64,000 nucleotides of DNA, taken from assembly GCA_009833045.1 (NCBI GenBank), contig WUUP01000007.1, positions 221,041-285,040 on the forward strand, read 5' to 3'. Below, in pieces: positions 1 to 64,000 of the stretch (position 1 is its first letter; the number at the start of each line of letters is the position of its first letter). This DNA is from Saprospirales bacterium GYS_P2D. GTDB lineage: Bacteria; Bacteroidota; Bacteroidia; Chitinophagales; Saprospiraceae. The position numbers and the translations under genes are program-made. The notes below the pieces were generated by a model. That model was given only the letters and a program-made list of their open reading frames with translations, had not been told where the DNA came from and made no database searches.

Positions 1-264
1 AATATCTATGGTATCACCGTAGGCCTCTATAGTCTTCGCCTTGAGCTCATTGATCTCTTGGAGATTAGATAAATCTGCTTTGACAGCGATAGCTTCTCCA
101 CCTATAGCTTTGATCTCAGCTACGGTCTGATTAGCGGCATCCTCTGAGCTATAATAGTTCACGACCACCTTAGCGCCTTCTTTGGCGAGCTGCATGGAGA
201 TTGCCTTGCCGATGTCTCTGGCGCCACCTGTGACTACTGCTATCTTTCCTTCGAATTGGCTCAT
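1..264 (-). CDS. SDR-family oxidoreductase, partial (C-terminus beyond the left edge)
   Basis: An ATG at 264 opens a frame that runs off the left edge of the window. The first 88 residues begin MSQFEGKIAVVTGGARDIGK, which carries the TGxxxGxG dinucleotide-binding motif of classical short-chain dehydrogenases, followed by the expected alternating strand/helix pattern (a VVVNYY strand, then a VKADLSN segment). The catalytic Ser-Tyr-Lys region lies outside the window. It follows another SDR gene by 42 bp on the same strand, at the distal end of the alginate operon. I infer a role in uronate or 2-keto-3-deoxy sugar metabolism (DEH reduction or a related step). The substrate cannot be fixed from this fragment. 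Confidence 0.85.
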   Translation of the reverse strand, partial: MSQFEGKIAVVTGGARDIGKAISMQLAKEGAKVVVNYYSSEDAANQTVAEIKAIGGEAIAVKADLSNLQEINELKAKTIEAYGDTIDI

Positions 265-306
265 TTTCTATTTTTTTCAGTTAGTTCAGTAATTAGTAGT
301 TCCGTA

Positions 307-1071
307 TTAAATGCCCAGTGCCTGACCACCTCCGATCTGGATAGTCTCAGCTGTCAAGAAGGAAGCATCCGTACTGACCAAGAATGATACGACGCCTGCC
401 ACATCTTCTGGCTGACCCAGTCTTTTGAGCATGATGTTATTAGCCCATGATTTGAATACCTCTGGCTTAGTTGATTTGATCTGCTTATGAAAATCTGTAT
501 CAATCGTCCCTGGAGAGACCGCATTGACTCGGATGCCATACTCTGCGAGATCCTTAGCCAGTGCTCTGGTGATCGTATGTACCGCAGCCTTGGATGTGCC
601 GTAGATACCTGCACCTGGCCCTCCAGCATTCCAGCCAGCATTTGAGGTATAGTTTATGATAGTCGGGTTTTCTCCTTTCTTCAGATATGGGATCGCCGCT
701 CTCGATGCGAAGAATACTGAATCCAAATTGAGCGCCATGACAAAGCGATAAAACTCAGTAGTCATCTCCTCAAATCTCGATCTACCACCCAGACCTCCAG
801 CATTATTGATGAGGGCATCGATTTTTCCGTATTTCTCACCTATTTTTTTGATATTCTCTGTCACGGCTTCCTCCTGAGTGACATCAAATCCATAATACTC
901 TGCGTCGATACCTTCTGCCTTTAATTCATCTACTCTTTTGGCACCCTCTTCATGATTGATTCCGTTGATACACACTGTGTATCCATCTTGGCCCAGTCTT
1001 TTAGCCACTGCCAATCCTATACCTCCAGTAGCTCCTGTCACGATTGCTACTTTCCCTTTATTCGTACTCAT
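307..1071 (-). CDS. SDR oxidoreductase, probable DEH (alginate monomer) reductase
   Basis: A 254-aa classical short-chain dehydrogenase. It shows the cofactor motif TGATGGIG near residue 13, NNAGG near residue 90, a catalytic YGTSKAA (Tyr-x-x-x-Lys) near residue 158, and the usual PG-T segment after it. In alginate operons of Bacteroidota a SDR of this size reduces 4-deoxy-L-erythro-5-hexoseulose uronate (DEH) to 2-keto-3-deoxygluconate with NAD(P)H. That assignment here rests on the neighbours (PL6, PL17, KdgF-like cupin, uronate transporter), not on substrate-specific residues. A second SDR follows immediately, so the two may differ in cofactor or substrate. Cytoplasmic, no signal peptide. 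Confidence 0.8.
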   Translation of the reverse strand: MSTNKGKVAIVTGATGGIGLAVAKRLGQDGYTVCINGINHEEGAKRVDELKAEGIDAEYYGFDVTQEEAVTENIKKIGEKYGKIDALINNAGGLGGRSRFEEMTTEFYRFVMALNLDSVFFASRAAIPYLKKGENPTIINYTSNAGWNAGGPGAGIYGTSKAAVHTITRALAKDLAEYGIRVNAVSPGTIDTDFHKQIKSTKPEVFKSWANNIMLKRLGQPEDVAGVVSFLVSTDASFLTAETIQIGGGQALGI

Positions 1072-1156
1072 ATTATCTTAGTTGTTTTACTCGATTTTGG
1101 AGACCTTTTGATCTCCTTAGATTTGTTTTTATTTTGATTTAGAATGTTCTCTTAAC

Positions 1157-2458
1157 TTATTTAGGCTTGAGTGCTTCTATCCTCGGACAGAGCAGCCATA
1201 CTGCAGTCAAAGCAATGAACGCCAAAGCACCTCCGATTAAAAATGCTGGTAGATAGTTTCCTCCTTTGGTGATGAATGGTACTAAGAAAGTCAAGCCTGC
1301 TCCTGCCAGTTTAGCCGCAGTACCTGCGAATCCTGATAGTGTACCTACCACCTTGCCACTGAATAAGTCACTCGGTATGGTCTGCACATTCCCTATGGCA
1401 GTCTGAAAGCCAAATAGCAAAACTGCCATGATCAAAACCGCATTCATAGCAGTACCTGGAGCTCGGAGCAATACAAAGCAAGGGATCATGATCACACAGC
1501 CTAAGGTGATGACCACCTTTCTGGTTTTATCGATGGACCAACCTGCTCCGAGCCTATTTTGCGCTAATAATCCCCCAAACCATGCACCAATCATGGCACC
1601 TACATATGGTAGCCAAGCTGTGAAGGCAATCTCCTTAACATTCATACCATATACATCGCCGAGATAGATCGGTATCCATGATATGAATAGCCACCAGATC
1701 GGATCGAGAGCAGCAGAGGCAATGATGACGCCCCAAGTCTCTTTATGTGATAGGAGTTTACCAGTATTCGGATTATATCCTTCATCATAGGTGCCATCAT
1801 CATTGAGGTCTTGATTCTCCTGTCCGCTGAGGATATAGTTTCGTTCACTCTCTGAGAGCCATGGGTGATTCTTAGGATCAGATTTGACCAAATAAAACCA
1901 TGGAATCAACCATAGAAATCCTAATACACTCACCGTAATGAATATAGACTGCCAGCCTAAGTAAGCGGATAATACACCGATGATAGGATAGGCTACTATG
2001 CCTCCAATCGCCGCACCAGAATTAAAAATCCCTTGTGCGAAAGCTCGCTCTTTAGTCGGAAACCACTCAGCATTTGCTTTTGCGGCTCCTGGCCAGTTGC
2101 CCGCCTCAGCTACACCGAGTATAGCTCTGATGATCGAAAAACTCAACATCCCCTGTGCAAAGGCATGCAAGAAGGTAGCGATCGACCAAAATCCAATCGA
2201 AAGGGCAAAGCCAATCCGAGTCCCAATCCAGTCAAAGATCTTACCAAATAGCGTCTGACCAGCTGCATATGAGAGTATGAATACTGTCATGATGGATCCA
2301 TAGATCACATTAGTCTGATCCGAGTCCATATCGGGGAATAGATCAGCTGCTATGTCCTGCCATAAGGCACCAAAAGCCTGTCGATCAATATAATTGATGA
2401 CCGCTGCTAATGCTACGAGCCCTACGACCCACCATCTTAATCCGTTGACCTTTTTCAT
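1157..2458 (-). CDS. MFS transporter, hexuronate/DEH permease (ACS family-like)
   Basis: A 433-aa, very hydrophobic protein with about 12 predicted membrane segments and a central hydrophilic loop of about 40 residues (around positions 200-240). The N-terminus GLRWWVVGLVALAAVINYID and the motif R(T)RIGFALSIGFWSIATFLHA are typical of the anion:cation symporter branch of the major facilitator superfamily, which includes the ExuT and GarP uronate transporters. It overlaps the upstream cupin gene by 4 bp (start and stop in ATGA), so the two are translationally coupled. In this operon it most likely moves unsaturated uronate monomers or DEH across the inner membrane after PL17 has acted in the periplasm. 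Confidence 0.88.
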   Translation of the reverse strand: MKKVNGLRWWVVGLVALAAVINYIDRQAFGALWQDIAADLFPDMDSDQTNVIYGSIMTVFILSYAAGQTLFGKIFDWIGTRIGFALSIGFWSIATFLHAFAQGMLSFSIIRAILGVAEAGNWPGAAKANAEWFPTKERAFAQGIFNSGAAIGGIVAYPIIGVLSAYLGWQSIFITVSVLGFLWLIPWFYLVKSDPKNHPWLSESERNYILSGQENQDLNDDGTYDEGYNPNTGKLLSHKETWGVIIASAALDPIWWLFISWIPIYLGDVYGMNVKEIAFTAWLPYVGAMIGAWFGGLLAQNRLGAGWSIDKTRKVVITLGCVIMIPCFVLLRAPGTAMNAVLIMAVLLFGFQTAIGNVQTIPSDLFSGKVVGTLSGFAGTAAKLAGAGLTFLVPFITKGGNYLPAFLIGGALAFIALTAVWLLCPRIEALKPK

Positions 2459-2844
2459 ATTTCTTGGTCTGGCTCTGATTGGCGGAGCTCCATACCGAGA
2501 AAGTCTTCTCTCGATGGGCTGAAGACATCCACCAAGATCCCGGGCTTAGTGCATACACATCCATGCCATAGCCAAGGCAATACATAGAACGAGTCGCCCT
2601 GTCTCAGTATCCTCGTCTCACCATCTATCGTCATCTCAAACTCTCCACTCTCCACATATGTCACCTGACTGTGATAATGTCTATGCGTCTGTCCTACTGC
2701 TCCGGTATCAAATTTTGCTTTGACCAGCATGATCTGCCCGTCATAGCCCATCACCTGTCGGGTGAGTCCCGGTGCTACCTCTTCCCATTCTTCTTCCGCT
2801 CCTATGAAAAAGCCTTTCGTTGGTTTAATATTTAAATCTTTCAT
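2455..2844 (-). CDS. kdgF: KdgF-like cupin, unsaturated uronate lineariser
   Basis: A 129-aa single-domain cupin. The metal-binding motif is visible as HRHYHSQVTYVESGEFE (His-x-His ... Gln ... Glu side) around residues 56-72, and the second cupin motif ends in PWLWHGC around residue 93. KdgF proteins catalyse ring opening of 4,5-unsaturated monouronates (from pectin or alginate lyases) to the linear keto form DEH. Size, cupin motifs and position between the PL17 lyase and the uronate permease all fit. It starts 3 bp after the PL17 stop and overlaps the MFS gene by 4 bp. The symbol follows the family and the context; other small cupins cannot be excluded from sequence alone. Confidence 0.8.
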   Translation of the reverse strand: MKDLNIKPTKGFFIGAEEEWEEVAPGLTRQVMGYDGQIMLVKAKFDTGAVGQTHRHYHSQVTYVESGEFEMTIDGETRILRQGDSFYVLPWLWHGCVCTKPGILVDVFSPSREDFLGMELRQSEPDQEI

Positions 2845-2847
2845 TAG

Positions 2848-5019
2848 TTATTTATTATCAGTTATAGTAGTCTGTCCTGTCTGCCTATCAATCGTCACCG
2901 CTATACTACCGCCACGCTGCAGAGTGATGACTATCTCCAATGATGACTCATCGTAGCCTCTCAACGATACACTCTCGATCGCTGTATAAGGATGTATAGG
3001 CACCTCTGTCCGAGCAGAGTATATCCCATGGGACTCGATGGCTGCTAAAAATGCAGTGCTCTTTGTCTTTTTTCGCTGATGTATGAGCATTTCATCTTTG
3101 CGTAGATTGAAGTCTGGATCATTCGCTCCTAAGCGGGCTATGATAGCCGCATCTCCTACCTGACTCGCACCAGTGATCGTGTAAAACTGCTTGTCCTTCA
3201 TCCAGTTGAACTGATATCCATCATCAGCTAAATCACCGATCGCCTCCTGATACAAGTGTTGATAGCCGTGATCCTCTCCCATCACATCATGTGTGCGCTC
3301 ATACTCCCAGCTCGTAGTCATCACATGCTCTGCATATTGATAGGCCATCTCATAGTCATGAGCATCATCACTCACCACTTCATAAAAATCAATCAAGAGT
3401 GGCCTCACGAATGCTTCATGTCTAAGAAGTAATAATGTACGATCCATCGTCACCCCAGCATATGCAGAGGTATCCATAGCACGTGCACACTGAGCATCTG
3501 GATTAGACACATTGAAATATACAGGTATAGCATGTTCATTCTTAGCCTGATCATACTTGCCGCCAAACTGTGAAGTACGATCCATGATCAATCCATTATG
3601 AGCAATGGTTTGCTTGGCCCAGCTAAAGTTTTCTGGGAGGTATCTCCCTCCTGCTTTTTGATCAATATTGACCCATCTGGCGGCACCATAGTCCTGTAGC
3701 ACCTCAGTATCCCCATCATATATCGCATAGGACAGTCGATCATAGTGACCATGTCCGAGACCCTGAGCTGCATATTTGAATATGACATTGTATTCATTTT
3801 CTCCCTCTCCTTGGCGGAGAATACCAATAGCTCCTTGATCTCCATTTTGTCCATCCGTGAGTTGTATCGCAGGCTTAGCGAATGGTCGCTCAGGCAGCCT
3901 CTCCATTGCACGAGCTACGGCGAGTCCACTATCGGATAGATCTACTCTGCCCTGCAGTCGTGCAGCATCTATGAATACTGGATCCATTGATACTTGATAA
4001 GCAATATTGAGCGCAGAGATGACACTACCTGCTTTGATAGACATACCTTTTTGGGCATCGTTTATTGGAAAAAATTCACCTTTAGCGTCTGTCTGGTATA
4101 GTAGCGCTTGGACCGCCTTGATCAGTAGGCCTTCACGATATTCAAATACTTTTAAATCGGGACGGTGCTGCTCCAGCGCTCGAGCAAACTCCATGAACGG
4201 TAGCATAGCATAGCGTTGATAGTAGGGCCCCTCAGTGTAGTAGCCATCAGGCGAGAAGGCATGATCTAACTGCGCAAAAAATCCTGCTTCGGACTTTCCA
4301 TTTTCATAGATGTAGCCTCCGTCATTATCCTTAGCGAGATCATTGACATCGCTGAGCTGCAGACCATAGAGTGATCGCTGTATAAGCTCCTCATCCTCCA
4401 TCACGAGCCCTATCATACCTACGGCAGCATTGCCCCATGTACTATGATTGTGCACTCGATTAAAGAATTGCGGATTTTCGACAGAAATAAAATCTGCGAA
4501 GGGTCTAAAGAGTCTCTTTTCTAAGTCTTCTTCTTCCTCCTCTGAGAGGTATGGCAGGATGTCCTCATAGCCTTGAGCAGTTGCTACGAGCCAGTTAGCA
4601 TCATTGAGGCACTGCCAGAAAACTCGACCCGTAGAATAAGATCGATCGGTAGGATGTATCGGCCATGTGGTATATCTATCTGCGTAGATCATCAGCATGT
4701 CACGGACATACTGAGCATATCGCTCATCGTCTGTGAGACTATAGAGTGCTCCTGCGAGCTTCATGTATTTGTAGTTAGCCTTGTGGACTTCATGGGTATA
4801 GCCACCTGCCATGTCTTTGGGTGTCGGCACGTCTATACCTGCCTCGATAGCGGCATCGACTTGATGTTTTGCACTACTTATGGCTTTCTCAAAAAGAGGT
4901 GGATATACTCGACCCTCAACTATAGGCTCAGATGTAGAGTCGATTAAAGGTTGAGCCTTCTGTGCACAGCTCATGAATGCCATCACTAACATCAACGTTA
5001 TGTAGCTGTATAATCTCAC
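2848..5019 (-). CDS. PL17 exo-oligoalginate lyase, lipoprotein
   Basis: A 723-aa protein with an N-terminal lipoprotein signal (MRLYSYITLMLVMAFMSC, lipobox Cys at 18). Residues of about 60-400 form an alginate-lyase alpha/alpha toroid. The segment FNRVHNHSTWGNAAVG and the segment YYTEGPYYQRYAMLPF match the Asn/His and catalytic Tyr regions of PL17. The C-terminal half (about 400-700) is a heparinase II/III-like beta-sheet domain with GHGHYDRLSYAIYD. PL17 enzymes release unsaturated monouronates from oligoalginate ends. The lipid anchor places it in the periplasm or on the surface. It abuts the PL6 gene with no spacer and precedes the cupin by 3 bp. Confidence 0.93.
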   Translation of the reverse strand: MRLYSYITLMLVMAFMSCAQKAQPLIDSTSEPIVEGRVYPPLFEKAISSAKHQVDAAIEAGIDVPTPKDMAGGYTHEVHKANYKYMKLAGALYSLTDDERYAQYVRDMLMIYADRYTTWPIHPTDRSYSTGRVFWQCLNDANWLVATAQGYEDILPYLSEEEEEDLEKRLFRPFADFISVENPQFFNRVHNHSTWGNAAVGMIGLVMEDEELIQRSLYGLQLSDVNDLAKDNDGGYIYENGKSEAGFFAQLDHAFSPDGYYTEGPYYQRYAMLPFMEFARALEQHRPDLKVFEYREGLLIKAVQALLYQTDAKGEFFPINDAQKGMSIKAGSVISALNIAYQVSMDPVFIDAARLQGRVDLSDSGLAVARAMERLPERPFAKPAIQLTDGQNGDQGAIGILRQGEGENEYNVIFKYAAQGLGHGHYDRLSYAIYDGDTEVLQDYGAARWVNIDQKAGGRYLPENFSWAKQTIAHNGLIMDRTSQFGGKYDQAKNEHAIPVYFNVSNPDAQCARAMDTSAYAGVTMDRTLLLLRHEAFVRPLLIDFYEVVSDDAHDYEMAYQYAEHVMTTSWEYERTHDVMGEDHGYQHLYQEAIGDLADDGYQFNWMKDKQFYTITGASQVGDAAIIARLGANDPDFNLRKDEMLIHQRKKTKSTAFLAAIESHGIYSARTEVPIHPYTAIESVSLRGYDESSLEIVITLQRGGSIAVTIDRQTGQTTITDNK

Positions 5020-7269
5020 TTATCTGAGTGTTTTTACGTTTTCTCGTGTGTAGTTAGGATCATTAGAGCTGATACCTTCACTCTTTGAGAAGTTAGTATT
5101 ACGTACGTTGATGACAGGCTCTCCTACTATGAGGTGTAGATTGAGCTTCTTAGACGCCTCGAATGAAAGCTGATCCAATTCAGCGAGCTGTACTCCGTGA
5201 AGGTATACTGACGACTGATGACGATTTCGCTTATCATGACCTACATTATCTAATGTCGAATCAGTCATATCGATGATAGGACCAAATGTACTCTCATCAC
5301 GACCTCCTCTATAGAGCGTCACTGCCGTACCTCCTATATCTTTGAACTCACAGCCATCGATCAACACATTTTCTACATTGTAAATACCTATGTCATCGGT
5401 CTCCTTGTCCATATTGAGCACGTGACCTGTGATATTGCTGAATGTACAATTCACTAGTCCTATACTATCGGCGAAAGTATTCTTGTAGACTCTGAGCACA
5501 TTGAAGCTATGATTGACATCTAAGTCCATGAAATCACAATCCTCAGCAAAAAACTTATAGTTATTGATCATGCTATAGCGAGAGGTACGGACCACACTAT
5601 TGCCCGCATAGTCATCGCACTCCGCTCCTGATACTAAGATGCCTTGCATCTTGAGAGAGCCTCCATTTTCTATATTGAATAGTGATGATCGCTCAAACGT
5701 AATATTTGCTTTATCATCAGCAGCGCCTCTCACCGTTAGGGTATGAGTCAGGTCTACCGACTTACTCTGATGATACTTACCACCTGGTACCAGCTGCAGG
5801 ATATCACCTACCTGCGACTTTTTGACAGCCTCAGAGATAGTGTTTTCTCCTTCAGGTACATTGATTACTTTACCCGTATTAAATTTTATACGGTAGTCCT
5901 TCTTAGGATACCAGCTCACGCCAGTATTCTGAGCATTCGGTCTATCTATACTTGTGTCGGGTCCGATATCTTTGCCTACAGGCAGTTTCAGACCATCTTT
6001 CTCTGTCCATTCGAGCTCTTTATGAGCGAAGCCTCGCTTGATCTCTTTCCCCTTGTAGCTCGGGTAAGCCAAATTGGGACTCAAAATATTATCCTGAAAA
6101 TCAATGCCACTCACATCATCGTATACGGTGAATACCTCATCTTTTTCAGTATTGTAGATGATATTATTACTCATCTCCGTCGTGATAGGAGCAGCGCTTC
6201 GCTCTGCATCAGCTCCAGCACATAGCTGAATATAGTCGCTGTCTATGATGAGATTGTCAGTAGCTCGACTATCCTGCACTTGAAAGTATCTATTGATCGG
6301 AGAGTTAGGGACGCCATTCATGATGACGAGAGCGCCTCTGAATCTGTAGCCTGTGAGACCTTCGCAGTAGTTATTCTTGACGGTCTGACTTTCATTGATG
6401 ATACGGATACCGCCAGTGTTTGCTTTTTTATTTCCAAAGAAATAGTTGTTTTCCACGAGTGTCTCATTACCATGACGCATCGTGAGCGTGCCCTGACATT
6501 CTAAGAAAGTATTGTTTCTGAATGTATTCTGACAGGACTTATTAGAGATGATCTCATGCTCTCCATTGCATCTCTCGAAGTAGTTGTCTTCGACGAGCGT
6601 TTTAGAGTTTTTGAGTGAATAGTGGCTCGTACCTATCCGTAGTGTCTCACCACCATTAGATCCGAGGATCGGATGGTAGCCAAAGTAGTTATGATCGATG
6701 TGGTGATCATTTTCTTGACTCGCTTCATTATTGAGCCTTACGGCCAATGTCACACCACGATTTCGCTTTCCGACGAGATAGTTGTGATCAAAGCGATTAT
6801 TCTTACCATAGATGCCTACCCAGTAGTCAGCGTCAAAGCGCTCTGATGGATTATAATCCTCTATGACACATTCTGTCACCCTACAGTTATTGCAGAGTAG
6901 TTCTTTATTCTTTTTGAATGAGATCACCTCACCAGTAGGAGTATGACCATTGCGGAAAACCAGGCCCTCGACGTGTATGAATTCTCCAGCAATGCGGAGA
7001 TTGGACTGACCTTCGAGAAATACTTTTCCTTTTTCTTGGACAGTGAGCGTGATAGGATTTTCAGCTGTGCCTTGGCCAACCAGTTCGAGCTCTGTATCTG
7101 TCCATGTTCCATTGGCCAAAACTATTTTATCTCCAGGCTCAAGATCTTTGACAGCTTCGTTAAACTCTTCTATTGATTGGACCATGGTACCATCTGAAAT
7201 AGTAGTGAATTCACAGGCGACCGCTAGCAGTAGACTCCAGAGTAGTAGGCTTATTACAGTGATTCTCAA
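5020..7269 (-). CDS. PL6 alginate lyase (chondroitinase B-like), lipoprotein
   Basis: A right-handed beta-helix lyase of the PL6 family. The N-terminal parallel beta-helix carries NGGETLRIG, then EIISNKSCQNTFRNN (catalytic Lys) and GTLTMRHGNETLVENNYF (catalytic Arg), the signature of chondroitinase B and PL6 alginate lyases. A second beta-helix of about 250 residues follows. The frame is open back to a GTG at 7317, but that start lies in a strong intrinsic hairpin (7295-7318). I prefer the TTG at 7269, which gives about 749 aa and a clean lipoprotein signal (ITVISLLLWSLLLAVAC). No ATG is available nearby. The gene abuts PL17, suggesting coupled production of endo- and exo-acting lyases. Confidence 0.9.
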   Translation of the reverse strand: MRITVISLLLWSLLLAVACEFTTISDGTMVQSIEEFNEAVKDLEPGDKIVLANGTWTDTELELVGQGTAENPITLTVQEKGKVFLEGQSNLRIAGEFIHVEGLVFRNGHTPTGEVISFKKNKELLCNNCRVTECVIEDYNPSERFDADYWVGIYGKNNRFDHNYLVGKRNRGVTLAVRLNNEASQENDHHIDHNYFGYHPILGSNGGETLRIGTSHYSLKNSKTLVEDNYFERCNGEHEIISNKSCQNTFRNNTFLECQGTLTMRHGNETLVENNYFFGNKKANTGGIRIINESQTVKNNYCEGLTGYRFRGALVIMNGVPNSPINRYFQVQDSRATDNLIIDSDYIQLCAGADAERSAAPITTEMSNNIIYNTEKDEVFTVYDDVSGIDFQDNILSPNLAYPSYKGKEIKRGFAHKELEWTEKDGLKLPVGKDIGPDTSIDRPNAQNTGVSWYPKKDYRIKFNTGKVINVPEGENTISEAVKKSQVGDILQLVPGGKYHQSKSVDLTHTLTVRGAADDKANITFERSSLFNIENGGSLKMQGILVSGAECDDYAGNSVVRTSRYSMINNYKFFAEDCDFMDLDVNHSFNVLRVYKNTFADSIGLVNCTFSNITGHVLNMDKETDDIGIYNVENVLIDGCEFKDIGGTAVTLYRGGRDESTFGPIIDMTDSTLDNVGHDKRNRHQSSVYLHGVQLAELDQLSFEASKKLNLHLIVGEPVINVRNTNFSKSEGISSNDPNYTRENVKTLR

Positions 7270-7289
7270 TGTTGTTCTTTTTGGATGAG

Positions 7290-7318
7290 AAAAAGGTGCT
7301 CGCTCTATTACGAGCACC
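7290..7318 (-). terminator. Intercistronic terminator/attenuator between susD1 and PL6
   Basis: On the minus strand GGTGCTCG (7318-7311) pairs perfectly with CGAGCACC (7302-7295) around an 8-nt loop, and five Ts follow (7294-7290). This is an intrinsic-terminator geometry in the middle of the operon, just after susD1 and before the lyase genes. Partial termination here would make susC1D1 more abundant than the downstream enzyme mRNA. The left flank GTTTTTCATACG also precedes the terminator after PL7 (12391-12420). Confidence 0.7.
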
Positions 7319-7431
7319 TCTTCTGCGTATGAAAAACTATATCTAAAAAAACGTATAAGTTATATGATGACTCAGTAATCAATATTCAGACTGACGCATC
7401 ATCTTTTTATCTGTCTATCAGATAGCTATTC

Positions 7432-8733
7432 TTAATAGCCATCATTTTGCGTGATCACACCAAAACTGGCTAAGACTTCTGAAACAGGAATCGGAAACAA
7501 ATAGTACCGGCTATCGATTGATTCTCCCATCTCTGCATTCACTGTTCCCGTTCTTACTAAATCAAACCAACGTTGGCCTTCAAAAGCCAGCTCAAGTCGT
7601 CTCTCATTGGCTATGGCTTGTCTTAATTCTGATTGTGACGAGGCAGTCGTTTCAGCCAATCCTGCTCTAACCCGAATCTTGTTTAACTCTACAACTGCAT
7701 TTGCTGATTTTCCATTTTCATTTAGAGCTTCAGCATACAGCAATATCACATCTCCTAATCTGAGCTCAATCCAGTCATGATCGGGGCCTCCTGTCTGAGG
7801 AAATTTAGGAGATGCCATTCTTTCTGCATCTATATTAACATCTCTCCTTAGATCTCCTGGACTATTATCAAAAGCTGCTACTAAATCGGTATCAAGTGGA
7901 TTCAATGATTTAGTATCAAGCCCACCATACCAAGACCAAAATTCAGAGAATCCATATTCGTCTGAAATAGAACTGGACACTTGAGTTGCAAAAATGATTT
8001 CGGAATTCAAATCATTATCCACTCCAAATATATCTGCATAGTTAGATTGTAAACTAATACCAGCTGCAGCAGCTCCAGTAACAACAGCCGACAGATGGGT
8101 CTCAGCATTCGTAAAATCACCCAACTGCATAAAAACCTTACCAAGCAATCCTTGAGCAGCTAATTTTGATGCCCTGCCATTGACATTAGTAGATGTCAGT
8201 GCTGCAATAGCATCTGTCAAATCAGGGATTATAACACCGTTGTAAATGTCTGATGCTGGCTGTCTCACAAGGATTGACTCGTCTGTCGTACTCGGAGTTC
8301 CCGACAAATTGACTGGAACCGCTCCAAAGACTCTTACCAATTTGAAATAAGACAGCGCTCGTAAAAATTTAGCCTCACCTACTTCTATAGAGTTGGTTGA
8401 ATTTTCAATTACATTATTAGCACTTAATATAGACTTATATAACGCTGTATAAAAAGGTCCAAAAAATTGATCTTCCATGGAGGTCAGATTCGGACTAAAA
8501 ATGTCAAACTCCGTATATGGAGGTTCCAACATCAATGCATTATCTGCTCGAAAATCTCCCATCACAGCCATAGGAGTGACAGATCCGAGTTGATAATAGT
8601 AAGCCGCATTTAATACTCCTTCGTAATCAGACAAAGAATCTGAACTGGCAATATTTGGTGGAAATTGATCTAAGTCACTGTCACATGCAGTGATTAATAG
8701 CATTGACAAGATGATTATATATATTCCTTTCAT
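7432..8733 (-). CDS. SusD-like glycan-binding lipoprotein (SusD1)
   Basis: A 433-aa RagB/SusD family protein. It has a lipoprotein signal (MKGIYIIILSMLLITAC, Cys at 17) and a TPR-like fold signature: ARAEALNENG-type helices near ILLYAEALNENGKSANAV and the C-terminal ERRLELAFEGQRWFDLVRTG block that is near-universal in SusD proteins. It binds oligosaccharide at the outer surface and caps the cognate SusC barrel. It starts 10 bp after susC1 ends. Context makes alginate oligomers the likely ligand. It is shorter than SusD2 (479 aa) and diverged from it, so the two pairs probably prefer different oligomers (for example different length or M/G content). Confidence 0.92.
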   Translation of the reverse strand: MKGIYIIILSMLLITACDSDLDQFPPNIASSDSLSDYEGVLNAAYYYQLGSVTPMAVMGDFRADNALMLEPPYTEFDIFSPNLTSMEDQFFGPFYTALYKSILSANNVIENSTNSIEVGEAKFLRALSYFKLVRVFGAVPVNLSGTPSTTDESILVRQPASDIYNGVIIPDLTDAIAALTSTNVNGRASKLAAQGLLGKVFMQLGDFTNAETHLSAVVTGAAAAGISLQSNYADIFGVDNDLNSEIIFATQVSSSISDEYGFSEFWSWYGGLDTKSLNPLDTDLVAAFDNSPGDLRRDVNIDAERMASPKFPQTGGPDHDWIELRLGDVILLYAEALNENGKSANAVVELNKIRVRAGLAETTASSQSELRQAIANERRLELAFEGQRWFDLVRTGTVNAEMGESIDSRYYLFPIPVSEVLASFGVITQNDGY

Positions 8734-8743
8734 TATTCCTTAT

Positions 8744-11700
8744 TTAAAAGTTAACATTAAGCCCGAAGGTGAAACTTCGAACAATTGGACTTGCTCCGAC
8801 TTGAACTCCATAGGTAGTTGGTCCGAGATAACCTCCATTGGTAGTTTCTACTCCTTCTGGATTGAATGAGGTATAATTATCTCCCATGAGATATAATAGA
8901 TTAGTCGATGCCAAATAAACCCTTAGAGAACCTATTCCGATGTCATTAGACCATTTAGGATCTACTGTATAACCTATCGTTAAGTTTCGCAGAGCTAAAT
9001 AAGAAGCATCTTGTACCTGGGCATCCAGTTGATTTCTGGACTGAGTGTAGTGCATCCCATTATGATCAGCTATACCATCATTATCCCCATCGAAGCTGGA
9101 CTTTAACCTACCTCCAAACTCTGATCTCCAATAAATCTCATCAATATTGAACACCTCACCCCCTTGTGCTCCTTGAAACTGAAGTGATACATCTAAATTC
9201 TTAAAGTTTAACTGACTATTTAATCCCCAATAAAAATCAGGGGTATTCTGTCCGATTTTCACGAGATCTCCACCTTCTTCTACGGTCCTCGTGCGATCTA
9301 TGACACCATCACCATTTTGGTCTATGACATAGTACTCGGAGCTATTGATGCCAATAGCTCGTGATGGGTCACTCATGAATTGAGTTTCTACCATTCCCGC
9401 TGTTTCTAATCCCCACATTTCACCTATTTCTCCTCCAACGTAATTTCTAAATACTGGGCCCCTACCAGACTGCCCATAGATCACCTGTGGCAGTTCGCTC
9501 AGACCTCCTAAATCTGTTATTTCAGAATTGACAGTAGAGAGGTTGGCACTAACATTCCAACGTAGTCCACCCTTATTGATCAAGGCCGCTCCTAGCTCTA
9601 ATTCAACTCCCGAGCTTTTGACATCCCCAGAATTAAGAGCTATGGACGTGGTGCCTAATACTTCAGATACACTTTGATTGATGAGAATGTCTTCTATGTT
9701 AGAAGTATAATAATCGACCCCAATCGTAAATCGATTACCCAAGAATCCTAAATTGACTCCATAATTTGTCTCGGTATTAGTTTGCCAAGTCAAGTCGGGA
9801 TTCGCCACATCAGAAGGAATCAGGAATCCAGTACCAAATATCGTAGCCTGTGGATTGAGCAGGCTGAGAGAATTATACGCTCCTAAGAAAGATGTTGTCC
9901 CTAAAGATCCTCGACTAAAACGAAGCTTGATGTCGGTAAGTAATTCAGAATTGTAGAATGATTCATTGTGAACATTCCAACCTAAAGAGAATGCTGGAAA
10001 AGTCTCATATCTGTTGTTTTCTCCGAATCTCGAATCTCCATCTCTTCTGACAGAAACAGATGCTAAATATCGGTTGTCATATGCATAGTTGATACGACCA
10101 AAGTAGCTCCTCCTTGATATGGTCTCATCTCTCTCAGATACAGATATATCTGCTGGATCAAGCAATGCATAGTTTATAGGAAGACCAAATGGCACATTGG
10201 TTCCATCAAGTGATACTCCATTGATATAAAAATTTTGAAACTCGATACCTGCTATAGCAGAGATATCATGCTCGTTGATCACTTTACCATAGTTCAAAGT
10301 AGTCTCACTCAGTACCGATGATCTTTTGATATTAGACCGATCTAATGCTGTCTGATTAGTACGACCTCTGGAGTCAAATTCTAAACCTCTCCAGAAGTAA
10401 TCTTCTGTGTCTCGAGTATCTCCACCTAAGACAGTTTTCAAGTTGAGACCATCCACTAACTCATACTGTAGATATGTACTTACATTGCCAAAGAGTGTCT
10501 TCTGCCACCTATCAGTATTGTCCAACTTAGTCGCTGGACCTGCATCACCAGATCCTCCAATACCATTACCACTTCTACCATAGTGCCAATCCTGAGCTGT
10601 CATCCCTGGCTCCAGAGTATATATACTACTATTGAATGGAGAACTTCCTCCTCGATAACCAGAATCAAATGAAGCTAAGCCAAGTGCCTGGGCCTGCTGA
10701 TCTAATTGCTGAACAAAAGCTATGGAGGCTTCAGTGTGATATATAGGATGTACGCTATACGCACGTAATAAATCTCTCATGTCATGCCCAACAATATCCC
10801 GATCACCCATGAAACCATTGATATTAATCCCAGTTTTAAACTTCTCGCCTAACTTGGCATCGAGGTTTAATCGAGCATTATATCGCTCAAATCCCTGAGT
10901 GATGGCGATACCGTCAGTAGTAAGATATCCTATGGATGCAAAATAATTGACGTCATCTGTACCTCCGCTAATGCTCAAATCATGGTTAGTACTGGATCCT
11001 GAACGGAAAAACCAATCCTCTACACCTACCACATCCGGAGAATTTCTATATGCATTTAATCGGTATGACAAAAGTGCTTCATCAACTTCGGAGACATCAT
11101 ATGTGCCATCCGCTATGCCAGCTTCTAATATATCAGCCCACTCTCCTGAGGTTTTTAATTGTTCGGCATCACTGACATACTTTTCAGATGTACTGACATA
11201 AGCATTATAGCTTATACTTACTTTGCCTGCTCTCCCCTTCTTAGTGGTGATCAGTATGACACCATTCGCTCCTCGAGATCCATATATTGCTGCGGAGGCA
11301 GCATCTTTCAATACTTCTATGCTTTCGATATCATTGGGATTAACTGTTGCCAGACTTCCAGAGATAGGATATCCATCTACTACTATGAGCGGATTAGAAT
11401 CCCCAGAGATCGAAGAAGCTGCACGAATTTGAATTTTGGGATCAGCACCTGGCGCTCCATCTTGGTTTTGGATCAATACACCAGACATTTTACCTGCTAA
11501 GGCATCATCGACACGATTTGCCTGTATAGCAGCTACTTCTGTTCCTTTTAATTGTGCAATAGCCCCAGTATTGTGGGACTTTTTTCGTGTCCCATATCCT
11601 GTGATGACTACTTCTTCTATTAGTTCACTACTGGTAGCCATCACTACATCCAGTTGACTACTGTTACCTACAGTCACAGACTGTTGATCATACCCGATGA

Positions 11701-11968
11701 AGCTGAATAGGAGTACATCTCCTGCACTGGCTGCGATCTCATAGTTACCGTCGAGATCCGAGATCGTACCTGTGGATGTACCTTCTTTAGTGATATTTAC
11801 TCCGATGAGTACTTCTCCATTGGAGGCGGTCACTGTACCTGTGACCATCTGTGCCATGATCATGGCACTCGAGCATATGAGTACTAATCCTGTCAATAGG
11901 ACCCTCGACATATGCGTCACGAGAGAATGGTGGACATAGCGTCCACATTGATAGTTTTTAATTTCCAT
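8744..11968 (-). CDS. SusC-like TonB-dependent outer-membrane transporter (SusC1)
   Basis: About 1074 aa from the ATG at 11968, which has an upstream AAGGT-type site. The frame is open further, to 12046, but that extension runs into the untranslated leader shared with susC2. A signal peptide (VLLTGLVLICSSAMIMAQ) is followed by a carboxypeptidase-like regulatory domain (VTGTVTASNGEVLIGVNI), a plug beginning VVITGYGTRKKS, and a 22-strand-type barrel ending VRSFTFGLNVNF. With SusD1 it imports alginate oligosaccharides using TonB energy. The promoter region to its right carries three GntR-type palindromes, so it heads the second alginate transcription unit. Confidence 0.93.
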   Translation of the reverse strand: MEIKNYQCGRYVHHSLVTHMSRVLLTGLVLICSSAMIMAQMVTGTVTASNGEVLIGVNITKEGTSTGTISDLDGNYEIAASAGDVLLFSFIGYDQQSVTVGNSSQLDVVMATSSELIEEVVITGYGTRKKSHNTGAIAQLKGTEVAAIQANRVDDALAGKMSGVLIQNQDGAPGADPKIQIRAASSISGDSNPLIVVDGYPISGSLATVNPNDIESIEVLKDAASAAIYGSRGANGVILITTKKGRAGKVSISYNAYVSTSEKYVSDAEQLKTSGEWADILEAGIADGTYDVSEVDEALLSYRLNAYRNSPDVVGVEDWFFRSGSSTNHDLSISGGTDDVNYFASIGYLTTDGIAITQGFERYNARLNLDAKLGEKFKTGININGFMGDRDIVGHDMRDLLRAYSVHPIYHTEASIAFVQQLDQQAQALGLASFDSGYRGGSSPFNSSIYTLEPGMTAQDWHYGRSGNGIGGSGDAGPATKLDNTDRWQKTLFGNVSTYLQYELVDGLNLKTVLGGDTRDTEDYFWRGLEFDSRGRTNQTALDRSNIKRSSVLSETTLNYGKVINEHDISAIAGIEFQNFYINGVSLDGTNVPFGLPINYALLDPADISVSERDETISRRSYFGRINYAYDNRYLASVSVRRDGDSRFGENNRYETFPAFSLGWNVHNESFYNSELLTDIKLRFSRGSLGTTSFLGAYNSLSLLNPQATIFGTGFLIPSDVANPDLTWQTNTETNYGVNLGFLGNRFTIGVDYYTSNIEDILINQSVSEVLGTTSIALNSGDVKSSGVELELGAALINKGGLRWNVSANLSTVNSEITDLGGLSELPQVIYGQSGRGPVFRNYVGGEIGEMWGLETAGMVETQFMSDPSRAIGINSSEYYVIDQNGDGVIDRTRTVEEGGDLVKIGQNTPDFYWGLNSQLNFKNLDVSLQFQGAQGGEVFNIDEIYWRSEFGGRLKSSFDGDNDGIADHNGMHYTQSRNQLDAQVQDASYLALRNLTIGYTVDPKWSNDIGIGSLRVYLASTNLLYLMGDNYTSFNPEGVETTNGGYLGPTTYGVQVGASPIVRSFTFGLNVNF

Positions 11969-12056
11969 ACTTACCTTATTCTTAAGGTGATTTAAAAAAA
12001 GTTTTTCAAGCGACTTCCTAAGACAATTCTCAAAATGTTGGCGCACTCAGATTTTT
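11969..12056 (-). promoter_or_regulatory. Conserved 5' leader of susC1
   Basis: This leader is strongly similar to the leader of susC2 (18920-19014). Both contain a small hairpin just before the start (here ACCTTA / TAAGGT at 11973-11988), an A/T tract, a CTAAGACA segment, and the block ATGTTGGCGCACTCAGATTT (as read on the plus strand). Two paralogous susC genes keeping the same untranslated leader suggests a shared promoter or post-transcriptional element. Confidence 0.6.
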
Positions 12057-12113
12057 CATCTTAGTCATCTTATTCCGAATCTCCTGAGATCACTCTCAGT
12101 TATACACCAATTA

Positions 12114-12179
12114 TTGGTTAACCAATAATTGGTCGACCAAATATACAATCTGTTTTTACAATTCCAATTGGTTGACCAA
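12114..12179. promoter_or_regulatory. GntR/FadR-type operator cluster upstream of susC1
   Basis: Three 12-bp palindromes lie here: TTGGTTAACCAA (12114-12125), TTGGTCGACCAA (12129-12140) and TTGGTTGACCAA (12168-12179). The first two are 15 bp apart and recur in the same order and spacing upstream of the regulator gene (19819-19845). FadR-subfamily dimers bind TGGTNNACCA-like sites, so these are probable operators of the regulator at 19102-19809. The rest of 12190-12390 shows no gene. Confidence 0.8.
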
Positions 12180-12390
12180 TTTTTATTGGTAAAAAAATGT
12201 TTTACGTCAGAATAATATTAGGATATAGCTCAAAAGGCCTATAAAACAAGGGGATTGGTACATCAAATGAGAATAATATAAATACTTCTATTCAGATTTT
12301 GGATATACGACATAGTCCTTTCTTTCCCATCCAGATGTCCATAGCAACACTTAATGCATGGTAAGTTTCACTGAGGTATCTCACTAAAAA

Positions 12391-12420
12391 CAAAGAGAGG
12401 TACTCATCAGCACCCCTCTA
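12391..12420 (-). terminator. Terminator after the PL7 gene
   Basis: The minus strand reads AGAGG (12419-12415), a loop, CCTCT (12400-12396), then a T-rich tract CTTTGTTTTT. The stem is short. The upstream flank GTTTTTTCATACG resembles the flank of the hairpin at 7290-7318. Confidence 0.5.
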
Positions 12421-12475
12421 CGTATGAAAAAACTTTGTCTATACTATTACCAATATCTCTTTTCACTGATCAGTA

Positions 12476-13366
12476 TCAGTGACTCACTTCTAATGAATAG
12501 TACTTGACCTCTCCATAAGAGTCAGGGTCTGTAGACTGCAGATAGTTGCCGGCCTTGAAGTAGTTTTCGAATACTCCCCATCTCTCCACATGTTCATCAT
12601 CAAATCTGAGCTCTTCATCACCCATCTTGACTGTCAGATGGTCTGCCGCAGCTATCACCTCTATAGTGAATCGATCAAAACCAACCTCCTGATCAAAATA
12701 ATGAGCTTCATCCTTCCAAGCACTCGTCTTAAGTTCCTCCACTTCGTCTGTGTCGAGGTCTTTCAGTACTTTTCTTCTTACGTCGACCTTGCCGTCATCC
12801 CAATATATCTTGAGGACAGGAGGAGCATTATTATCATCTTCTCCGATGAGGTCTCGCTGAGCATCAGTCAGTCTTCCATGGATCTGCATGACTATGATCC
12901 TATCGAGCTTTCCCTCTTCCCCACTCACACGACTCACTCTGAGCGTACCCTTCATACGACCACCCTGAGCAAATGTCCAGTTTACTTTATTAGAGCCTGG
13001 CTCCATCTGCTCCCGGAGCTCAGTACGTGAGTACTTCGAGTTAGCGGTGGTACTTCCTGGAGCTGTATAAAACACCAGACTACTATCTGTCTGATCATCA
13101 TACATGTATGGCTGTAGGGCCTCTATAGACGCATAGTCTAATATCTCTGGAGGCTCCACCTCTGATGGACTGCCTACAGGCAGCGTGACCTTCCAGTGAT
13201 TGAGATCTATATCGTGTAGCACGACTGGCTCATCAGGCTCCTCTACAGGTGCCGGCTCTACTGGCTCCATATCTACCCCACCAGGTATCACACTCGGGGA
13301 GCTGCAGGACATCACTATCCCTACAGCTACTATCCCGATCATCACATATCTGAAAAATTGCATCAT
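12476..13366 (-). CDS. PL7 alginate lyase, lipoprotein
   Basis: A 296-aa secreted lyase. A lipoprotein signal ends at MSC (Cys 21), followed by a Pro/Glu-rich linker and a PL7 jelly-roll domain (about residues 52-296). All three hallmark PL7 strands are visible: RTELRE, VMQIHG (QIH type) and YFKAGNYLQ (YxKAGxYxQ). QIH-type PL7 enzymes usually accept poly-G or mixed MG blocks, so this enzyme probably does the initial endolytic cutting at the cell surface. It is the last gene of the unit susC2-susD2-PKD protein-PL7. Confidence 0.95.
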   Translation of the reverse strand: MMQFFRYVMIGIVAVGIVMSCSSPSVIPGGVDMEPVEPAPVEEPDEPVVLHDIDLNHWKVTLPVGSPSEVEPPEILDYASIEALQPYMYDDQTDSSLVFYTAPGSTTANSKYSRTELREQMEPGSNKVNWTFAQGGRMKGTLRVSRVSGEEGKLDRIIVMQIHGRLTDAQRDLIGEDDNNAPPVLKIYWDDGKVDVRRKVLKDLDTDEVEELKTSAWKDEAHYFDQEVGFDRFTIEVIAAADHLTVKMGDEELRFDDEHVERWGVFENYFKAGNYLQSTDPDSYGEVKYYSLEVSH

Positions 13367-13408
13367 TGATTAAAGTTCATATTTTCTCATAGGAGCTCGC
13401 CTACTCTA

Positions 13409-14350
13409 TTATTCTACTGGATATACTTTTACATTGTCCACGTAGGCATCTACATCTGTCACCCCATAGATGAGGATCGCTATCTCACCCGACTCATTCG
13501 CTGTAAATTTTTCCTTTACTAATGTGAAATTCCCTTTGCCAAGATCTTCTGCCCCGACATGCTGGACTAAGACGGGCACTGATGCCTCTCCGCCTCCGAC
13601 CACAGTAGCTCCGTCATCATAGTGACCACCGATGATCGACCCTACGATACGATTGCCCACACCGGGAGCTTGAGTACCGTCATTTTTGATCGCATATTCA
13701 TACTCAAACCAATAGTCCGTCTCTGCTGATACTACGATCGCCTGATAAGCATATCTCGAGCTCGAGCTGGCATAGTCTTCTGCAGAAGTAGACTTTGTCC
13801 ATTTAGCTCCTGGTGTCTTAGACGATCCACTATCGGAGCCATCATAGGCCAGAGCAGATCCGTCACTGCTCGAGTTAAATGGACTCGTAGTACCTCCTGA
13901 AAAGGAGCTAAACTTCCAATTGTCCTGCCCTCCTTCAAAATCACCATTGAGTATAGTCGGTACGATCGCATCTGGCTCCTCTGGCTCGATGACTGTCACC
14001 TGCTGAGTGACTTCATCGAATACTCCATTAGCATCATTGACCGTCAGCGTCACTGTATAGGCTCCCTCTCCATCTACGTAGGTGTACTGAGGATTAATAT
14101 CCGTGGAGCTATCTCCCGTACCAAAGTCCCACAGATACTCAGTAGCACTGTTAGACTCATTAGTAAAGGTCACGACTCTGAAGTCCTCTGGATCTGTCTG
14201 CGATGTGCTGAATCCTGCAGTAGGCGGAGTCGCATCGGCTATAGAGCCCGCTTCAGGCAGTTCAAATTCGAAGTCACAAGAAACGAATCCCAAACTGAGC
14301 AAGAAAAAGAACATAAGGCCCGCAGGACTTTTATATGTTTTAGATTTCAT
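13409..14350 (-). CDS. PKD-domain surface lipoprotein (SusE/F-position, probable alginate binding)
   Basis: A 313-aa lipoprotein (signal ending SLGFVSC, Cys 26). Residues of about 45-125 are a PKD domain with TEYLWDFGTGDSS and YTVTLTVND. The remaining about 180 residues form an all-beta module with aromatic residues, like a carbohydrate-binding module. It sits between susD2 and the PL7 lyase, where SusE/SusF-like glycan-binding proteins are normally encoded. I infer a surface glycan-binding role. No catalytic signature is visible. Confidence 0.75.
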   Translation of the reverse strand: MKSKTYKSPAGLMFFFLLSLGFVSCDFEFELPEAGSIADATPPTAGFSTSQTDPEDFRVVTFTNESNSATEYLWDFGTGDSSTDINPQYTYVDGEGAYTVTLTVNDANGVFDEVTQQVTVIEPEEPDAIVPTILNGDFEGGQDNWKFSSFSGGTTSPFNSSSDGSALAYDGSDSGSSKTPGAKWTKSTSAEDYASSSSRYAYQAIVVSAETDYWFEYEYAIKNDGTQAPGVGNRIVGSIIGGHYDDGATVVGGGEASVPVLVQHVGAEDLGKGNFTLVKEKFTANESGEIAILIYGVTDVDAYVDNVKVYPVE

Positions 14351-14389
14351 GATTTTCTATTTGATAGTTATTGATAAAAATACATGGAC

Positions 14390-15829
14390 TTAGTAGCCCG
14401 GGTTTTGAGACAACATCCCATCACTCAGGCCTATCTCACGCTGTGGTATCGGTAGTAGCAGATCAGTCCCGCTAAATCCATATCCATTAGCTTGTGAGAA
14501 AGTCGTCAGTACATCGATGGCTGCACCCATTCGGATGAGATCAAAGAGTCTGTGATTTTCGAATGCCAGCTCTACTCGACGCTCATCGAGGAGCATCTGC
14601 TTTGTCACTTCAAATATCTGATCCGTAATACCAGCACGCTGGCGCACCTGCTGAAATGATGCTATCGCTGCAGCATCTGTAGTATTGGGCCCACCAGCCA
14701 TGATCGCTTCTGTATGCATGAGGAGCACATCGGCATAGCGGAGCACGATCCAGTCATTACCTGCCAGGGTGGGATCGCTCGATACCGCCGGGATACCCAG
14801 TGCATCATCGCCATTAGGGAGATACTTGACTACTTGGCGCTGCTCTACTTGGATAGGATCGATCCGGTATGAGTACTGTGCTCTATTGCCACCCATAGCA
14901 TCGAGAGCCGCTACTGCATCTGCCGTCACATAGTTGACTCCAGCGGTACGCCCGACCGCATTGAGCCATTCTGCAGAGAAGTTTTGACTATCATTAGTGT
15001 CATCTGAGACGAACCCTATAGAGAATATCACTTCACTGTTTCCTTCATTGTAAAATACATCTCTGAAATCTGACTCTAAGGAGTATCCAGCTCCCATCAC
15101 TGACTCACAGAGTGATCGAGCCTCTGCATAGTTGCCCGAAGTGAGGTAGACCTTTGCTAAGAGTGCTTCGGCAGCTGCCTTTGATGCTCTACTTCTTGAG
15201 CCGTTTTCAAGATTAGCTACAGCCGTAGAAAGATCACTGATGATGAGGTCATAGATCTGATCTGTACTCACTCTCGTGAACTGTACATCTGTCTCCAGCG
15301 GATCGATCAATCGATCTACTAATGGCACATCCCCAAAAAGTCTGACTAACTGGAAATATGCATACGCTCTGACAAATCTCGCCTCTCCCTCAAACTGATC
15401 TCTCTTGACATCTGCTACATCAAGATTAGCGATGACCGTATTGGCCCTAAATATCACATCGTACATACTGCGATAGTAGTCTGTCACGATACCATTAGTC
15501 GACTCGATGGTATAGCTCTCAAATTGTGCCGCCTCCCCTTCACTATTCTTGGTTCGTGTATTGTCACTACGCATCTCGGTGAGATAAAACTCGACCTGTA
15601 CTGAGTGATTATCATTAGTGCTCGTGGAGTTGACTCCCTGTAGACCGTCATACATATTGATGACGCCTGTCTCGAGCTGGGATTCATTCTCATAGTATCC
15701 AGTAGCACTGATACTGGCTGTAGGAGCAGGATTGAGAAAATCCTCGCTGCAGCTGGTCAAGACCATCGCCAGCGCCGCTATTAGGATGATATATGTTTGT
15801 TTCATTTTTTCTTTTTTAAAAATCTTCAT
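14390..15829 (-). CDS. SusD-like glycan-binding lipoprotein (SusD2)
   Basis: A 479-aa RagB/SusD protein. The lipoprotein signal MKQTYIILIAALAMVLTSC starts at an internal Met (15805). The longer start at 15829 adds eight charged residues and is also possible. The conserved C-terminal block DERRVELAFENHRLFDLIRMG and the helical YADVLLMHTEAIM segment are present. It follows susC2 by 15 bp. It is probably the outer lid of the SusC2 importer for alginate oligomers. Sequence is well diverged from SusD1. Confidence 0.92.
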   Translation of the reverse strand: MKIFKKEKMKQTYIILIAALAMVLTSCSEDFLNPAPTASISATGYYENESQLETGVINMYDGLQGVNSTSTNDNHSVQVEFYLTEMRSDNTRTKNSEGEAAQFESYTIESTNGIVTDYYRSMYDVIFRANTVIANLDVADVKRDQFEGEARFVRAYAYFQLVRLFGDVPLVDRLIDPLETDVQFTRVSTDQIYDLIISDLSTAVANLENGSRSRASKAAAEALLAKVYLTSGNYAEARSLCESVMGAGYSLESDFRDVFYNEGNSEVIFSIGFVSDDTNDSQNFSAEWLNAVGRTAGVNYVTADAVAALDAMGGNRAQYSYRIDPIQVEQRQVVKYLPNGDDALGIPAVSSDPTLAGNDWIVLRYADVLLMHTEAIMAGGPNTTDAAAIASFQQVRQRAGITDQIFEVTKQMLLDERRVELAFENHRLFDLIRMGAAIDVLTTFSQANGYGFSGTDLLLPIPQREIGLSDGMLSQNPGY

Positions 15830-15844
15830 GATCCGATGCGCTGA

Positions 15845-18800
15845 TTAAAATTCAAGACTGAGCCCTACAGTCACCGTCTGCTGTATCGGTGATCCTGCCA
15901 GCTGATATCCATAGGTAGTCGGGCTCGTCGTATTGATCGACTCTGGATTGAATCCAGTGTAGTCATCCGCTGTCGAATACCACAGATTTTGGCCAGCTAC
16001 ATAGATCCTCGCACTTGATATCGCATTAGTACGATCGAGTAGCCCTCTGCTAAATCGGTATCCTAATGTGATATTTCTCAATGAGACATAAGATGCATCC
16101 TGTACGATATCATCCGTAAAAATCTTTTGCTTGATAAACTCTTGATCCGGTGTAATGGCAGGATTGAAGTCCTGACGACTATTGAAATGATTGAAGAGAT
16201 ATTGATCTCCCATATTTCGCACCTCAGCACCATGCGTACCTTGGAATAATATACTCAGGTCAAATCCTTTGTAGCTTACATTATTGCCAAATGACCATAC
16301 TAAGTCCGGATATGGATTGCCCAGTATCGTCTTATCATCATCATCTATGAGTCCATCACCATTGAGATCTTTGACATATACATCTTGCGCCTCAGCGCCC
16401 ACAGGATGGTATGGATTATTGAGATACTCGAGTGGGATATCTCTATCCACTACCCAGCCATAAAATGACGATATCGGGTGTCCCTCGAGATTGATCCATT
16501 CGGCTGCACGCTTACTATCTACATTTTGGATCTGACCATTAGAAGCCGCAAAATCCAAAAGTGTATTCTCATTACGTGAAGCAATGATGCTCGATGTCCA
16601 TCTGAAGTCTCCTGAAGAAATATTATTAGTACGCAGCTCTATCTCAAATCCCTTATTTTCGACCTTACCCAGATTGACCAATGCATCACCAAATCCAGTA
16701 GTATAGGATACTGGGTTTTCTAATAAGAGCTGATCACTCGTACGATTATAATAATCAACAGAACCAGATAAGAAACCATCAAACAATGAGAAATCAATAC
16801 CTGGATTAATCTCTCTCGAGCTCTCCCAGCCGAGGTCACGGTTAGCAATATTGAGAGCAGCGATACCAGAAGCAATAGATCCGTCTATCACCGCAGTCGA
16901 TGGTCCCAAAAGGGCAAGTGAAGGATAGTATGAATCCACTGAATTATTCCCCGTAAGTCCGTAGCTCGCTCTCAGCTTTAGGAAGTCTATGATACCATTG
17001 TCCGCCATGAAGTCCTCCTCACTGAGCACCCATCCTACTGATACTGCAGGGAATACTCCGTACTTAGAGTCTGGGCCAAATCTCGAACTACCATCTCTCC
17101 TAAAGCTCACCGAGGCTAAATACTTATAGTCATAAGCGTAGCCTACCCTACCAAATATCGAGGCAAAACGATCTTGGTATTCATCAGAGCTGGCATTAGC
17201 TATGGTCGTACCACCAGAGATCGTCTTAATCAGATCATTCTCATAGCCAGTCGCTGTGATCGCATCCTCCTTATAGTCCCAGCGCTCCGCTGACATACCC
17301 AGTACAGCATTGAGCTCATGAGCGCCAAACTCCCGATCATAGGTGAAGTAATTTTCACTGACCAGGTGAATACCGTTAAAATTGGACACATCAAGCTGTG
17401 CATTTGAGGCGCCATTTCTATGGGCCAATACTCCTTGCCATCTGGATCGATCTGTATCCTGATAATCTCCTGATAGTGAAGTCTTGAATTTTAGCCCATC
17501 TGCTATCTTAAACTGTAGATAGGTACTACCGAATGTCTTAAACTTATACTCAAATCGCTCACGCTCAATCACTTTAGCCGCTGGATTAGTATTAGAAGTA
17601 TTACTGATATCGACCTCTGATCCATTTAGGTCATAATTATCAAAATGACGCTGTAGCGCATAGTCTCCCACCTGCACGTCTGGATAGACATTGCGATCTA
17701 CAAACTGGATCGTATGATCATCATGATAGACTGGTAGCCATAGAGTCTGTCTCAATATATCATGAGTAGAGCCATCAAAGCGGCGACGATTAGTATATGA
17801 AGGCGCTATACTCGCTCCGAACGAGAGACGATCTGAGATCTTCGTTTTTATCTTAAAGTTGAAGTTATACCGCTTAAAATCGTCTGTCAGGAGTACTCCT
17901 TCATCATGCAGGTAACCGAAAGTCGCACTAAAATTAGTCGTCTGATTGCCCCCTCTGGCGCTAAAGGAGTGACTATTGATCGTACCTCCATCAAATATCA
18001 CATCCTGCCAATCTCTGTCGATACCGATCATCTGCTTATACTGAGTCTGCGCAGAGATCTCCCCAGTAGCGGCCATCTCCGCTGCCGCCGTCTCCGCTAT
18101 GCTGAAGTGGTAGGCATCACTTTGGAGTGCATCCTTAGTACCCGTATATCCATTGTAGGTGAATTTTGTTTTACCCTCAGCACCATCTTTAGTAGTAATG
18201 AGGATGACACCATTGCCCCCTCTCGAGCCATAAATAGCAGAGGATGCGGCATCTTTCAATATCTCAAATGAAGCCACATCATTCATATCGAGTGATCCGA
18301 GGAAGTCATTGTCCACAATCAAGCCATCCACGACGATGAGCGGGGCCGAACTCGCAGAGACTGACCCCGTACCCCTGATACGTATCGTAGGAGCAGAGCC
18401 CGCTTCGCCCTCCGTAGCGGCGATATTGACACCTGACACCTGACCTACTAAAGCGTCATCCACCCGTGAGACAGGGATCTTGTCGAGATCCTTATTATCC
18501 ACTTTTGAGATAGCACCTGTGAGGTGAGACTTCTTAGACGTACCGTAGCCGATCACGACTACCTCATCGAGTACCTGACTGCTCGTCGCCATCGTGACGT
18601 TGATCGTAGGACTATTGCCCACTGTGATACGCTGCTCATCATAGCCGATGAATGAGAATACTAATACATCTCCAGCCTCAGCTGCTATCTCATAGCGACC
18701 GTCCAAGTCTGATATCGTACCGATTGTAGATTTTTCTTTAGTGATATTCACTCCGAATAGCAGCTCTCCATCTGCTGCTGTGACAGATCCTGTCACAGTC

Positions 18801-18919
18801 TGTGCTATCATAGTAGCACTGCCTATCATCAATAAGAAAAATAGAGAGAATAGCTCCCGATGAGGCAATAGAACCTTGGCATGAACCAAGGGCTCATGTA
18901 GATAGTTATTATATTTCAT
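15845..18919 (-). CDS. SusC-like TonB-dependent outer-membrane transporter (SusC2)
   Basis: 1024 aa. A hydrophobic signal segment (LFFLLMIGSATMIAQ) is followed by the carboxypeptidase-like domain VTGSVTAADGELLFGVNI, a plug starting VVVIGYGTSKKSHLTG, and a beta-barrel ending QQTVTVGLSLEF. The N-terminal domain is almost superimposable on SusC1, which suggests duplication, while the barrel differs. It forms the importer with SusD2 and heads the susC2-susD2-PKD-PL7 block. It is preceded by the shared leader and, further upstream, by the regulator gene. Confidence 0.93.
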   Translation of the reverse strand: MKYNNYLHEPLVHAKVLLPHRELFSLFFLLMIGSATMIAQTVTGSVTAADGELLFGVNITKEKSTIGTISDLDGRYEIAAEAGDVLVFSFIGYDEQRITVGNSPTINVTMATSSQVLDEVVVIGYGTSKKSHLTGAISKVDNKDLDKIPVSRVDDALVGQVSGVNIAATEGEAGSAPTIRIRGTGSVSASSAPLIVVDGLIVDNDFLGSLDMNDVASFEILKDAASSAIYGSRGGNGVILITTKDGAEGKTKFTYNGYTGTKDALQSDAYHFSIAETAAAEMAATGEISAQTQYKQMIGIDRDWQDVIFDGGTINSHSFSARGGNQTTNFSATFGYLHDEGVLLTDDFKRYNFNFKIKTKISDRLSFGASIAPSYTNRRRFDGSTHDILRQTLWLPVYHDDHTIQFVDRNVYPDVQVGDYALQRHFDNYDLNGSEVDISNTSNTNPAAKVIERERFEYKFKTFGSTYLQFKIADGLKFKTSLSGDYQDTDRSRWQGVLAHRNGASNAQLDVSNFNGIHLVSENYFTYDREFGAHELNAVLGMSAERWDYKEDAITATGYENDLIKTISGGTTIANASSDEYQDRFASIFGRVGYAYDYKYLASVSFRRDGSSRFGPDSKYGVFPAVSVGWVLSEEDFMADNGIIDFLKLRASYGLTGNNSVDSYYPSLALLGPSTAVIDGSIASGIAALNIANRDLGWESSREINPGIDFSLFDGFLSGSVDYYNRTSDQLLLENPVSYTTGFGDALVNLGKVENKGFEIELRTNNISSGDFRWTSSIIASRNENTLLDFAASNGQIQNVDSKRAAEWINLEGHPISSFYGWVVDRDIPLEYLNNPYHPVGAEAQDVYVKDLNGDGLIDDDDKTILGNPYPDLVWSFGNNVSYKGFDLSILFQGTHGAEVRNMGDQYLFNHFNSRQDFNPAITPDQEFIKQKIFTDDIVQDASYVSLRNITLGYRFSRGLLDRTNAISSARIYVAGQNLWYSTADDYTGFNPESINTTSPTTYGYQLAGSPIQQTVTVGLSLEF

Positions 18920-19014
18920 ACTTTACCTTATATTTAAGGTGATTTAAAAAAAGGACTTTTAAGATCTTCTAAGACAGACTTGTAGATGTTGGCGCACTCA
19001 GATTTGTCGACTTA
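18920..19014 (-). promoter_or_regulatory. Conserved 5' leader of susC2
   Basis: This is the counterpart of the susC1 leader. It has the same hairpin (ACCTTA...TAAGGT) next to the start, the same A-rich run, and the shared block ATGTTGGCGCACTCAGATTT (plus strand). No TTGGT-N2-ACCAA palindrome occurs in the 183 bp between the regulator and susC2, so transcription may come from the regulator promoter or from an element inside this leader. Confidence 0.55.
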
Positions 19015-19101
19015 GATGTCTTTTTCGAAAATTTTAAAGGAGGTGATTTTTCATCTCCTTTTTTAGTTTGGTAATGCTTCTTTGTTTTTTAGTTGATCAT
19101 A

Positions 19102-19809
19102 TTATTCGGATTTCATTGATTTACTGAATTCTAATACATCCCTGAGATGTAGCTCCATCGCCATCGCCGCCTTGACAGGGTCTTGGTTGACGATATGGTC
19201 GAGTATAGCTTGATGCTCTTTGAGCGACTTATTTACATTGGAGTCATTACAGACTTTGTACTTATTAAAATTGACCACGATATCAGGTGTGATGATCATC
19301 ATGAGCGATTTCAGCACATTATTTTTGCCGACCTCTGCTATCTTGATATGAAACAATAGATCCTCCTCCACGGCAGGCTCACCACGCTTAGTCTTGTCCT
19401 CATAGGCTCGGAGTGCATTAGTCAGGTGTACTATATCATCATCGGTACGACGCTGAGCGGCCAAAGATGCCGTCTGCTTCTCCAAGAGAATCCGTGTCTC
19501 GACTAATGATCTAAAGTCGTGCTCCTCGATCTGCAGCACATCTGTGATCAGGCCCTCGAGAGCTACGATACCTATCCCCGATACGACAGAGCCACTCTGC
19601 GGGTGGGTCTTGAGGATACCATAAAACTCTAATTTTTTGATCGCATCTCGGACTTGAGATCGACCTACTCCAAATTTCTCCGCCAGTCTCCGCTCTGGAG
19701 GTAGCTTGTCACCAGGCTTGAGCTCACCAGAGGATATCAGACTCCTGATCTGCCTGATGATCATATCACTGGGGCTCTCCACTTTCACTTCTGAGAACTT
19801 ATCAATCAT
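19102..19809 (-). CDS. GntR family (FadR subfamily) transcriptional regulator of the alginate locus
   Basis: About 235 aa from the ATG at 19809. The winged helix-turn-helix spans about residues 10-75 (PGDKLPPERRLAEKFGVGRSQVRDAIKKLE, shown here only by its PPERRLAEKFGVGRSQVRD core). A C-terminal FCD ligand-binding domain follows, with its conserved FHIKIAE and a C-terminal ELHLRDVL helix. The frame is open to 19884, but that would translate through the operator palindromes, so I chose 19809. FadR-type regulators respond to acidic metabolites. KDG or DEH is the obvious candidate here. Palindromes directly upstream of its start suggest autoregulation. Confidence 0.88.
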   Translation of the reverse strand: MIDKFSEVKVESPSDMIIRQIRSLISSGELKPGDKLPPERRLAEKFGVGRSQVRDAIKKLEFYGILKTHPQSGSVVSGIGIVALEGLITDVLQIEEHDFRSLVETRILLEKQTASLAAQRRTDDDIVHLTNALRAYEDKTKRGEPAVEEDLLFHIKIAEVGKNNVLKSLMMIITPDIVVNFNKYKVCNDSNVNKSLKEHQAILDHIVNQDPVKAAMAMELHLRDVLEFSKSMKSE

Positions 19810-19818
19810 AGTTCTGTT

Positions 19819-19845
19819 TTGGTTAACCAATAATTGGTCGACCAA
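19819..19845. promoter_or_regulatory. GntR/FadR-type operator pair upstream of the regulator gene
   Basis: TTGGTTAACCAA (19819-19830) and TTGGTCGACCAA (19834-19845) are identical in sequence, order and spacing to the pair at 12114-12140. They lie within 40 bp of the regulator start, as expected for autoregulation. Confidence 0.8.
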
Positions 19846-20126
19846 ATATACCAACGTTTTTTGTTTACACAACCAATTCAGCAAACTTTTATTGGTAGCG
19901 TGATGATTTTAATCAGAATTTAATTGGGAGTACGGGATACTACGCAGAGGTGTTCCTTATTTCTTCATCTATTGAGATAGAGGTGTAGTTTTTTGTTAAA
20001 TGATTCTGGAGCCTTTCGACTATTTGGAGGAGCATTTTTGCTATTCGCTTTGTTTGCGAGGAGTATATTTACCTATGGGAAGCGGAAGTGGGTGTGATGA
20101 TATGGAGGAACATCTAAAAACAAGAA

Positions 20127-20174
20127 ACGCATCCCGAAGGATGCGTCGGCCCAAGGATACTATCCCTAGGGATG
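20127..20174. repeat. Cluster of short hairpins upstream of the NYN gene
   Basis: ACGCATCC-CGAA-GGATGCGT (20127-20146) is a perfect 8-bp stem with a tetraloop. It is followed by GGAT-ACT-ATCC and by the palindrome ATCCCTAGGGAT (about 20163-20174). They end about 50 bp before the next start codon. The stretch 19910-20120 otherwise shows no convincing gene. Confidence 0.5.
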
Positions 20175-20223
20175 TTCTTTGTATATACAAATATGCAAAT
20201 GTTAATCGACATAATAAAGTTCA

Positions 20224-20838
20224 ATGTCAAATAAAGAAAGAATGAGCGTTTATATTGATGGATTCAATCTATACTTTGGGTTGAGATCTAAATATCCCAA
20301 GCTAAAATGGCTGGATGTACATCGTTTAGCTCTCAATCTACTTAAGCCAGATCAAGTTCTTTCTACTTGTAATTATTTCACAGCGAGGGTCAGAAAGAAT
20401 CCAAACAAGCAAAGAAGACAAACTACATATTTGGATGCGATAGCGACTACCCAGACAAGCCTCATATATGGTAAGTACTATTCTAAACCTGTGAAATGTA
20501 AGAGGTGTAGCAATACTTGGCCAGGCAATGAAGAAAAAATGACAGATGTCAATATTGCCGTGAAAATGCTAACAGATGCTCTGCAAGATACTTTTGATAC
20601 TGCGATGGTGATCTCAGGTGATAGTGATCTGACTCCGCCTATCAGAGCTATCAAAGAGTTTTACCCAAGTAAAAGAGTGATCGTTGCATTTCCTCCTGAT
20701 CGTAGTTCAATTGAGCTTAAAAAGATCGCAGATGTTTCATTTACAATTGGAAGAGCTAAGCTGTCCTCTTCACAATTGCCTCAGGACGTGATAACATCCA
20801 ATGGATATAAATTGACCAAGCCAATTGAGTGGGGTTAA
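20224..20838 (+). CDS. NYN-domain (PIN-like) putative ribonuclease
   Basis: 204 aa. The N-terminal MSVYIDGFNLYFGL contains the first acidic residue of the NYN/PIN active site (IDGFN). KMTDVNIAVKM carries the second acidic position, and MVISGDSDLTPPIRA the third (SGDSD). This pattern is typical of the NYN family of metal-dependent ribonucleases (LabA/DUF88 type). A Cys pair (KCKRCSNTW) near residue 95 may bind zinc. No partner gene is adjacent. It lies between the alginate locus and the integrated element. NYN proteins often occur in accessory or defence contexts, but nothing here proves that role. Confidence 0.82.
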   Translation: MSNKERMSVYIDGFNLYFGLRSKYPKLKWLDVHRLALNLLKPDQVLSTCNYFTARVRKNPNKQRRQTTYLDAIATTQTSLIYGKYYSKPVKCKRCSNTWPGNEEKMTDVNIAVKMLTDALQDTFDTAMVISGDSDLTPPIRAIKEFYPSKRVIVAFPPDRSSIELKKIADVSFTIGRAKLSSSQLPQDVITSNGYKLTKPIEWG

Positions 20839-20898
20839 TACTCATCAACTCCACTATCTACCCTTATTTTACCCACCTTTCCGTATTTTGAGCAGCCG

Positions 20899-20921
20899 AT
20901 GATAGGCTTAATACCTATCAT
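20899..20921 (+). terminator. Possible terminator after the NYN gene
   Basis: ATGATAGG (20899-20906) pairs with CCTATCAT (20914-20921) around a 7-nt loop. No T-tract follows, so termination is uncertain. Confidence 0.35.
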
Positions 20922-21113
20922 GATGAATGAGACGTATTACTCACTATTACTCAACCTTAAGTAAAAATAATCAATGCCACTCAGCTGGAATGGAATCAAA
21001 TCTCGAGCTCTCGCTTTCTCCAAAGAATGGCAGGGATATTCTCAGTTCTCCACTCCCCTACTCGCTGCAGATAGCCAGAAGAAGAAAAAAGGGAAGTAAA
21101 TAATCCGTGAAAC

Positions 21114-21153
21114 AAAAAGAGCTCTTTGCCGATGACGACAAAGAGCTCTTTTT
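21114..21153 (-). terminator. Strong intrinsic terminator 3' of the tRNA-Pro remnant
   Basis: AAAAAGAGCTCTTTG (21114-21128) pairs with CAAAGAGCTCTTTTT (21139-21153), a perfect long stem flanked by A and T runs. It lies immediately downstream of the minus-strand tRNA-Pro 3' half, so it was presumably the terminator of the intact tRNA gene. Confidence 0.85.
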
Positions 21154-21161
21154 CATTTTAG

Positions 21162-21203
21162 TCGGGGCGGCAGGATTCGAACCTGCGACCCCCTGGTCCC
21201 AAA
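21162..21203 (-). tRNA. tRNA-Pro(TGG) 3' half only: attachment-site remnant
   Basis: On the minus strand the sequence from 21203 to 21162 reads the anticodon loop TTTGGGA (anticodon TGG), the 3' anticodon stem ACCAG, variable loop, the T-arm GCAGGTTCGAATCCTGC and acceptor strand CGCCCCG with discriminator A. The 5' half is missing: to the right the sequence changes to AT-rich DNA just where CTGGT should pair. A tyrosine integrase gene begins about 110 bp away. This is the standard product of integration into a tRNA 3' end. The restored full tRNA gene should lie at the far end of the element and I do not see it in this window. Confidence 0.85.
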
Positions 21204-21316
21204 TTAGGTGATTACGATATAATATGTAGCAATATGGGCTTAATTGAAGGATATTTTGCAATTTATCACCCTATTAGGGCATATTATTACACATCTGATT
21301 ACAAAATGTTTTACCT

Positions 21317-22585
21317 ATGTTGTACCTAAACTTAACAGGCATGGCATCAGTAAGAGCAATTCTCAGAGATAAGACAAATAAGGAAGGACTTCATCCAGTA
21401 GCATTAAGGATAGTCGCTCAGCGGTCTTCTGCTTATATATTCACAGATTTCTACCTTAAAAAGGATCAATGGAACACTAAAGAAAGAGAGGTTAAAAAGA
21501 GCCATGCCAACTCTAAACGGATCAATGCTTATTTGCTCCATAAAAGAAGAGAGATTGAGAGTTTCATTATAGATCATAAGCTTGATGAAAAGAAAACAAA
21601 GGCTAAGACTATCAAAGACCTCTTTTTGGATAAAAAAGACTTAGAGGCTAAAGAGGATACCATACAATCAAATAAGTTCTTTCCATTTGCGGAAGAACGT
21701 TTGAAAGAACTAAAGAGAATAGGCAAATTCAATCACTATGGAACGCTGAGATCACAACTTCGCATAATAAAAGAGTATGCAGGTGACGGTTTACTCTTTT
21801 CAGATATTGATAAAGTCTTTTTAGACAATTTGAGCGCATGGTTGAGAAGAGATGGCAATGGTAAGACGAGAAGTAAAAGAACTATTGCTGATTATTTGAT
21901 CACTATCAAATCATTGTATAATCGAGCTATAGATCATAAAATTATTACTAAGGATAATTACCCATTCGGAAGAGGAAAGGTTAGAATTAAACTAACTCAA
22001 TCTCTTAAGATGCCCTTGAGCAAAGAGGATATTAAAAAACTTGAAGAGGTGACTCCTGAAACAACATCAGATGGCAGATGGCATGCCAGATGTATTTTTC
22101 TGTTTAGTTATTATAACGCTGGCATGAGATTTAGAGATGTTATTTGCCTCAAGAAAAATGCTATCATTGATGGGGCTCTACCCTATCGAATGAGCAAGAA
22201 TGATAAAACCCACTATTTAGAGTTACACGAAAAGGCTTTAGAGATAGCTGAGTACTACAAGACTAACTTTAGGGAAGGTGATCACCTCTTCCCTCATATG
22301 GACGGACGAGTGATAGAAGATGATTTTGATAAAGAAAGAAGAATAAAGAGTATTAATAGGACTATAAACAATAGGCTGACTGGATTAGCAAAATCTCTTG
22401 GAATTGAGAAAAAGATATCAATGCATGTTGCTCGACATACATTTGCTAACCATTCAGGAAATAAAATTCCTATTCAATTATTGCAGGTTTTGTATCGTCA
22501 TTCGTCTATAAATACGACGATTGATTATCAGCGACAGTTCATACAAGAGGAGTTGAAACACGCCTTGAATAAGGTTTTGGATTGA
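21317..22585 (+). CDS. int: Tyrosine recombinase / integrase of an integrative element
   Basis: 422 aa. The N-terminal arm domain (RAILRDKTNKEGLHPVALRI, about residues 12-35) is typical of Bacteroidota element integrases. A SAM-like core-binding domain spans about residues 105-210. The catalytic domain shows Arg in YYNAGMRFRDV, the HVARHTF box (His-x-x-Arg), and the terminal HSSINTTIDYQR with the Tyr nucleophile. The start is probably 21317 or the Met nine codons later (21341). It reads away from the truncated tRNA-Pro, so it is the integrase that used that site. No frame damage, so it may be active. Confidence 0.93.
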   Translation: MLYLNLTGMASVRAILRDKTNKEGLHPVALRIVAQRSSAYIFTDFYLKKDQWNTKEREVKKSHANSKRINAYLLHKRREIESFIIDHKLDEKKTKAKTIKDLFLDKKDLEAKEDTIQSNKFFPFAEERLKELKRIGKFNHYGTLRSQLRIIKEYAGDGLLFSDIDKVFLDNLSAWLRRDGNGKTRSKRTIADYLITIKSLYNRAIDHKIITKDNYPFGRGKVRIKLTQSLKMPLSKEDIKKLEEVTPETTSDGRWHARCIFLFSYYNAGMRFRDVICLKKNAIIDGALPYRMSKNDKTHYLELHEKALEIAEYYKTNFREGDHLFPHMDGRVIEDDFDKERRIKSINRTINNRLTGLAKSLGIEKKISMHVARHTFANHSGNKIPIQLLQVLYRHSSINTTIDYQRQFIQEELKHALNKVLD

Positions 22586-22621
22586 ATTATAGTCGATCAG
22601 TAAATTATAGGGGATTAATAT

Positions 22622-22897
22622 ATGCAATCATCATTAAATATTATCTGTCTTGAATCCGAAGCCTTCTATCAGTTACTTGATGAGGTGCTAAAGAAGGCAA
22701 TAGCACAAAGTGATACTGAACGCTGGATAGATGATGAAGAGGCTATGAGTTTATTGAAGATTAAATCGAAGACGACTCTTCAGAAATTCAGAGATGAAGG
22801 TAAAATCCGATTCTCACAAATAGCACGTAAATTGATTTTGTATGATAGGGAGTCGATACTTGAGTTTATTGAGTCAAAAGCTAAAGACATATTCTAA
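22622..22897 (+). CDS. Excisionase-like helix-turn-helix protein
   Basis: 91 aa. The middle WIDDEEAMSLLKIKSKTTLQ and the following FRDEGKIRFSQIARKLILYD form the MerR-like HTH_17 fold found in excisionases and in small regulators beside Bacteroidota integrases. It follows the integrase by 36 bp and its stop overlaps the start of the next gene (TAATG). Likely role: directionality factor or regulator of excision. Confidence 0.7.
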   Translation: MQSSLNIICLESEAFYQLLDEVLKKAIAQSDTERWIDDEEAMSLLKIKSKTTLQKFRDEGKIRFSQIARKLILYDRESILEFIESKAKDIF

Positions 22898-23142
22898 TGG
22901 GAGAGAATTTGGAAGAAATATTAGGAAAGGAAGCAAAAGAAAAGATGAAAAAGGCTTTTAACAAGGGATTCCAATTTTATTTGGTCAACCCTGAGTTAGC
23001 TATTAGCGTTGCAAAAGCTATCCCCCAGCCGTATGATGAGTATGGCATGGGATTTACCAGTGGGGTGATTCAGTCAGTTAAAGAGAAAGGGATAGAAATT
23101 GATCGAGAAAAGGAGAGCGAGGGGCCAGAGATTACATTATAG
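22897..23142 (+). CDS. Hypothetical protein of the integrated element
   Basis: 81 aa, acidic C-terminus, no signal or membrane segment. I do not recognise it. It is translationally coupled to the HTH gene (1-nt overlap), which supports it being real and co-expressed with the excision control genes. Confidence 0.6.
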   Translation: MGENLEEILGKEAKEKMKKAFNKGFQFYLVNPELAISVAKAIPQPYDEYGMGFTSGVIQSVKEKGIEIDREKESEGPEITL

Positions 23143-23151
23143 AAAAGAGAA

Positions 23152-24438
23152 TTGAAAGAATCATACAAAGAGCGTCAGCCACTTCAAAATCAATTTCATA
23201 AAGATGTTGAAGAGATTATTTCAACCGAAATAATTCTAAGGGTTTGTATTTTTCATATACTCAAAAATAAGTATGGCATCCCGATGACTTTCAAACCGGA
23301 AACAATACTTAAAGAAAATATTGAACAGCGAAAAATCGAAAATGTATTAACTGTAATAAATGATGAACAAATTAATGCTGCAGGATTCTCAAGCAGAAAT
23401 GAATTTGCAACGGCATTTTCTTCAGATCTCGATAAAGTACTAAATCAAAATAAAGAAATAGAGGAGTTAATATTAAAGCTTTATAATGAACTAATACCAC
23501 TATATACTTCAAGGGGTTCTTCTCAAATATTTGATAAAACCAAAAACCAACGAAAGAAAATCTTAAAACGAGCGAAAAGGGATAAATTCTCATTTCATAA
23601 AGATCAAAAACTTGTTTGGGGGGAGGCATTAGACAAGCTTGAATTACTTATCGATTTTATCAGAGAATCATTTGACTACTATTATCCAGTCATACAAGAG
23701 AAAATTCGAAAAGAAGAAGATCTTGTCCTTTTTGTTCTTTCGAGACTTATGGCTAAGGCTTGTCGAATTTCTCAAGAGATACTTGAATTATTAAGAAATG
23801 GATGGCCAGATGAAGCATTTGCTCGATGGAGAGCATTGCATGAAACTGTTGTGATTTTAATCTTTCTATCTGATAATAATACTGAAACTTCTGAGAGATA
23901 TGTTGATCATGAAGTAGTACAAGTTTACAAATTAGAAAGTACACAGAGAAGAATCTTTTTGTCAAATGATGAGGAAGTCAATGACGATTTCAGACTTCTT
24001 GAAAATGATTATAAAAAGATCATAGAAAAATATGAAAAAGGTTTTAGCTCGGACTATGGATGGGCAAATAAAGCTTTAGGACTCAAAAGGGCAACTTTTT
24101 CTGACATTGAAAAATCCATAAAATTTAATCACTTCAGACACTTATATCGTGAATCCAGCAGTTTTGTGCATTCAAATGCAAATAGTCTTTTTTATTCATT
24201 AGGAGTGCCTGATAGCTGGGGAGATTTTATTTCTGGTCCAAGTTGTATGGGAGCTGGAAGACCTGGGCATTCAACCGCACAATCGCTTTGTCAGATTTTC
24301 ACAATTTTTATTTTATATGATTCCCCAATTCTCGATAGGATAGTCTCGGCAGACATTGTCTGGAAATTAAAAGAAGAAACTATTACTTCTTTTCAAAAAT
24401 GTCATGATAGAATTATTTGGAAAGATGAAGAAGAGTAA
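23152..24438 (+). CDS. DUF5677-like hypothetical protein
   Basis: 428 aa, with TTG as the likely start (9 bp after the previous stop). The C-terminal half contains ARWRALHETVVILIFLS and a later FVHSNANSLF segment (Arg-x-x-His-E and Ser-x-x-His-x-N). This is the pattern of the DUF5677 / AbiV-like helical family, whose members often sit on mobile elements. The N-terminal half is charged and helical. Function is unknown. Conserved His/Glu/Arg residues hint at an enzyme. No membrane segment. Confidence 0.6.
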   Translation: MKESYKERQPLQNQFHKDVEEIISTEIILRVCIFHILKNKYGIPMTFKPETILKENIEQRKIENVLTVINDEQINAAGFSSRNEFATAFSSDLDKVLNQNKEIEELILKLYNELIPLYTSRGSSQIFDKTKNQRKKILKRAKRDKFSFHKDQKLVWGEALDKLELLIDFIRESFDYYYPVIQEKIRKEEDLVLFVLSRLMAKACRISQEILELLRNGWPDEAFARWRALHETVVILIFLSDNNTETSERYVDHEVVQVYKLESTQRRIFLSNDEEVNDDFRLLENDYKKIIEKYEKGFSSDYGWANKALGLKRATFSDIEKSIKFNHFRHLYRESSSFVHSNANSLFYSLGVPDSWGDFISGPSCMGAGRPGHSTAQSLCQIFTIFILYDSPILDRIVSADIVWKLKEETITSFQKCHDRIIWKDEEE

Positions 24439-24440
24439 GA

Positions 24441-24740
24441 GAAGCTAATTGTGCGATATGCGGTGAGTTTAAACAGATGACTTTTGAGCATTATCCACCT
24501 CAATGTGCTTTCAATGATATACCAGTCTTTAGGCAAGGGTTTGAGCAATTAACATCTTTGGGAGGACATCAATTCGGTGTTAAACAGAAAAGTCATAAAG
24601 GGTTTGGTGGTCACACTTTATGTAAAAGCTGTAATAACAATATAGGAGGCTGGTATTCTAAATCATACTGTTCTTTTGTTGAACAAGCGATGTACATATT
24701 ATTTGGTTATGGTCCTGAAGATCAGGTCCCGGTAGTGTAA
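24441..24740 (+). pseudogene. HNH-endonuclease fragment, probably frameshifted and truncated
   Basis: The frame encodes EANCAICGEFKQ, then TFEHYPPQCAFND, and later TLCKSCNNNIGGWYSK. The two Cys pairs and the EH dyad are an HNH zinc-finger core. No ATG precedes the first Cys pair in frame. A start with MKKSKR lies just upstream in another frame, which suggests a small indel near 24440. The C-terminus ends at about 100 residues, shorter than related HNH proteins. The gene lies 3 bp after the DUF5677-like gene. Confidence 0.5.
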
Positions 24741-24783
24741 CCGTTAGTATTTGAATACTCAAAGACGAGTATTATTCGGATAG

Positions 24784-24936
24784 TTATTGATCGAAAGCAT
24801 TTTTTAACCAAACAGCGATACAAGCGGTAAAAATAGTAACAAGAAGCCCAATAAATATTCTTAGATACATTCTACGGTCTGCTTGTTGGAGCTTAGCCAG
24901 AATTTTGTGTGTGGGTTTTAGAAAGGCGTTCAACAT
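24784..24936 (-). CDS. Small single-pass membrane protein of the element
   Basis: 50 aa. A basic amphipathic N-terminus (FLKPTHKILAKLQQADRRM) is followed by one membrane segment (FIGLLVTIFTACIAVWL) and a short tail ending in TAA. Composition and codon use look like coding sequence, and nothing overlaps on the other strand. The function is unknown. Small membrane proteins of this kind occur next to mobilisation genes. The rest of 24937-25070 shows nothing I can support. Confidence 0.55.
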   Translation of the reverse strand: MLNAFLKPTHKILAKLQQADRRMYLRIFIGLLVTIFTACIAVWLKNAFDQ

Positions 24937-25074
24937 TCATAGGAACTACTGGATACGGTTTTCAAAATAAATATATAGTTGGTTAAGAATTTGTGCCCAA
25001 TTGAATCTTCTTTTCTTCCACTTATCCGTGATATTCATTCTTAGACAAGTTGGACATATAATGAGAAATTAGCT

Positions 25075-26556
25075 CTATTCACCCTTCCCTAAATGTATTT
25101 GAATTTTCTTCAGATATTTTTGTTTAATTTCTGTCATGATATCATCTATTTTCTTCCTCATGTCTAATTTAAGAACAAGTATTTGAGTAGATTCTATACA
25201 GTCAAAGTAATCCACACTATTATCTAAAAAGAAAATCGCCTTCCGAATATTATTATTGAAATCTGCCAAAACCCAGCTCGCCTCGATTAACGCATGTGAA
25301 GGAACATTATATGGCATGACTAAGATGTGATATTTAGATAATGTGAAGTTTCTATATATAATATCATGGACTCCTATTGTGCTCTTCTGACTAATTGCCT
25401 CTTCATCAGTAATCAATGCTGATGTTGCTATATTATATTTTGATCTAAAAGTAATCGGTGAGTAAAATGATTTAATCAATTCCTCCTCACGAAGCCAACT
25501 TAAGATTTCCTCAACAATACTTTGCGTAATATAAAAGCGTTGAACATTATCCTTTAATAATTCCGACATCGGAGCACTCACATAAGCATCATAACGAAAA
25601 GGACGATTTATTCTGTTTTTCAAGTAGAGTAACTGCTTTAATTCATTCTTAGAGTATAAGGCCCCTGTGTATGTTCTATTTCTATTTAAGACAACATTTC
25701 TAAAGTATTCTTTAATATCCTCGCTCACCTTGTCATATTCATCCGTATATAACTCAATTGACCTCGCTTTGAAGTTCATTCGATCAGACATCTTAGTTAG
25801 CAATACTGAATTATTATACAAGATCATTCTATCTGTCGGAGAAATCATAAAACCTTCAATATACTCGGTATCATTATGTGGCTTATTCAAAATAATATAA
25901 CGTCCATTTTTTTCATTGGACAATTCAATTTGAATGTATTTATCCGATAACCTTGGATACCAAGGTCCATCGTATGTCGCACTATGTCCAGTCAGATATG
26001 CTTTATCTATGGAAAATTCCAATTGATAATGAGCTAAAGCCAAAACTTCGACACCATCTTTTCTACTTTCCTTTATGAAATATAAATTCCAACAAGAATT
26101 ACTAAAATTGTCTTTAGCCAAGAATACACTTTGATATTCCTTAAAAGTAGTTGGTAACATGAGATCCTCTTCAGCAGTCTCCTGTTTTCTCCTTTTAATT
26201 TCAACATGCACCGTAGCGATAATATCCAAATAGTATCTTCTAAACCGTACCTTCTCTTTCCATTCGAGCGCAGAACAACTGCTACAGGCACTAATTATAT
26301 TTTTGAGCACACTTGTTGTGACTGTTATTTCTTGAGCCTCGAGATTTTCTTTCAGAAATTGATTGATCACTATAGCACACTTAGTCGTCTCTTTGGCAGT
26401 CTTATGCGTACTAAAGTTTTCATCGTGATACTCTACTATAGACTCAATAGCTACAAGCAACAATCCTTTGTTTATATCTCTCCCATAAGTCTTTATATAA
26501 GTCCCCTTTGATTGTGAGTTATCAAATTCCCATTTATTTTTAATTCTGCCACCCAT
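25075..26556 (-). CDS. Hypothetical protein with a C-terminal TIR-like / nucleoside deoxyribosyltransferase-like domain
   Basis: 493 aa. The N-terminal about 300 residues are not recognised; a Cys cluster (CSSCSALEWK) lies near residue 92. From about residue 320 the segment YDAYVSAPMSELLKD, followed by a helix, IIYRNFTLSKYHILVMPY and HALIEASWVLADFNN, follows the strand-helix order of nucleotide-cleaving TIR-like / deoxyribosyltransferase-like domains (SAPM start, Glu on the helix before the last strands). This is by motif shape only. It stands alone on the minus strand between mobile-element genes, a typical place for a defence effector. NAD-cleaving activity is speculation. Confidence 0.5.
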   Translation of the reverse strand: MGGRIKNKWEFDNSQSKGTYIKTYGRDINKGLLLVAIESIVEYHDENFSTHKTAKETTKCAIVINQFLKENLEAQEITVTTSVLKNIISACSSCSALEWKEKVRFRRYYLDIIATVHVEIKRRKQETAEEDLMLPTTFKEYQSVFLAKDNFSNSCWNLYFIKESRKDGVEVLALAHYQLEFSIDKAYLTGHSATYDGPWYPRLSDKYIQIELSNEKNGRYIILNKPHNDTEYIEGFMISPTDRMILYNNSVLLTKMSDRMNFKARSIELYTDEYDKVSEDIKEYFRNVVLNRNRTYTGALYSKNELKQLLYLKNRINRPFRYDAYVSAPMSELLKDNVQRFYITQSIVEEILSWLREEELIKSFYSPITFRSKYNIATSALITDEEAISQKSTIGVHDIIYRNFTLSKYHILVMPYNVPSHALIEASWVLADFNNNIRKAIFFLDNSVDYFDCIESTQILVLKLDMRKKIDDIMTEIKQKYLKKIQIHLGKGE

Positions 26557-26917
26557 TGTATTACTCCTAAATAATCTTACCTTTGCGCCTCTTTTCTAAG
26601 ATAAATGGATTCATTCTCTCTCAGAATGAAAATAAATCCTAACGCCTATCTCTTAACAATTTCTTAATTTTCTAATTAATTCACTTATTTTTTTAGAGAT
26701 TTCTTCGGATCTCAGAAGAAATAGTCTTTAATCACCTTTATCCGCTTCTTTCCTCCTTAAGTTTTTCTGGTGATTTTTTCCAAGGTCGTAAATATTTTAA
26801 TGATCTCTAATATGAGCAATCGTCGCAGGTATTCATAGAGTTGAATGTAAATATGTTTCATACCCATATTAGTAGTCGACTTCTGAAAGCAGAGGTTAGA
26901 AAGAAAGAAATAAAAAA

Positions 26918-26943
26918 AGGCCTTCTAAAAATTTAGAAGACCT
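26918..26943 (-). terminator. Intrinsic terminator, minus strand
   Basis: AGG.CTTCTAAA pairs with TTTAGAAG.CCT with a 2-nt loop. The minus strand continues into TTTTTTT (26918-26912). There is no protein gene just upstream on this strand, which is why I link it to the structured RNA candidate. Confidence 0.75.
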
Positions 26944-27125
26944 CAATTTTGCTCTTTCTTAGGGTTATCCCCTTCCCAAGTCTGGTTGTGAATACGTGAT
27001 CTCACAAATCCAAATCACTCCCGACTCTTTGACATTGTGCAAGACTCCCTAAGTGAGAAGCTGCTGTCCTTGGTTTGCACACCAAAGACAACCTAAGAGC
27101 ACAAATGTAATGCATTTGTGCTCTT
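26918..27125 (-). ncRNA. Candidate structured RNA (or oriT) between the effector and the mobilisation genes
   Basis: A 13-bp perfect inverted repeat AAGAGCACAAATG (27095-27107 with 27113-27125) starts the region. On the minus strand there follow a hairpin (GTCTTTGG...CCAAGGAC), a long-range pair CTTAGGG...CCCTAAG enclosing AGTCT...AGACT and GTGAT...ATCAC, and finally the terminator at 26918-26943. Nested pairings plus a terminator fit a small RNA read on the minus strand. The position just upstream of a mobilisation operon, with a strong inverted repeat, would also fit oriT. No protein is encoded. 26557-26910 shows nothing else I can support. Confidence 0.45.
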
Positions 27126-27216
27126 TCCTGCCCCACTTTTAGTGAGTTATACACAAATATCAAGGGAATGTGGATATCTCCTGTCCAGTCTTTTTTTAAA
27201 ATTAAATTTTAATAAA

Positions 27217-28083
27217 ATGATTAATTCATTTTCTCGACTCCTAAGTCGAGCTGGGACCTTTATGTCCACACCTATTAATGATTTCAGAATTGTTATTCTG
27301 ATTATGGTATTTCTTGGAGTTCTTTTGAGCTTCATTCCACAGGCAAAAGGATCAACTTCTTTGACCTGTCACACTACTACTGTACCTTGTTTGAAGACAT
27401 CTTTTGAGTACTCTGATGTTGAATCTTGTAAATCTTATTTGATCACCCCTCGCCCCGTTGTCATTAGTCTATTTATAGATCAATCCATGTCTATTACCAA
27501 CGGACTTGTTGATAAGGTCACGCTCTCTCAAGTGCTTCAGCTTGTTGATCTGATAGATGCTGCACCTTATGGTAGTCGTTTGACGGTATCTGTTATTGGC
27601 GAGAGTACCAAGGAGGTTCTCGTATCCTACTTCAATTACAATCTCGACATGCTAACTCCACCTCCGAGAGTACGAGGACAATCGGCAGACGATCGGAGAG
27701 CTGCCATCGAACGCTTTCGAATGATGAAATCCAAAGCTGGTACACATCAAGTCGATCCCGATCAAGCCCGTTTCTCATTCATTCAACGTGTCAAGCCATT
27801 ATTGGCATATGATCGTATGCATTACCAAAGTCAAGTCTGTGAGATACATTCTCTGTCTTCTAAGGTCTTTTCTGAGTCAGAACCAAATGCCAGACGAATC
27901 ATTCTTGCCGTCACAGATGGTTTAGCCAGTTCAGGTAGCGAGCGCTGTCCATTCACATTAGATTCTGGTGTGGAGCTTTTTGTAATCAATCGGGCGAAAC
28001 ACAATGGTCACCTAAGTTGGTATAGATCTACAGACTTCACTTCTATGGGTGCTTTGTTACATCATCTCAATACATCACTATGA
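27217..28083 (+). CDS. VWA-like secreted or membrane-anchored protein of the mobilisation module
   Basis: 288 aa from the ATG at 27217. The frame is open to 27118, but the inverted repeat lies there. One N-terminal membrane segment (FRIVILIMVFLGVLLSFI) is followed by an extracytoplasmic domain with VISLFIDQSMSITNGL (a MIDAS-like D-x-S-x-S) near residue 80 and RIILAVTDGLASSGS near the C-terminus, as in von Willebrand A domains. Its stop overlaps the next start (ATGA). It is the first gene of a tight operon with the coupling protein and relaxase, suggesting a part in mobilisation or surface contact. Confidence 0.65.
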   Translation: MINSFSRLLSRAGTFMSTPINDFRIVILIMVFLGVLLSFIPQAKGSTSLTCHTTTVPCLKTSFEYSDVESCKSYLITPRPVVISLFIDQSMSITNGLVDKVTLSQVLQLVDLIDAAPYGSRLTVSVIGESTKEVLVSYFNYNLDMLTPPPRVRGQSADDRRAAIERFRMMKSKAGTHQVDPDQARFSFIQRVKPLLAYDRMHYQSQVCEIHSLSSKVFSESEPNARRIILAVTDGLASSGSERCPFTLDSGVELFVINRAKHNGHLSWYRSTDFTSMGALLHHLNTSL

Positions 28084-28976
28084 AGTGGATTGATTTGTTT
28101 AAGTATTTCTATATACGAAAGCTTACAAAAAAAGCTAATGCGCTTATTTCTTATGGTCAGGAGTACAAGGTGCTCCTGCGCCATAAGGATAAAGCCACTA
28201 CTCAGCATAAGGAATATTTAGACCATAATCCTGAGCATGCTGATTACTTATCAGAAAGTGCTAAAATTAAACAGCGGATTTTTCTTTATTTCTTTATAGG
28301 CACTGCGCTGTTTGATGCTATATTCTGTACGCACTCATTGACTTCTTTGACAGAACAAGTTCATGCACCTAAAGTGATACGCATCCTTTGCTCCACCTTC
28401 TTGATTATTTTTTTAGAGTTAGCATTGGGAGTTTTTAAGATGCGCAGTGAGAAAGAGCTGCAAGTGATCAATCAAGGTCCTTTGTGGTCGACAGTAGAAG
28501 GTAGAAAATACCTTTTCATGCTTATTGCGGCCTTTCTATTCGTATTTGGTCTTCCTGCAATAAGCACTATCGAAATGTTGAAGGAAATTAACATGATCAA
28601 TAGTGATATTGCCGATGGATACATCACTCAAGAAGTAGGTGATCATGATATCGCTACTGTTAAATTGAAGTACAGTGTGCTGGGTGTATTGTCAGTCATT
28701 TTGCATGGCATTTTTATGGTAGCTCCTGAAAAGATCCTTTCTGGATTAACTTATAGCAAAGCCAATAAAACCATCAAAGAACAGCTCCAGCTCATTGAGG
28801 ATATCATAGACCAACAACTTGAAGCAGATGGTAAACTGAACATACTCCTCTCTGCGTACCTGATTGAAGAGTATTCTTTTATCAGAAGATTTGGGAAACA
28901 AGCATTGCCTATGTATCATTTCCCTGCCCCTATTGGAGACATTCTGAATTCTCTGCGCTCGAAAATATATGCCTAA
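28080..28976 (+). CDS. Membrane protein of the mobilisation module
   Basis: 298 aa with about four hydrophobic segments (IFLYFFIGTALFDAIF, RILCSTFLIIFLELALGVF, YLFMLIAAFLFVFGLPAI, LGVLSVILHGIFMV) and charged helical ends. No catalytic motif is recognised. It overlaps the VWA-like gene by 4 bp and the next small gene by 8 bp, so it belongs to the same operon. Likely an inner-membrane partner of the coupling protein. Confidence 0.6.
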   Translation: MKWIDLFKYFYIRKLTKKANALISYGQEYKVLLRHKDKATTQHKEYLDHNPEHADYLSESAKIKQRIFLYFFIGTALFDAIFCTHSLTSLTEQVHAPKVIRILCSTFLIIFLELALGVFKMRSEKELQVINQGPLWSTVEGRKYLFMLIAAFLFVFGLPAISTIEMLKEINMINSDIADGYITQEVGDHDIATVKLKYSVLGVLSVILHGIFMVAPEKILSGLTYSKANKTIKEQLQLIEDIIDQQLEADGKLNILLSAYLIEEYSFIRRFGKQALPMYHFPAPIGDILNSLRSKIYA

Positions 28977-29349
28977 CAATATGTATCAGTTGCTTAGAGA
29001 CATATGGCGATTTATTACAGAGACATATCATTCGCTTCAGGATGATATGTCTCTCTTTTTATCACACATATGTGATGCTCATCTTAGTTCATGGCTTACA
29101 TCTCACGCTTGTTCACGTTTATCATCATTAATTAGTCATCTTGTACTTTCCATGCTTTTTTTCATAGCCATCGCATGGATGACGAAAGGCATGGCTAATG
29201 GTATTAGATGGATATTGGACCTGCTGTTCAACAAATCATTTGAAGGATTAGCATGGCTCGTGAAGACGATTGTTCGTCGTATTTTCTCATCAATTGCTTT
29301 CCTCATTAGCTCATTCTTCCGATCCATTAAAAAATTTCTTTTCAATTAA
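28969..29349 (+). CDS. Small membrane protein of the mobilisation module
   Basis: 126 aa with one or two hydrophobic segments (LVLSMLFFIAIAW; IFSSIAFLISSFF) and a basic C-terminus. It overlaps the preceding gene by 8 bp and ends 5 bp before the coupling protein gene. I do not recognise a family. The tight packing supports a function in the same complex. Confidence 0.5.
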   Translation: MPNNMYQLLRDIWRFITETYHSLQDDMSLFLSHICDAHLSSWLTSHACSRLSSLISHLVLSMLFFIAIAWMTKGMANGIRWILDLLFNKSFEGLAWLVKTIVRRIFSSIAFLISSFFRSIKKFLFN

Positions 29350-29354
29350 TAATA

Positions 29355-30944
29355 ATGAGTACAACCTTGGTCATTATTGCTGGTATAATTCTTTTGGGAC
29401 TTTTCTTAATTAGTTTTTTCGTGCCACATGAAGATCGAAAGTCCAAAGCCTTTGGTAGTGCAAAATTTGGTACAGGATTACTAAAAAAAAATCTACATGG
29501 TTTTGCACCTGATGGTAAACGAAGAATAAGCCTGCAAGATAGTTTTAGACACGTCCTCCTCATTGCTGGATCTGGAGGCGGTGGTGGATCAATCGGAGGT
29601 AAGACTACTACTTTCATCATTCCTTCTTTGATTTACTTTGCATTAGAAAAAAAGAGAAAATTTCAAAGCTCATTGATTATTACAGATATCAAAGGAGAGC
29701 TACACCCTTTACTCTCTGGATTTCTGGCCTCTAAAGGATATTCGATTTTTGTTCTCGATTTTATATCCATAAACGAATCTGATCAATACAATCCATTTCT
29801 GCACATTTCATCAGATCAAGAGTATAAGGATATGGCCTTATCACTCTACGATCTAAGTAATAGTGATAAACCCAGTGAAGGCATATGGCGACAAGGAGCA
29901 AGTAGCATTATTTACTGGATCATTTCACTCTTAGCCGCTATCGATGACGTTTATCTCAATTTTGCTAATCTCCTTCATCTTATTCATCTGATAGAAAATG
30001 AAAACTTGATGATTTCACTTATGGATAAATACTTACCCAATAGTCCAATCAGAAAACAATATATCTCATTCACTCAGTTGGACGTCAAAATACGATCAAG
30101 TCAATTAGCTTCAGCTATTACTGCTTTATCTCCATTTGACACATCAGATGTCAAAATACTAACGGCTCAAAACACGATCAATTTTGAAAATCTAAGAAAG
30201 AGGAAATCTGCACTCTTTCTAAAAATACCACCAGGCAACTCATCGTCTTATTCCGTTCTCACCTTGTTTTACTCTCAGCTGTTTACTTATTGTCTGAAGA
30301 CACCAATTGAAAAAACCGATTACCCCTTAATGATTTTAGGTGATGAATTTGGCAATCTAAGCCGTATCGGTAATGATAATTTTTACTCTCAAGTTTTAAC
30401 ACTCATACGCTCTCAAAAAGTCGGAATATCCATGATTATTCAGAGTATTAGTCAAATAATTACCACTTATGGCTCCCAACAAGCGAAGACTATACTATCA
30501 GGTGCGGCTACTGTTATAGCGTACCCAGGTATTCGTGGAGCAGATAACATAAATTTTATTCAAGGACTATTGGGAAAAAGTACTTACAGTTACTTTGACG
30601 ATTCCACGGAAAAAGAACAAATAGTCGCTCGATCTCTCATGACCGTTTCTGAGATCCGTGAGATGAAAACAGGTGTGGTGATCCCATCATCCGCCAAGCC
30701 AAATAAAATCAAACTACATCCAATATATAAGAACAAACGCCTATTGCGAAAGGCTAAAATATATAGCAAAGACGGTAAGCTGCATCCTAAAATACTACCT
30801 CACATACCGACTAACAAGATCAGTGATAGATTAATACCATTTGTTACTGAGTATTTAGAAAACAATTACGATCTCCAAAACCAAGACACTGAGCGCATGG
30901 AGAGCTTTATGGATCGATTAGAAAAACTACTGCCAAAGAAATAA
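29355..30944 (+). CDS. VirD4/TraG-type coupling protein (T4CP)
   Basis: 529 aa. An N-terminal membrane segment (LVIIAGIILLGLFLISFFV) is followed by an ATPase domain. The P-loop is unusually Gly-rich, GSGGGGGSIGGKTT (GxxxxGKT at its end), at about residue 75. Walker B is PLMILGDEFGNL. A later SMIIQSISQI segment matches the Gln-containing motif 3 of TraG/TraD proteins. It links the relaxosome to a secretion channel during conjugative transfer. No mating-pair-formation genes are seen, so the element is probably mobilisable rather than self-transmissible. Confidence 0.85.
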   Translation: MSTTLVIIAGIILLGLFLISFFVPHEDRKSKAFGSAKFGTGLLKKNLHGFAPDGKRRISLQDSFRHVLLIAGSGGGGGSIGGKTTTFIIPSLIYFALEKKRKFQSSLIITDIKGELHPLLSGFLASKGYSIFVLDFISINESDQYNPFLHISSDQEYKDMALSLYDLSNSDKPSEGIWRQGASSIIYWIISLLAAIDDVYLNFANLLHLIHLIENENLMISLMDKYLPNSPIRKQYISFTQLDVKIRSSQLASAITALSPFDTSDVKILTAQNTINFENLRKRKSALFLKIPPGNSSSYSVLTLFYSQLFTYCLKTPIEKTDYPLMILGDEFGNLSRIGNDNFYSQVLTLIRSQKVGISMIIQSISQIITTYGSQQAKTILSGAATVIAYPGIRGADNINFIQGLLGKSTYSYFDDSTEKEQIVARSLMTVSEIREMKTGVVIPSSAKPNKIKLHPIYKNKRLLRKAKIYSKDGKLHPKILPHIPTNKISDRLIPFVTEYLENNYDLQNQDTERMESFMDRLEKLLPKK

Positions 30945-30949
30945 ATATC

Positions 30950-31558
30950 ATGAAAGGCTTCCCTTCGCAACGAGATTTTTTGGCTCAGTTTGATTTGCGA
31001 TCACTTTCTCATGAAGAAATTTCTGCTTTGAAAAAACAGTACCGTGATGCGTACCATAAGGCCTACAACAAACAAAGAAAGAAGAAGCGCTCCATCATGT
31101 TGCGCCTGAGTCGATCAGAATATGACAAAATACAATCTGCAAAGTCAACATATGGTCATTCATCCGCTAATGCCTTTGTCAAAGAAATTGTCTTCTCGTA
31201 CTTGAATAAAGAAATCATGGTCCCTCATCGATCAAGTATCCAAGACACCGTAAATGCAATAAACAAGATTGGTAATAATATCAATCAAACTGTTCGGCGA
31301 CTAAACAGAGTATTTCTCCAATCACGAAAGACTCAGCATCCAGATAGTTACGAGCATCTATATCGATTGCTCCAAGGATATGAAGAATTAGTATCGCAGA
31401 TTACCTATCTCCAGCGTGAAGTACTTCATAGACAACGAGTAGATTATGATATAATAGGACTCTCGTGGTCTGAGATAATGTATAATCAACAAGGAAAACT
31501 CGACCAGCTTATCACCTATTTGACAGTTCATAAAGCATCACTCGATGCCGATTCTTAA
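30950..31558 (+). CDS. MobC-like relaxosome accessory protein
   Basis: 202 aa. A basic N-terminal part is followed by a ribbon-helix-helix-like MLRLSRSEYDKIQ and the MobC signature INKIGNNINQTVRRLNR (about residues 102-120), then a helical C-terminus. MobC proteins help the relaxase melt and nick oriT. It overlaps the relaxase start by 14 bp. Confidence 0.8.
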   Translation: MKGFPSQRDFLAQFDLRSLSHEEISALKKQYRDAYHKAYNKQRKKKRSIMLRLSRSEYDKIQSAKSTYGHSSANAFVKEIVFSYLNKEIMVPHRSSIQDTVNAINKIGNNINQTVRRLNRVFLQSRKTQHPDSYEHLYRLLQGYEELVSQITYLQREVLHRQRVDYDIIGLSWSEIMYNQQGKLDQLITYLTVHKASLDADS

Positions 31559-32081
31559 ATCGTTGAGTCGGAAAACTCCAGATTTCAGGCAGGCTTTGAA
31601 ATACGTCTTAGATAAAGAGTCAACAGTAACATCTTGGATAGCATGTCATAATATTCATTGCACTTCTTATAGCATTGATCAATTAGTACAGGCATTTACA
31701 CACAATGACAACTATCGAAAAAGGCGTAAAAATGGCAATGCTTTGTACCATACGATTTTAGCATTCTCACAAGCTGACCAAAACACACTGAAAAATAATC
31801 CATGGATATTGGAAAATATAGCATACGAATTCTTTTCAAAAAGAACCAACGGTTTAGGCGTGGGCGTCCCTCATTGGGATACAGACTCTCCTCATATTCA
31901 TTTCATCCTATCAGCCAATGAGTATCAATCATCTAAATCCACTCGTATTTCAAAGGCTGAATTTTCCAAATTAAAAAAGCATCTTGAACAGTACATCCAG
32001 AAAGAATATCCTCAAATCCAGCATAGCAGGATATCGCATTCTGATACTTCTCCCTCTAATGAACGTTTCTTTGAATTATGA
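31545..32081 (+). CDS. Relaxase/mobilisation nuclease, short form
   Basis: 178 aa. The metal-binding motif HWDTDSPHIHFIL (His...His-x-His) around residue 120 and the conserved N-terminal FRQALKYVLDKE fit MOBP-type relaxases. Typical relaxases of this group are longer and carry a C-terminal extension, so the protein may be truncated or a minimal form. The stop is TGA, read in the standard code. It ends 2 bp from the convergent LuxR-type gene, which may mark where element content was lost or replaced. Confidence 0.75.
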   Translation: MPILKSLSRKTPDFRQALKYVLDKESTVTSWIACHNIHCTSYSIDQLVQAFTHNDNYRKRRKNGNALYHTILAFSQADQNTLKNNPWILENIAYEFFSKRTNGLGVGVPHWDTDSPHIHFILSANEYQSSKSTRISKAEFSKLKKHLEQYIQKEYPQIQHSRISHSDTSPSNERFFEL

Positions 32082-32082
32082 A

Positions 32083-32292
32083 CTATATCACTCCCTTCCT
32101 TGTAGCTTTGACCCCAAGCTGAAAGCTATTTTTAGCATCCAGTTTTCTTAACAGATTTTTCTTATGACTATGAACCGTATGATGAGATATGTACAACTCT
32201 CGGGCGACTTCTTGCATAGTCATTCCTTGTGATAAATAATGGAGTACTTCCTTTTCTCGGATAGTAATCTTCTCTTTATTTACTTCATTCAT
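32083..32292 (-). CDS. Small LuxR-type helix-turn-helix regulator
   Basis: 69 aa, consisting almost only of a LuxR/GerE DNA-binding domain: ITIREKEVLHYLSQGMTMQE followed by VARELYISHHTVHSHKKNLL. No receiver or sensor domain is attached. It starts 10 bp after the giant secreted-protein gene ends, so it is probably co-transcribed with it and may be an orphan regulator or the C-terminal remnant of a response regulator. Confidence 0.8.
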   Translation of the reverse strand: MNEVNKEKITIREKEVLHYLSQGMTMQEVARELYISHHTVHSHKKNLLRKLDAKNSFQLGVKATRKGVI

Positions 32293-32301
32293 TGAGATAC
32301 A

Positions 32302-35300
32302 CTATCTTAACTGATTCTCTGCAATATATATGTAGTTACCTCTTAAGTATACAACATCCAAATCCCCATCTCGATCCATATCTACAATCTGATTCCTATT
32401 TTGAAGCCTGTCAATAGAAATAGCCTGTACATTGGTTGTAAATGCTCCACTTCCATTATTTATCAATAAATCTATTGTGCTTTCTTTTTGTACAAAGAAG
32501 TCAATATTATTATCCAAGTCAATATCAAAATTTAGAAATCGATAAGTCGAATCCTCAATTGTATACAAGTTGCTGAAATCATATTTGAAATCTTCTGGAC
32601 CATATTTTATCCCAGTAAAATCATTGGATAGAACTGGGAGGTCTAATATCCCGTCATTATTAAAATCATAGAGATTTGGATAGATTGTATAAAGATTGGA
32701 ATTGTCTGAAGTATGATAAAGGCTAAATTGACCACTGCCATTATTCAAATATGTTCTTATTTCTCTGGGGCCACCATAACTTGGGCTACCAGCTCCATAG
32801 ATTAAATCTAAATCACCATCTCCATCTATATCACCAGGCGCCAAAAATCTCCCAAAACCTGATGTATTAGTAGTTTCCTGAGAAGAAAACAGACCGTCTC
32901 CATTATTTCGAAGAAGACTAATGGTATTCTGGGAGATAGAGGCATTCCCCGACAGTCCAATAAGATCTAAGTCGCCATCCCCATCCATATCAGCAACTTC
33001 TACGCCATTCGAAAAATTTGTTAAAGTATAAGTATCTACAGATTGAAGCCCACCATTTCCATCATTTAAATAGATCCGAGCACTTGATGGATAGTTACAA
33101 GTAATAACTATATCATTGAATCCATCATTATTTAGATCTGCAAAATCTCTCAAGGAGGAATGAGAATAAGATCCTGTATAACTCAGCGGCGCATTAAATG
33201 TACCATCTCCATTTCCTAAGTATACTAATATTTGCGTATTTGAGCCATAAGATGGATGATATCTGAAGACAATATCCATATGCCCGTCATTATTCATTTC
33301 GACTGGCATAATGTGATAACTATAGCCTATCATTGTATTGGTTAAATAGATACCAGTCGGCTTCTCATTAAAGCTTATTTCTTGATCACAAACATCAATA
33401 ATTGCCTCAAACTTGGTGCCTGGCTCAACTTCTGTTCCTGGTTCTATTTGAATAGATTCACCAGCTTTCAAGATAGTTGATTGGTTAGCTACTTCATCAG
33501 ATACTTGTATTTGCTTTCTTACTTGAATATGTAAATTATCTTCCGCCGTGTAGTCTAAAATATGATAGTCCTGCTCACAATCGCATGGAGTACATTCTCC
33601 ACCACAATCTACACCTGTCTCTAAACCATTCTGAATTCCATCATTACAGAGACTCTTGGTCTTAAAATTTCGTGAAGAACTCCATGTGGAGTTCTCATTT
33701 CCACAAACTGTCCTAATCTGCCATTCATATTCTACACCTTGCTCAAGTGAGCCAATATATTCATAACAACAATCATCCAGACCCTCTAAAATCCAATTTG
33801 AATCACCTACTTTTCGAAATCTAACTTCGTACAAATACACACTTTCTAATTCCCCCCAAAAAACCTCAGCGGTAGTATAATTAGCATACTCATACCTGCC
33901 ACTTGGAGGTACACATGGCACTTCACATGCTGTAGAAAAATAGTTAGACCGAGACCACTCCGAATCGGCACCATCACAAATTCCTTGTACCTGTTGTTCA
34001 TAACTCGTACACGGATCAAGCCCATTTAATTTATCTCCATTTCTAAAATCCTGAACTACTGTCCATGTAGTTGTACCATTGATTCTAAAACGTACATTAG
34101 TCGTATTTACATTTAGATTCTCTTCCCAAGATAGATTAACCGAGGTAGTCATTTCATTTTCATCATATATAGGGAATATATCATCACAGAAAGGTGTGAT
34201 TGTAATCTGTAGAAAATCATGATTGTCACCTTCATTGGTTTCATCGTATTGGTCGACGTGATCGATATAAGCTAAAATATAGTAGTCTCCTGGCTCTACG
34301 TCATATGGTATTCTAAATGAACCACTGGAATTATCGGTCCAAACTTTATCACATATACTTGTTGAACTCGGACACCTAAAATCGACAGGCTCAATACCAA
34401 GAAACTTATTCCACCCGCTACTTAAATTTGATGATCTAAGACGCTTTAAAAACACACCTACATCTACCTCTAACTCTTTGTTAGTGAAAGGTGATAAGTT
34501 ACCATCGAACTCAGTCTCAAAATCAAGACGAAATGAGCTGCCTTGTGCCACGATTAATTCAGTATTAACTTCATCCTCGGAAGAAACATTTACTAATTCC
34601 AGATCACCAAATGTATTTGTTATTGGAGGTGTAGATACTGTGAAACTTTTATTACCCAGTAAAGTTTCTCCTGTCGAGGTCTTTCGGTAGAATTCAACTA
34701 CATATGAACCTGAAAGTGATGGTACATAAGAACTATGAGCATTCAAAGTTCCAGTTGACTTACTTGAAGACTCTTGTTCATAAACAGTTTGTCCACTTCG
34801 CTTCCATTTCATTAATACGGACATTTCCTCTTGCAAATCCGTTAAACTACATGAAGCATAAATCAATTCATTGGTATTAAATGTACTTCTATTTGTGCTG
34901 CATATATTATCACTATTTAAATCACTATCATAGCAAGATCGAGGATCATTGAATGTGTAGACAGTCGCCGAATCGTCTATATCAAAATAATTTGACGAAG
35001 ACCAATTACTGGCATCACCATTTACATTTAGGGATCTGGCTCTCCAATAGTACCTACGCTCAGTGGTTAAAGGCAATGGCCCGATCGATCCGCTTGTCGC
35101 TATATACGACGTGGTAGCCGAAGAATTAGGGAATGTTGAAGATGTCGAAAACTGCAACTCATACTCTCTAAATTGACATGAATTGGTGATTACAGACTTT
35201 TCAAAATTTAAATACAAGTCATAACCAGGTTTAAAAGCAGATTGGTTAGCTGGAGACAGTAAAGTAACACTTGGAGGTTCGCATTCCCCTCTATTGCAAT

Positions 35301-37323
35301 CATCGTCAATCTCAAAGTAACTACCAGAATCACAAATTAACTCATCATTCGTATCTTCAACTTTCACGAAAAACTCTCCATCAAAAGAGGGAATTGTCCA
35401 GCTAAATGATCCTGTATTATTAATATTATATGCTAAGGTGCTGCATTCTCCATCTACCCGACATCGATATATATTCACCCGATCTATATTAGCACTTGAC
35501 CATGAGATAGTCACATTCTCCCCTGCAGTCAAACATTGACCAGATAATCCTGGCCAAGACATAGCGAGTTGCTTGTTATCAGATCCACAAGAAGGTATAT
35601 TGACGACCTCTTCATAAAAACAATCATCAGGATTATCAACATGCTCTACTCTAAACACTATTTGCTTTCCACATGGAATATTCGTCAGTTTTATATTAGA
35701 TGGACCTGACGTACTTGATACTGCTCTAATGTTTCCTTGAGTAGTACCTACTAATCCGTCTGCATCTACTGCATAAACATTATAATATTGATCCTCATCA
35801 AAACCAATTAGGTGAGTCTCTATATTATAGGTATCACCTGTGCCAAATGGGGAATAGACATTCAGGTTTCTTACGTCAATGGCTGGGCAATTTGAACATG
35901 AGTTGGATTTAAGAGAATTATTAAAAGTTCTGCATACTTTTATTTCAGGAGCCCAGATAAATCGGATAGAATAATCTAAACAAGATGCATTTTGACTTTT
36001 ATCTTGGAGCAATAAATAATAAGTCCCCTTTTTAACACAGCCGATTTCTGCATTTTGAATGAGGCTACCATCATTATCTCCAGAAACAATCTTGGTATCA
36101 CTATAATAAAAGTCAAAATCTACGCTTCCTTGATCAGAATCAATAATAAAAGCTGCAGTTCCTTCTACCTCGGTTGTAAAACTATATCGGTCCTTGTCAT
36201 TCTGAGTATTTAAATTACCTCTAATAATACCTCCAGAAGCTCCTAAAATTCCAAGTGGTTTTAAAGAAAGAGGAACAGCCAATGATATTCCAGTATTTGG
36301 TTCTTGATCAATATTTTCATCACAGTCGATATACTGAACTTGTTGATGACCATAAGCATTTAATTCGTATAGGAGTTCAGATGTTTTAGGTATGACGAAT
36401 TGAATATCAAAATACTCTTGTTGTGTTGATGGTGTATTAACATTTGCTTGTAGACTGACGTCAAAATAAAACCTACCTAAAACGTCTTGATTAGCAATAA
36501 TTGAGTTCGTTGTTCGATGGATGACTAATCCATCACGAGGGTCTGTTATTTCTAAATCTTGAATATTGATTGAACCAATAATTTCCTCGTTCTCTCGTAA
36601 ATGGCCTGGAATTTCAAAGTAGATTCTTGTAAGGTCAGTTGAGTTAGGTGCCTTAATAACTTCACCGAAGTGAGGAATTATTGAGTTTTCAAGAATGGAT
36701 ATATCGATAGATTTAAGTGTATCTTCGTCTAACTCATACCAAGTGAAATGTAGATGATTATTTGTAGTACCTTCTTTACCAATATTTCCTAACAGTGTAC
36801 CTGCTCTGATGAGCGTATCTTTTACTACATCATTCGTTGTAAATGACAAATCAGTCATATGCATATAAGAAGAATATCTTATGGTGCCATCTGGAAATTC
36901 ATGCTTAAGGATTACTTCACCGAAATCATCATCTACTTTAACTACTGTGCCGCCTAAAATCGAATATACTGGCATATTGGCATCTAAATCTGAAGTGGCA
37001 ATTAGATTTGCATCCCAAGAATAATTATCTATTGCTCGTACTCCGTTAAATCTTAATCCAAACCCAGTTCCATTAGTGTGTACACAATGTGTCTTTGGAC
37101 TTGAATTTTGATTGCAGCCACTATGCCCCCATTGCCAAAAGCACCAATGGGTTTCTGAGACTGTTCCATTACAATTCCCTATACTACTTTGATCAACGGA
37201 AAGAGTACCAATAATGGGAGAGCCTATTTTATTCTGCCCAGATATATTAGATACAATGATAAGACAAGGCAAGGTTAATAAAACAAGTAGCCTATTTCCT
37301 TGAACTGATGTTGTTCCAAACAT
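32302..37323 (-). CDS. Large secreted multidomain protein: M23-like domain, FN3-like modules, FG-GAP/VCBS repeats
   Basis: 1673 aa. A signal peptide (LLVLLTLPCLIIVSNISGQ) is followed by a lysostaphin-like M23 domain at about residues 95-215 (GGTVVKVDDDFGEVILKHE, HLHFTW). In it the HLH of the catalytic site is visible, but the first zinc His is not obvious, so it may be inactive. Cys-rich and Ig/FN3-like modules occupy the middle (WRARSLNVNGDASNW; VRFRKVGDSNW). The last about 300 residues are FG-GAP repeats (DMDGDGDLDLIG, DIDGDGDLDLIY, DMDRDGDLDVVY) that bind calcium. No T9SS C-terminal domain is evident. No in-frame TGA occurs, so this gene uses the standard code. Its first 32 bp overlap the end of the code-25 frame upstream. 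Confidence 0.8.
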   Translation of the reverse strand: MFGTTSVQGNRLLVLLTLPCLIIVSNISGQNKIGSPIIGTLSVDQSSIGNCNGTVSETHWCFWQWGHSGCNQNSSPKTHCVHTNGTGFGLRFNGVRAIDNYSWDANLIATSDLDANMPVYSILGGTVVKVDDDFGEVILKHEFPDGTIRYSSYMHMTDLSFTTNDVVKDTLIRAGTLLGNIGKEGTTNNHLHFTWYELDEDTLKSIDISILENSIIPHFGEVIKAPNSTDLTRIYFEIPGHLRENEEIIGSINIQDLEITDPRDGLVIHRTTNSIIANQDVLGRFYFDVSLQANVNTPSTQQEYFDIQFVIPKTSELLYELNAYGHQQVQYIDCDENIDQEPNTGISLAVPLSLKPLGILGASGGIIRGNLNTQNDKDRYSFTTEVEGTAAFIIDSDQGSVDFDFYYSDTKIVSGDNDGSLIQNAEIGCVKKGTYYLLLQDKSQNASCLDYSIRFIWAPEIKVCRTFNNSLKSNSCSNCPAIDVRNLNVYSPFGTGDTYNIETHLIGFDEDQYYNVYAVDADGLVGTTQGNIRAVSSTSGPSNIKLTNIPCGKQIVFRVEHVDNPDDCFYEEVVNIPSCGSDNKQLAMSWPGLSGQCLTAGENVTISWSSANIDRVNIYRCRVDGECSTLAYNINNTGSFSWTIPSFDGEFFVKVEDTNDELICDSGSYFEIDDDCNRGECEPPSVTLLSPANQSAFKPGYDLYLNFEKSVITNSCQFREYELQFSTSSTFPNSSATTSYIATSGSIGPLPLTTERRYYWRARSLNVNGDASNWSSSNYFDIDDSATVYTFNDPRSCYDSDLNSDNICSTNRSTFNTNELIYASCSLTDLQEEMSVLMKWKRSGQTVYEQESSSKSTGTLNAHSSYVPSLSGSYVVEFYRKTSTGETLLGNKSFTVSTPPITNTFGDLELVNVSSEDEVNTELIVAQGSSFRLDFETEFDGNLSPFTNKELEVDVGVFLKRLRSSNLSSGWNKFLGIEPVDFRCPSSTSICDKVWTDNSSGSFRIPYDVEPGDYYILAYIDHVDQYDETNEGDNHDFLQITITPFCDDIFPIYDENEMTTSVNLSWEENLNVNTTNVRFRINGTTTWTVVQDFRNGDKLNGLDPCTSYEQQVQGICDGADSEWSRSNYFSTACEVPCVPPSGRYEYANYTTAEVFWGELESVYLYEVRFRKVGDSNWILEGLDDCCYEYIGSLEQGVEYEWQIRTVCGNENSTWSSSRNFKTKSLCNDGIQNGLETGVDCGGECTPCDCEQDYHILDYTAEDNLHIQVRKQIQVSDEVANQSTILKAGESIQIEPGTEVEPGTKFEAIIDVCDQEISFNEKPTGIYLTNTMIGYSYHIMPVEMNNDGHMDIVFRYHPSYGSNTQILVYLGNGDGTFNAPLSYTGSYSHSSLRDFADLNNDGFNDIVITCNYPSSARIYLNDGNGGLQSVDTYTLTNFSNGVEVADMDGDGDLDLIGLSGNASISQNTISLLRNNGDGLFSSQETTNTSGFGRFLAPGDIDGDGDLDLIYGAGSPSYGGPREIRTYLNNGSGQFSLYHTSDNSNLYTIYPNLYDFNNDGILDLPVLSNDFTGIKYGPEDFKYDFSNLYTIEDSTYRFLNFDIDLDNNIDFFVQKESTIDLLINNGSGAFTTNVQAISIDRLQNRNQIVDMDRDGDLDVVYLRGNYIYIAENQLR

Positions 37324-38182
37324 TTTGAATTATTTTATCCTCAAATTTGTTCTCTATTAATGTTTCGTACTTTCTCTGGGTTTCGGTTCCTTCTCATAAA
37401 TAGAGAATCATTCTAACTCCCACTGAAATCCCATAATCTGACAAAACATTTACTGACGTGTTCACTGCTGAGTAATCATAGTATCAATCCTTGACATACT
37501 CTGTAAACGAATATTTAGTAATGTTTCATTCCTTGCTCTTTTGCGAAGAATTTCTGTTTTCATGTCATACCTTCGAAAATAATTTTGAAATATGATTATT
37601 TTGTAAATCTACTTTTCTTATAGGTTCGCACTGGTAAATGATACCATAGCGTTCAATTCATTGAACAGATAGTCTAAATAAAACATTAAAATATTCATCA
37701 TTAAAAAGTTCAGGGACTATGTGCTCTTCGTATTCTATATTTCAAGAATCTAAAATTGACTTCAAGGACTCATAACACCATCTCAGTCTCTTATATATAT
37801 CCTGCTCTTGTATAGTCCTTAACTCATTCAAATCATCAACAAGCATTGTTATTGGTAATGTTCGTTCTTGATGCATATGAAGAATCTCTCATGTTCAAGA
37901 GAATGCCACATTAATCATATTCTGACTTTCAACTATCTTGCTACTCTCTTCTTCCCCCTCCTCAACCTCTACATATCAAGTCTCCGTTAGAATCACCTCG
38001 GTATCTTCTGAGTCTTTTGCTACCTCATTAATTTCAGATGTTTCTTTCTTCTCACCTTCATTCATATCTCAAATTTTCACTACATCATCGTTTGAATGAC
38101 TTTTATCCTTATCAATAAACAACTCAAATCTCACTCCCAAAAACAATATAATCAGTCACAATACCACTCCTACGTACTTCAT
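37292..38182 (-). CDS. Code-25 (TGA = Gly) membrane-anchored hypothetical protein
   Basis: Read with TGA as sense, an ATG at 38182 opens a frame of 296 codons to TAG at 37292, containing 11 TGA codons and no other internal stop. Residues 1-22 form a membrane anchor (MKYVGVVLGLIILFLGVRFE with Gly at the TGA), followed by an acidic linker (about 30-85) and a folded domain of unknown family rich in Tyr/Asn. Under the standard code no ORF above 60 codons exists here. TGG also occurs (RWCYE), so Trp is coded normally. It is 7 kb from the main code-25 block and separated from it by standard-code genes. Confidence 0.65.
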
Positions 38183-38478
38183 GTATGCGCATGTCAAAAA
38201 ATATAAAACATAATCACGTTTGATCTATGTGTTTAGTACTTATATGATCATCATATACAAGCACATTCTTCCACCAAAGTACAAGACAACACATATCCTA
38301 CATAATAAATTATTCCTCATTTTCCTCTCTCTGAATTTACACGAATAACCCATATACATCTGAATATCAATCTATTAAGTCATGCATCATTATAATTTTT
38401 CCTTTTTTTTGATTCTTACATATACCCTACATTTTCTCTAATCTTTATCATCTTAGTGTAAAAAGGGAGATAATCGAC
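38183..38478. other. AT-rich intergenic stretch
   Basis: Between the code-25 gene (minus) and the plus-strand gene at 38479. No frame, in either code, that I can support. An ATAATC... GGGAG-like site (AAAAAGGGAG) about 10 bp before 38479 may be its ribosome-binding site. Confidence 0.4.
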
Positions 38479-39843
38479 ATGGGACACCGTCCAAAACTAT
38501 ATCAGATATTTGATACACTTTCAGAAGAAGAATTGTCGTCTTGTCATCATTATCTCCGTCAAAAATGGAATAAAGGATCACAGATATATAATCTATCAGA
38601 GTACATATTTAGAAAAAACAGACCATTCCCTCAACTCGATGAAATAAAGCACAAGCTCTTCTCCACACTCTCTAACAAACAAATATCCAATAAACTACTG
38701 ATCATAAAGAAGGCCGTAGAAGAATGGCTTATTACTAAACAACAAAGCAATAATCTCATTCTTCAGCAATATGACCTCTATCTATCCTATCACGATCGAG
38801 GGCTCTTCAATGATGCAGCTAAGCAGTGGGAGAAGGTCAAACACTACTGCGAAAAGCACAAGGATTATGATATCCAGTGCTACTGGTATCTCCATCGTCT
38901 TTATCATTCTCTTTACTATTCTCATTCACCAGAAAAGAATAAAGACCCAAAAACACTTATAGAAAAATCCAATAACTACCAAGAAACACATCGGCTGCTA
39001 ACGCATAAACAGTATGCGCTGGAAGAAATAATCATCAACACTTACTATTCTTATGATGACTTAGTCTTTGATCATTCTATCAATGCACCATCGGATAATA
39101 CCATCAGTACTATCATCGATATACTGTACCAATTAATTAAAACACAAGAGATATCATCAATAGAATACGATCACATGATGTCGTATCTCAGATATGGCAG
39201 GACGATGAACATTGGAGAGATATACGTCATAATACTCATACACTTCATCCAGCAGAAACTCATCCTTCTTAAGAAAAATGGGTTATACACTGACGATGAT
39301 TTAATAGAGCTATATGATCTGGGACTTACTACGAAAAGTTTTATGTACAGAGGGTATATTTCGGCACGCCGTTTTGGGAATATTGTAAATGCAGCATGTG
39401 CCATGCAGAAAACCACTTGGTTAAGAAATATGGTATCCAGATATAGTACGCACCTTCATCCTGATGATGCTCTGGAGGTACTCCAAATGTCCAAGGCTCA
39501 AATAGCGGTTGCTGAAGAAAAATACAGTGAAGCCGTAGAAATTATAAATGGCTTTCAGTGGACCATGAGTGATCATAAACTTAGGTACAGATCATTACTA
39601 TGTATTTGTTACTTAGAAGAGAAAGAATTCACCCTATTAGAAACATTCATTAATAGTTTTCGTGCATATCTCTCTAACAACTCTGATAATTTAACAAAAA
39701 TCGCAATTGAAGGAGCTAAAGGCTATCTCACCATCATACGTATGTTTTGCAATGCAAAGCCAATCAATGAAATAGCACGTACCTATAGTTCACTCACCTA
39801 TGTATCTAATCGGGTATGGATAGAAAGAAAACTGAAAAGCTAA
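38479..39843 (+). CDS. Hypothetical helical-repeat protein of Bacteroidota type
   Basis: 454 aa, soluble, strongly helical, with repeated aromatic and Leu-rich helices that look TPR-like (CYWYLHRLYHSLYYSHS; ALEVLQMSKAQIAVAEEKYS). It begins MGHRPKLYQIFDTLSEEELS. I recognise the style of Saprospiraceae proteins with this N-terminus but cannot give a function. It contains no in-frame TGA and ends in TAA, so it can be read in either code. Its stop codon lies inside a terminator hairpin. It is followed on the same strand by the TPR-LytTR gene. Confidence 0.65.
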   Translation: MGHRPKLYQIFDTLSEEELSSCHHYLRQKWNKGSQIYNLSEYIFRKNRPFPQLDEIKHKLFSTLSNKQISNKLLIIKKAVEEWLITKQQSNNLILQQYDLYLSYHDRGLFNDAAKQWEKVKHYCEKHKDYDIQCYWYLHRLYHSLYYSHSPEKNKDPKTLIEKSNNYQETHRLLTHKQYALEEIIINTYYSYDDLVFDHSINAPSDNTISTIIDILYQLIKTQEISSIEYDHMMSYLRYGRTMNIGEIYVIILIHFIQQKLILLKKNGLYTDDDLIELYDLGLTTKSFMYRGYISARRFGNIVNAACAMQKTTWLRNMVSRYSTHLHPDDALEVLQMSKAQIAVAEEKYSEAVEIINGFQWTMSDHKLRYRSLLCICYLEEKEFTLLETFINSFRAYLSNNSDNLTKIAIEGAKGYLTIIRMFCNAKPINEIARTYSSLTYVSNRVWIERKLKS

Positions 39844-39866
39844 CCCCCTTATATGAGGATTAGCTT
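39837..39866 (+). terminator. Terminator overlapping the stop codon of the 454-aa gene
   Basis: AAGCTAA (39837-39843) pairs with TTAGCTT (39860-39866), with an inner CCT/AGG pairing. A mixed T-rich tract follows (ATCTTCTC). The TAA of the stop codon is part of the stem. Confidence 0.55.
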
Positions 39867-40171
39867 ATCTTCTCAGACCTCAGAGACATCATCTATGACG
39901 ATAGATAAATGCATGAGTAAAGACCAACAATAGTCCATAACTTTTCACTTGTATCGGGTGAAAAATCTGGCTCTCTATAGCAAGACAGTATAGTCATCAT
40001 AGAGATTTTACTGTAGGGTCATGACTCCTCCAGTGCCAATGTCAAATGGACATAAGCTTATGTTCGGATAGAAAAGCCTTCTTTCCTATCTTCGGACCGA
40101 TCTATAATAATTGTGAAACGAAAGTAGTCGCTACCAATACTGAAAACAAGGAATACCAATGAGTCACAACC

Positions 40172-40205
40172 AAAACGTGAGATTTAAAGGGGAAAACGTG
40201 AAATT
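40172..40205 (+). promoter_or_regulatory. Candidate LytTR-type direct repeats upstream of the TPR-LytTR gene
   Basis: AAAACGTGAGATT (40172) and AAAACGTGAAATT (40193) are direct repeats 21 bp apart, ending about 30 bp before the start of a gene that encodes a LytTR domain. LytTR regulators bind two direct repeats about two helical turns apart, so autoregulation is plausible. The remaining 39870-40170 shows no gene. Confidence 0.5.
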
Positions 40206-40235
40206 CAGATGTTTAAATTTAATTAACCCTGGGGT

Positions 40236-42095
40236 ATGATATTGATGATTCTGATATTATCCTGGTTTCAGACTATAGAAGCTAAGGATTCCCTTCAAAA
40301 CAAAGACCTCTCAGAGTTATATCAGATGGCTCGAAAATATATGAATGAGGACTTGGATAGCTGTCAAATCATTTTAGATAGTATTATTTCTAAATCTCAA
40401 GAAACAAATAACCTTGAATGGGAATATAAAGCAAGATTAATACAAAGCGTTGTATACAGAAGATCTGAAAATTCTGAAAAACAAGATTCTATACTCCAAA
40501 TTCTATCATCACTCTCTCCTTTTGTTTCAAAAGAGTTGCATGTCTTTTATCTCTTTGGATTAGGTAGCTCTCAATATAACAAAAGAAAGTACTCAGATGC
40601 CTATGAGACATATCATCATGCATATCAACTATTAGATTCCACATGGAATGATTATAAGGCACTTAAAATGACTGCATTGAGCAATTTAGCTTTAATGAGT
40701 CATAATTTAATGCATTATTCGAATGCTATAGATTACAATCTTTTGTCCTACGAAATAGACAAAGATCAGTACTCTGTGCTTAACCAGTTGGGTATCTTGT
40801 TTAAGGAAATAGGTGACTATTCTAACTCAGAATTATACTTTAATCTGTGTGTTTCCAATAAAAAATTATCGGCAAAACAACGTAACAGCTGCTTATATGG
40901 GCTGTATTCTAATCTAAGACTTCAAAACAAAATTGATACAGCTAATATAATATTAGAACAACTATTGAATTCTGAAGATAGTTGTTATTCATCAACATAC
41001 TTTCACATAATTGAATCTAATTTCAATCGCTATATTTCTGAAGGAAACATTGAAAGAGCTCGGTTACCGTTAAAAGAAATGGAAATACGATCTTTTAATA
41101 GTCAATTAAAAAAATGGCAAGTACTTGAATCAAAAGCATATCTACATGAAAAAACTGGCAAGTACTCTGAAGCTGCCCAAAACTATTTGAAGCTTTATGA
41201 ATCCGACTATTATAAAACTGGTGATCGGCAGGAAAAAAGAAGAATTCTGAAAGGAATACTCAATACTCAATTACAGGGTACCAAACTAATTAATCAATGG
41301 CAATCCTTCAATGCTCTTCAGGATTCTATCAAAGACCAAGATGTAATTAAGGTTTTAGCTCTAAAAGAGAGAAACTATAATCTCGAAATTGAGAAACGAA
41401 AACAGCTACTACTAAAATCAGAAAATGAGACGAAAACTGCGACTATCAGCTCTCAGAGGTACATGATAGGTTTTGTCAGTTTCGGATTGTTGCTTTTTGC
41501 ATCATTGGCATATGGGTACTGGCTCCGTAAGAGAGCTGCAGAAAAGAGGGCAAACATAGAGGAACAGATGCGCATGCTCAAAGAACGTGAGTCAGAACTA
41601 CTCGAAGAAGAAAATCAACGCCTACTTTTGTCCAATGAAGGCCTATCACATCGAATAGAAAAATATGAACAAGATATCAATAGCATACTCAATGAAAGCT
41701 GGACGATAAATCCCAATGGACGTCGATCTCAACAGACCAAGTTAGGTGACATATTGGCTATTAGTACTTCAGTTGATAAGGCTAATTGTCTTGATTATTT
41801 ATTGAAAGATACGGACCATATACCAAGAGAACGACGAAGTATGAAAAATTTAGAGAATGATCCCAATTTCCCTATGGACGTGTTTATTAGAGTCCACCAA
41901 TCACATTTCGTCAATCTATACAACATTGCAAATATCGATACAACGACTAAAGCCATATTCATGAAGTATACATCCGAAGTAATCTATGCTTCAGACACCT
42001 ATTTTGACACTCTCATGACACGATATAATGAAGTAAGATCTACTGAATACACTCAAAATAATTCAACTGAGAATCCAGGGTTCCAAGGGACATAG
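40236..42095 (+). CDS. TPR-repeat membrane regulator with C-terminal LytTR DNA-binding domain
   Basis: 619 aa. A short signal-like N-terminus is followed by tetratricopeptide repeats (about 70-360; YSDAYETYHHAYQLLDS, YSEAAQNYLKLYES), one membrane segment (YMIGFVSFGLLLFASLAYGYW, about 410-430), a coiled coil (about 435-485), and a LytTR domain (about 515-605) with DVFIRVHQSHFVNLYNI. This architecture is common in Bacteroidota: the TPR part senses outside or at the membrane and the LytTR domain binds DNA. No TGA in frame; ends in TAG inside a hairpin. Confidence 0.8.
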   Translation: MILMILILSWFQTIEAKDSLQNKDLSELYQMARKYMNEDLDSCQIILDSIISKSQETNNLEWEYKARLIQSVVYRRSENSEKQDSILQILSSLSPFVSKELHVFYLFGLGSSQYNKRKYSDAYETYHHAYQLLDSTWNDYKALKMTALSNLALMSHNLMHYSNAIDYNLLSYEIDKDQYSVLNQLGILFKEIGDYSNSELYFNLCVSNKKLSAKQRNSCLYGLYSNLRLQNKIDTANIILEQLLNSEDSCYSSTYFHIIESNFNRYISEGNIERARLPLKEMEIRSFNSQLKKWQVLESKAYLHEKTGKYSEAAQNYLKLYESDYYKTGDRQEKRRILKGILNTQLQGTKLINQWQSFNALQDSIKDQDVIKVLALKERNYNLEIEKRKQLLLKSENETKTATISSQRYMIGFVSFGLLLFASLAYGYWLRKRAAEKRANIEEQMRMLKERESELLEEENQRLLLSNEGLSHRIEKYEQDINSILNESWTINPNGRRSQQTKLGDILAISTSVDKANCLDYLLKDTDHIPRERRSMKNLENDPNFPMDVFIRVHQSHFVNLYNIANIDTTTKAIFMKYTSEVIYASDTYFDTLMTRYNEVRSTEYTQNNSTENPGFQGT

Positions 42096-42140
42096 TCCCT
42101 TGGCAAGAGCAATTGTGTGTAACACAATTGCAATCTTGCC
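42083..42140 (+). repeat. Two adjacent strong hairpins downstream of the TPR-LytTR gene
   Basis: CCAAGGGAC / GTCCCTTGG (42083-42103, loop ATA, includes the TAG stop) is followed by a nested stem: GGCAAGA / TCTTGCC outside (42102-42108, 42134-42140) and GCAATTGTGT / ACACAATTGC inside (42109-42118, 42122-42131). They may terminate transcription before the CBASS operon, though the T-tract is poor. 42141-42328 shows no gene and presumably contains the CBASS promoter. Confidence 0.6.
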
Positions 42141-42328
42141 CATGATTTGGGAACTCTTAATCTCTATTTATAGTTGTATTACTTTGACATTTATGCCTAT
42201 CTTTTAATTTGACAAATTGTCATGTTTTAATACAATGTGCATTGTATAGTAAAGAAATTCCTGTCGATTTTGACAAAATATAGATTTGGAACAGCCTTTG
42301 ACTCACTTTATGAATTATTATCAGGTGT

Positions 42329-43351
42329 ATGTCAACCGAGAAAAAATATTTCAACATTCTATCAATTGACGGTGGCGGCATAAAAGGATTATACGCTGCA
42401 AGAGTAATTGAGCAAATTGAAAACAAGTTCGGAAATAAGATTTCGGAACACTTCGATATGATTTGCGGCACTTCAACTGGAGGGTTGATTGCGTTGGGAC
42501 TTGCTCTTGAACACCCTGCTCAAAAGATAGCAGAATTTTACACATCGAGAGGTAAGACTATTTTTCCTCACGAAACTTGGTATCAAAGGATCTTTCCGTT
42601 ACTAAAACAGTTTGCATTAGCAAATAAGTACAAGCCCGACAGTCTAAAGAAAGAATTAGTGGGATTTTTTGGTGATGACAAAAAATTAAGAGATTGTCAA
42701 ACGTTGCTCTGTATTCCAGCCTATAACATATCTCTTGGTAGACCGATAGTTTTCAAATACAGTCATAATGAAGGTAATTTTTATAGAGATGGAGAATTAA
42801 ATGTAATTGATGTGGCCTTAGCCACAAGTGCAGCCCCCACATACTTTCCTGTTCATAGGATAAATGAACCCAATCTTCCTAATACCATTTGTGCAGATGG
42901 TGGTATTTGGAGCAATAATCCTGCTCTTATCGGGCTACTCGAAGCATGGGACTACTTTGTGGGAAAGGATAAAGAATTTGATACGATTCGTATCCTTTCA
43001 ATTTCCACAATCTCAAAACCCAAAGGAGAAGAATTTAATAAAGGAAGTTTTTTGGGATGGAATGCAAAATTAATTGAGTCTGCTATGGAAGGACAATCCT
43101 TCTTCACTGACTTCTTTCTCAATAAACTTTCCAAAAACAAAAATTTCCAACTTGATTATAAGAGAGTTACACCTGAGAATATTTCTCCAAATCAATATAA
43201 GAAAATAGAAATGGACTTAGCATCCAAAGAATCCATAGAACTATTAAATAATATAGGATGCAATAGTGGGGTCGAATTTGTCACAAAGGAAAATGCATGG
43301 CTTTCTCAAATCTTCTCTACGACCAAACAATATTTAATTACTAAATCTTAA
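42329..43351 (+). CDS. capV: CBASS effector: patatin-like phospholipase CapV
   Basis: 340 aa patatin-like phospholipase. Visible are the oxyanion-hole motif GGGIKG (about residue 14), the nucleophile elbow GTSTGG (Ser about 48) and the catalytic Asp in ADGGIWSNNP (about 190). It is the first gene of a three-gene operon with a CD-NTase and an E2-like protein, 4 bp before the CD-NTase. In CBASS the cyclic nucleotide made by the CD-NTase activates CapV, which degrades the inner membrane and kills the infected cell. Standard code, no in-frame TGA. Confidence 0.9.
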   Translation: MSTEKKYFNILSIDGGGIKGLYAARVIEQIENKFGNKISEHFDMICGTSTGGLIALGLALEHPAQKIAEFYTSRGKTIFPHETWYQRIFPLLKQFALANKYKPDSLKKELVGFFGDDKKLRDCQTLLCIPAYNISLGRPIVFKYSHNEGNFYRDGELNVIDVALATSAAPTYFPVHRINEPNLPNTICADGGIWSNNPALIGLLEAWDYFVGKDKEFDTIRILSISTISKPKGEEFNKGSFLGWNAKLIESAMEGQSFFTDFFLNKLSKNKNFQLDYKRVTPENISPNQYKKIEMDLASKESIELLNNIGCNSGVEFVTKENAWLSQIFSTTKQYLITKS

Positions 43352-43355
43352 CCTA

Positions 43356-44291
43356 ATGGCTGATTGCCACAATTTATTCTTAGACTTTAACTCCAACTTA
43401 AACGTTACAAAAACTAAAAAAAATAGTCTAATAACTTCTAAAGATGCTTTGAGAGAAAAAATAATAAAGCATTTCAAAGAGCATCACCCCGAATACAAAC
43501 CTGAGTTTTTCATACAAGGGTCGTACAAAATGAATACCATTATACGTACCAAAGATGATACTTGTGATTTAGATGATGGAGTTCACTTTAAAAATAAACC
43601 TGAAGTATCACCAACTACTTTACAAGGATGGGTTTATGATGCAGTCGAAGGACACACAGATGGCGGACAACAACATAAAAATAAATGTATTAGAGTTATT
43701 TACAAAAACGACTATCATATTGACTTACCTGTTTACAAGCAAACCGAAGACGATGATTATCCTTTTCTCGCTGTAAAGGATAAAGATTGGGACGAAGAAG
43801 AAAGTGACCCCAAAGGCTTCGTGAATTGGTATAATGAAAGAAAAACGGAACAGATGGTTCGCTTGACCAAATACTTAAAGGCTTGGGGAGATAAAGATTC
43901 AAAGAAAATGCCGAGCGGATTAGCCATGACCCTTTTTTCTGAAAAATACATTCAAAAGAATGATAGAGATGATATTGCCATGAAGGATACTTTGATTGAA
44001 ATTAGAGATAGGCTCAATGAAAATTGGGAGGCAATTATGCCCACAAAGCCCTGTGACGATGTGCTTTCCAAATACAACGAGACTTTTAAAAATAATTTCT
44101 TTTCTTCACTCGATTCATTTATTGAAGATGCCGAAAAAGCTATTGGACAAGATTCTCAATTAAAAGCAAGCAAACTATGGAGAAAGCATTTAGGAAGCCG
44201 TTTTCCTCTTGGTGAGGATGAAGGATCAGATAATAAAAGGGCAATAATTGGAATTGCAAGTTCTGGAAGTCACAAGCCTTACTTTCATTAA
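43356..44291 (+). CDS. CBASS CD-NTase (cyclic oligonucleotide synthase)
   Basis: 311 aa nucleotidyltransferase. The motif FFIQGSYKMNT (GS) followed by CDLDDGVHF (DxDD) gives the catalytic GS...DxD pattern, and HIDLPVYK supplies the third acidic residue. The helical C-terminal half (KAWGDKDSKKMPSGLAMTLFSE) is typical for CD-NTases with a DLDDGVHF core. Upon phage infection it makes a cyclic di- or trinucleotide; the product cannot be predicted reliably. The C-terminus (GIASSGSHKPYFH) is where E2-type enzymes can conjugate CD-NTases in related systems. Confidence 0.88.
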   Translation: MADCHNLFLDFNSNLNVTKTKKNSLITSKDALREKIIKHFKEHHPEYKPEFFIQGSYKMNTIIRTKDDTCDLDDGVHFKNKPEVSPTTLQGWVYDAVEGHTDGGQQHKNKCIRVIYKNDYHIDLPVYKQTEDDDYPFLAVKDKDWDEEESDPKGFVNWYNERKTEQMVRLTKYLKAWGDKDSKKMPSGLAMTLFSEKYIQKNDRDDIAMKDTLIEIRDRLNENWEAIMPTKPCDDVLSKYNETFKNNFFSSLDSFIEDAEKAIGQDSQLKASKLWRKHLGSRFPLGEDEGSDNKRAIIGIASSGSHKPYFH

Positions 44292-44302
44292 CATATGATG
44301 AC

Positions 44303-44983
44303 ATGTCATGGTTACTCAATGATGTTCAAGAGGCTCTAAAAATTTACGATAAACTCACGGTTAATAGGGAGAAAGGTACTGTTTCAGGAGGGTTTGATAT
44401 AATAAACCCCTATACAAATGAAGTATTAGATACGTTCACTTTGCTGATTACCTTTCCTAAAGAATATCCCAACCAATGTTTGCCAATAGTTAAAGAAGTT
44501 TCGCATAAAATTCCACGAACACCAGATAGACACGTCTATTCTGACGGAAGGCTATGTATTACAACACCAATTAAAGAATTTTTAATCTGTAAAGCTGGAA
44601 TAACCTTGATCCAATTTTTAGAAGACATTCTTCGCCCATTCTTGGCTACTCAAATGGCTATATCTATTGGATGGTTAAATTCTTTTCCCCAAGGAGAATA
44701 TAGTCACGGTTTTGAGGGAATTTACCAATCCTACTCTGAATTTTTCAACCTAAAAGATGTTGATAAAATAGTGGTGGGTTTACAAATGGCACTGAATAGA
44801 AATCAAAGGAATAAGCACTGTTTTTGTGGAAGCGGAAAAAAGTTGAAAAAATGCCATATTAATCAAATTTCAACCTTACACGGAATGTCTAAATCTCAAA
44901 TAGAAAGCGATTTGAAACATTTCATTTTAAAGGCAAACATAGACAAGCCTGAGATTCAAAAAATACTTAAAGCCGAAATTTAG
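44303..44983 (+). CDS. CBASS E2-like protein with SEC-C zinc motif (type II short CBASS)
   Basis: 226 aa. Residues of about 20-140 have the E2 fold: LITFPKEYPNQCLP, a loop, then RHVYSDGRLCITTP with the candidate catalytic Cys in GRLC. The C-terminus carries HCFCGSGKKLKKCH, a SEC-C zinc-binding motif. No E1 or JAB gene follows, so this is the E2-only (short type II) layout, in which the E2 modifies the CD-NTase to control it. It starts 11 bp after the CD-NTase and converges with the code-25 block on the minus strand. Ends in TAG. Confidence 0.82.
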   Translation: MSWLLNDVQEALKIYDKLTVNREKGTVSGGFDIINPYTNEVLDTFTLLITFPKEYPNQCLPIVKEVSHKIPRTPDRHVYSDGRLCITTPIKEFLICKAGITLIQFLEDILRPFLATQMAISIGWLNSFPQGEYSHGFEGIYQSYSEFFNLKDVDKIVVGLQMALNRNQRNKHCFCGSGKKLKKCHINQISTLHGMSKSQIESDLKHFILKANIDKPEIQKILKAEI

Positions 44984-45152
44984 TCTGTTTTCACCTTCCC
45001 CGTCACTTCAAATTTAACCTCATCGTCTTTAAACCCAGTAGACAGGTCTGTGAAATAGGAGGGAAAAGTGAGGTTACTTATCTTTATAGATATACTATAA
45101 TAAAAGGAGAAAGAATATTCATCCATCAAAACACCAATTTTTATGACTGAAA

Positions 45153-45176
45153 AAGATGAGGCTAATCCTCATCTTC
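45153..45176 (-). terminator. Terminator at the end of the code-25 block
   Basis: On the minus strand AAGATGAGG pairs with CCTCATCTT around a 5-nt loop (ATTAG), followed by TTTTT. The TAG stop of the last code-25 gene (45162) lies in the loop. Confidence 0.8.
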
Positions 45177-45467
45177 TGTATAATTTAGGTCATATCGTTC
45201 TTGAATCTCTTCGTATAGGAAACTGTAAATGTTGTCTGAGATAAGATCCAAAGGAGTTTGGCTGGTCAGATCTGATGCTGATGTAGCGAGTCGTAGATTA
45301 CTTATGGCGATCCTCAGGATGTCTGCTGTATAGATAGGCAGATTAGAATTAATGATCTCATGTACCGCATCCAAGTTTTGATCGTAGGTTTTTCAGTGGC
45401 CTTCAGTCTCCATCCAGTCAGTAATTTCAGATTTTACGTCTTCTGTAAGTTGGTATCGTGTAGTCAT
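45162..45467 (-). CDS. Code-25 small acidic protein, hypothetical
   Basis: 101 aa if TGA is sense: ATG at 45467, one in-frame TGA (ETEGH-G-KTYDQ), stop TAG at 45162. In the standard code only an N-terminally shortened 70-codon frame without an ATG remains. The sequence DAVHEIINSNLPIYTADILR and the acidic tail NYTEDED resemble small plasmid-encoded accessory proteins, but I do not recognise a family. The terminator overlapping its stop supports it being the last gene of the minus-strand unit. Confidence 0.6.
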
Positions 45468-45472
45468 GTCTC

Positions 45473-45631
45473 TTATGATAAGAAAATAAATAGTTGTGTT
45501 GCTGCTGTACATCTACGCAGTCAAAGTGCTGAAAGGAATTTTTCTGAAGCTTCGGATCTGTATCCTGCTGCAAGAAAAACACCTTGACTGAATAGTGGAT
45601 GGATAGCTATGAGGATCTGATTTATTTTCAT
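45473..45631 (-). CDS. Possible small code-25 ORF (weak)
   Basis: 52 codons from ATG at 45631 to TAA, with one in-frame TGA (LSAL-G-LRR). Another frame across the same DNA also looks protein-like (DPKLQKNSFQHFDCVDVQQQ), so the true coding frame of this gap between RadC and the last gene is unresolved. A frameshifted remnant is possible. Confidence 0.25.
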
Positions 45632-45701
45632 CAGTGAGAGACATGTATGATACCTCTGAGATGTATTATATGAATGATTGGATACTTAAGACTGACTACT
45701 G

Positions 45702-45729
45702 AAAAAGCCCACAGCATACTGCGAGCTTT
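45702..45729 (-). terminator. Terminator-like hairpin after radC
   Basis: On the minus strand AAAGCTCGCAG pairs with CTGTGGGCTTT (two G-T pairs) around TATG, then TTTTT-like C-interrupted tract (TTC). It starts about 10 bp after the tandem TGA TGA that ends RadC in the standard code. Confidence 0.6.
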
Positions 45730-45738
45730 AGGAGATCA

Positions 45739-46185
45739 TCAGAGCCTACCTTCATCAGCATAAGAATAATAGCGATGTCGACTCACTATCAGATGATCCA
45801 GCACCTTCATTGAGAATAGCTCTGCTAACGTCCTGATACGCTCTGTGAGATCATCATCTTGTGATGATGGAGACATCTCTCCTGACGGATGATTATGCGC
45901 CAAGATGATAGAGCTACAGTTACATTGGACCGCTATCGCAAAGAGTAATGGGATATTGACTATCGTACTGGATACTGTTCCTGCATTAATCATCCGACTT
46001 CCGATAAGTCTGTTCTTCCTATCCAGATATAGACAGTAAAACTCCTCATAGAGGTCCATGATATCTCTATCCCAGATAGACAGACAGTACTGATATACTT
46101 TGAGACTGTTATCCAGATTGATGCTACTCCCTATATCTCGGTGATAGCTCACCTTGATGAAAGGCATGTCTACTTTTGTTTCCAT
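45739..46185 (-). CDS. radC: RadC-like JAB/MPN domain protein
   Basis: 148 aa. The JAMM metal motif is complete: LAHNHPSG then SSQDDDLTERI (HxH...SxxD type). The C-terminus LDHLIVSRHRYYSYADEG is the usual RadC ending and is close to Bacteroidota mobile-element RadC. In the standard code it stops at TGA TGA right after ADEGRL, at the expected length. In code 25 the frame would run on for about 39 more residues to TAA at 45622, through the terminator hairpin. It lies between genes that need code 25, 21 bp after the Replic_Relax-like gene. Confidence 0.8.
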   Translation of the reverse strand: METKVDMPFIKVSYHRDIGSSINLDNSLKVYQYCLSIWDRDIMDLYEEFYCLYLDRKNRLIGSRMINAGTVSSTIVNIPLLFAIAVQCNCSSIILAHNHPSGEMSPSSQDDDLTERIRTLAELFSMKVLDHLIVSRHRYYSYADEGRL

Positions 46186-46206
46186 AGTATTTGTATTTAG
46201 TTTTTG

Positions 46207-47016
46207 TTATTCGAATAATTGTACATTTCATCATGTGCAGTTCTGCCATGTTTCACTTTTACCTTTTTCTCATAGTTGATCCAGTGTGCTAAATAAGAAG
46301 CACACGTGCATATGATCGAAGTAAGATGTAGCTGCTATATGCTCTTGTATCTTTTGCTTGGTACTCTCATGTTCTGCCACAAGCAGAATCACTGGATTCA
46401 CACCTATGTCATACATCTCACTGATAGCTCCAGAAGCTATCATTGGTACATAGGCTCTGAGCTGTTTAATTGCTCTACTGACTCTATGTCATCTGTGCAT
46501 TTCTACACAGATCAGTTTCTTAGCTGTCCCATCTGAGAGCTTGAGGGTCAGATCAGGTTTGATGATCATCTCACCCTGAACAATTTTGGTTGCCGTACTA
46601 TACCTATTGGTTGGTGGCCTCTTCTTTCTTTCGAAATAATAGTCTGAGGATACGATATGTAGTTGTCTCTGTGATAATGTCTGTTTGATCAATATGTGAC
46701 ACCGTATCGTCTGCTTTCTATGCTGGTAGTCTTGATAAAAGAGATGCTTTCCACACTTTCGTCATGATGTATTTGTTTCATCCTTTGCCATGCAATAGCC
46801 AACACCTTTTTTACTCAAGCTATGGATGTCTTCCACTCTGCCGTACTTAGGATCATATCTATATTGCTGTGTGTTGATGAGCTTTCTCTCCCTTAGACTG
46901 GACAGCGTGTGATACAATGTCTTCATACTCCATGACCATCACAAATATTGCAGCTGACTCACCGATAAAAAGCGATAGGTCAAAAGCTGATATAAGATTC
47001 GTTGTCATTTGTCCAT
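46207..47016 (-). CDS. Code-25 Replic_Relax-like protein (replication-relaxation family)
   Basis: 269 aa with TGA as sense; ATG at 47016, stop TAA at 46207, seven in-frame TGA and no other stops. N-terminal winged-helix region: RILYQLLTYRFLSVSQLQYL, then TLSSLRERKLI and RVEDIHSLSKKGVGYC, the layout of the Replic_Relax family that accompanies plasmid and element replication or transfer genes. The C-terminal half looks nuclease-like (IIKPDLTLKLSDGTAKKLICVEMHRG, D...E-x pattern). Standard-code reading breaks it into fragments under 70 codons. It starts 10 bp after the ATPase gene. Confidence 0.72.
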
Positions 47017-47025
47017 CAGTATAGT

Positions 47026-48396
47026 TTAGCTTGTAAATTTTGGCTTAGGAGAATGCCTTTCCAAGATTTCGTCTCTCATATCCCGTGGATAATCATTGAT
47101 CCATGCATCAGGTGGATCATGATTTGGTACGATGGGCTTATAATGACCTGATGCTTTTGCAATCCAATGAATCTGACTTTGGACTTCTCCTGTATTCATT
47201 TGAAGAGCGTTCCTCTTACAAAATACATCCACGAGAGGTATGTACTTCTTGTTCTTCGCCCCACAACTCACCCAAAATTGATAAAAATCAAGACTCGATA
47301 AGTATTCATAAGGCACTCCTGTCTCCTGACCAAATACCTTCAATGCCGTCATACTATTAGCTCAGGCAATCTTCACATGAGCATTAGAAAGCAGACTCCC
47401 GGATATCTTGCCTCATCCATGACCGATGCGCTGTGACATATAGCACAATGAAAGTCCAAATTTCCTTGCCTCCATCAATATCTCAGGTAGGCTATCTCCT
47501 CCAATAAACGTATCTGCCTCATCCAAGATCAAATAGATCTGCTTTCTATGTGGTCAGTGACTGGTACCTCTTGAGAAGGCAAGCGTCTTGATCCTTGCTA
47601 TCAGAAACTTACCTATAGCCTTGCTCACTTCCTTTCCAATTCTTCCCTTTCAGAGATTGATTAAGATCACAGATCCTTTTCTCACTTCACGATCCAGGTC
47701 AACTGTACTCAGTCCAGTTGTCATCTGTAAAAAAAGCTGACTGTTTAATAAACTCTGCAATTTTGTATAGATTGATTGTTTCGTCCTGTCATAGAGATAA
47801 TGATCAAAATGATTCTTAAAGAACTCTCTATACTCCTTTATCTCACAGGACTGTGCTTGCTCCATTAAGTCCTTTCTATGTCAAAGCAATAAGCCTTGTA
47901 AGTCTTTTAGGCTACTGGTTTTCAGTCATAAGAGCACATATATACAGGGTTTAAGAAGAGCTTTCATATGTGTTGTCAAACTACTTTCATCCAACATTTC
48001 CTCAAAAGCATCTACTAAATGATTTGCGTACAGCTCCTTTTCTCTTATGTCTGTCGACCAAAACTCTAAGGGATTGATAGTAGCGACAAAGCCTTTGAGC
48101 AAAATAGGATCTATATAAACCAGCCTTGTTTGATCTCCCTTATACAGCTTCATCTTTTTCAATCATTCCACCATACTGCCATGAGGATCAATGACGATTA
48201 AAGCTATATCTTTTTGCCTCTGACTCCTCCATCGCTGATAGTATACTCGCTGCATCATGAGGCTGCTTTTCCCACATCATGTAGCGCCTGTGATCATAAG
48301 ATGATTTTGTACTTCTCCTCTTGGTATTATCCTACCGATCTTCCAGATTTGCCAATAGCACATCCAAGAAAGCTTAGCACCAATTTGCTGCCGCAT
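47026..48396 (-). CDS. Code-25 HerA/VirD4-like coupling ATPase
   Basis: 456 aa with TGA as sense; eight in-frame TGA, no internal TAA/TAG. Walker A is MITGATGCGKSS (48291-48262 region) with its fourth residue, Gly, encoded by TGA. DIALIVIDPHGSMVEGLK is the strand after the P-loop found in HerA/DUF87-type and T4CP ATPases. Walker B is QIYLILDEADTFIGG, and LCYMSQRIGHGGGKISGSLL contains the conserved Gln. In the standard code it shatters into pieces of 79, 72 and 109 codons. It probably pumps DNA for the code-25 element. The start may be a few codons further in. Confidence 0.78.
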
Positions 48397-48637
48397 CAAG
48401 CTGGTGATATATTTCCTTATTCGTCTTGGGTGTAGGTATTTCATCGGTGTATTTATGAGCTATTAAACTTCCTTCAAGTCTTCCGTTAACTCTTCCATTA
48501 ACCCTTCTTCCCTTTAGGAAAAGAAAACACTTAGCTTGACTAATGTTTTCCAACTTTTTCTTCTCCAGCTTAGTGAGTTTCGCTCCCTTCTTGTATTGAT
48601 TGATGATGGTCCGTGAGGGTTTGGTACAGTACCTCAT
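48374..48637 (-). CDS. Small basic protein overlapping the ATPase start (hypothetical)
   Basis: 87 aa, basic, no in-frame TGA, ends TAA. It overlaps the preceding gene by 68 bp and the ATPase by 23 bp. The repeated VNGRVNGR stretch is low complexity. Dense overlap in a compact minus-strand operon is plausible, but it may also be a spurious frame. Confidence 0.35.
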   Translation of the reverse strand: MRYCTKPSRTIINQYKKGAKLTKLEKKKLENISQAKCFLFLKGRRVNGRVNGRLEGSLIAHKYTDEIPTPKTNKEIYHQLDAAANWC

Positions 48638-48875
48638 ACATATTAGCCATCATCAGACTCATGGGTGTCATGTCTTCTTGGGCTACTCACATCTCAGGCA
48701 TCGTCAATGCTAATGAGATGGATGATTGCACTACAGATAAGACTTCATGATAATACACAGGTACTATACTATCAACTATCCTATGCATCCACTCTTCAAT
48801 ATCGTCCTCTACTTCTCAGATTTCTTCGTCATGGCACTCCTTGACCATCTTCTCCAATTCATACATTGTTGTCAT
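48570..48875 (-). CDS. Code-25 small helical protein, hypothetical
   Basis: 101 aa with TGA as sense (EE-I-G-EVEDD and MPEM-G-VAQED), ATG at 48875, TAA at 48570. Acidic and helical (MYELEKMVKECHDEE). No family recognised. It lies between the 115-aa gene and the ATPase in a co-directional run. Confidence 0.5.
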
Positions 48876-48900
48876 CGGTACACTCTTATCTGATAAAAAC

Positions 48901-49248
48901 CTAAAGTTTTCACTTACGCATATCTTCTATGATTCTTTTCACTTGATCGACACTCTCAAATGGCTGTTTATATGGGAATTGCTTTTGTCTGAGCTTCATT
49001 AGACATAAGAGTTTTTCCCTCAATCCCTTTGACTGCTGCATGATAAATTCTTCTACGTCATCAGTCATTCTTTTCTGTGTGATACGCTTATAGTACTTGA
49101 GATTCAAGAGCTCACTATCTATCTCAATGGCGTACTCACCTTGAGACAAGCGCTCTTTGATCACCTCATATACCTCCGCTGAGATATGTTTTTCATAGCC
49201 ATCGTTAAATACGATGGTATAGAGCTGCTTTTTACCTATTGCTTTCAT
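48901..49248 (-). CDS. Code-25 small protein, hypothetical
   Basis: 115 aa; ATG at 49248 overlaps the previous stop (TAATG). In the standard code the frame ends at a TGA at 48910. In code 25 it adds G-K-L and ends at TAG (48901). Begins MKAIGKKQLYTIVFNDGYEK. No family recognised. Phylogenetic comparison of the C-terminus would show which stop is used. Confidence 0.6.
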
Positions 49249-49964
49249 TATCGAGAATGGATAGATAAAATGGTACTACTTTTTTTCACCTGACTCTGTG
49301 AAGCATTGAATACTTCAGCATAGTTTTCATAGATCATTTTTGGCCCACTACATACTCCTTTTCGAAAACTAATTTTTTGACTCACTTTCATGACTTCTAC
49401 GGCAAGTTGGTCATTTCTAAGCCCCAAGTTTTGAGCTAATTGCGTAAAGTGTTCACACTCAAATAATAACTTCTCATACCTCTTTTCTGCACGAGGATCA
49501 TAGGCTACTCAAAGCTGATAAGCCGTTTGTTTTAATTTTTGCTGAAGGTCATACTTCTTCAATCATTCTTCTCATTCTTTATCATTATTGTTTGTTTCGA
49601 TTTGGTTTCTATCTGATTTCTTTTTGCTTTCGATTTGGTTTCCGTTACCCTGATAGTATGCTCGCATAGGCAAGGTAAGAACAGTGTTTTTATTAGTACG
49701 TTTGGTTTCGATGATACCTTCATGCTCCAATACATTGAGCCATCTATGGATAGTTGATATGCTTACATGAAAATACCTGCTCAGTTGCTTTTGAGATATG
49801 ATGGCTTGTCATGCCTTTAGAGTGAGCTTTTCACATCACAGATAGAATGTTTTTTCTTTGTGATTCACCTTGAGCAAGAGATAACAAAAGAAGCCTAATA
49901 ATCTCCCATTGTGAGCAATGGGGTTATTCAGTAGCTTTCTATGGAGCTTGACGTATCATTTCAT
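49248..49964 (-). CDS. Code-25 replication-initiator/DnaD-like winged-helix protein
   Basis: 238 aa with TGA as sense (six TGA, no other stop). The start MKGYVKLHRKLLNNPI, then LTLKAGQAIISQKQLSRYF and VSISTIHRWLNVLEHEGIIE, matches the N-terminal winged helix found in phage and plasmid replisome organisers (GYxKLxRKLLDNP... KxGQ...). Both family glycines, in the GY and KxGQ positions, are TGA here. The C-terminal region is helical and charged. It is probably the replication protein of the code-25 element. It is 9 bp after the 53-aa gene and overlaps the next start by one base. Confidence 0.68.
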
Positions 49965-49973
49965 AGGTAGAGG

Positions 49974-50135
49974 TTACTCTAAAATCAGTTTATATTCACC
50001 ACGATCATCTCTCTCTGGCACGATAGCGAATAGCTCTATCTCATCACCATAGTCACACTTAATGTACACAGTTATGTCTCATCCAAAGACTTCATCGATT
50101 TTCTTCAACTGATGTATCAATTCAAATAGCTGCAT
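49974..50135 (-). CDS. Code-25 small protein (53 aa), hypothetical
   Basis: 53 codons, ATG at 50135, TAA at 49974, one in-frame TGA in VFG-G-DITVYIKCDYGDEIE. Compact beta-rich sequence. It lies between the recombinase and the initiator-like gene with a 9-bp downstream gap. Confidence 0.5.
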
Positions 50136-50201
50136 GTCACGTTATTAGTGGTTAAAACAATTAGAAAAACTATAAGCTACTTAGGGATCAGAGTAGCGCA
50201 T

Positions 50202-51995
50202 TATATATGATCCGTCTTCCTGCTTCTCCGCCACACCATGATATTCAAAATGAACCCGAAGTGTGTTGATTTCACGTTTAAGACTTAGTATGATATCCTC
50301 TCGCTGTTTTCTAATTTCCGCCTCAAACGTTCTATTATTTTTCCCCGCTGGGCATATCGGGGTATTTTGCTCCTTAAATTCGCTGAAAATGTCGTACAGA
50401 GTTCACTTTTGACGGGTTCTAAGTCACTGATTTTTGAAATAAAGCAATTCTTCTCAAAATCGAACCTTTATAAGTAATTCCCTCATAGTATTGTTACCAG
50501 TACGCCATAAATCGACAGGATTTTCAAAAAGTCATTTCGTCCTATTCAATAATACAGAGATTTGGGTCAGTCAATCTATCTGACTATTCAAGTCTTCTTG
50601 CAATACTTCTAACTCAGAGTTAGTCACCGCCCATTCTTGTTCTAACCTCTCATACAACTTCACATTATTCGTCTGAATCAACTTGTCTTCTAAACTGACA
50701 AGTTTTTCTTTTAGCTTCTTTATATCTTTTTCTTTTCTTGAACTTAATTCTTTCAGTAGTACCTCTGGATTAATTGCCACTTTATTGAATAAGATTTCTA
50801 CTAACTTTCCTACTTGTGAAGGCAATTTCATGCTCTGAAGCAAAGCTTCAAACTCCTCCTCCAATTTGTCTTTTGGAATATACACTTTATGATCACAGCT
50901 ATTGTTAGCACATCCATAATATGGATATACCTTATATGACCTATTTTCCCCTTTCCCTCTATATCTTTTCGTATTCCAGCTGGTAAAGCGACGCTCACAA
51001 TACGGGCATCTGACGATTCATCTTAATGGATGCTCACTATTAATTTTTGGACTTTTCATATACCTATCCTGCGTCATCCTGTGAGTGTATTGTAGCTTAT
51101 CAACGATTTTGAATACAGTGTTTAGATTGATTAATCATTCATGCTGACCATTAATGGGTTCGGTCACTCACCAATCTGGATACAAGACAAATCATCAATA
51201 GTAAAACAATCTATGAAGCTGCAATGCCTTTTCAGGAAAGGTTCTCCAGAGTTTTTTTCCCTTTTTGGCATTAGTACGAAGTCATTCATTCACCCGAAAT
51301 TGCCATAAATCTGCCTGGGTGATAAGAAGATTATCTGCATATAGCTCCAATCCTCTTTTTATCAATGGTCATTTTTCAGGATCAATTTTATCGATATACT
51401 CTTTTGCCGAAATTCTATCCCTAAGATACCCCACTGGTGGTGCGGCAAAAGGCCAATAACCATTTTTTAACCTACTTACTCTTCCATTAGAAGCTCTCTG
51501 CACAATCTTCTTTCTCTCGTATCATGCAATTGCATACTGAATAGTTTTGAACAGATGTCATTCATCGGTAGTCTCATCCATTCCACAACCATCTACCTTC
51601 ACGATTTTCACTCATGAAGACATTATCTCTCCTTCTATTTTGAATGCCTCTCAAATATCATCAGGTCTACTCAAACGACTTGCCTCTGTCACGACTAAAT
51701 GAGTGATTTTTACTTGCTTACTATTCATTTGTCTTAGGTAAGTTATGCATTCATTTAGTGCTTTACGATCTGTAGTCGCACCTGACACTCAAGGCTCAAT
51801 AAACACTCTATCCACTGAGATTTGAGGTGATTGTCTCTCACATCGATCTCTACAAATTCTTTCTTGACCTTCTAATCAATGTCACTCAGTTATCTGCTGT
51901 ACATCAGATACTCTACAGTATATTACTGCTGTAGCAGATGTAGGTAGTTTTTGAGTACATTTAGAGTCTTGAAAACTACCAGTAGCTGTATCAAA
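50202..51995 (-). CDS. Code-25 large serine recombinase
   Basis: About 597 aa with TGA as sense: 19 in-frame TGA, no internal TAA/TAG, stop TAA at 50202. Order: resolvase domain (AVIYCRVSD with the Ser nucleophile; GHGLEGQERICRDR; FIEPGVSGATTDRKAL; VVTEASRLSR), recombinase domain (GYWPFAAPPVGYL), zinc ribbon (LRGIVRCPYCERRF ... YGCANNSC) and coiled coil. TGA gives Gly exactly where the family has Gly: EGHG, EPGVSG and LRGIVRCPYC. No ATG is in frame; TTG at 51995 is the nearest start. An ATG at 52002 in the next frame gives MAFDTATGSFQDSK and would join if one A were missing from the AAAA run near 51960. Confidence 0.85.
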
Positions 51996-52148
51996 GGCCA
52001 TTACTTTTGCCTTTCTTTTAGTTTTAATTTTTCATCACATAGAACGATAAATTAGTACTAAAAACACAGTTATAAGCTATTTCAAAATATTGAGATAGTT
52101 CTAAGCTAATTATTTTACTTTCAATTGCAAGCAGAAAAACAGGAAGCT

Positions 52149-52307
52149 CTATTCTTCCTTTTCCGAGTCCATTTCAACTCTTTTATACTCAGTAAGACAA
52201 ACGTACTTACTCACCGCTTTGATTAATCTGATCAGTTCAGAAAGTGTTTCATCAGATACATGGTCAAATTCTTCTCACAAGATTTTTCTTGCTTCTTCTG
52301 TAGTCAT
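52149..52307 (-). CDS. Code-25 small helical protein (52 aa)
   Basis: ATG at 52307, TAG at 52149. MTTEEARKILGEEFDHVSDE with the Gly encoded by TGA, followed by TLSELIRLIKAVSKY. It looks like a genuine small protein of a type common beside recombinases. Function unknown. Confidence 0.6.
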
Positions 52308-52445
52308 TTATCATCTATGCTATGCCTTGATTCTATTTCGAATCTCCATAAGACACTTGCCTCTCAATGAGATTGATAAATTCTCCAGACTTAGGAGTTA
52401 TTCTCTTATAGTGATAGAATGATTAATTTCAAGAGACAAGATTTT

Positions 52446-52751
52446 CTATTGAAGATGCTTGTATTTTAAGGATTTTTCTCACTTCAGAAACTTTGCTCCT
52501 TTCGATCATTTTACTGGCACTACAAATCAGTAGTCTCCAGTATATTCCTTGAGCCTATCAAAAGCCTTTGTTTCTCTATAGCTAAATCTTATTTCTCAAA
52601 AGGTAGGCTGTTTCTTTTGTACCTGAATAAACACTGTGTAATTATTCAAGTGTTTAAATGCTCTTTCCAAATCAATAATGACAAAAGTCCGCTTCTTAGA
52701 ATCTTGAAAAGAGATGGAAGGATTATAGGCAGTCATGGTAGTTAGTTGCAT
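52446..52751 (-). CDS. Code-25 small protein (101 aa), hypothetical
   Basis: ATG at 52751, TAG at 52446, four in-frame TGA. Sequence FVIIDLERAFKHLNNYTVFI, then QPTFGEIRFSYRET and DYGFVVPVKGSKGAKFLKGE, with glycine at each TGA in turn-like positions. Family unknown. The N-terminal SFQDSKK resembles the SFQDSK at the putative N-terminus of the recombinase. Confidence 0.55.
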
Positions 52752-52852
52752 TGCTAAAATTCTTAGAACCTAATGTCCTAAGTCCGCCCTGCAAGGTGAC
52801 TCATATATACTTTTGAAAAGCTCTCTGTCAAGTTAGATGTACAGTCCTGTGA

Positions 52853-53080
52853 TTACTGTTGGTTATCATACGATATATTAATTTGCTCTTCTTTCGCAAA
52901 CTTCTCATAGCCCGTAAAGTAGAACTGAATTGTCACGCCAAATCCGACTGTTGTTTCTTCTCCAATCTCTACTGAAGCCCTCCCATAAATTGAGTAGATC
53001 TTTATCAAAAGGTGGGAGAGTATTTTGATTACTATAATTGTCACAGACAGCTTTGCTTTATAGAGTATGAAGCGCTCCAA
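52853..53080 (-). CDS. Small hypothetical protein at the right end of the code-25 block
   Basis: 75 codons from TTG at 53080 to TAA at 52853, no in-frame TGA. Ends FTGYEKFAKEEQINISYDNQ. No ATG available. It may be a real first gene of the block or a chance frame. Confidence 0.35.
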   Translation of the reverse strand: MERFILYKAKLSVTIIVIKILSHLLIKIYSIYGRASVEIGEETTVGFGVTIQFYFTGYEKFAKEEQINISYDNQQ

Positions 53081-53211
53081 GATCTATATCAAATGGCAGC
53101 CTAATAGACAGTTATCAGCATTTTTTGTGAATTCTAAAAGAAAGAAAACCTTATAATGATGATAATGACATTTATAAACTTAACTCTAAATTAATTCTAC
53201 CCTACATATGG

Positions 53212-53306
53212 GGTAAACTCAAGTCTATAGAATATAATGAGTATATACGATAGTCACGCTCAATGATACGATAGAAGGTAAACTCAAGTCTATAGAATAT
53301 AATGAG
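53212..53306. repeat. Pair of 30-bp direct repeats at the right edge of the code-25 block
   Basis: GGTAAACTCAAGTCTATAGA plus AATATAATGAG occurs at 53212-53241 and again, identical, at 53277-53306, 65 bp apart. The 35-bp spacer contains CGATAG twice. They lie between the last code-25 gene and the terminator of the giant gene. They may be binding iterons, an element end, or a local duplication. Confidence 0.75.
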
Positions 53307-53410
53307 CAATGAGTGTTTTAAATTTTTTAAATAGACATCATTAATTTTATTTAGCCTAAATGTTAAAGAATTTCAAAACGCACAAGTAATTCCATATCAG
53401 TGGAAAAAAT

Positions 53411-53440
53411 AATGAAACCCTTATTTGTGTGGGTTTCATT
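53411..53440 (-). terminator. Terminator of the giant surface-protein gene
   Basis: AATGAAACCC (53411-53420) pairs perfectly with GGGTTTCATT (53431-53440). The minus strand continues into ATTATTTTTT. It lies about 25 bp after the stop codon at 53464. Confidence 0.85.
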
Positions 53441-53463
53441 ATTTTAAAGTTTAACCTTAATTA

Positions 53464-56400
53464 TTATCTGGGAACAACTGAGAAAAAACTATTATTACCT
53501 AAGAATAGACCTTTATCCTGTACGTTGACGTCACCACTGAGGTCAAGATCTCTCAGGAAGTAGCTACTGTTCAATCCGTCGTCAATGATCCACTCTCTGA
53601 GATCATTAGCGTTGATATCGATATCAGCTGATCCAGTAGACTGCTGATCACCGTTACCGGCATACATAGCATATACTCCTGGGGCCACTTCTTTCTGACC
53701 TACGCCCATGAATCCTTTGTAAGAATTGTGACGTCTGAAGTCGTAACTGATTGATCCGTTGATCACTGGCAGCTTGATGTGAGACATAGCCAATAGGTGG
53801 TTTCTGTGCTCTATCACGATGTAGTAATCTAATGTCGGATCAATATCACAACACTCGTATCCTTCGACGAACTCGATCGAACCATCGCTGTGGAGTAACG
53901 CCGCTCGAGTACATACGGTAGACTCTGCAGTCACATCTGATCTCAAGCTGACTAATACCCAATCAGTCACAGTACGTGGATAGTTGCCATTCATTCCAAC
54001 TACTTGGCCATTCTGTACGAATCCGTTGCCCTCAGTTCCATTGTAGAACCATGGAGCCTGATTGTACGGCTGTCCTGTAGCCATCGGCGTACCGAAGAAT
54101 GTCATCGGACGCTGACCCGGTAGATAACCATGCTTATTAAGCGTAGTAGTCATTATACCTGCATCATAATCGTATGGGCCTTCGAGGAAGACAGCTGTAT
54201 TGATTTCTACACACTGACCACCGTTGAAGAATAACTGAACCTCTTCGAAGTCTTCGTCATCCTCACTTTGATCACCATCATCATTGCCTGGAGCAGAATC
54301 TGGGTCAAATGTGAAGCTCTCTACGATCTGAGCTACGTTGCGATAGTCACAGTCCTCAGTCAAGAAGTGTACTACTCTCGCATCGAATGTGAATGTCACT
54401 GACTCATCTACGCCGAGCTCATCCACGAACCAGAAGATTCTGTTCTTAGTCAGCGCACCTTCGTGGCTGATGTTAGCTATATCAGCGTATCCATCAGGTA
54501 AGATATCCTCTACTCCGATACCGAATGCAGGATCTGGACCGTAGTTAATCACTGTGATACTGAACTCTACCTCATCATTAGGAGATACCTGTACTTTATT
54601 CACTTCTTTGATCAACTCAAGATCCGAAGTCTTACCTACAGTAAATGTAGCTGCGCTCTCGTCATCCTCAGATGGCGTACCATCCATGTTGTCAGGAGTA
54701 GAATCTGAATCTGTCTGATCCATAGCTGTCACCTCTGCGAGGTTAGTCACAGCCTGTCCATCCGCCTTAGCAGATACTCCTGCTTCGAATGTCAAGTCGA
54801 TGCTCTCTCCTGGTGCAAGATTAATATCTGTCCAGATGATTCTGTCTCCGAGGAATATTCCGTTGCCAGAAATATTCTTGAAGTCTACACAGAAGTCAAC
54901 TGGTAAGTAATCAGTCACCTCTACGTGAGTCGCATCGTTGTCACCTTCATTAGTCACTGTGATCGTGTAGGTCACTACATCTCTGATCTCAGGATTAGTA
55001 TCGCTCACTGTCTTAGTGATAGATACATCCGTAGTCTCAGGCTGAGCGATCGCATAGTCTTCGTCATCCTCACTTTGATCTCCGTCATCATTGTTTGGCG
55101 TAGAGTCGATATCATCCTGATCAGCAGCTGTGATCTGAGCGATATTCTTATAAGTCACTCCTTCAGCAGGTTCTTGTACGATAGCTTTGAATGATACTCT
55201 GAAGAGAGATAGAGGATCGATCGTGATACCAGTCCATCTGACTGTACTACCATCTATCATACTACCATCGTTATCCATAGAGTTAGGTACTGCTACAAAT
55301 CCATCAGGTAGATAATCTTCTATTGCAACTCCAGTAGCTTGTGCATAACTATTGTTAAACACTGTCAACTGGAATAATACAGTATCACCAGGTTTTGGTG
55401 TAGCATTGTTAACTCTCTTGATCAATTCAAGATCTATCTTATCATCTCCACAATCTACTGGAGCTCCCACTGTTAGTGTGAGTGTATCAGTACAGTTTTG
55501 CGTGTCAGAAGCTATGACTGTATACGTACCTGGAGCTAATCCAGCTTGAGTATTTCCTGATCCACCATTGCTCCAAGTATATGTGTATGGTGCATCTCCA
55601 CCAGAAGCAAGTGCTTCGGCGAAGCCATCATTTCCAATACAAGTCGCATTGATGATCTGGATCATAGACAATTCTACGTTACATCCTGTCTGACATCTAG
55701 GCTCCTTAGTGATAGTCACATCAAGTGAAGCTTGACATCCATTAGCGTCGAATACATCTACTGTGTATACTCCTGCTGCAAGCCCTGATACCTCAGAGGT
55801 AGTGTCACCATTAGACCAGAAGAACTGATATGGAGCTGTTCCATCAAATGCACGTACCATAGCAGTACCATCATTTTCGTTACAACTCTCTTCAGTCTGA
55901 TCCATAAGGACTAATTCTATATCTGCTATAGCATCCTTCACATCAATATCTATTGACTCGAAGCATCCATTGACATCAGTCACTTTGAGTGTATAAGTAC
56001 CACCCTTTAGGTTAGTAATAGTAGGTCCTTCACCACCATTGCTCCAATCGTAAGTATATGGCTCAGCACCTCCAGTCACGACCACTGTAATCTCACCAGT
56101 AGCCGAAGTACCACAAGCGATATCTGTAACAGAAGTCATTATATCAAGATCTGTAAAGCTTCTAGCAATTGTCAGACCAGTCGATACTTCGCAGTCATCT
56201 GCATCTGTAATAGTCACTTTATACTGACCCGCAGATACTCCGCTGATAGTCTGTGTCGTAGCACCATTGCTCCATAAGTATGTGTATGGCCCTACACCAC
56301 CAGAAACATTCACTGTAGCAGATCCATTTTCTCCCTCGCATATTTCGTTGACGATCGTTGTGCTGACAGACACATCACATCTCGTGATAGTCACGAATGC

Positions 56401-59400
56401 ATTATCTTCGTCATCTTCACTTTGATCACCATCATCATTGTCAGGAGTAGAATCTACATCCATTTGATCAGCGTCAGTTACTTGAGCAACATTTAAGTAA
56501 TCAGCGTTTTCGCCAGCTACTACTCGTACATCAAAGTAAAATGTCTTAGTCTCACCCACCTTCAGACTGATATCGCTCCATCTGATGATGTTGCCTAATA
56601 ACTGTCCAGCAGGAGTTATATTAGAGATATTAGTATATCCGCTTGGTATCGGATCTGTTATCTCGACTCCTGTAGCATGAGCTGTCCCTTCGTTAGTCAG
56701 TGTGATCGTGAATCTCACTATCTCTCCTGCAGTTACTACTGACATATTCACTTCTTTCTCTAAGGCAATATCAATCTTGCCTTTGAATCCAGCGTCAATA
56801 TCATTATTGATCTCTCCACTTGACATTGAGAAAATAGCCGTAGTAGCACTTGCCATGTCGATGTCACTATCATTCGTGCCATCACCTTGATTCTGAAGTG
56901 TCACAGTATATCCAGTCGGTGGAGTGAATCTCACTCTGTAATCTCCAGGGAAGATATTGTTGAACTGGTAAGAACCATCATCCTCTGTAGTCGTAGACGC
57001 TAATGTCACTCCCTCAGGGTTTAATAATTCTACATAGACATCTCCTAATCCAGGCTCATCGCTATCGAATATACCGTCACAATCGTAGTCTAACCATACT
57101 TGGTCTCCGATCGATGTATTCTGATAGTATCCTGCATCTATCGTCTTGTCGCTTTCGTTGACATCGAGTGTGATGAGGTGAGACTCTTCAGTCACCATAT
57201 TCACATCACTATCTTTGTCATCATCTGTTCTATTTGGTAATGTAATAGAGTAACCAGAAGGTGTCACGAATCTCACATAGTACTGTCCAGCACTTAGGTT
57301 GTTGAACATGTACATACCGTTTTCGTCAGTTTGTACTCTTCTGATTTCGTTCTTATTAGCATCGAGCAAGATAACAGTCACGTTAGGTATTCCTACTTCA
57401 CCTGCATCCTGCATACCATTTCTATTAGCATCTATCCATACTTGATCTCCAAGAGCTGCTGTACAGTCTTCTTCCTCTTCGATGACTACATCGAGAGTAG
57501 TGAAGCATCCGTTAGCATCAGTCACAAGTACTTGGTAAGTACCTGCAGCTAATCCTACAGCCATTCTTGCAGTCTGCATGTTAGCATCATTCCACTCATA
57601 TGTATATGGTGCAGCACCTCCAGTCGCAGATACAATAGCCATACCTACAGCACCTTCGTTACATGTTGCATTAGATTTCTCTTCTAATGTCACCAATACA
57701 TCAGCTGTCTGATCGATCACTTGGACAGTCGCTCTGTTTTCACAGCCATTCTGTCCTCTTACTACTACAGTATAAGATCCAGCGATTGATACTTCAGGAT
57801 TGCTCATACTGCTCGAGAATCCATTCGTACCTACCCAGCTCACTACAGTACCGTTGGTGTTCACTGTGAGTGACACTCTCTCATTAGTACATGTGATGAA
57901 TGCATCTTGAGCCTCAATAAATGGAAGCTCTGTGTCATCCACTACTATCACGGACTGGCTCGCTGTACATCCCGCAGCAGTAGTCACTGTCGCAGTATAT
58001 GTACCTCCTTGGCTCACCTCTGGAGACTGAGCTGATGATGTGAATCCATTAGGTCCAGTCCAGCTAAATGTCACTCCAGCAGTAGTCGAACTCGCTGTAA
58101 GTGTCACTGATGGTTCGAGACACGTGATAGATCCGCCCGTCGCACTCACGTCAGGAATATCTGCATCGATACCTACGACTACTGACTCAGTAGCTGTACA
58201 TCCCGCAGCATTAGATACTGACACTGTATATGTACCTGGCACTGTCACAGAAGGCTGTGCTTGAGCACTGGTATATCCTTCTGGGCCTGTCCAACTAATG
58301 TTAGTAGCATTAGTAGACAATCCTAATGTCACAGAAGGTTGAGTACATGTGATCGTACCTCCTGTAGCTGTCAGCGTGATAGCATTTCCACCATCAACTG
58401 TCGCACTACATGTAGTAGTACATCCATTCTCATCTGTAAGAGTCACTGTGTATGTACCTGGCAACAAGTTAGTCGCAGTAGCACCAGTCTGTCCGTCAGA
58501 CCACTGATAAGTGATCGTACCTGAACCATTGATGGCCTGTACTGTGATAGCTCCATTCGCCTCTCCACATGTAGATGGAGTGACATTAGTGATATTGCAG
58601 CTGAGTGCATTGCTATCTTCTAATGTCGCACTACATGTAGTAGTACATCCATTCTCATCTGTGATAGTAACGGTGTATGTACCTGCAGCAAGATTATTCG
58701 CTGTAGCTGTCGTCTGTCCATCAGACCATAAGTACGAGATCGTACCTGATCCATTAGAAGCTTGTACTGTGATCTGACCATTAGCGCTACCGCATGTAGG
58801 CTGAATTACATTATTAATGGTACATGTGAGGTCACTTCTGCTTGGTACAGTCACTTCGCATGTGGTCGTACATCCGTCACCGTCTGTAGCCGTCACCGTG
58901 TGTACTCCTGCAGTTAAGTTATTCGCAGTAGCATTCGTTTCGCCATTATCCCATAGGTATGTGATAGTTCCAGTACCTCCATTTACTTGTACTGTTGCTA
59001 CACCATTCGCAGCTTCACAGTCAGCAGGACTGTTGACATTGATAGTACAGCTAAGCTCTTTCACGATAAGTACGAGTACCTCATCCGATACACATCCGTC
59101 ATTAGTGACTGTATATGTACCTGCCTGAGTATAGTCAGTACCATTCCACGTGAATACTTCACCTGCACAGATAGTCTCCTCTGTTCTGATATCCGCTGGC
59201 TTCTGAGTAACTGTCACCACTAACTGGTTATCAGCTACACAGCCCGCAACAGCATCTGTATATGTACCAGCAGCATTCACTGTGATACCGTTCCATGTGA
59301 ACGGTAAGTCCTCTTCACATACTGTACGGTTCTCTACAATCGGTGCCGGCTTCTCTGTCACTGTCACCACTAACTGGTTATCAGCTACACAGCCCGCTTG

Positions 59401-62400
59401 TGCGTCTGTGAAAGTGCCTGCTCCGTTCACCGTGATTCCGTTCCATGTGAACGGTAAGTCCTCTTCACATACTGTACGGTTCTCTACAATAGGCGCTGGC
59501 TTCTCTGTTACTGTCACCACTAACTGGTTATCAGCTACACAGCCCGCTTGTGCGTCTGTGAAAGTGCCTGCTCCGTTCACCGTGATTCCGTTCCATGTGA
59601 ACGGTAAGTCCTCTTCACATACTGTACGGTTCTCTACAATCGGTGCTGGCTTCTCTGTCACTGTCACCACTAATATTTGGTTTGCAAGACATTCGTCATT
59701 AGTAGCTGTATAAGTACCTGCTATAGAGATAGTCTGACCATTCCAAGAGAATGGAAGATCCACTTCACATACCGTACGGTTCTCTGTAACATCTGCTGGC
59801 TTAGGTGTCACTGTCAAGTTCAATACTTGATCTGCTGTACAGCCCGCTCCTTCTATTCTATCTGTAGTACTTGCATTGTACTGACGACCATTCCATACGT
59901 ATGGTAGCTCATCACTACATACCGTAGCATTCGTTACTTCATCCGCAGGCTTGTCGTAATCTTCACCGACAAACGCTGTCGCCTCTCCTATACAGCCATT
60001 AGCTCCTAATACTTGTACAGTATATGTCTGAGCTACTGCTACGGTTGGATTAGCTGTTGAATTTGTAAAGCCATTAGGCGCAGTCCATCCGATCACAGTC
60101 GCTCCAGCTGGAAGGCCAGATACTCCGATTGTCACACTATTAGTTTCACAAGTCAATGTACCACCAAATGCTGTAAACTGTGGAGCCTCCGTATCCTCTG
60201 TCACGATGATGGTAGCATCCGCTGTACATCCGTTAGCCGCTATCACAGTAACTGTGTAGTTACCTCCTTCTGTCACTACAGGATTAGGATCATTGGATAC
60301 GAATCCGTTAGGTCCTGCCCACTGCTGGAATGTGCCATTCGTCGTGAATGTCAACTCTACCTGCATGTCACCAGTACAGTCGATTACTTTATTATCAGCT
60401 TGTACTGATGGAGGAGTGAAGTCACCCTCGATCTCAGCTGTCAACGTAATCTCACATCCTGATGCATCGGTAACCACTACTGTGTGAGTACCTGAAGTCA
60501 ATGCCGTCGCAGTAGCAGTAGTCTCTCCATTATCCCACTCATATGTGTATGGAGCCTGACCTTGAGTTACTGTCACTGTCGCTGCACCACTGTTAGGGTT
60601 AGCACAGTTGACCCCGTTATCATCATCGACAGTAGCCTCTACTGGACACTCTACTGTGATAGTCTGAACGTGCTCTATTGAATTATCACATGCATCCGTA
60701 GCTGTCCATGTTCTAGTGATGAACCATCCACATTCGAAGATTTGTTCTATTTCTGCGAATCCTACAGTCACAGCGTTACAATCATCCGCTTCTACAGTCG
60801 GTGCTGCTGGGATATTGTCACAAGACACAGTCACGTCAGCTGGTAGTGTAGATGTGAATGTAGGTATATCAGAGTCAGGGAGTAATGTCACTCTCTGGAA
60901 CGCTGTATCTACATTGCCACACTCATCTGATGCTGTCCACATTCTGATGATAGTACCACCTGTACATGGATCAAGAACACCACTATCTACTGGTGGATTA
61001 AGTCCAAGATCCGTATCACAATTATCACTTACTGTAGGATTACTAAACTGGTAATCATCACCACACTCTATCGTGATATCACCACCGACACCTAAGATCT
61101 CAGGGTCAGTAGAATCAATGATCGTCAATACTGCCGTACGCTCTGACTGATTATCACACTCATCAATCGCTGTGAATGTCACAGTAGTCTGACCGTTACA
61201 GTTAATATCAAATCCGATAAAGTCTGTATCGTATTCTACGGTAGTACAAGCATCTGTAGCCTGTCCTACTCCACCATTGCTATTTAACCAGTTAGTCACT
61301 TTAGTAGATAGCTGAGGATCAGAACACTCGAGTGTCAGATCTTCTGGATCTATCGTCCAAACTGGATCGTCATTATCTGTCTTAATGATCATCGCAGTAC
61401 AAGTAGTCATATTGCCACACTCATCGGTAGCAGTGAATGTTACTTCCTTAGTCTCAAGACCAGGAGCACAGTTAGCTTGTCTGAAGTAATCGATCTGATC
61501 GTAGTTATTTGTCACAGTTACACTTGCTCCACAAAACTCTGTAGCTATAGCACTTTCTAACCATGCTGCTACAAGCACATCATTATTGTCATCACCACAA
61601 GCTAATGTCAATGTCGCAGGACAAGTAATCACTGGATCATCTCGATCTACAATTCTGATTACTGCACTACATTGATCGGTATTGCCACAGTCATCGGTTG
61701 CTGTGAATGTCACTGTTAAACCAGCTCCATTCGTGTTACATACTACACTTGGTAAGCTACCTGCAGTATAGTTATTGCTGATGGTTACATTAGCATCACA
61801 GGCATCACTCGCACTAACACTATTCAACCAGGCAGCAATCTCACTTGTGTAATCTCCGTCACACTCTAAGATTAAGTCATTCACACAGCTGATCACTGGA
61901 TCAACTCGATCTACAATTCTGATTACTGCACTACATTGATCAGTATTGCCACAGTCATCGGTTGCTGTGAATGTCACTGTTAAACCAGCTCCATTCGTGT
62001 TACATACTACACTTGGTAAGCTACCTGCAGTATAGTTATTGCTGATGGTTACATTAGCATCACAGGCATCACTCGCACTCACACTATTCAACCAGGCAGC
62101 AATCTCACTTGTGTAATCTCCGTCACACTCTAAGATTAAGTCATTCACACAGCTTATCACTGGATCAACTCGATCTACAATTCTGATTACTGCACTGCAC
62201 TGATCTGTGTTACCACAGTCATCTATAGCCGTGAACGTCACTGTCAAACCAGATCCATTAGTATTACATACTACACTTGGTAAGCTACCTGCAGTATAGT
62301 TATTACTGATGGTCACATTAGCATCACATACATCACTCGCACTAACACTATTCAACCAAGCATTGATCTCACTCGTGTAATCGCCGTCACACTCTAGAAT

Positions 62401-64000
62401 CAAGTCATTCACACAGCTAATCACCGGATCAACTCGATCTACAATTCTGATTACTGCACTACATTGATCGGTATTGCCACAGTCATCAGTTGCTGTAAAG
62501 GTTACTGTCAAGCCAGCTCCATTCGTAGAACATACTACACTTGGTAAGCTACCTGCAGTATAGTTATTACTGATGGTTACATTGCCATTATTTTTACTAT
62601 TGCATATTGAAATAATCCTACTTTGTGAGATATCAAAACACTCGCCGTCTATATTAGATATATTCTGGCCTGTAGATAAAGATGTAACAGGTTTCTGTGA
62701 ATCAAAATTGACCGCATGAATAATGTAACTACCTGCTGCTCGACCGCTAAATTCAGGTGAATTATTATTGAGCTGGAGTATTGTTCCGTTTTGGTCGGTT
62801 AATACATATATTGTTGATGTCCCTGCTGGATTTCCACCTTGTATAGATGCAATAATATTTTCAGACACCCCAAAATCACATCCCGCACATTCATCTGTGG
62901 CACTAACACTATTCAACCACGCATTGATCTCGCTCGTGTAATCTCCGTCACACTCTAAGATTAAGTCATTTACACAGCTAATCACTGGATCAACTCGATC
63001 TACAATTCTGATTACTGCACTACACTGATCTGTATTCCCACAGTCGTCCGTTGCCGTAAACGTAACAGTCAAGCCAGACCCGTTCGTGTTACATACTACA
63101 CTTGGTAAGCTACCTGCAGTATAGTTATTACTGATGGTCACGTTAGCATCACAGGCATCACTTGCACTCACACTGTTTAACCATGCACTAATCTCACTTG
63201 TGTAATCACCGTCACACTCTAAGATTAAGTCATTCACACAGCTAATCACTGGATCAACTCGATCTACAATTCTGATTACTGCACTACATTGATCAGTATT
63301 GCCACAGTCATCGGTTGCTGTGAATGTCACTGTTAAACCAGCTCCATTCGTGTTACATACTACACTTGGTAAGCTACCTGCAGTATAGTTATTACTGATG
63401 GTCACGTTAGCATCACAGGCATCTGTGGCACTTATGCTATTCAACCACGCATTAATCTCGCTCGTGTAATCTCCGTCACACTCTAAGATTAAGTCATTTA
63501 CACAGCTGATCACTGGATCATCTCGATCTACAATTCTGATTACTGCACTACATTGATCGGTATTGCCACAGTCATCGGTTGCTGTAAATGTAACAGTCAA
63601 ACCAGCTCCATTTGTATTACATACCACACTTGGTAAGCTACCTGCAGTATAGTTATTACTGATGGTCACATTAGCATCACAGGCATCACTCGCACTCACA
63701 CTATTCAACCATGCACTAATCTCACTTGTGTAGTCACCGTCACACTCTAAGATCAAGTCATTCACACAGCTGATCACTGGAGCTACTCGATCTACAATTC
63801 TGATTACTGCACTACATTGATCGGTATTGCCACAGTCATCTGTAGCTGTAAATGTAACAGTCAAGCCTGCCCCATTCGGATTACATACTACACTTGGTAA
63901 GCTACCTGCAGTATAGTTATTACTGATGGTCACGTTAGCATCACAGGCATCTGTGGCACTCACACTGTTTAACCATGCACTAATCTCACTTGTGTAGTCA
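53464..64000 (-). CDS. Giant repeat-rich surface protein, partial (N-terminus beyond the right edge)
   Basis: More than 3500 residues in frame, open to the right edge, TAA at 53464. From the N-terminal side: about eight near-identical 88-aa HYR-like repeats (VNDLILECDGDYTSEI ... TDDCGNTDQCSAVIRIVD), two diverged ones, further HYR and SprB-type modules (NPNSGAATVTVTQGQAPYTY), three to four 50-aa VENRTVCEEDLPFTWNG repeats, PKD/Ig-like modules (YTVSVSNAAGCTA), two SdrD_B-like domains (LGDQVWIDANRNGMQDAGE), DUF11 domains (ATGVEITDPIPSGY), and a C-terminal dockerin-like pair (DINANDL..., DLDLSGDVNVQDKG). It is probably an extracellular adhesin of the SprB type. Standard code; no in-frame TGA. Confidence 0.85.
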   Translation of the reverse strand, partial: DYTSEISAWLNSVSATDACDANVTISNNYTAGSLPSVVCNPNGAGLTVTFTATDDCGNTDQCSAVIRIVDRVAPVISCVNDLILECDGDYTSEISAWLNSVSASDACDANVTISNNYTAGSLPSVVCNTNGAGLTVTFTATDDCGNTDQCSAVIRIVDRDDPVISCVNDLILECDGDYTSEINAWLNSISATDACDANVTISNNYTAGSLPSVVCNTNGAGLTVTFTATDDCGNTDQCSAVIRIVDRVDPVISCVNDLILECDGDYTSEISAWLNSVSASDACDANVTISNNYTAGSLPSVVCNTNGSGLTVTFTATDDCGNTDQCSAVIRIVDRVDPVISCVNDLILECDGDYTSEINAWLNSVSATDECAGCDFGVSENIIASIQGGNPAGTSTIYVLTDQNGTILQLNNNSPEFSGRAAGSYIIHAVNFDSQKPVTSLSTGQNISNIDGECFDISQSRIISICNSKNNGNVTISNNYTAGSLPSVVCSTNGAGLTVTFTATDDCGNTDQCSAVIRIVDRVDPVISCVNDLILECDGDYTSEINAWLNSVSASDVCDANVTISNNYTAGSLPSVVCNTNGSGLTVTFTAIDDCGNTDQCSAVIRIVDRVDPVISCVNDLILECDGDYTSEIAAWLNSVSASDACDANVTISNNYTAGSLPSVVCNTNGAGLTVTFTATDDCGNTDQCSAVIRIVDRVDPVISCVNDLILECDGDYTSEIAAWLNSVSASDACDANVTISNNYTAGSLPSVVCNTNGAGLTVTFTATDDCGNTDQCSAVIRIVDRDDPVITCPATLTLACGDDNNDVLVAAWLESAIATEFCGASVTVTNNYDQIDYFRQANCAPGLETKEVTFTATDECGNMTTCTAMIIKTDNDDPVWTIDPEDLTLECSDPQLSTKVTNWLNSNGGVGQATDACTTVEYDTDFIGFDINCNGQTTVTFTAIDECDNQSERTAVLTIIDSTDPEILGVGGDITIECGDDYQFSNPTVSDNCDTDLGLNPPVDSGVLDPCTGGTIIRMWTASDECGNVDTAFQRVTLLPDSDIPTFTSTLPADVTVSCDNIPAAPTVEADDCNAVTVGFAEIEQIFECGWFITRTWTATDACDNSIEHVQTITVECPVEATVDDDNGVNCANPNSGAATVTVTQGQAPYTYEWDNGETTATATALTSGTHTVVVTDASGCEITLTAEIEGDFTPPSVQADNKVIDCTGDMQVELTFTTNGTFQQWAGPNGFVSNDPNPVVTEGGNYTVTVIAANGCTADATIIVTEDTEAPQFTAFGGTLTCETNSVTIGVSGLPAGATVIGWTAPNGFTNSTANPTVAVAQTYTVQVLGANGCIGEATAFVGEDYDKPADEVTNATVCSDELPYVWNGRQYNASTTDRIEGAGCTADQVLNLTVTPKPADVTENRTVCEVDLPFSWNGQTISIAGTYTATNDECLANQILVVTVTEKPAPIVENRTVCEEDLPFTWNGITVNGAGTFTDAQAGCVADNQLVVTVTEKPAPIVENRTVCEEDLPFTWNGITVNGAGTFTDAQAGCVADNQLVVTVTEKPAPIVENRTVCEEDLPFTWNGITVNAAGTYTDAVAGCVADNQLVVTVTQKPADIRTEETICAGEVFTWNGTDYTQAGTYTVTNDGCVSDEVLVLIVKELSCTINVNSPADCEAANGVATVQVNGGTGTITYLWDNGETNATANNLTAGVHTVTATDGDGCTTTCEVTVPSRSDLTCTINNVIQPTCGSANGQITVQASNGSGTISYLWSDGQTTATANNLAAGTYTVTITDENGCTTTCSATLEDSNALSCNITNVTPSTCGEANGAITVQAINGSGTITYQWSDGQTGATATNLLPGTYTVTLTDENGCTTTCSATVDGGNAITLTATGGTITCTQPSVTLGLSTNATNISWTGPEGYTSAQAQPSVTVPGTYTVSVSNAAGCTATESVVVGIDADIPDVSATGGSITCLEPSVTLTASSTTAGVTFSWTGPNGFTSSAQSPEVSQGGTYTATVTTAAGCTASQSVIVVDDTELPFIEAQDAFITCTNERVSLTVNTNGTVVSWVGTNGFSSSMSNPEVSIAGSYTVVVRGQNGCENRATVQVIDQTADVLVTLEEKSNATCNEGAVGMAIVSATGGAAPYTYEWNDANMQTARMAVGLAAGTYQVLVTDANGCFTTLDVVIEEEEDCTAALGDQVWIDANRNGMQDAGEVGIPNVTVILLDANKNEIRRVQTDENGMYMFNNLSAGQYYVRFVTPSGYSITLPNRTDDDKDSDVNMVTEESHLITLDVNESDKTIDAGYYQNTSIGDQVWLDYDCDGIFDSDEPGLGDVYVELLNPEGVTLASTTTEDDGSYQFNNIFPGDYRVRFTPPTGYTVTLQNQGDGTNDSDIDMASATTAIFSMSSGEINNDIDAGFKGKIDIALEKEVNMSVVTAGEIVRFTITLTNEGTAHATGVEITDPIPSGYTNISNITPAGQLLGNIIRWSDISLKVGETKTFYFDVRVVAGENADYLNVAQVTDADQMDVDSTPDNDDGDQSEDDEDNAFVTITRCDVSVSTTIVNEICEGENGSATVNVSGGVGPYTYLWSNGATTQTISGVSAGQYKVTITDADDCEVSTGLTIARSFTDLDIMTSVTDIACGTSATGEITVVVTGGAEPYTYDWSNGGEGPTITNLKGGTYTLKVTDVNGCFESIDIDVKDAIADIELVLMDQTEESCNENDGTAMVRAFDGTAPYQFFWSNGDTTSEVSGLAAGVYTVDVFDANGCQASLDVTITKEPRCQTGCNVELSMIQIINATCIGNDGFAEALASGGDAPYTYTWSNGGSGNTQAGLAPGTYTVIASDTQNCTDTLTLTVGAPVDCGDDKIDLELIKRVNNATPKPGDTVLFQLTVFNNSYAQATGVAIEDYLPDGFVAVPNSMDNDGSMIDGSTVRWTGITIDPLSLFRVSFKAIVQEPAEGVTYKNIAQITAADQDDIDSTPNNDDGDQSEDDEDYAIAQPETTDVSITKTVSDTNPEIRDVVTYTITVTNEGDNDATHVEVTDYLPVDFCVDFKNISGNGIFLGDRIIWTDINLAPGESIDLTFEAGVSAKADGQAVTNLAEVTAMDQTDSDSTPDNMDGTPSEDDESAATFTVGKTSDLELIKEVNKVQVSPNDEVEFSITVINYGPDPAFGIGVEDILPDGYADIANISHEGALTKNRIFWFVDELGVDESVTFTFDARVVHFLTEDCDYRNVAQIVESFTFDPDSAPGNDDGDQSEDDEDFEEVQLFFNGGQCVEINTAVFLEGPYDYDAGIMTTTLNKHGYLPGQRPMTFFGTPMATGQPYNQAPWFYNGTEGNGFVQNGQVVGMNGNYPRTVTDWVLVSLRSDVTAESTVCTRAALLHSDGSIEFVEGYECCDIDPTLDYYIVIEHRNHLLAMSHIKLPVINGSISYDFRRHNSYKGFMGVGQKEVAPGVYAMYAGNGDQQSTGSADIDINANDLREWIIDDGLNSSYFLRDLDLSGDVNVQDKGLFLGNNSFFSVVPR
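59230..59690 (-). repeat. Tandem near-identical 150-bp repeats inside the giant gene
   Basis: Three consecutive units of 50 codons (VENRTVCEEDLPFTWNG...VADNQLVVTVTEK) are almost identical at DNA level, flanked by two diverged copies. Near identity at synonymous positions points to recent unequal crossing-over or gene conversion. Confidence 0.85.
61650..64000 (-). repeat. Tandem 264-bp HYR-like repeats inside the giant gene
   Basis: About eight units of 88 codons each, sharing long identical DNA tracts (for example the ATCTACAATTCTGATTACTG block in each unit). The array continues past the right edge. Such arrays are prone to collapse in short-read assembly. Confidence 0.9.
62584..62890 (-). 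other. Non-repeat in-frame insert within one HYR-like repeat
   Basis: Inside one 264-bp unit the usual DACDA is replaced by about 100 residues of unrelated sequence (CDFGVSENIIASIQGGNPAG ... GECFDISQSRIISICN). The reading frame is kept and the DNA is more AT-rich than the repeats. It resembles a separate Bacteroidota surface-protein module with GQNIS and GECFDIS motifs. Confidence 0.75.

What the first reader, a model, noticed from the sequence alone, without database searches (positions are those of the whole stretch)
45162..53080. A block of genes written in genetic code 25 (TGA = glycine) inside a standard-code Bacteroidota contig
Seen: on the minus strand, ten co-directional frames become whole proteins only if TGA is sense. 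I traced about 50 in-frame TGA codons and no internal TAA/TAG. Each gene ends with TAA or TAG. Known: TGA=Gly is code 25, used by Absconditabacteria (SR1) and Gracilibacteria. Inference: a mobile element from such an organism lies in, or was assembled into, a Saprospiraceae-like genome. A standard-code cell could not express its recombinase, ATPase or replication protein, so this would be a case of DNA transferred across a genetic-code barrier, or evidence of physical association (predation or epibiosis) between the two lineages.
Basis: partly seen in the sequence, partly recalled or inferred. Interest (0 to 1): 0.95.

Follow-up and report, generated by a model that had tools for sequence, protein, structure and literature searches.

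The report
Mobile element crossing genetic codes
A 7.8-kb stretch of mobile-element genes that read whole only if TGA is a sense codon lies inside the contig of a bacterium in which no tRNA for that codon was found, so DNA likely moved there from an Absconditabacteria-type cell into a host that would be unable to express it.

Summary
Confirmed and sharpened. Ten minus-strand frames between 45162 and 52751 hold 55 in-frame TGA and no TAA/TAG in 2280 codons. TGA reads as glycine: standard-code recombinase homologues have G in 335 of 868 cells at TGA columns and no W. CGA/CGG very likely read as tryptophan, so the code is the Absconditabacteria double code, not table 25 alone. The foreign block is about 45141-52970: from 52976 the DNA matches transposase copies elsewhere in the same host genome. 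Cargo: large serine recombinase, coupling ATPase, DnaD-like loader, RadC, two ocr-like anti-restriction proteins. Unexpectedly, the block has a host-like oligonucleotide signature: 0 CTAG (24.8 expected), against 7-37 in 51 equal-sized code-25 pieces. A second genome of the same phylum, G1044, carries a recombinase in the same double code, and a second recoded frame lies at 37295-38224. I read it as a real cross-code transfer (0.6); an assembly chimera is not excluded, because no reads could be mapped. Shuttling between epibiont and host is the bold reading.

The parts
45141..52970 (-). Whole foreign block (approximate edges), 7.8 kb, all named genes on the minus strand
   Evidence: Left edge: terminator-like hairpin 45155-45172 just past the last stop (read by eye); right edge: homology to host copies of a transposase starts at 52976
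45162..45512 (-). Ocr-like acidic protein, 116 aa, paralogue (27% identity) of 48570-48875
   Evidence: phrog_2568 ocr-like anti-restriction E=0.003; D+E 22, K+R 7; alignment A4
45622..46185 (-). RadC-like JAB-domain protein, 187 aa, 4 TGA
   Evidence: Pfam RadC E=5e-36
46207..47016 (-). Winged-helix protein, 269 aa, 7 TGA; possibly a replication/relaxation initiator
   Evidence: phrog_9381 'replication initiation by nicking' E=2.5e-4; model mean pLDDT 58, matches mainly to winged-helix regulators; 2 relatives
47026..48444 (-). Coupling-type ATPase (TrwB/TraG-like), 472 aa, 8 TGA; the Walker-A glycine G56 (motif name recalled) is TGA
   Evidence: Pfam TrwB_AAD_bind E=5e-9, DUF87 E=3e-8; codons
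48570..48875 (-). Ocr-like DNA-mimic (anti-restriction) protein, 101 aa
   Evidence: phrog_2568 E=1e-8; Pfam ocr E=1.4e-4, under the cut-off; T7 Ocr in the PDB E=8e-4; D+E 21, K+R 3
48901..49248 (-). Small protein of unknown family, 115 aa, 1 TGA
   Evidence: no convincing family
49248..49964 (-). DnaD-like helicase loader, 238 aa, 6 TGA
   Evidence: phrog_2514 E=5e-25
49974..50135 (-). Small protein, 53 aa, 1 TGA
   Evidence: frame read
50181..52067 (-). Large serine recombinase, 628 aa, 21 TGA
   Evidence: Pfam Resolvase E=7e-23 and Zn_ribbon_recom E=8e-10; phrog_95 integrase E=2e-46
52446..52751 (-). Orphan protein, 101 aa, 4 TGA, first gene of the run
   Evidence: no family
52976..53220 (+). 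Host DNA: 3' remnant of an integrase-core (IS3-like, name recalled) transposase, right border of the block
   Evidence: 73% to G000 C4 51850-52096 and 70% to C4 47247-47405; the longer copy's gene matches rve E=4e-19
42329..44983 (+). Left neighbour: patatin, DncV-like nucleotidyltransferase and SEC-C protein (CBASS-like, name recalled), standard code
   Evidence: 63% DNA identity over 1.6 kb to relative G033
53464..63963 (-). Right neighbour: host adhesin-like repeat protein running to the contig end
   Evidence: last 400 residues: 96% paralogue in G000 C3, 83% in same-genus G003
37295..38224 (-). Second recoded frame, 310 codons, 11 TGA, 0 TAA/TAG; orphan; TGA meaning untested

Best explanation
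This is a 7.8-kb run of mobile-element genes that are whole only with TGA as a sense codon (read as glycine, and very likely with CGA/CGG as tryptophan, the Absconditabacteria code), lying between standard-code genes, and it was likely transferred there from an Absconditabacteria-type cell into a chromosome where it would be translationally silent. Shown: the reading frames, the codon meanings by homology, host DNA at the right edge and host-family genes at the left, no UCA tRNA in the host tRNA loci scanned, and a host-like tetranucleotide signature. Inferred mechanism: in its own cells the element is a circle that can integrate by its large serine recombinase; the 12 best-scoring relatives all end in or within 72 bp of a tRNA or tmRNA gene, 14 of 19 TGA-bearing relatives examined do. 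Its coupling ATPase likely hands DNA to a secretion channel and the two ocr-like proteins would blunt type I restriction, but only in a cell that reads TGA as glycine. The copy here has its recombinase in the middle and no tRNA nearby, so it was likely inserted as a circle opened between the last gene and the first, by a route other than its own integrase. The lack of CTAG suggests that the lineage of the element had earlier, repeated contact with CTAG-poor hosts like this one.
For: Code. Flanks: transposase remnant with copies in the host genome, adhesin paralogues, CBASS-like genes akin to relative G033. No UCA anticodon in 30 host tRNA loci scanned of 31 hits. Host-like signature: r 0.67 to host against at most 0.48 for 92 code-25 pieces; 0 CTAG, against 7-37 per code-25 piece, 0-8 per host piece and 0-10 per low-GC host piece; synonymous shuffles keep 5 or more CTAG in all 1000. 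Second genome of the phylum with a double-code recombinase: G1044, 99% complete, 0 contamination, 362-kb contig. Recent or protected: zero nonsense gives a 95% upper bound of 1.1% neutral divergence. Recombinase position.
Against: No reads or coverage; the contig ends 11 kb to the right, inside a repetitive gene with a 96% paralogue on another contig, and eleven small contigs of the bin read as N. No shared att-like repeat over 9 bp at the two edges and no empty site found. Only G000 has a TGA-bearing match among 398 family genomes. By dinucleotide distance the block is nearer to some code-25 genomes (42-54 for G079, G075, G080, G081) than to the host (78). With CTAG left out the block's r to the host falls to 0.55, which 1 of 92 code-25 pieces equals. 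Five of 19 TGA-bearing recombinase relatives have no tRNA in the DNA held, so its absence here proves little by itself. For G1044 only 1.5 kb was seen and its 3' flank matched none of 98 other relatives, so that flank is not shown to be host.
Confidence: 0.6

Rival explanations
1. Assembly chimera: a separate molecule (plasmid or chromosome piece of a co-occurring Absconditabacterium) was joined to host contigs at the transposase remnant and next to the CBASS-like genes.
For: No read evidence; transposase remnant at the right edge and repetitive adhesin behind it; 12 of 28 contigs are 1-6 kb, which suggests a short-read assembly; Shulgina and Eddy report code-25 contamination in Chloroflexi assemblies (PMC8629427, passages).
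Against: Needs two false joins; both neighbours look like host DNA; tetranucleotide composition of the block is host-like, not code-25-like; a second recoded frame lies 7 kb away beyond standard-code genes; a second genome of the phylum has a similar recombinase.
Confidence: 0.22
2. One-off recent transfer from an unsampled Absconditabacteria lineage whose own genome is CTAG-poor; no shuttling, the host-like signature is coincidence.
For: Zero nonsense changes imply recent arrival; dinucleotide distances fit G079, G075 and G080 better than the host; only part of the code-25 genomes was sampled.
Against: CTAG ratios of 18 of 19 genomes sampled are 0.68-1.22 (G122, 54% GC, 0.34); of 28 clearly recoded samples, 26 are 0.54-1.27 and two lower (G115 0.48; one 3.7-kb piece 0.31); 0 of 92 code-25 pieces reach the block's correlation to the host.
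Confidence: 0.14
3. An element resident in standard-code hosts that is expressed there through its own suppressor, as in recoded phages.
For: Host-like signature and intact frames.
Against: No tRNA found in the window or the block and none with UCA in the host tRNA loci scanned; two meanings (TGA and CGA/CGG) would both have to be supplied; the relatives sit in code-25 chromosomes.
Confidence: 0.03
4. Ordinary standard-code genes that decayed by nonsense mutations.
For: None beyond the TGA codons.
Against: 55 TGA against 0 TAA/TAG; Gly conserved at TGA columns; relatives share the code.
Confidence: 0.01

Closest known systems
Large serine recombinases of code-25 genomes (e.g. G080 C89, very likely database record P0010)
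   Same: 44% identity, TGA = Gly, CGA/CGG at Trp columns
   Different: The 12 best-scoring relatives end in or within 72 bp of a tRNA or tmRNA gene (14 of 19 TGA-bearing ones examined); ours is internal and has no tRNA near
Recombinase of G1044, a genome of the same class as the host
   Same: Same double code; inside a long contig of a 99% complete genome; no tRNA in the 1.5 kb seen
   Different: Different subfamily (37% to ours, 47% to P0014); rest of the element not seen
Absconditabacteria/Gracilibacteria phages of PMC10746230 (abstract and one results section read)
   Same: Mobile DNA facing the code-25/code-11 boundary
   Different: Those that may infect both host types avoid in-frame TGA; this block is full of them and would be silent in the standard-code host
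Integrative and mobilizable elements (PMC5704250, search listing only; features recalled)
   Same: Integrase plus coupling and putative replication genes without a full secretion system
   Different: No confirmed relaxase or oriT; written in another genetic code than its present chromosome
T7 Ocr (gp0.3)
   Same: Acidic small proteins, sequence match E=8e-4 for one
   Different: Two diverged copies; fold not confirmed

Membership tests
Absconditabacteria genetic code (TGA=Gly, CGA/CGG=Trp; PMC8629427) | TGA = glycine | tested here: met
   335 of 868 cells G, 0 W, at TGA columns in standard-code homologues
Absconditabacteria genetic code (TGA=Gly, CGA/CGG=Trp; PMC8629427) | CGA and CGG = tryptophan | tested here: met
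   At 4 of 7 TGG columns of our recombinase G080 has CGA or CGG. Our CGA: column 75 is Y/F/H in 44 of 46, column 536 is TGG in G1044, column 589 is uninformative (T 19, R 3 of 40). Our CGG rests on one column (258: L 36, F 4 of 46), so CGG alone is weaker
Absconditabacteria genetic code (TGA=Gly, CGA/CGG=Trp; PMC8629427) | tRNA-Gly(UCA) in the same genome | tested here: not met
   Host genome: none seen in 30 loci scanned of 31 tRNA hits; so the host is not filed as a code-25 organism
Large serine recombinase / integrase | Resolvase N-terminal domain and zinc ribbon | tested here: met
Large serine recombinase / integrase | Pfam Recombinase domain PF07508 | tested here: not met
   Not hit at E 0.01; also absent in the precomputed domains of P0001-P0014; phrog_95 integrase hit E=2e-46, so the family is kept with this domain diverged or missing
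Large serine recombinase / integrase | Attachment sites at the element ends in this copy | tested here: not met
   No shared word over 9 bp at the edges, recombinase not at an end; such sites can share only a few bases (recalled), so this speaks against self-integration, not against the family
Integrative and mobilizable element | Coupling ATPase | tested here: met
Integrative and mobilizable element | Relaxase and oriT | tested here: inconclusive
   Only a weak nickase-type profile match; low-confidence model; oriT not tested
Ocr-type anti-restriction protein | Sequence and acidic charge | tested here: met
   the Pfam score is below its cut-off
Ocr-type anti-restriction protein | Ocr fold | tested here: inconclusive
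   pLDDT 61, no usable structural match

The most novel reading that the evidence does not exclude
A two-host element that straddles two genetic codes: its genes work only in an Absconditabacteria-type epibiont or predator, but its DNA is tuned to the genome of the partner bacterium (CTAG-free, host signature) because it repeatedly passes through that chromosome as a silent passenger, which serves as a reservoir from which epibionts feeding on the host DNA pick it up again.
Probability: 0.3. Interest if true: 0.94.

Novelty: new variant of a known kind. Interest (0 to 1): 0.78.

Why it matters
Genetic-code changes are commonly expected to isolate a lineage from gene flow. A fully recoded element in a standard-code contig, with a recoded recombinase in a second genome of the same phylum, would show that DNA crosses the barrier even when the proteins cannot be made, and would give a sequence handle on which bacteria Absconditabacteria live on. 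The partner described in the paper I looked into is a gammaproteobacterium (Halochromatium; PMC8080830, passages). The mismatch between code and oligonucleotide signature offers a general, testable marker for elements that cycle between an epibiont and its host.

Tried and rejected
No match: viral contigs for the recombinase, the coupling ATPase, the G1044 recombinase and the second recoded frame; phages and plasmids by DNA of the block, plasmids by G1044 DNA, plasmids and phages by recombinase protein; plasmids by the second recoded frame. The scan of named genome contigs gave one locus, L032. One phage record has a distant coupling ATPase, not followed. The coupling ATPase matches 1 of 353 class genomes at E 1e-30, with no stop codon inside the match, so the element does not look chromosomal there. 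A 52-codon open frame at the left edge (44983-45138 minus), taken for a truncated host gene, matched relatives only at chance level. Comparison of the edges for att repeats: nothing over 9 bp. The same-genome transposase copy shows no match to the left flank. Structure models of the winged-helix protein and the ocr-like protein were too weak to use. The rule that relatives end at a tRNA or tmRNA held for the 12 best-scoring loci but, when I extended it, for only 14 of 19 TGA-bearing loci; 10 of 11 further loci whose match held no TGA (one holds a TAA) have a tRNA or tmRNA at or within about 130 bases of the frame end. Idea that the whole 37-53 kb is one recoded island: not pursued, because the genes between are standard-code and partly akin to a relative. 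Papers: searches (20 papers, 15 listed; 2; Absconditabacteria with Saprospiraceae; 3; genetic code, horizontal gene transfer, barrier, stop codon reassignment; 6; broad; CTAG; 12, 10 listed; 70, 10 listed; at least 5 of Absconditabacteria, Bacteroid, host, code 25, contig, horizontal gene transfer; 11, 10 listed): no listed title or abstract start reports a recoded element in a standard-code chromosome; the full texts were not read for this. Opened were only PMC10746230 (abstract, one section), PMC8629427 (passages) and PMC8080830 (passages). Dropped before counts: the loci of G122, G061, G135 and ten further short, mainly standard-code or masked loci of the class, and loci under 7.83 kb give no piece; G122; in the host pool three low-GC loci, shown apart.


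Full report
The observation. On the minus strand, eight main frames between 45162 and 52067 contain 50 in-frame TGA and no internal TAA or TAG; each ends in TAA (6) or TAG (2). With two smaller frames the total is 55 TGA, 81 GGN and 0 TAA/TAG in 2280 codons. A scan of 664 kb of the host genome, window included, for TAA/TAG-free, TGA-bearing frames outside standard ORFs puts four frames of this block among the best five; the best hit outside the window is nine orders of magnitude weaker than the recombinase frame.

What the codons mean. Against 46 standard-code recombinase homologues, TGA columns carry G in 335 of 868 cells and W in none, comparable with AGA columns carrying R in 38%. The fourteen closest database proteins (36-48% identity) have G in 91 and W in 96 of 280 cells at our TGA columns. 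For one of them, P0010, the likely source DNA is at hand (G080 C89, a contig of the same length, 38162 bases) and its recombinase has 27 TGA, so the W letters come from translation with TGA = Trp. At our TGG columns the same proteins have W in 32 and R in 53 of 98 cells, and at 4 of the 7 TGG columns G080 has CGA or CGG. In standard-code homologues our CGA column 75 is Y, F or H in 44 of 46; CGA column 536 shows no R among the residues listed and is TGG in G1044; CGG column 258 is L or F in 40 of 46; a third CGA column, 589, is uninformative. In L032, a code-25 locus found by the scan of named contigs, one of two CGA columns is R in 34 homologues, so it does not clearly share the second change. 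For our block CGA and CGG very likely mean Trp, CGG on thinner evidence. TGA = Gly with CGA/CGG = Trp is the code that Shulgina and Eddy predicted for Absconditabacteria (PMC8629427, passages).

The cargo. RadC-like JAB protein, coupling ATPase with a TGA-coded Walker-A glycine, DnaD-like helicase loader, large serine recombinase, a winged-helix protein with a weak match to nicking initiators, and two acidic ocr-like proteins. This is the gene set of a small mobilizable or integrative element; a relaxase and oriT were not established. Records P0006 and P0067 (recombinase and coupling ATPase) both list 8296 bp as their longest contig; I infer, without seeing the DNA, that they are one contig and that elements of this size exist elsewhere.

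Edges. The left neighbour is a CBASS-like trio ending at 44983, 63% identical over 1.6 kb to a relative's. At the right, 52976-53220 matches two places of the host genome itself at 70-73%; the longer one is the 3' end of an integrase-core transposase. Then follows an adhesin-like gene whose last 400 residues have a 96% paralogue in the same genome and an 83% match in a same-genus genome, up to the contig end at window 64000. No att-like repeat was found, nor an empty site in 60 relatives.

Relatives and integration rule. Of 353 genomes in the class of a code-25 relative, 41 have a recombinase match at E 1e-15, 47 matches in all. In the 12 best-scoring ones, all with in-frame TGA, the recombinase frame ends inside a tRNA or tmRNA gene in 10 and within 72 bp of one in 2. 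Seven further TGA-bearing loci gave 2 with a tRNA and 5 without one in the DNA held, so 14 of 19; 10 of 11 loci without in-frame TGA in the match also have one. Our copy has its recombinase in the middle of the block and the window has no tRNA. If the common pattern holds for our subfamily (unproven), the block is the circular form opened elsewhere, so it was not placed here by its own integrase, which the host could hardly translate: none of the 30 host tRNA loci scanned (of 31 hits) has a UCA anticodon.

Composition. The block's tetranucleotide z-score profile correlates 0.67 with the host; 92 equal-sized pieces of code-25 genomes reach at most 0.48 (mean 0.27), host pieces average 0.74 (minimum 0.40). 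Without CTAG the block still has 0.55; one of the 92 pieces equals that. CTAG itself is absent: 0 against 24.8 expected, 7-37 in 51 code-25 pieces, 0-8 in 30 host pieces (17 of them zero), 0-10 in 9 low-GC host pieces. Shuffling synonymous codons within the block gives 13 CTAG on average and never fewer than 5 in 1000. Two same-genus stretches correlate 0.44 and 0.59 with the block, four of other genera 0.15-0.35. Against this, dinucleotide distance puts the block nearer to G079, G075, G080 and G081 (42-54) than to the host (78). Since no nonsense change occurred, neutral divergence since insertion is under about 1.1% (95% bound), too little to ameliorate after arrival. So the signature was acquired before this insertion, while the genes were still under selection in a TGA = Gly cell. 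I infer earlier contact with CTAG-poor hosts; an unsampled CTAG-poor donor is the alternative.

Not alone. A phylum-wide sample of 395 genomes gave one further match at E 1e-25, G1044 (same class, 99% complete, 0 contamination, 362-kb contig), with 14 TGA inside. The 433 codons seen have 9 TGA, and its CGA and one of its two CGG fall on columns that are W in 43 of 46 homologues. Its 3' flank was not found in 98 other relatives, so I cannot show that the flank is host. In 398 family genomes only G000 has a TGA-bearing match. In our own window a second frame, 37295-38224 minus, is free of TAA/TAG with 11 TGA and is not reproduced in 3000 shuffles; no family or relative was found, so its code is untested, though Gly content (8 GGN plus 11 TGA in 310 codons) would be ordinary if TGA = Gly.

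Verdict. That the genes are recoded is beyond reasonable doubt from the sequence; that they sit in the host chromosome is likely (0.6) but needs reads. The mechanism of arrival, the partner and the shuttling are inferences. PMC8080830 (passages) describes an Absconditabacteria relative that preys on Halochromatium and has ComEC and ComEA, probably for uptake of host DNA, which makes a return route plausible.

Noticed in passing
window 37295-38224 minus: Second TAA/TAG-free frame with 11 TGA (ATG near 38182), orphan, 7 kb left of the block beyond standard-code genes.
   Followed up: partly
window 42329-44983: CBASS-like trio (patatin, DncV-like cyclase, SEC-C protein); all stops TAA/TAG and only 1 CGA/CGG codon in the three genes, so nearly readable in either code.
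   Followed up: partly
G000 C26 and C3: C26 ends inside a long adhesin gene and C3 appears to as well; their last 400 residues are 96% identical, probably a repeat that broke the assembly.
   Followed up: partly
G000 (host genome): The host nearly lacks CTAG (observed/expected 0.03) and CGCG (0.00) in 300 kb sampled; cause unknown.
   Followed up: no
window 53212-53241 and 53277-53306: Perfect 30-bp direct repeat spaced 65 bp between the transposase remnant and the adhesin; not found elsewhere in the host pieces held.
   Followed up: partly
PP438423.1 11856-13070: Microcystis phage Mwe-JY31 encodes a coupling-type ATPase 27% identical to ours over 83%.
   Followed up: no
P0001-P0014: Database proteins from code-25 organisms appear to be stored with W for TGA (translated with TGA = Trp), so many of their glycines are wrong.
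   Followed up: yes
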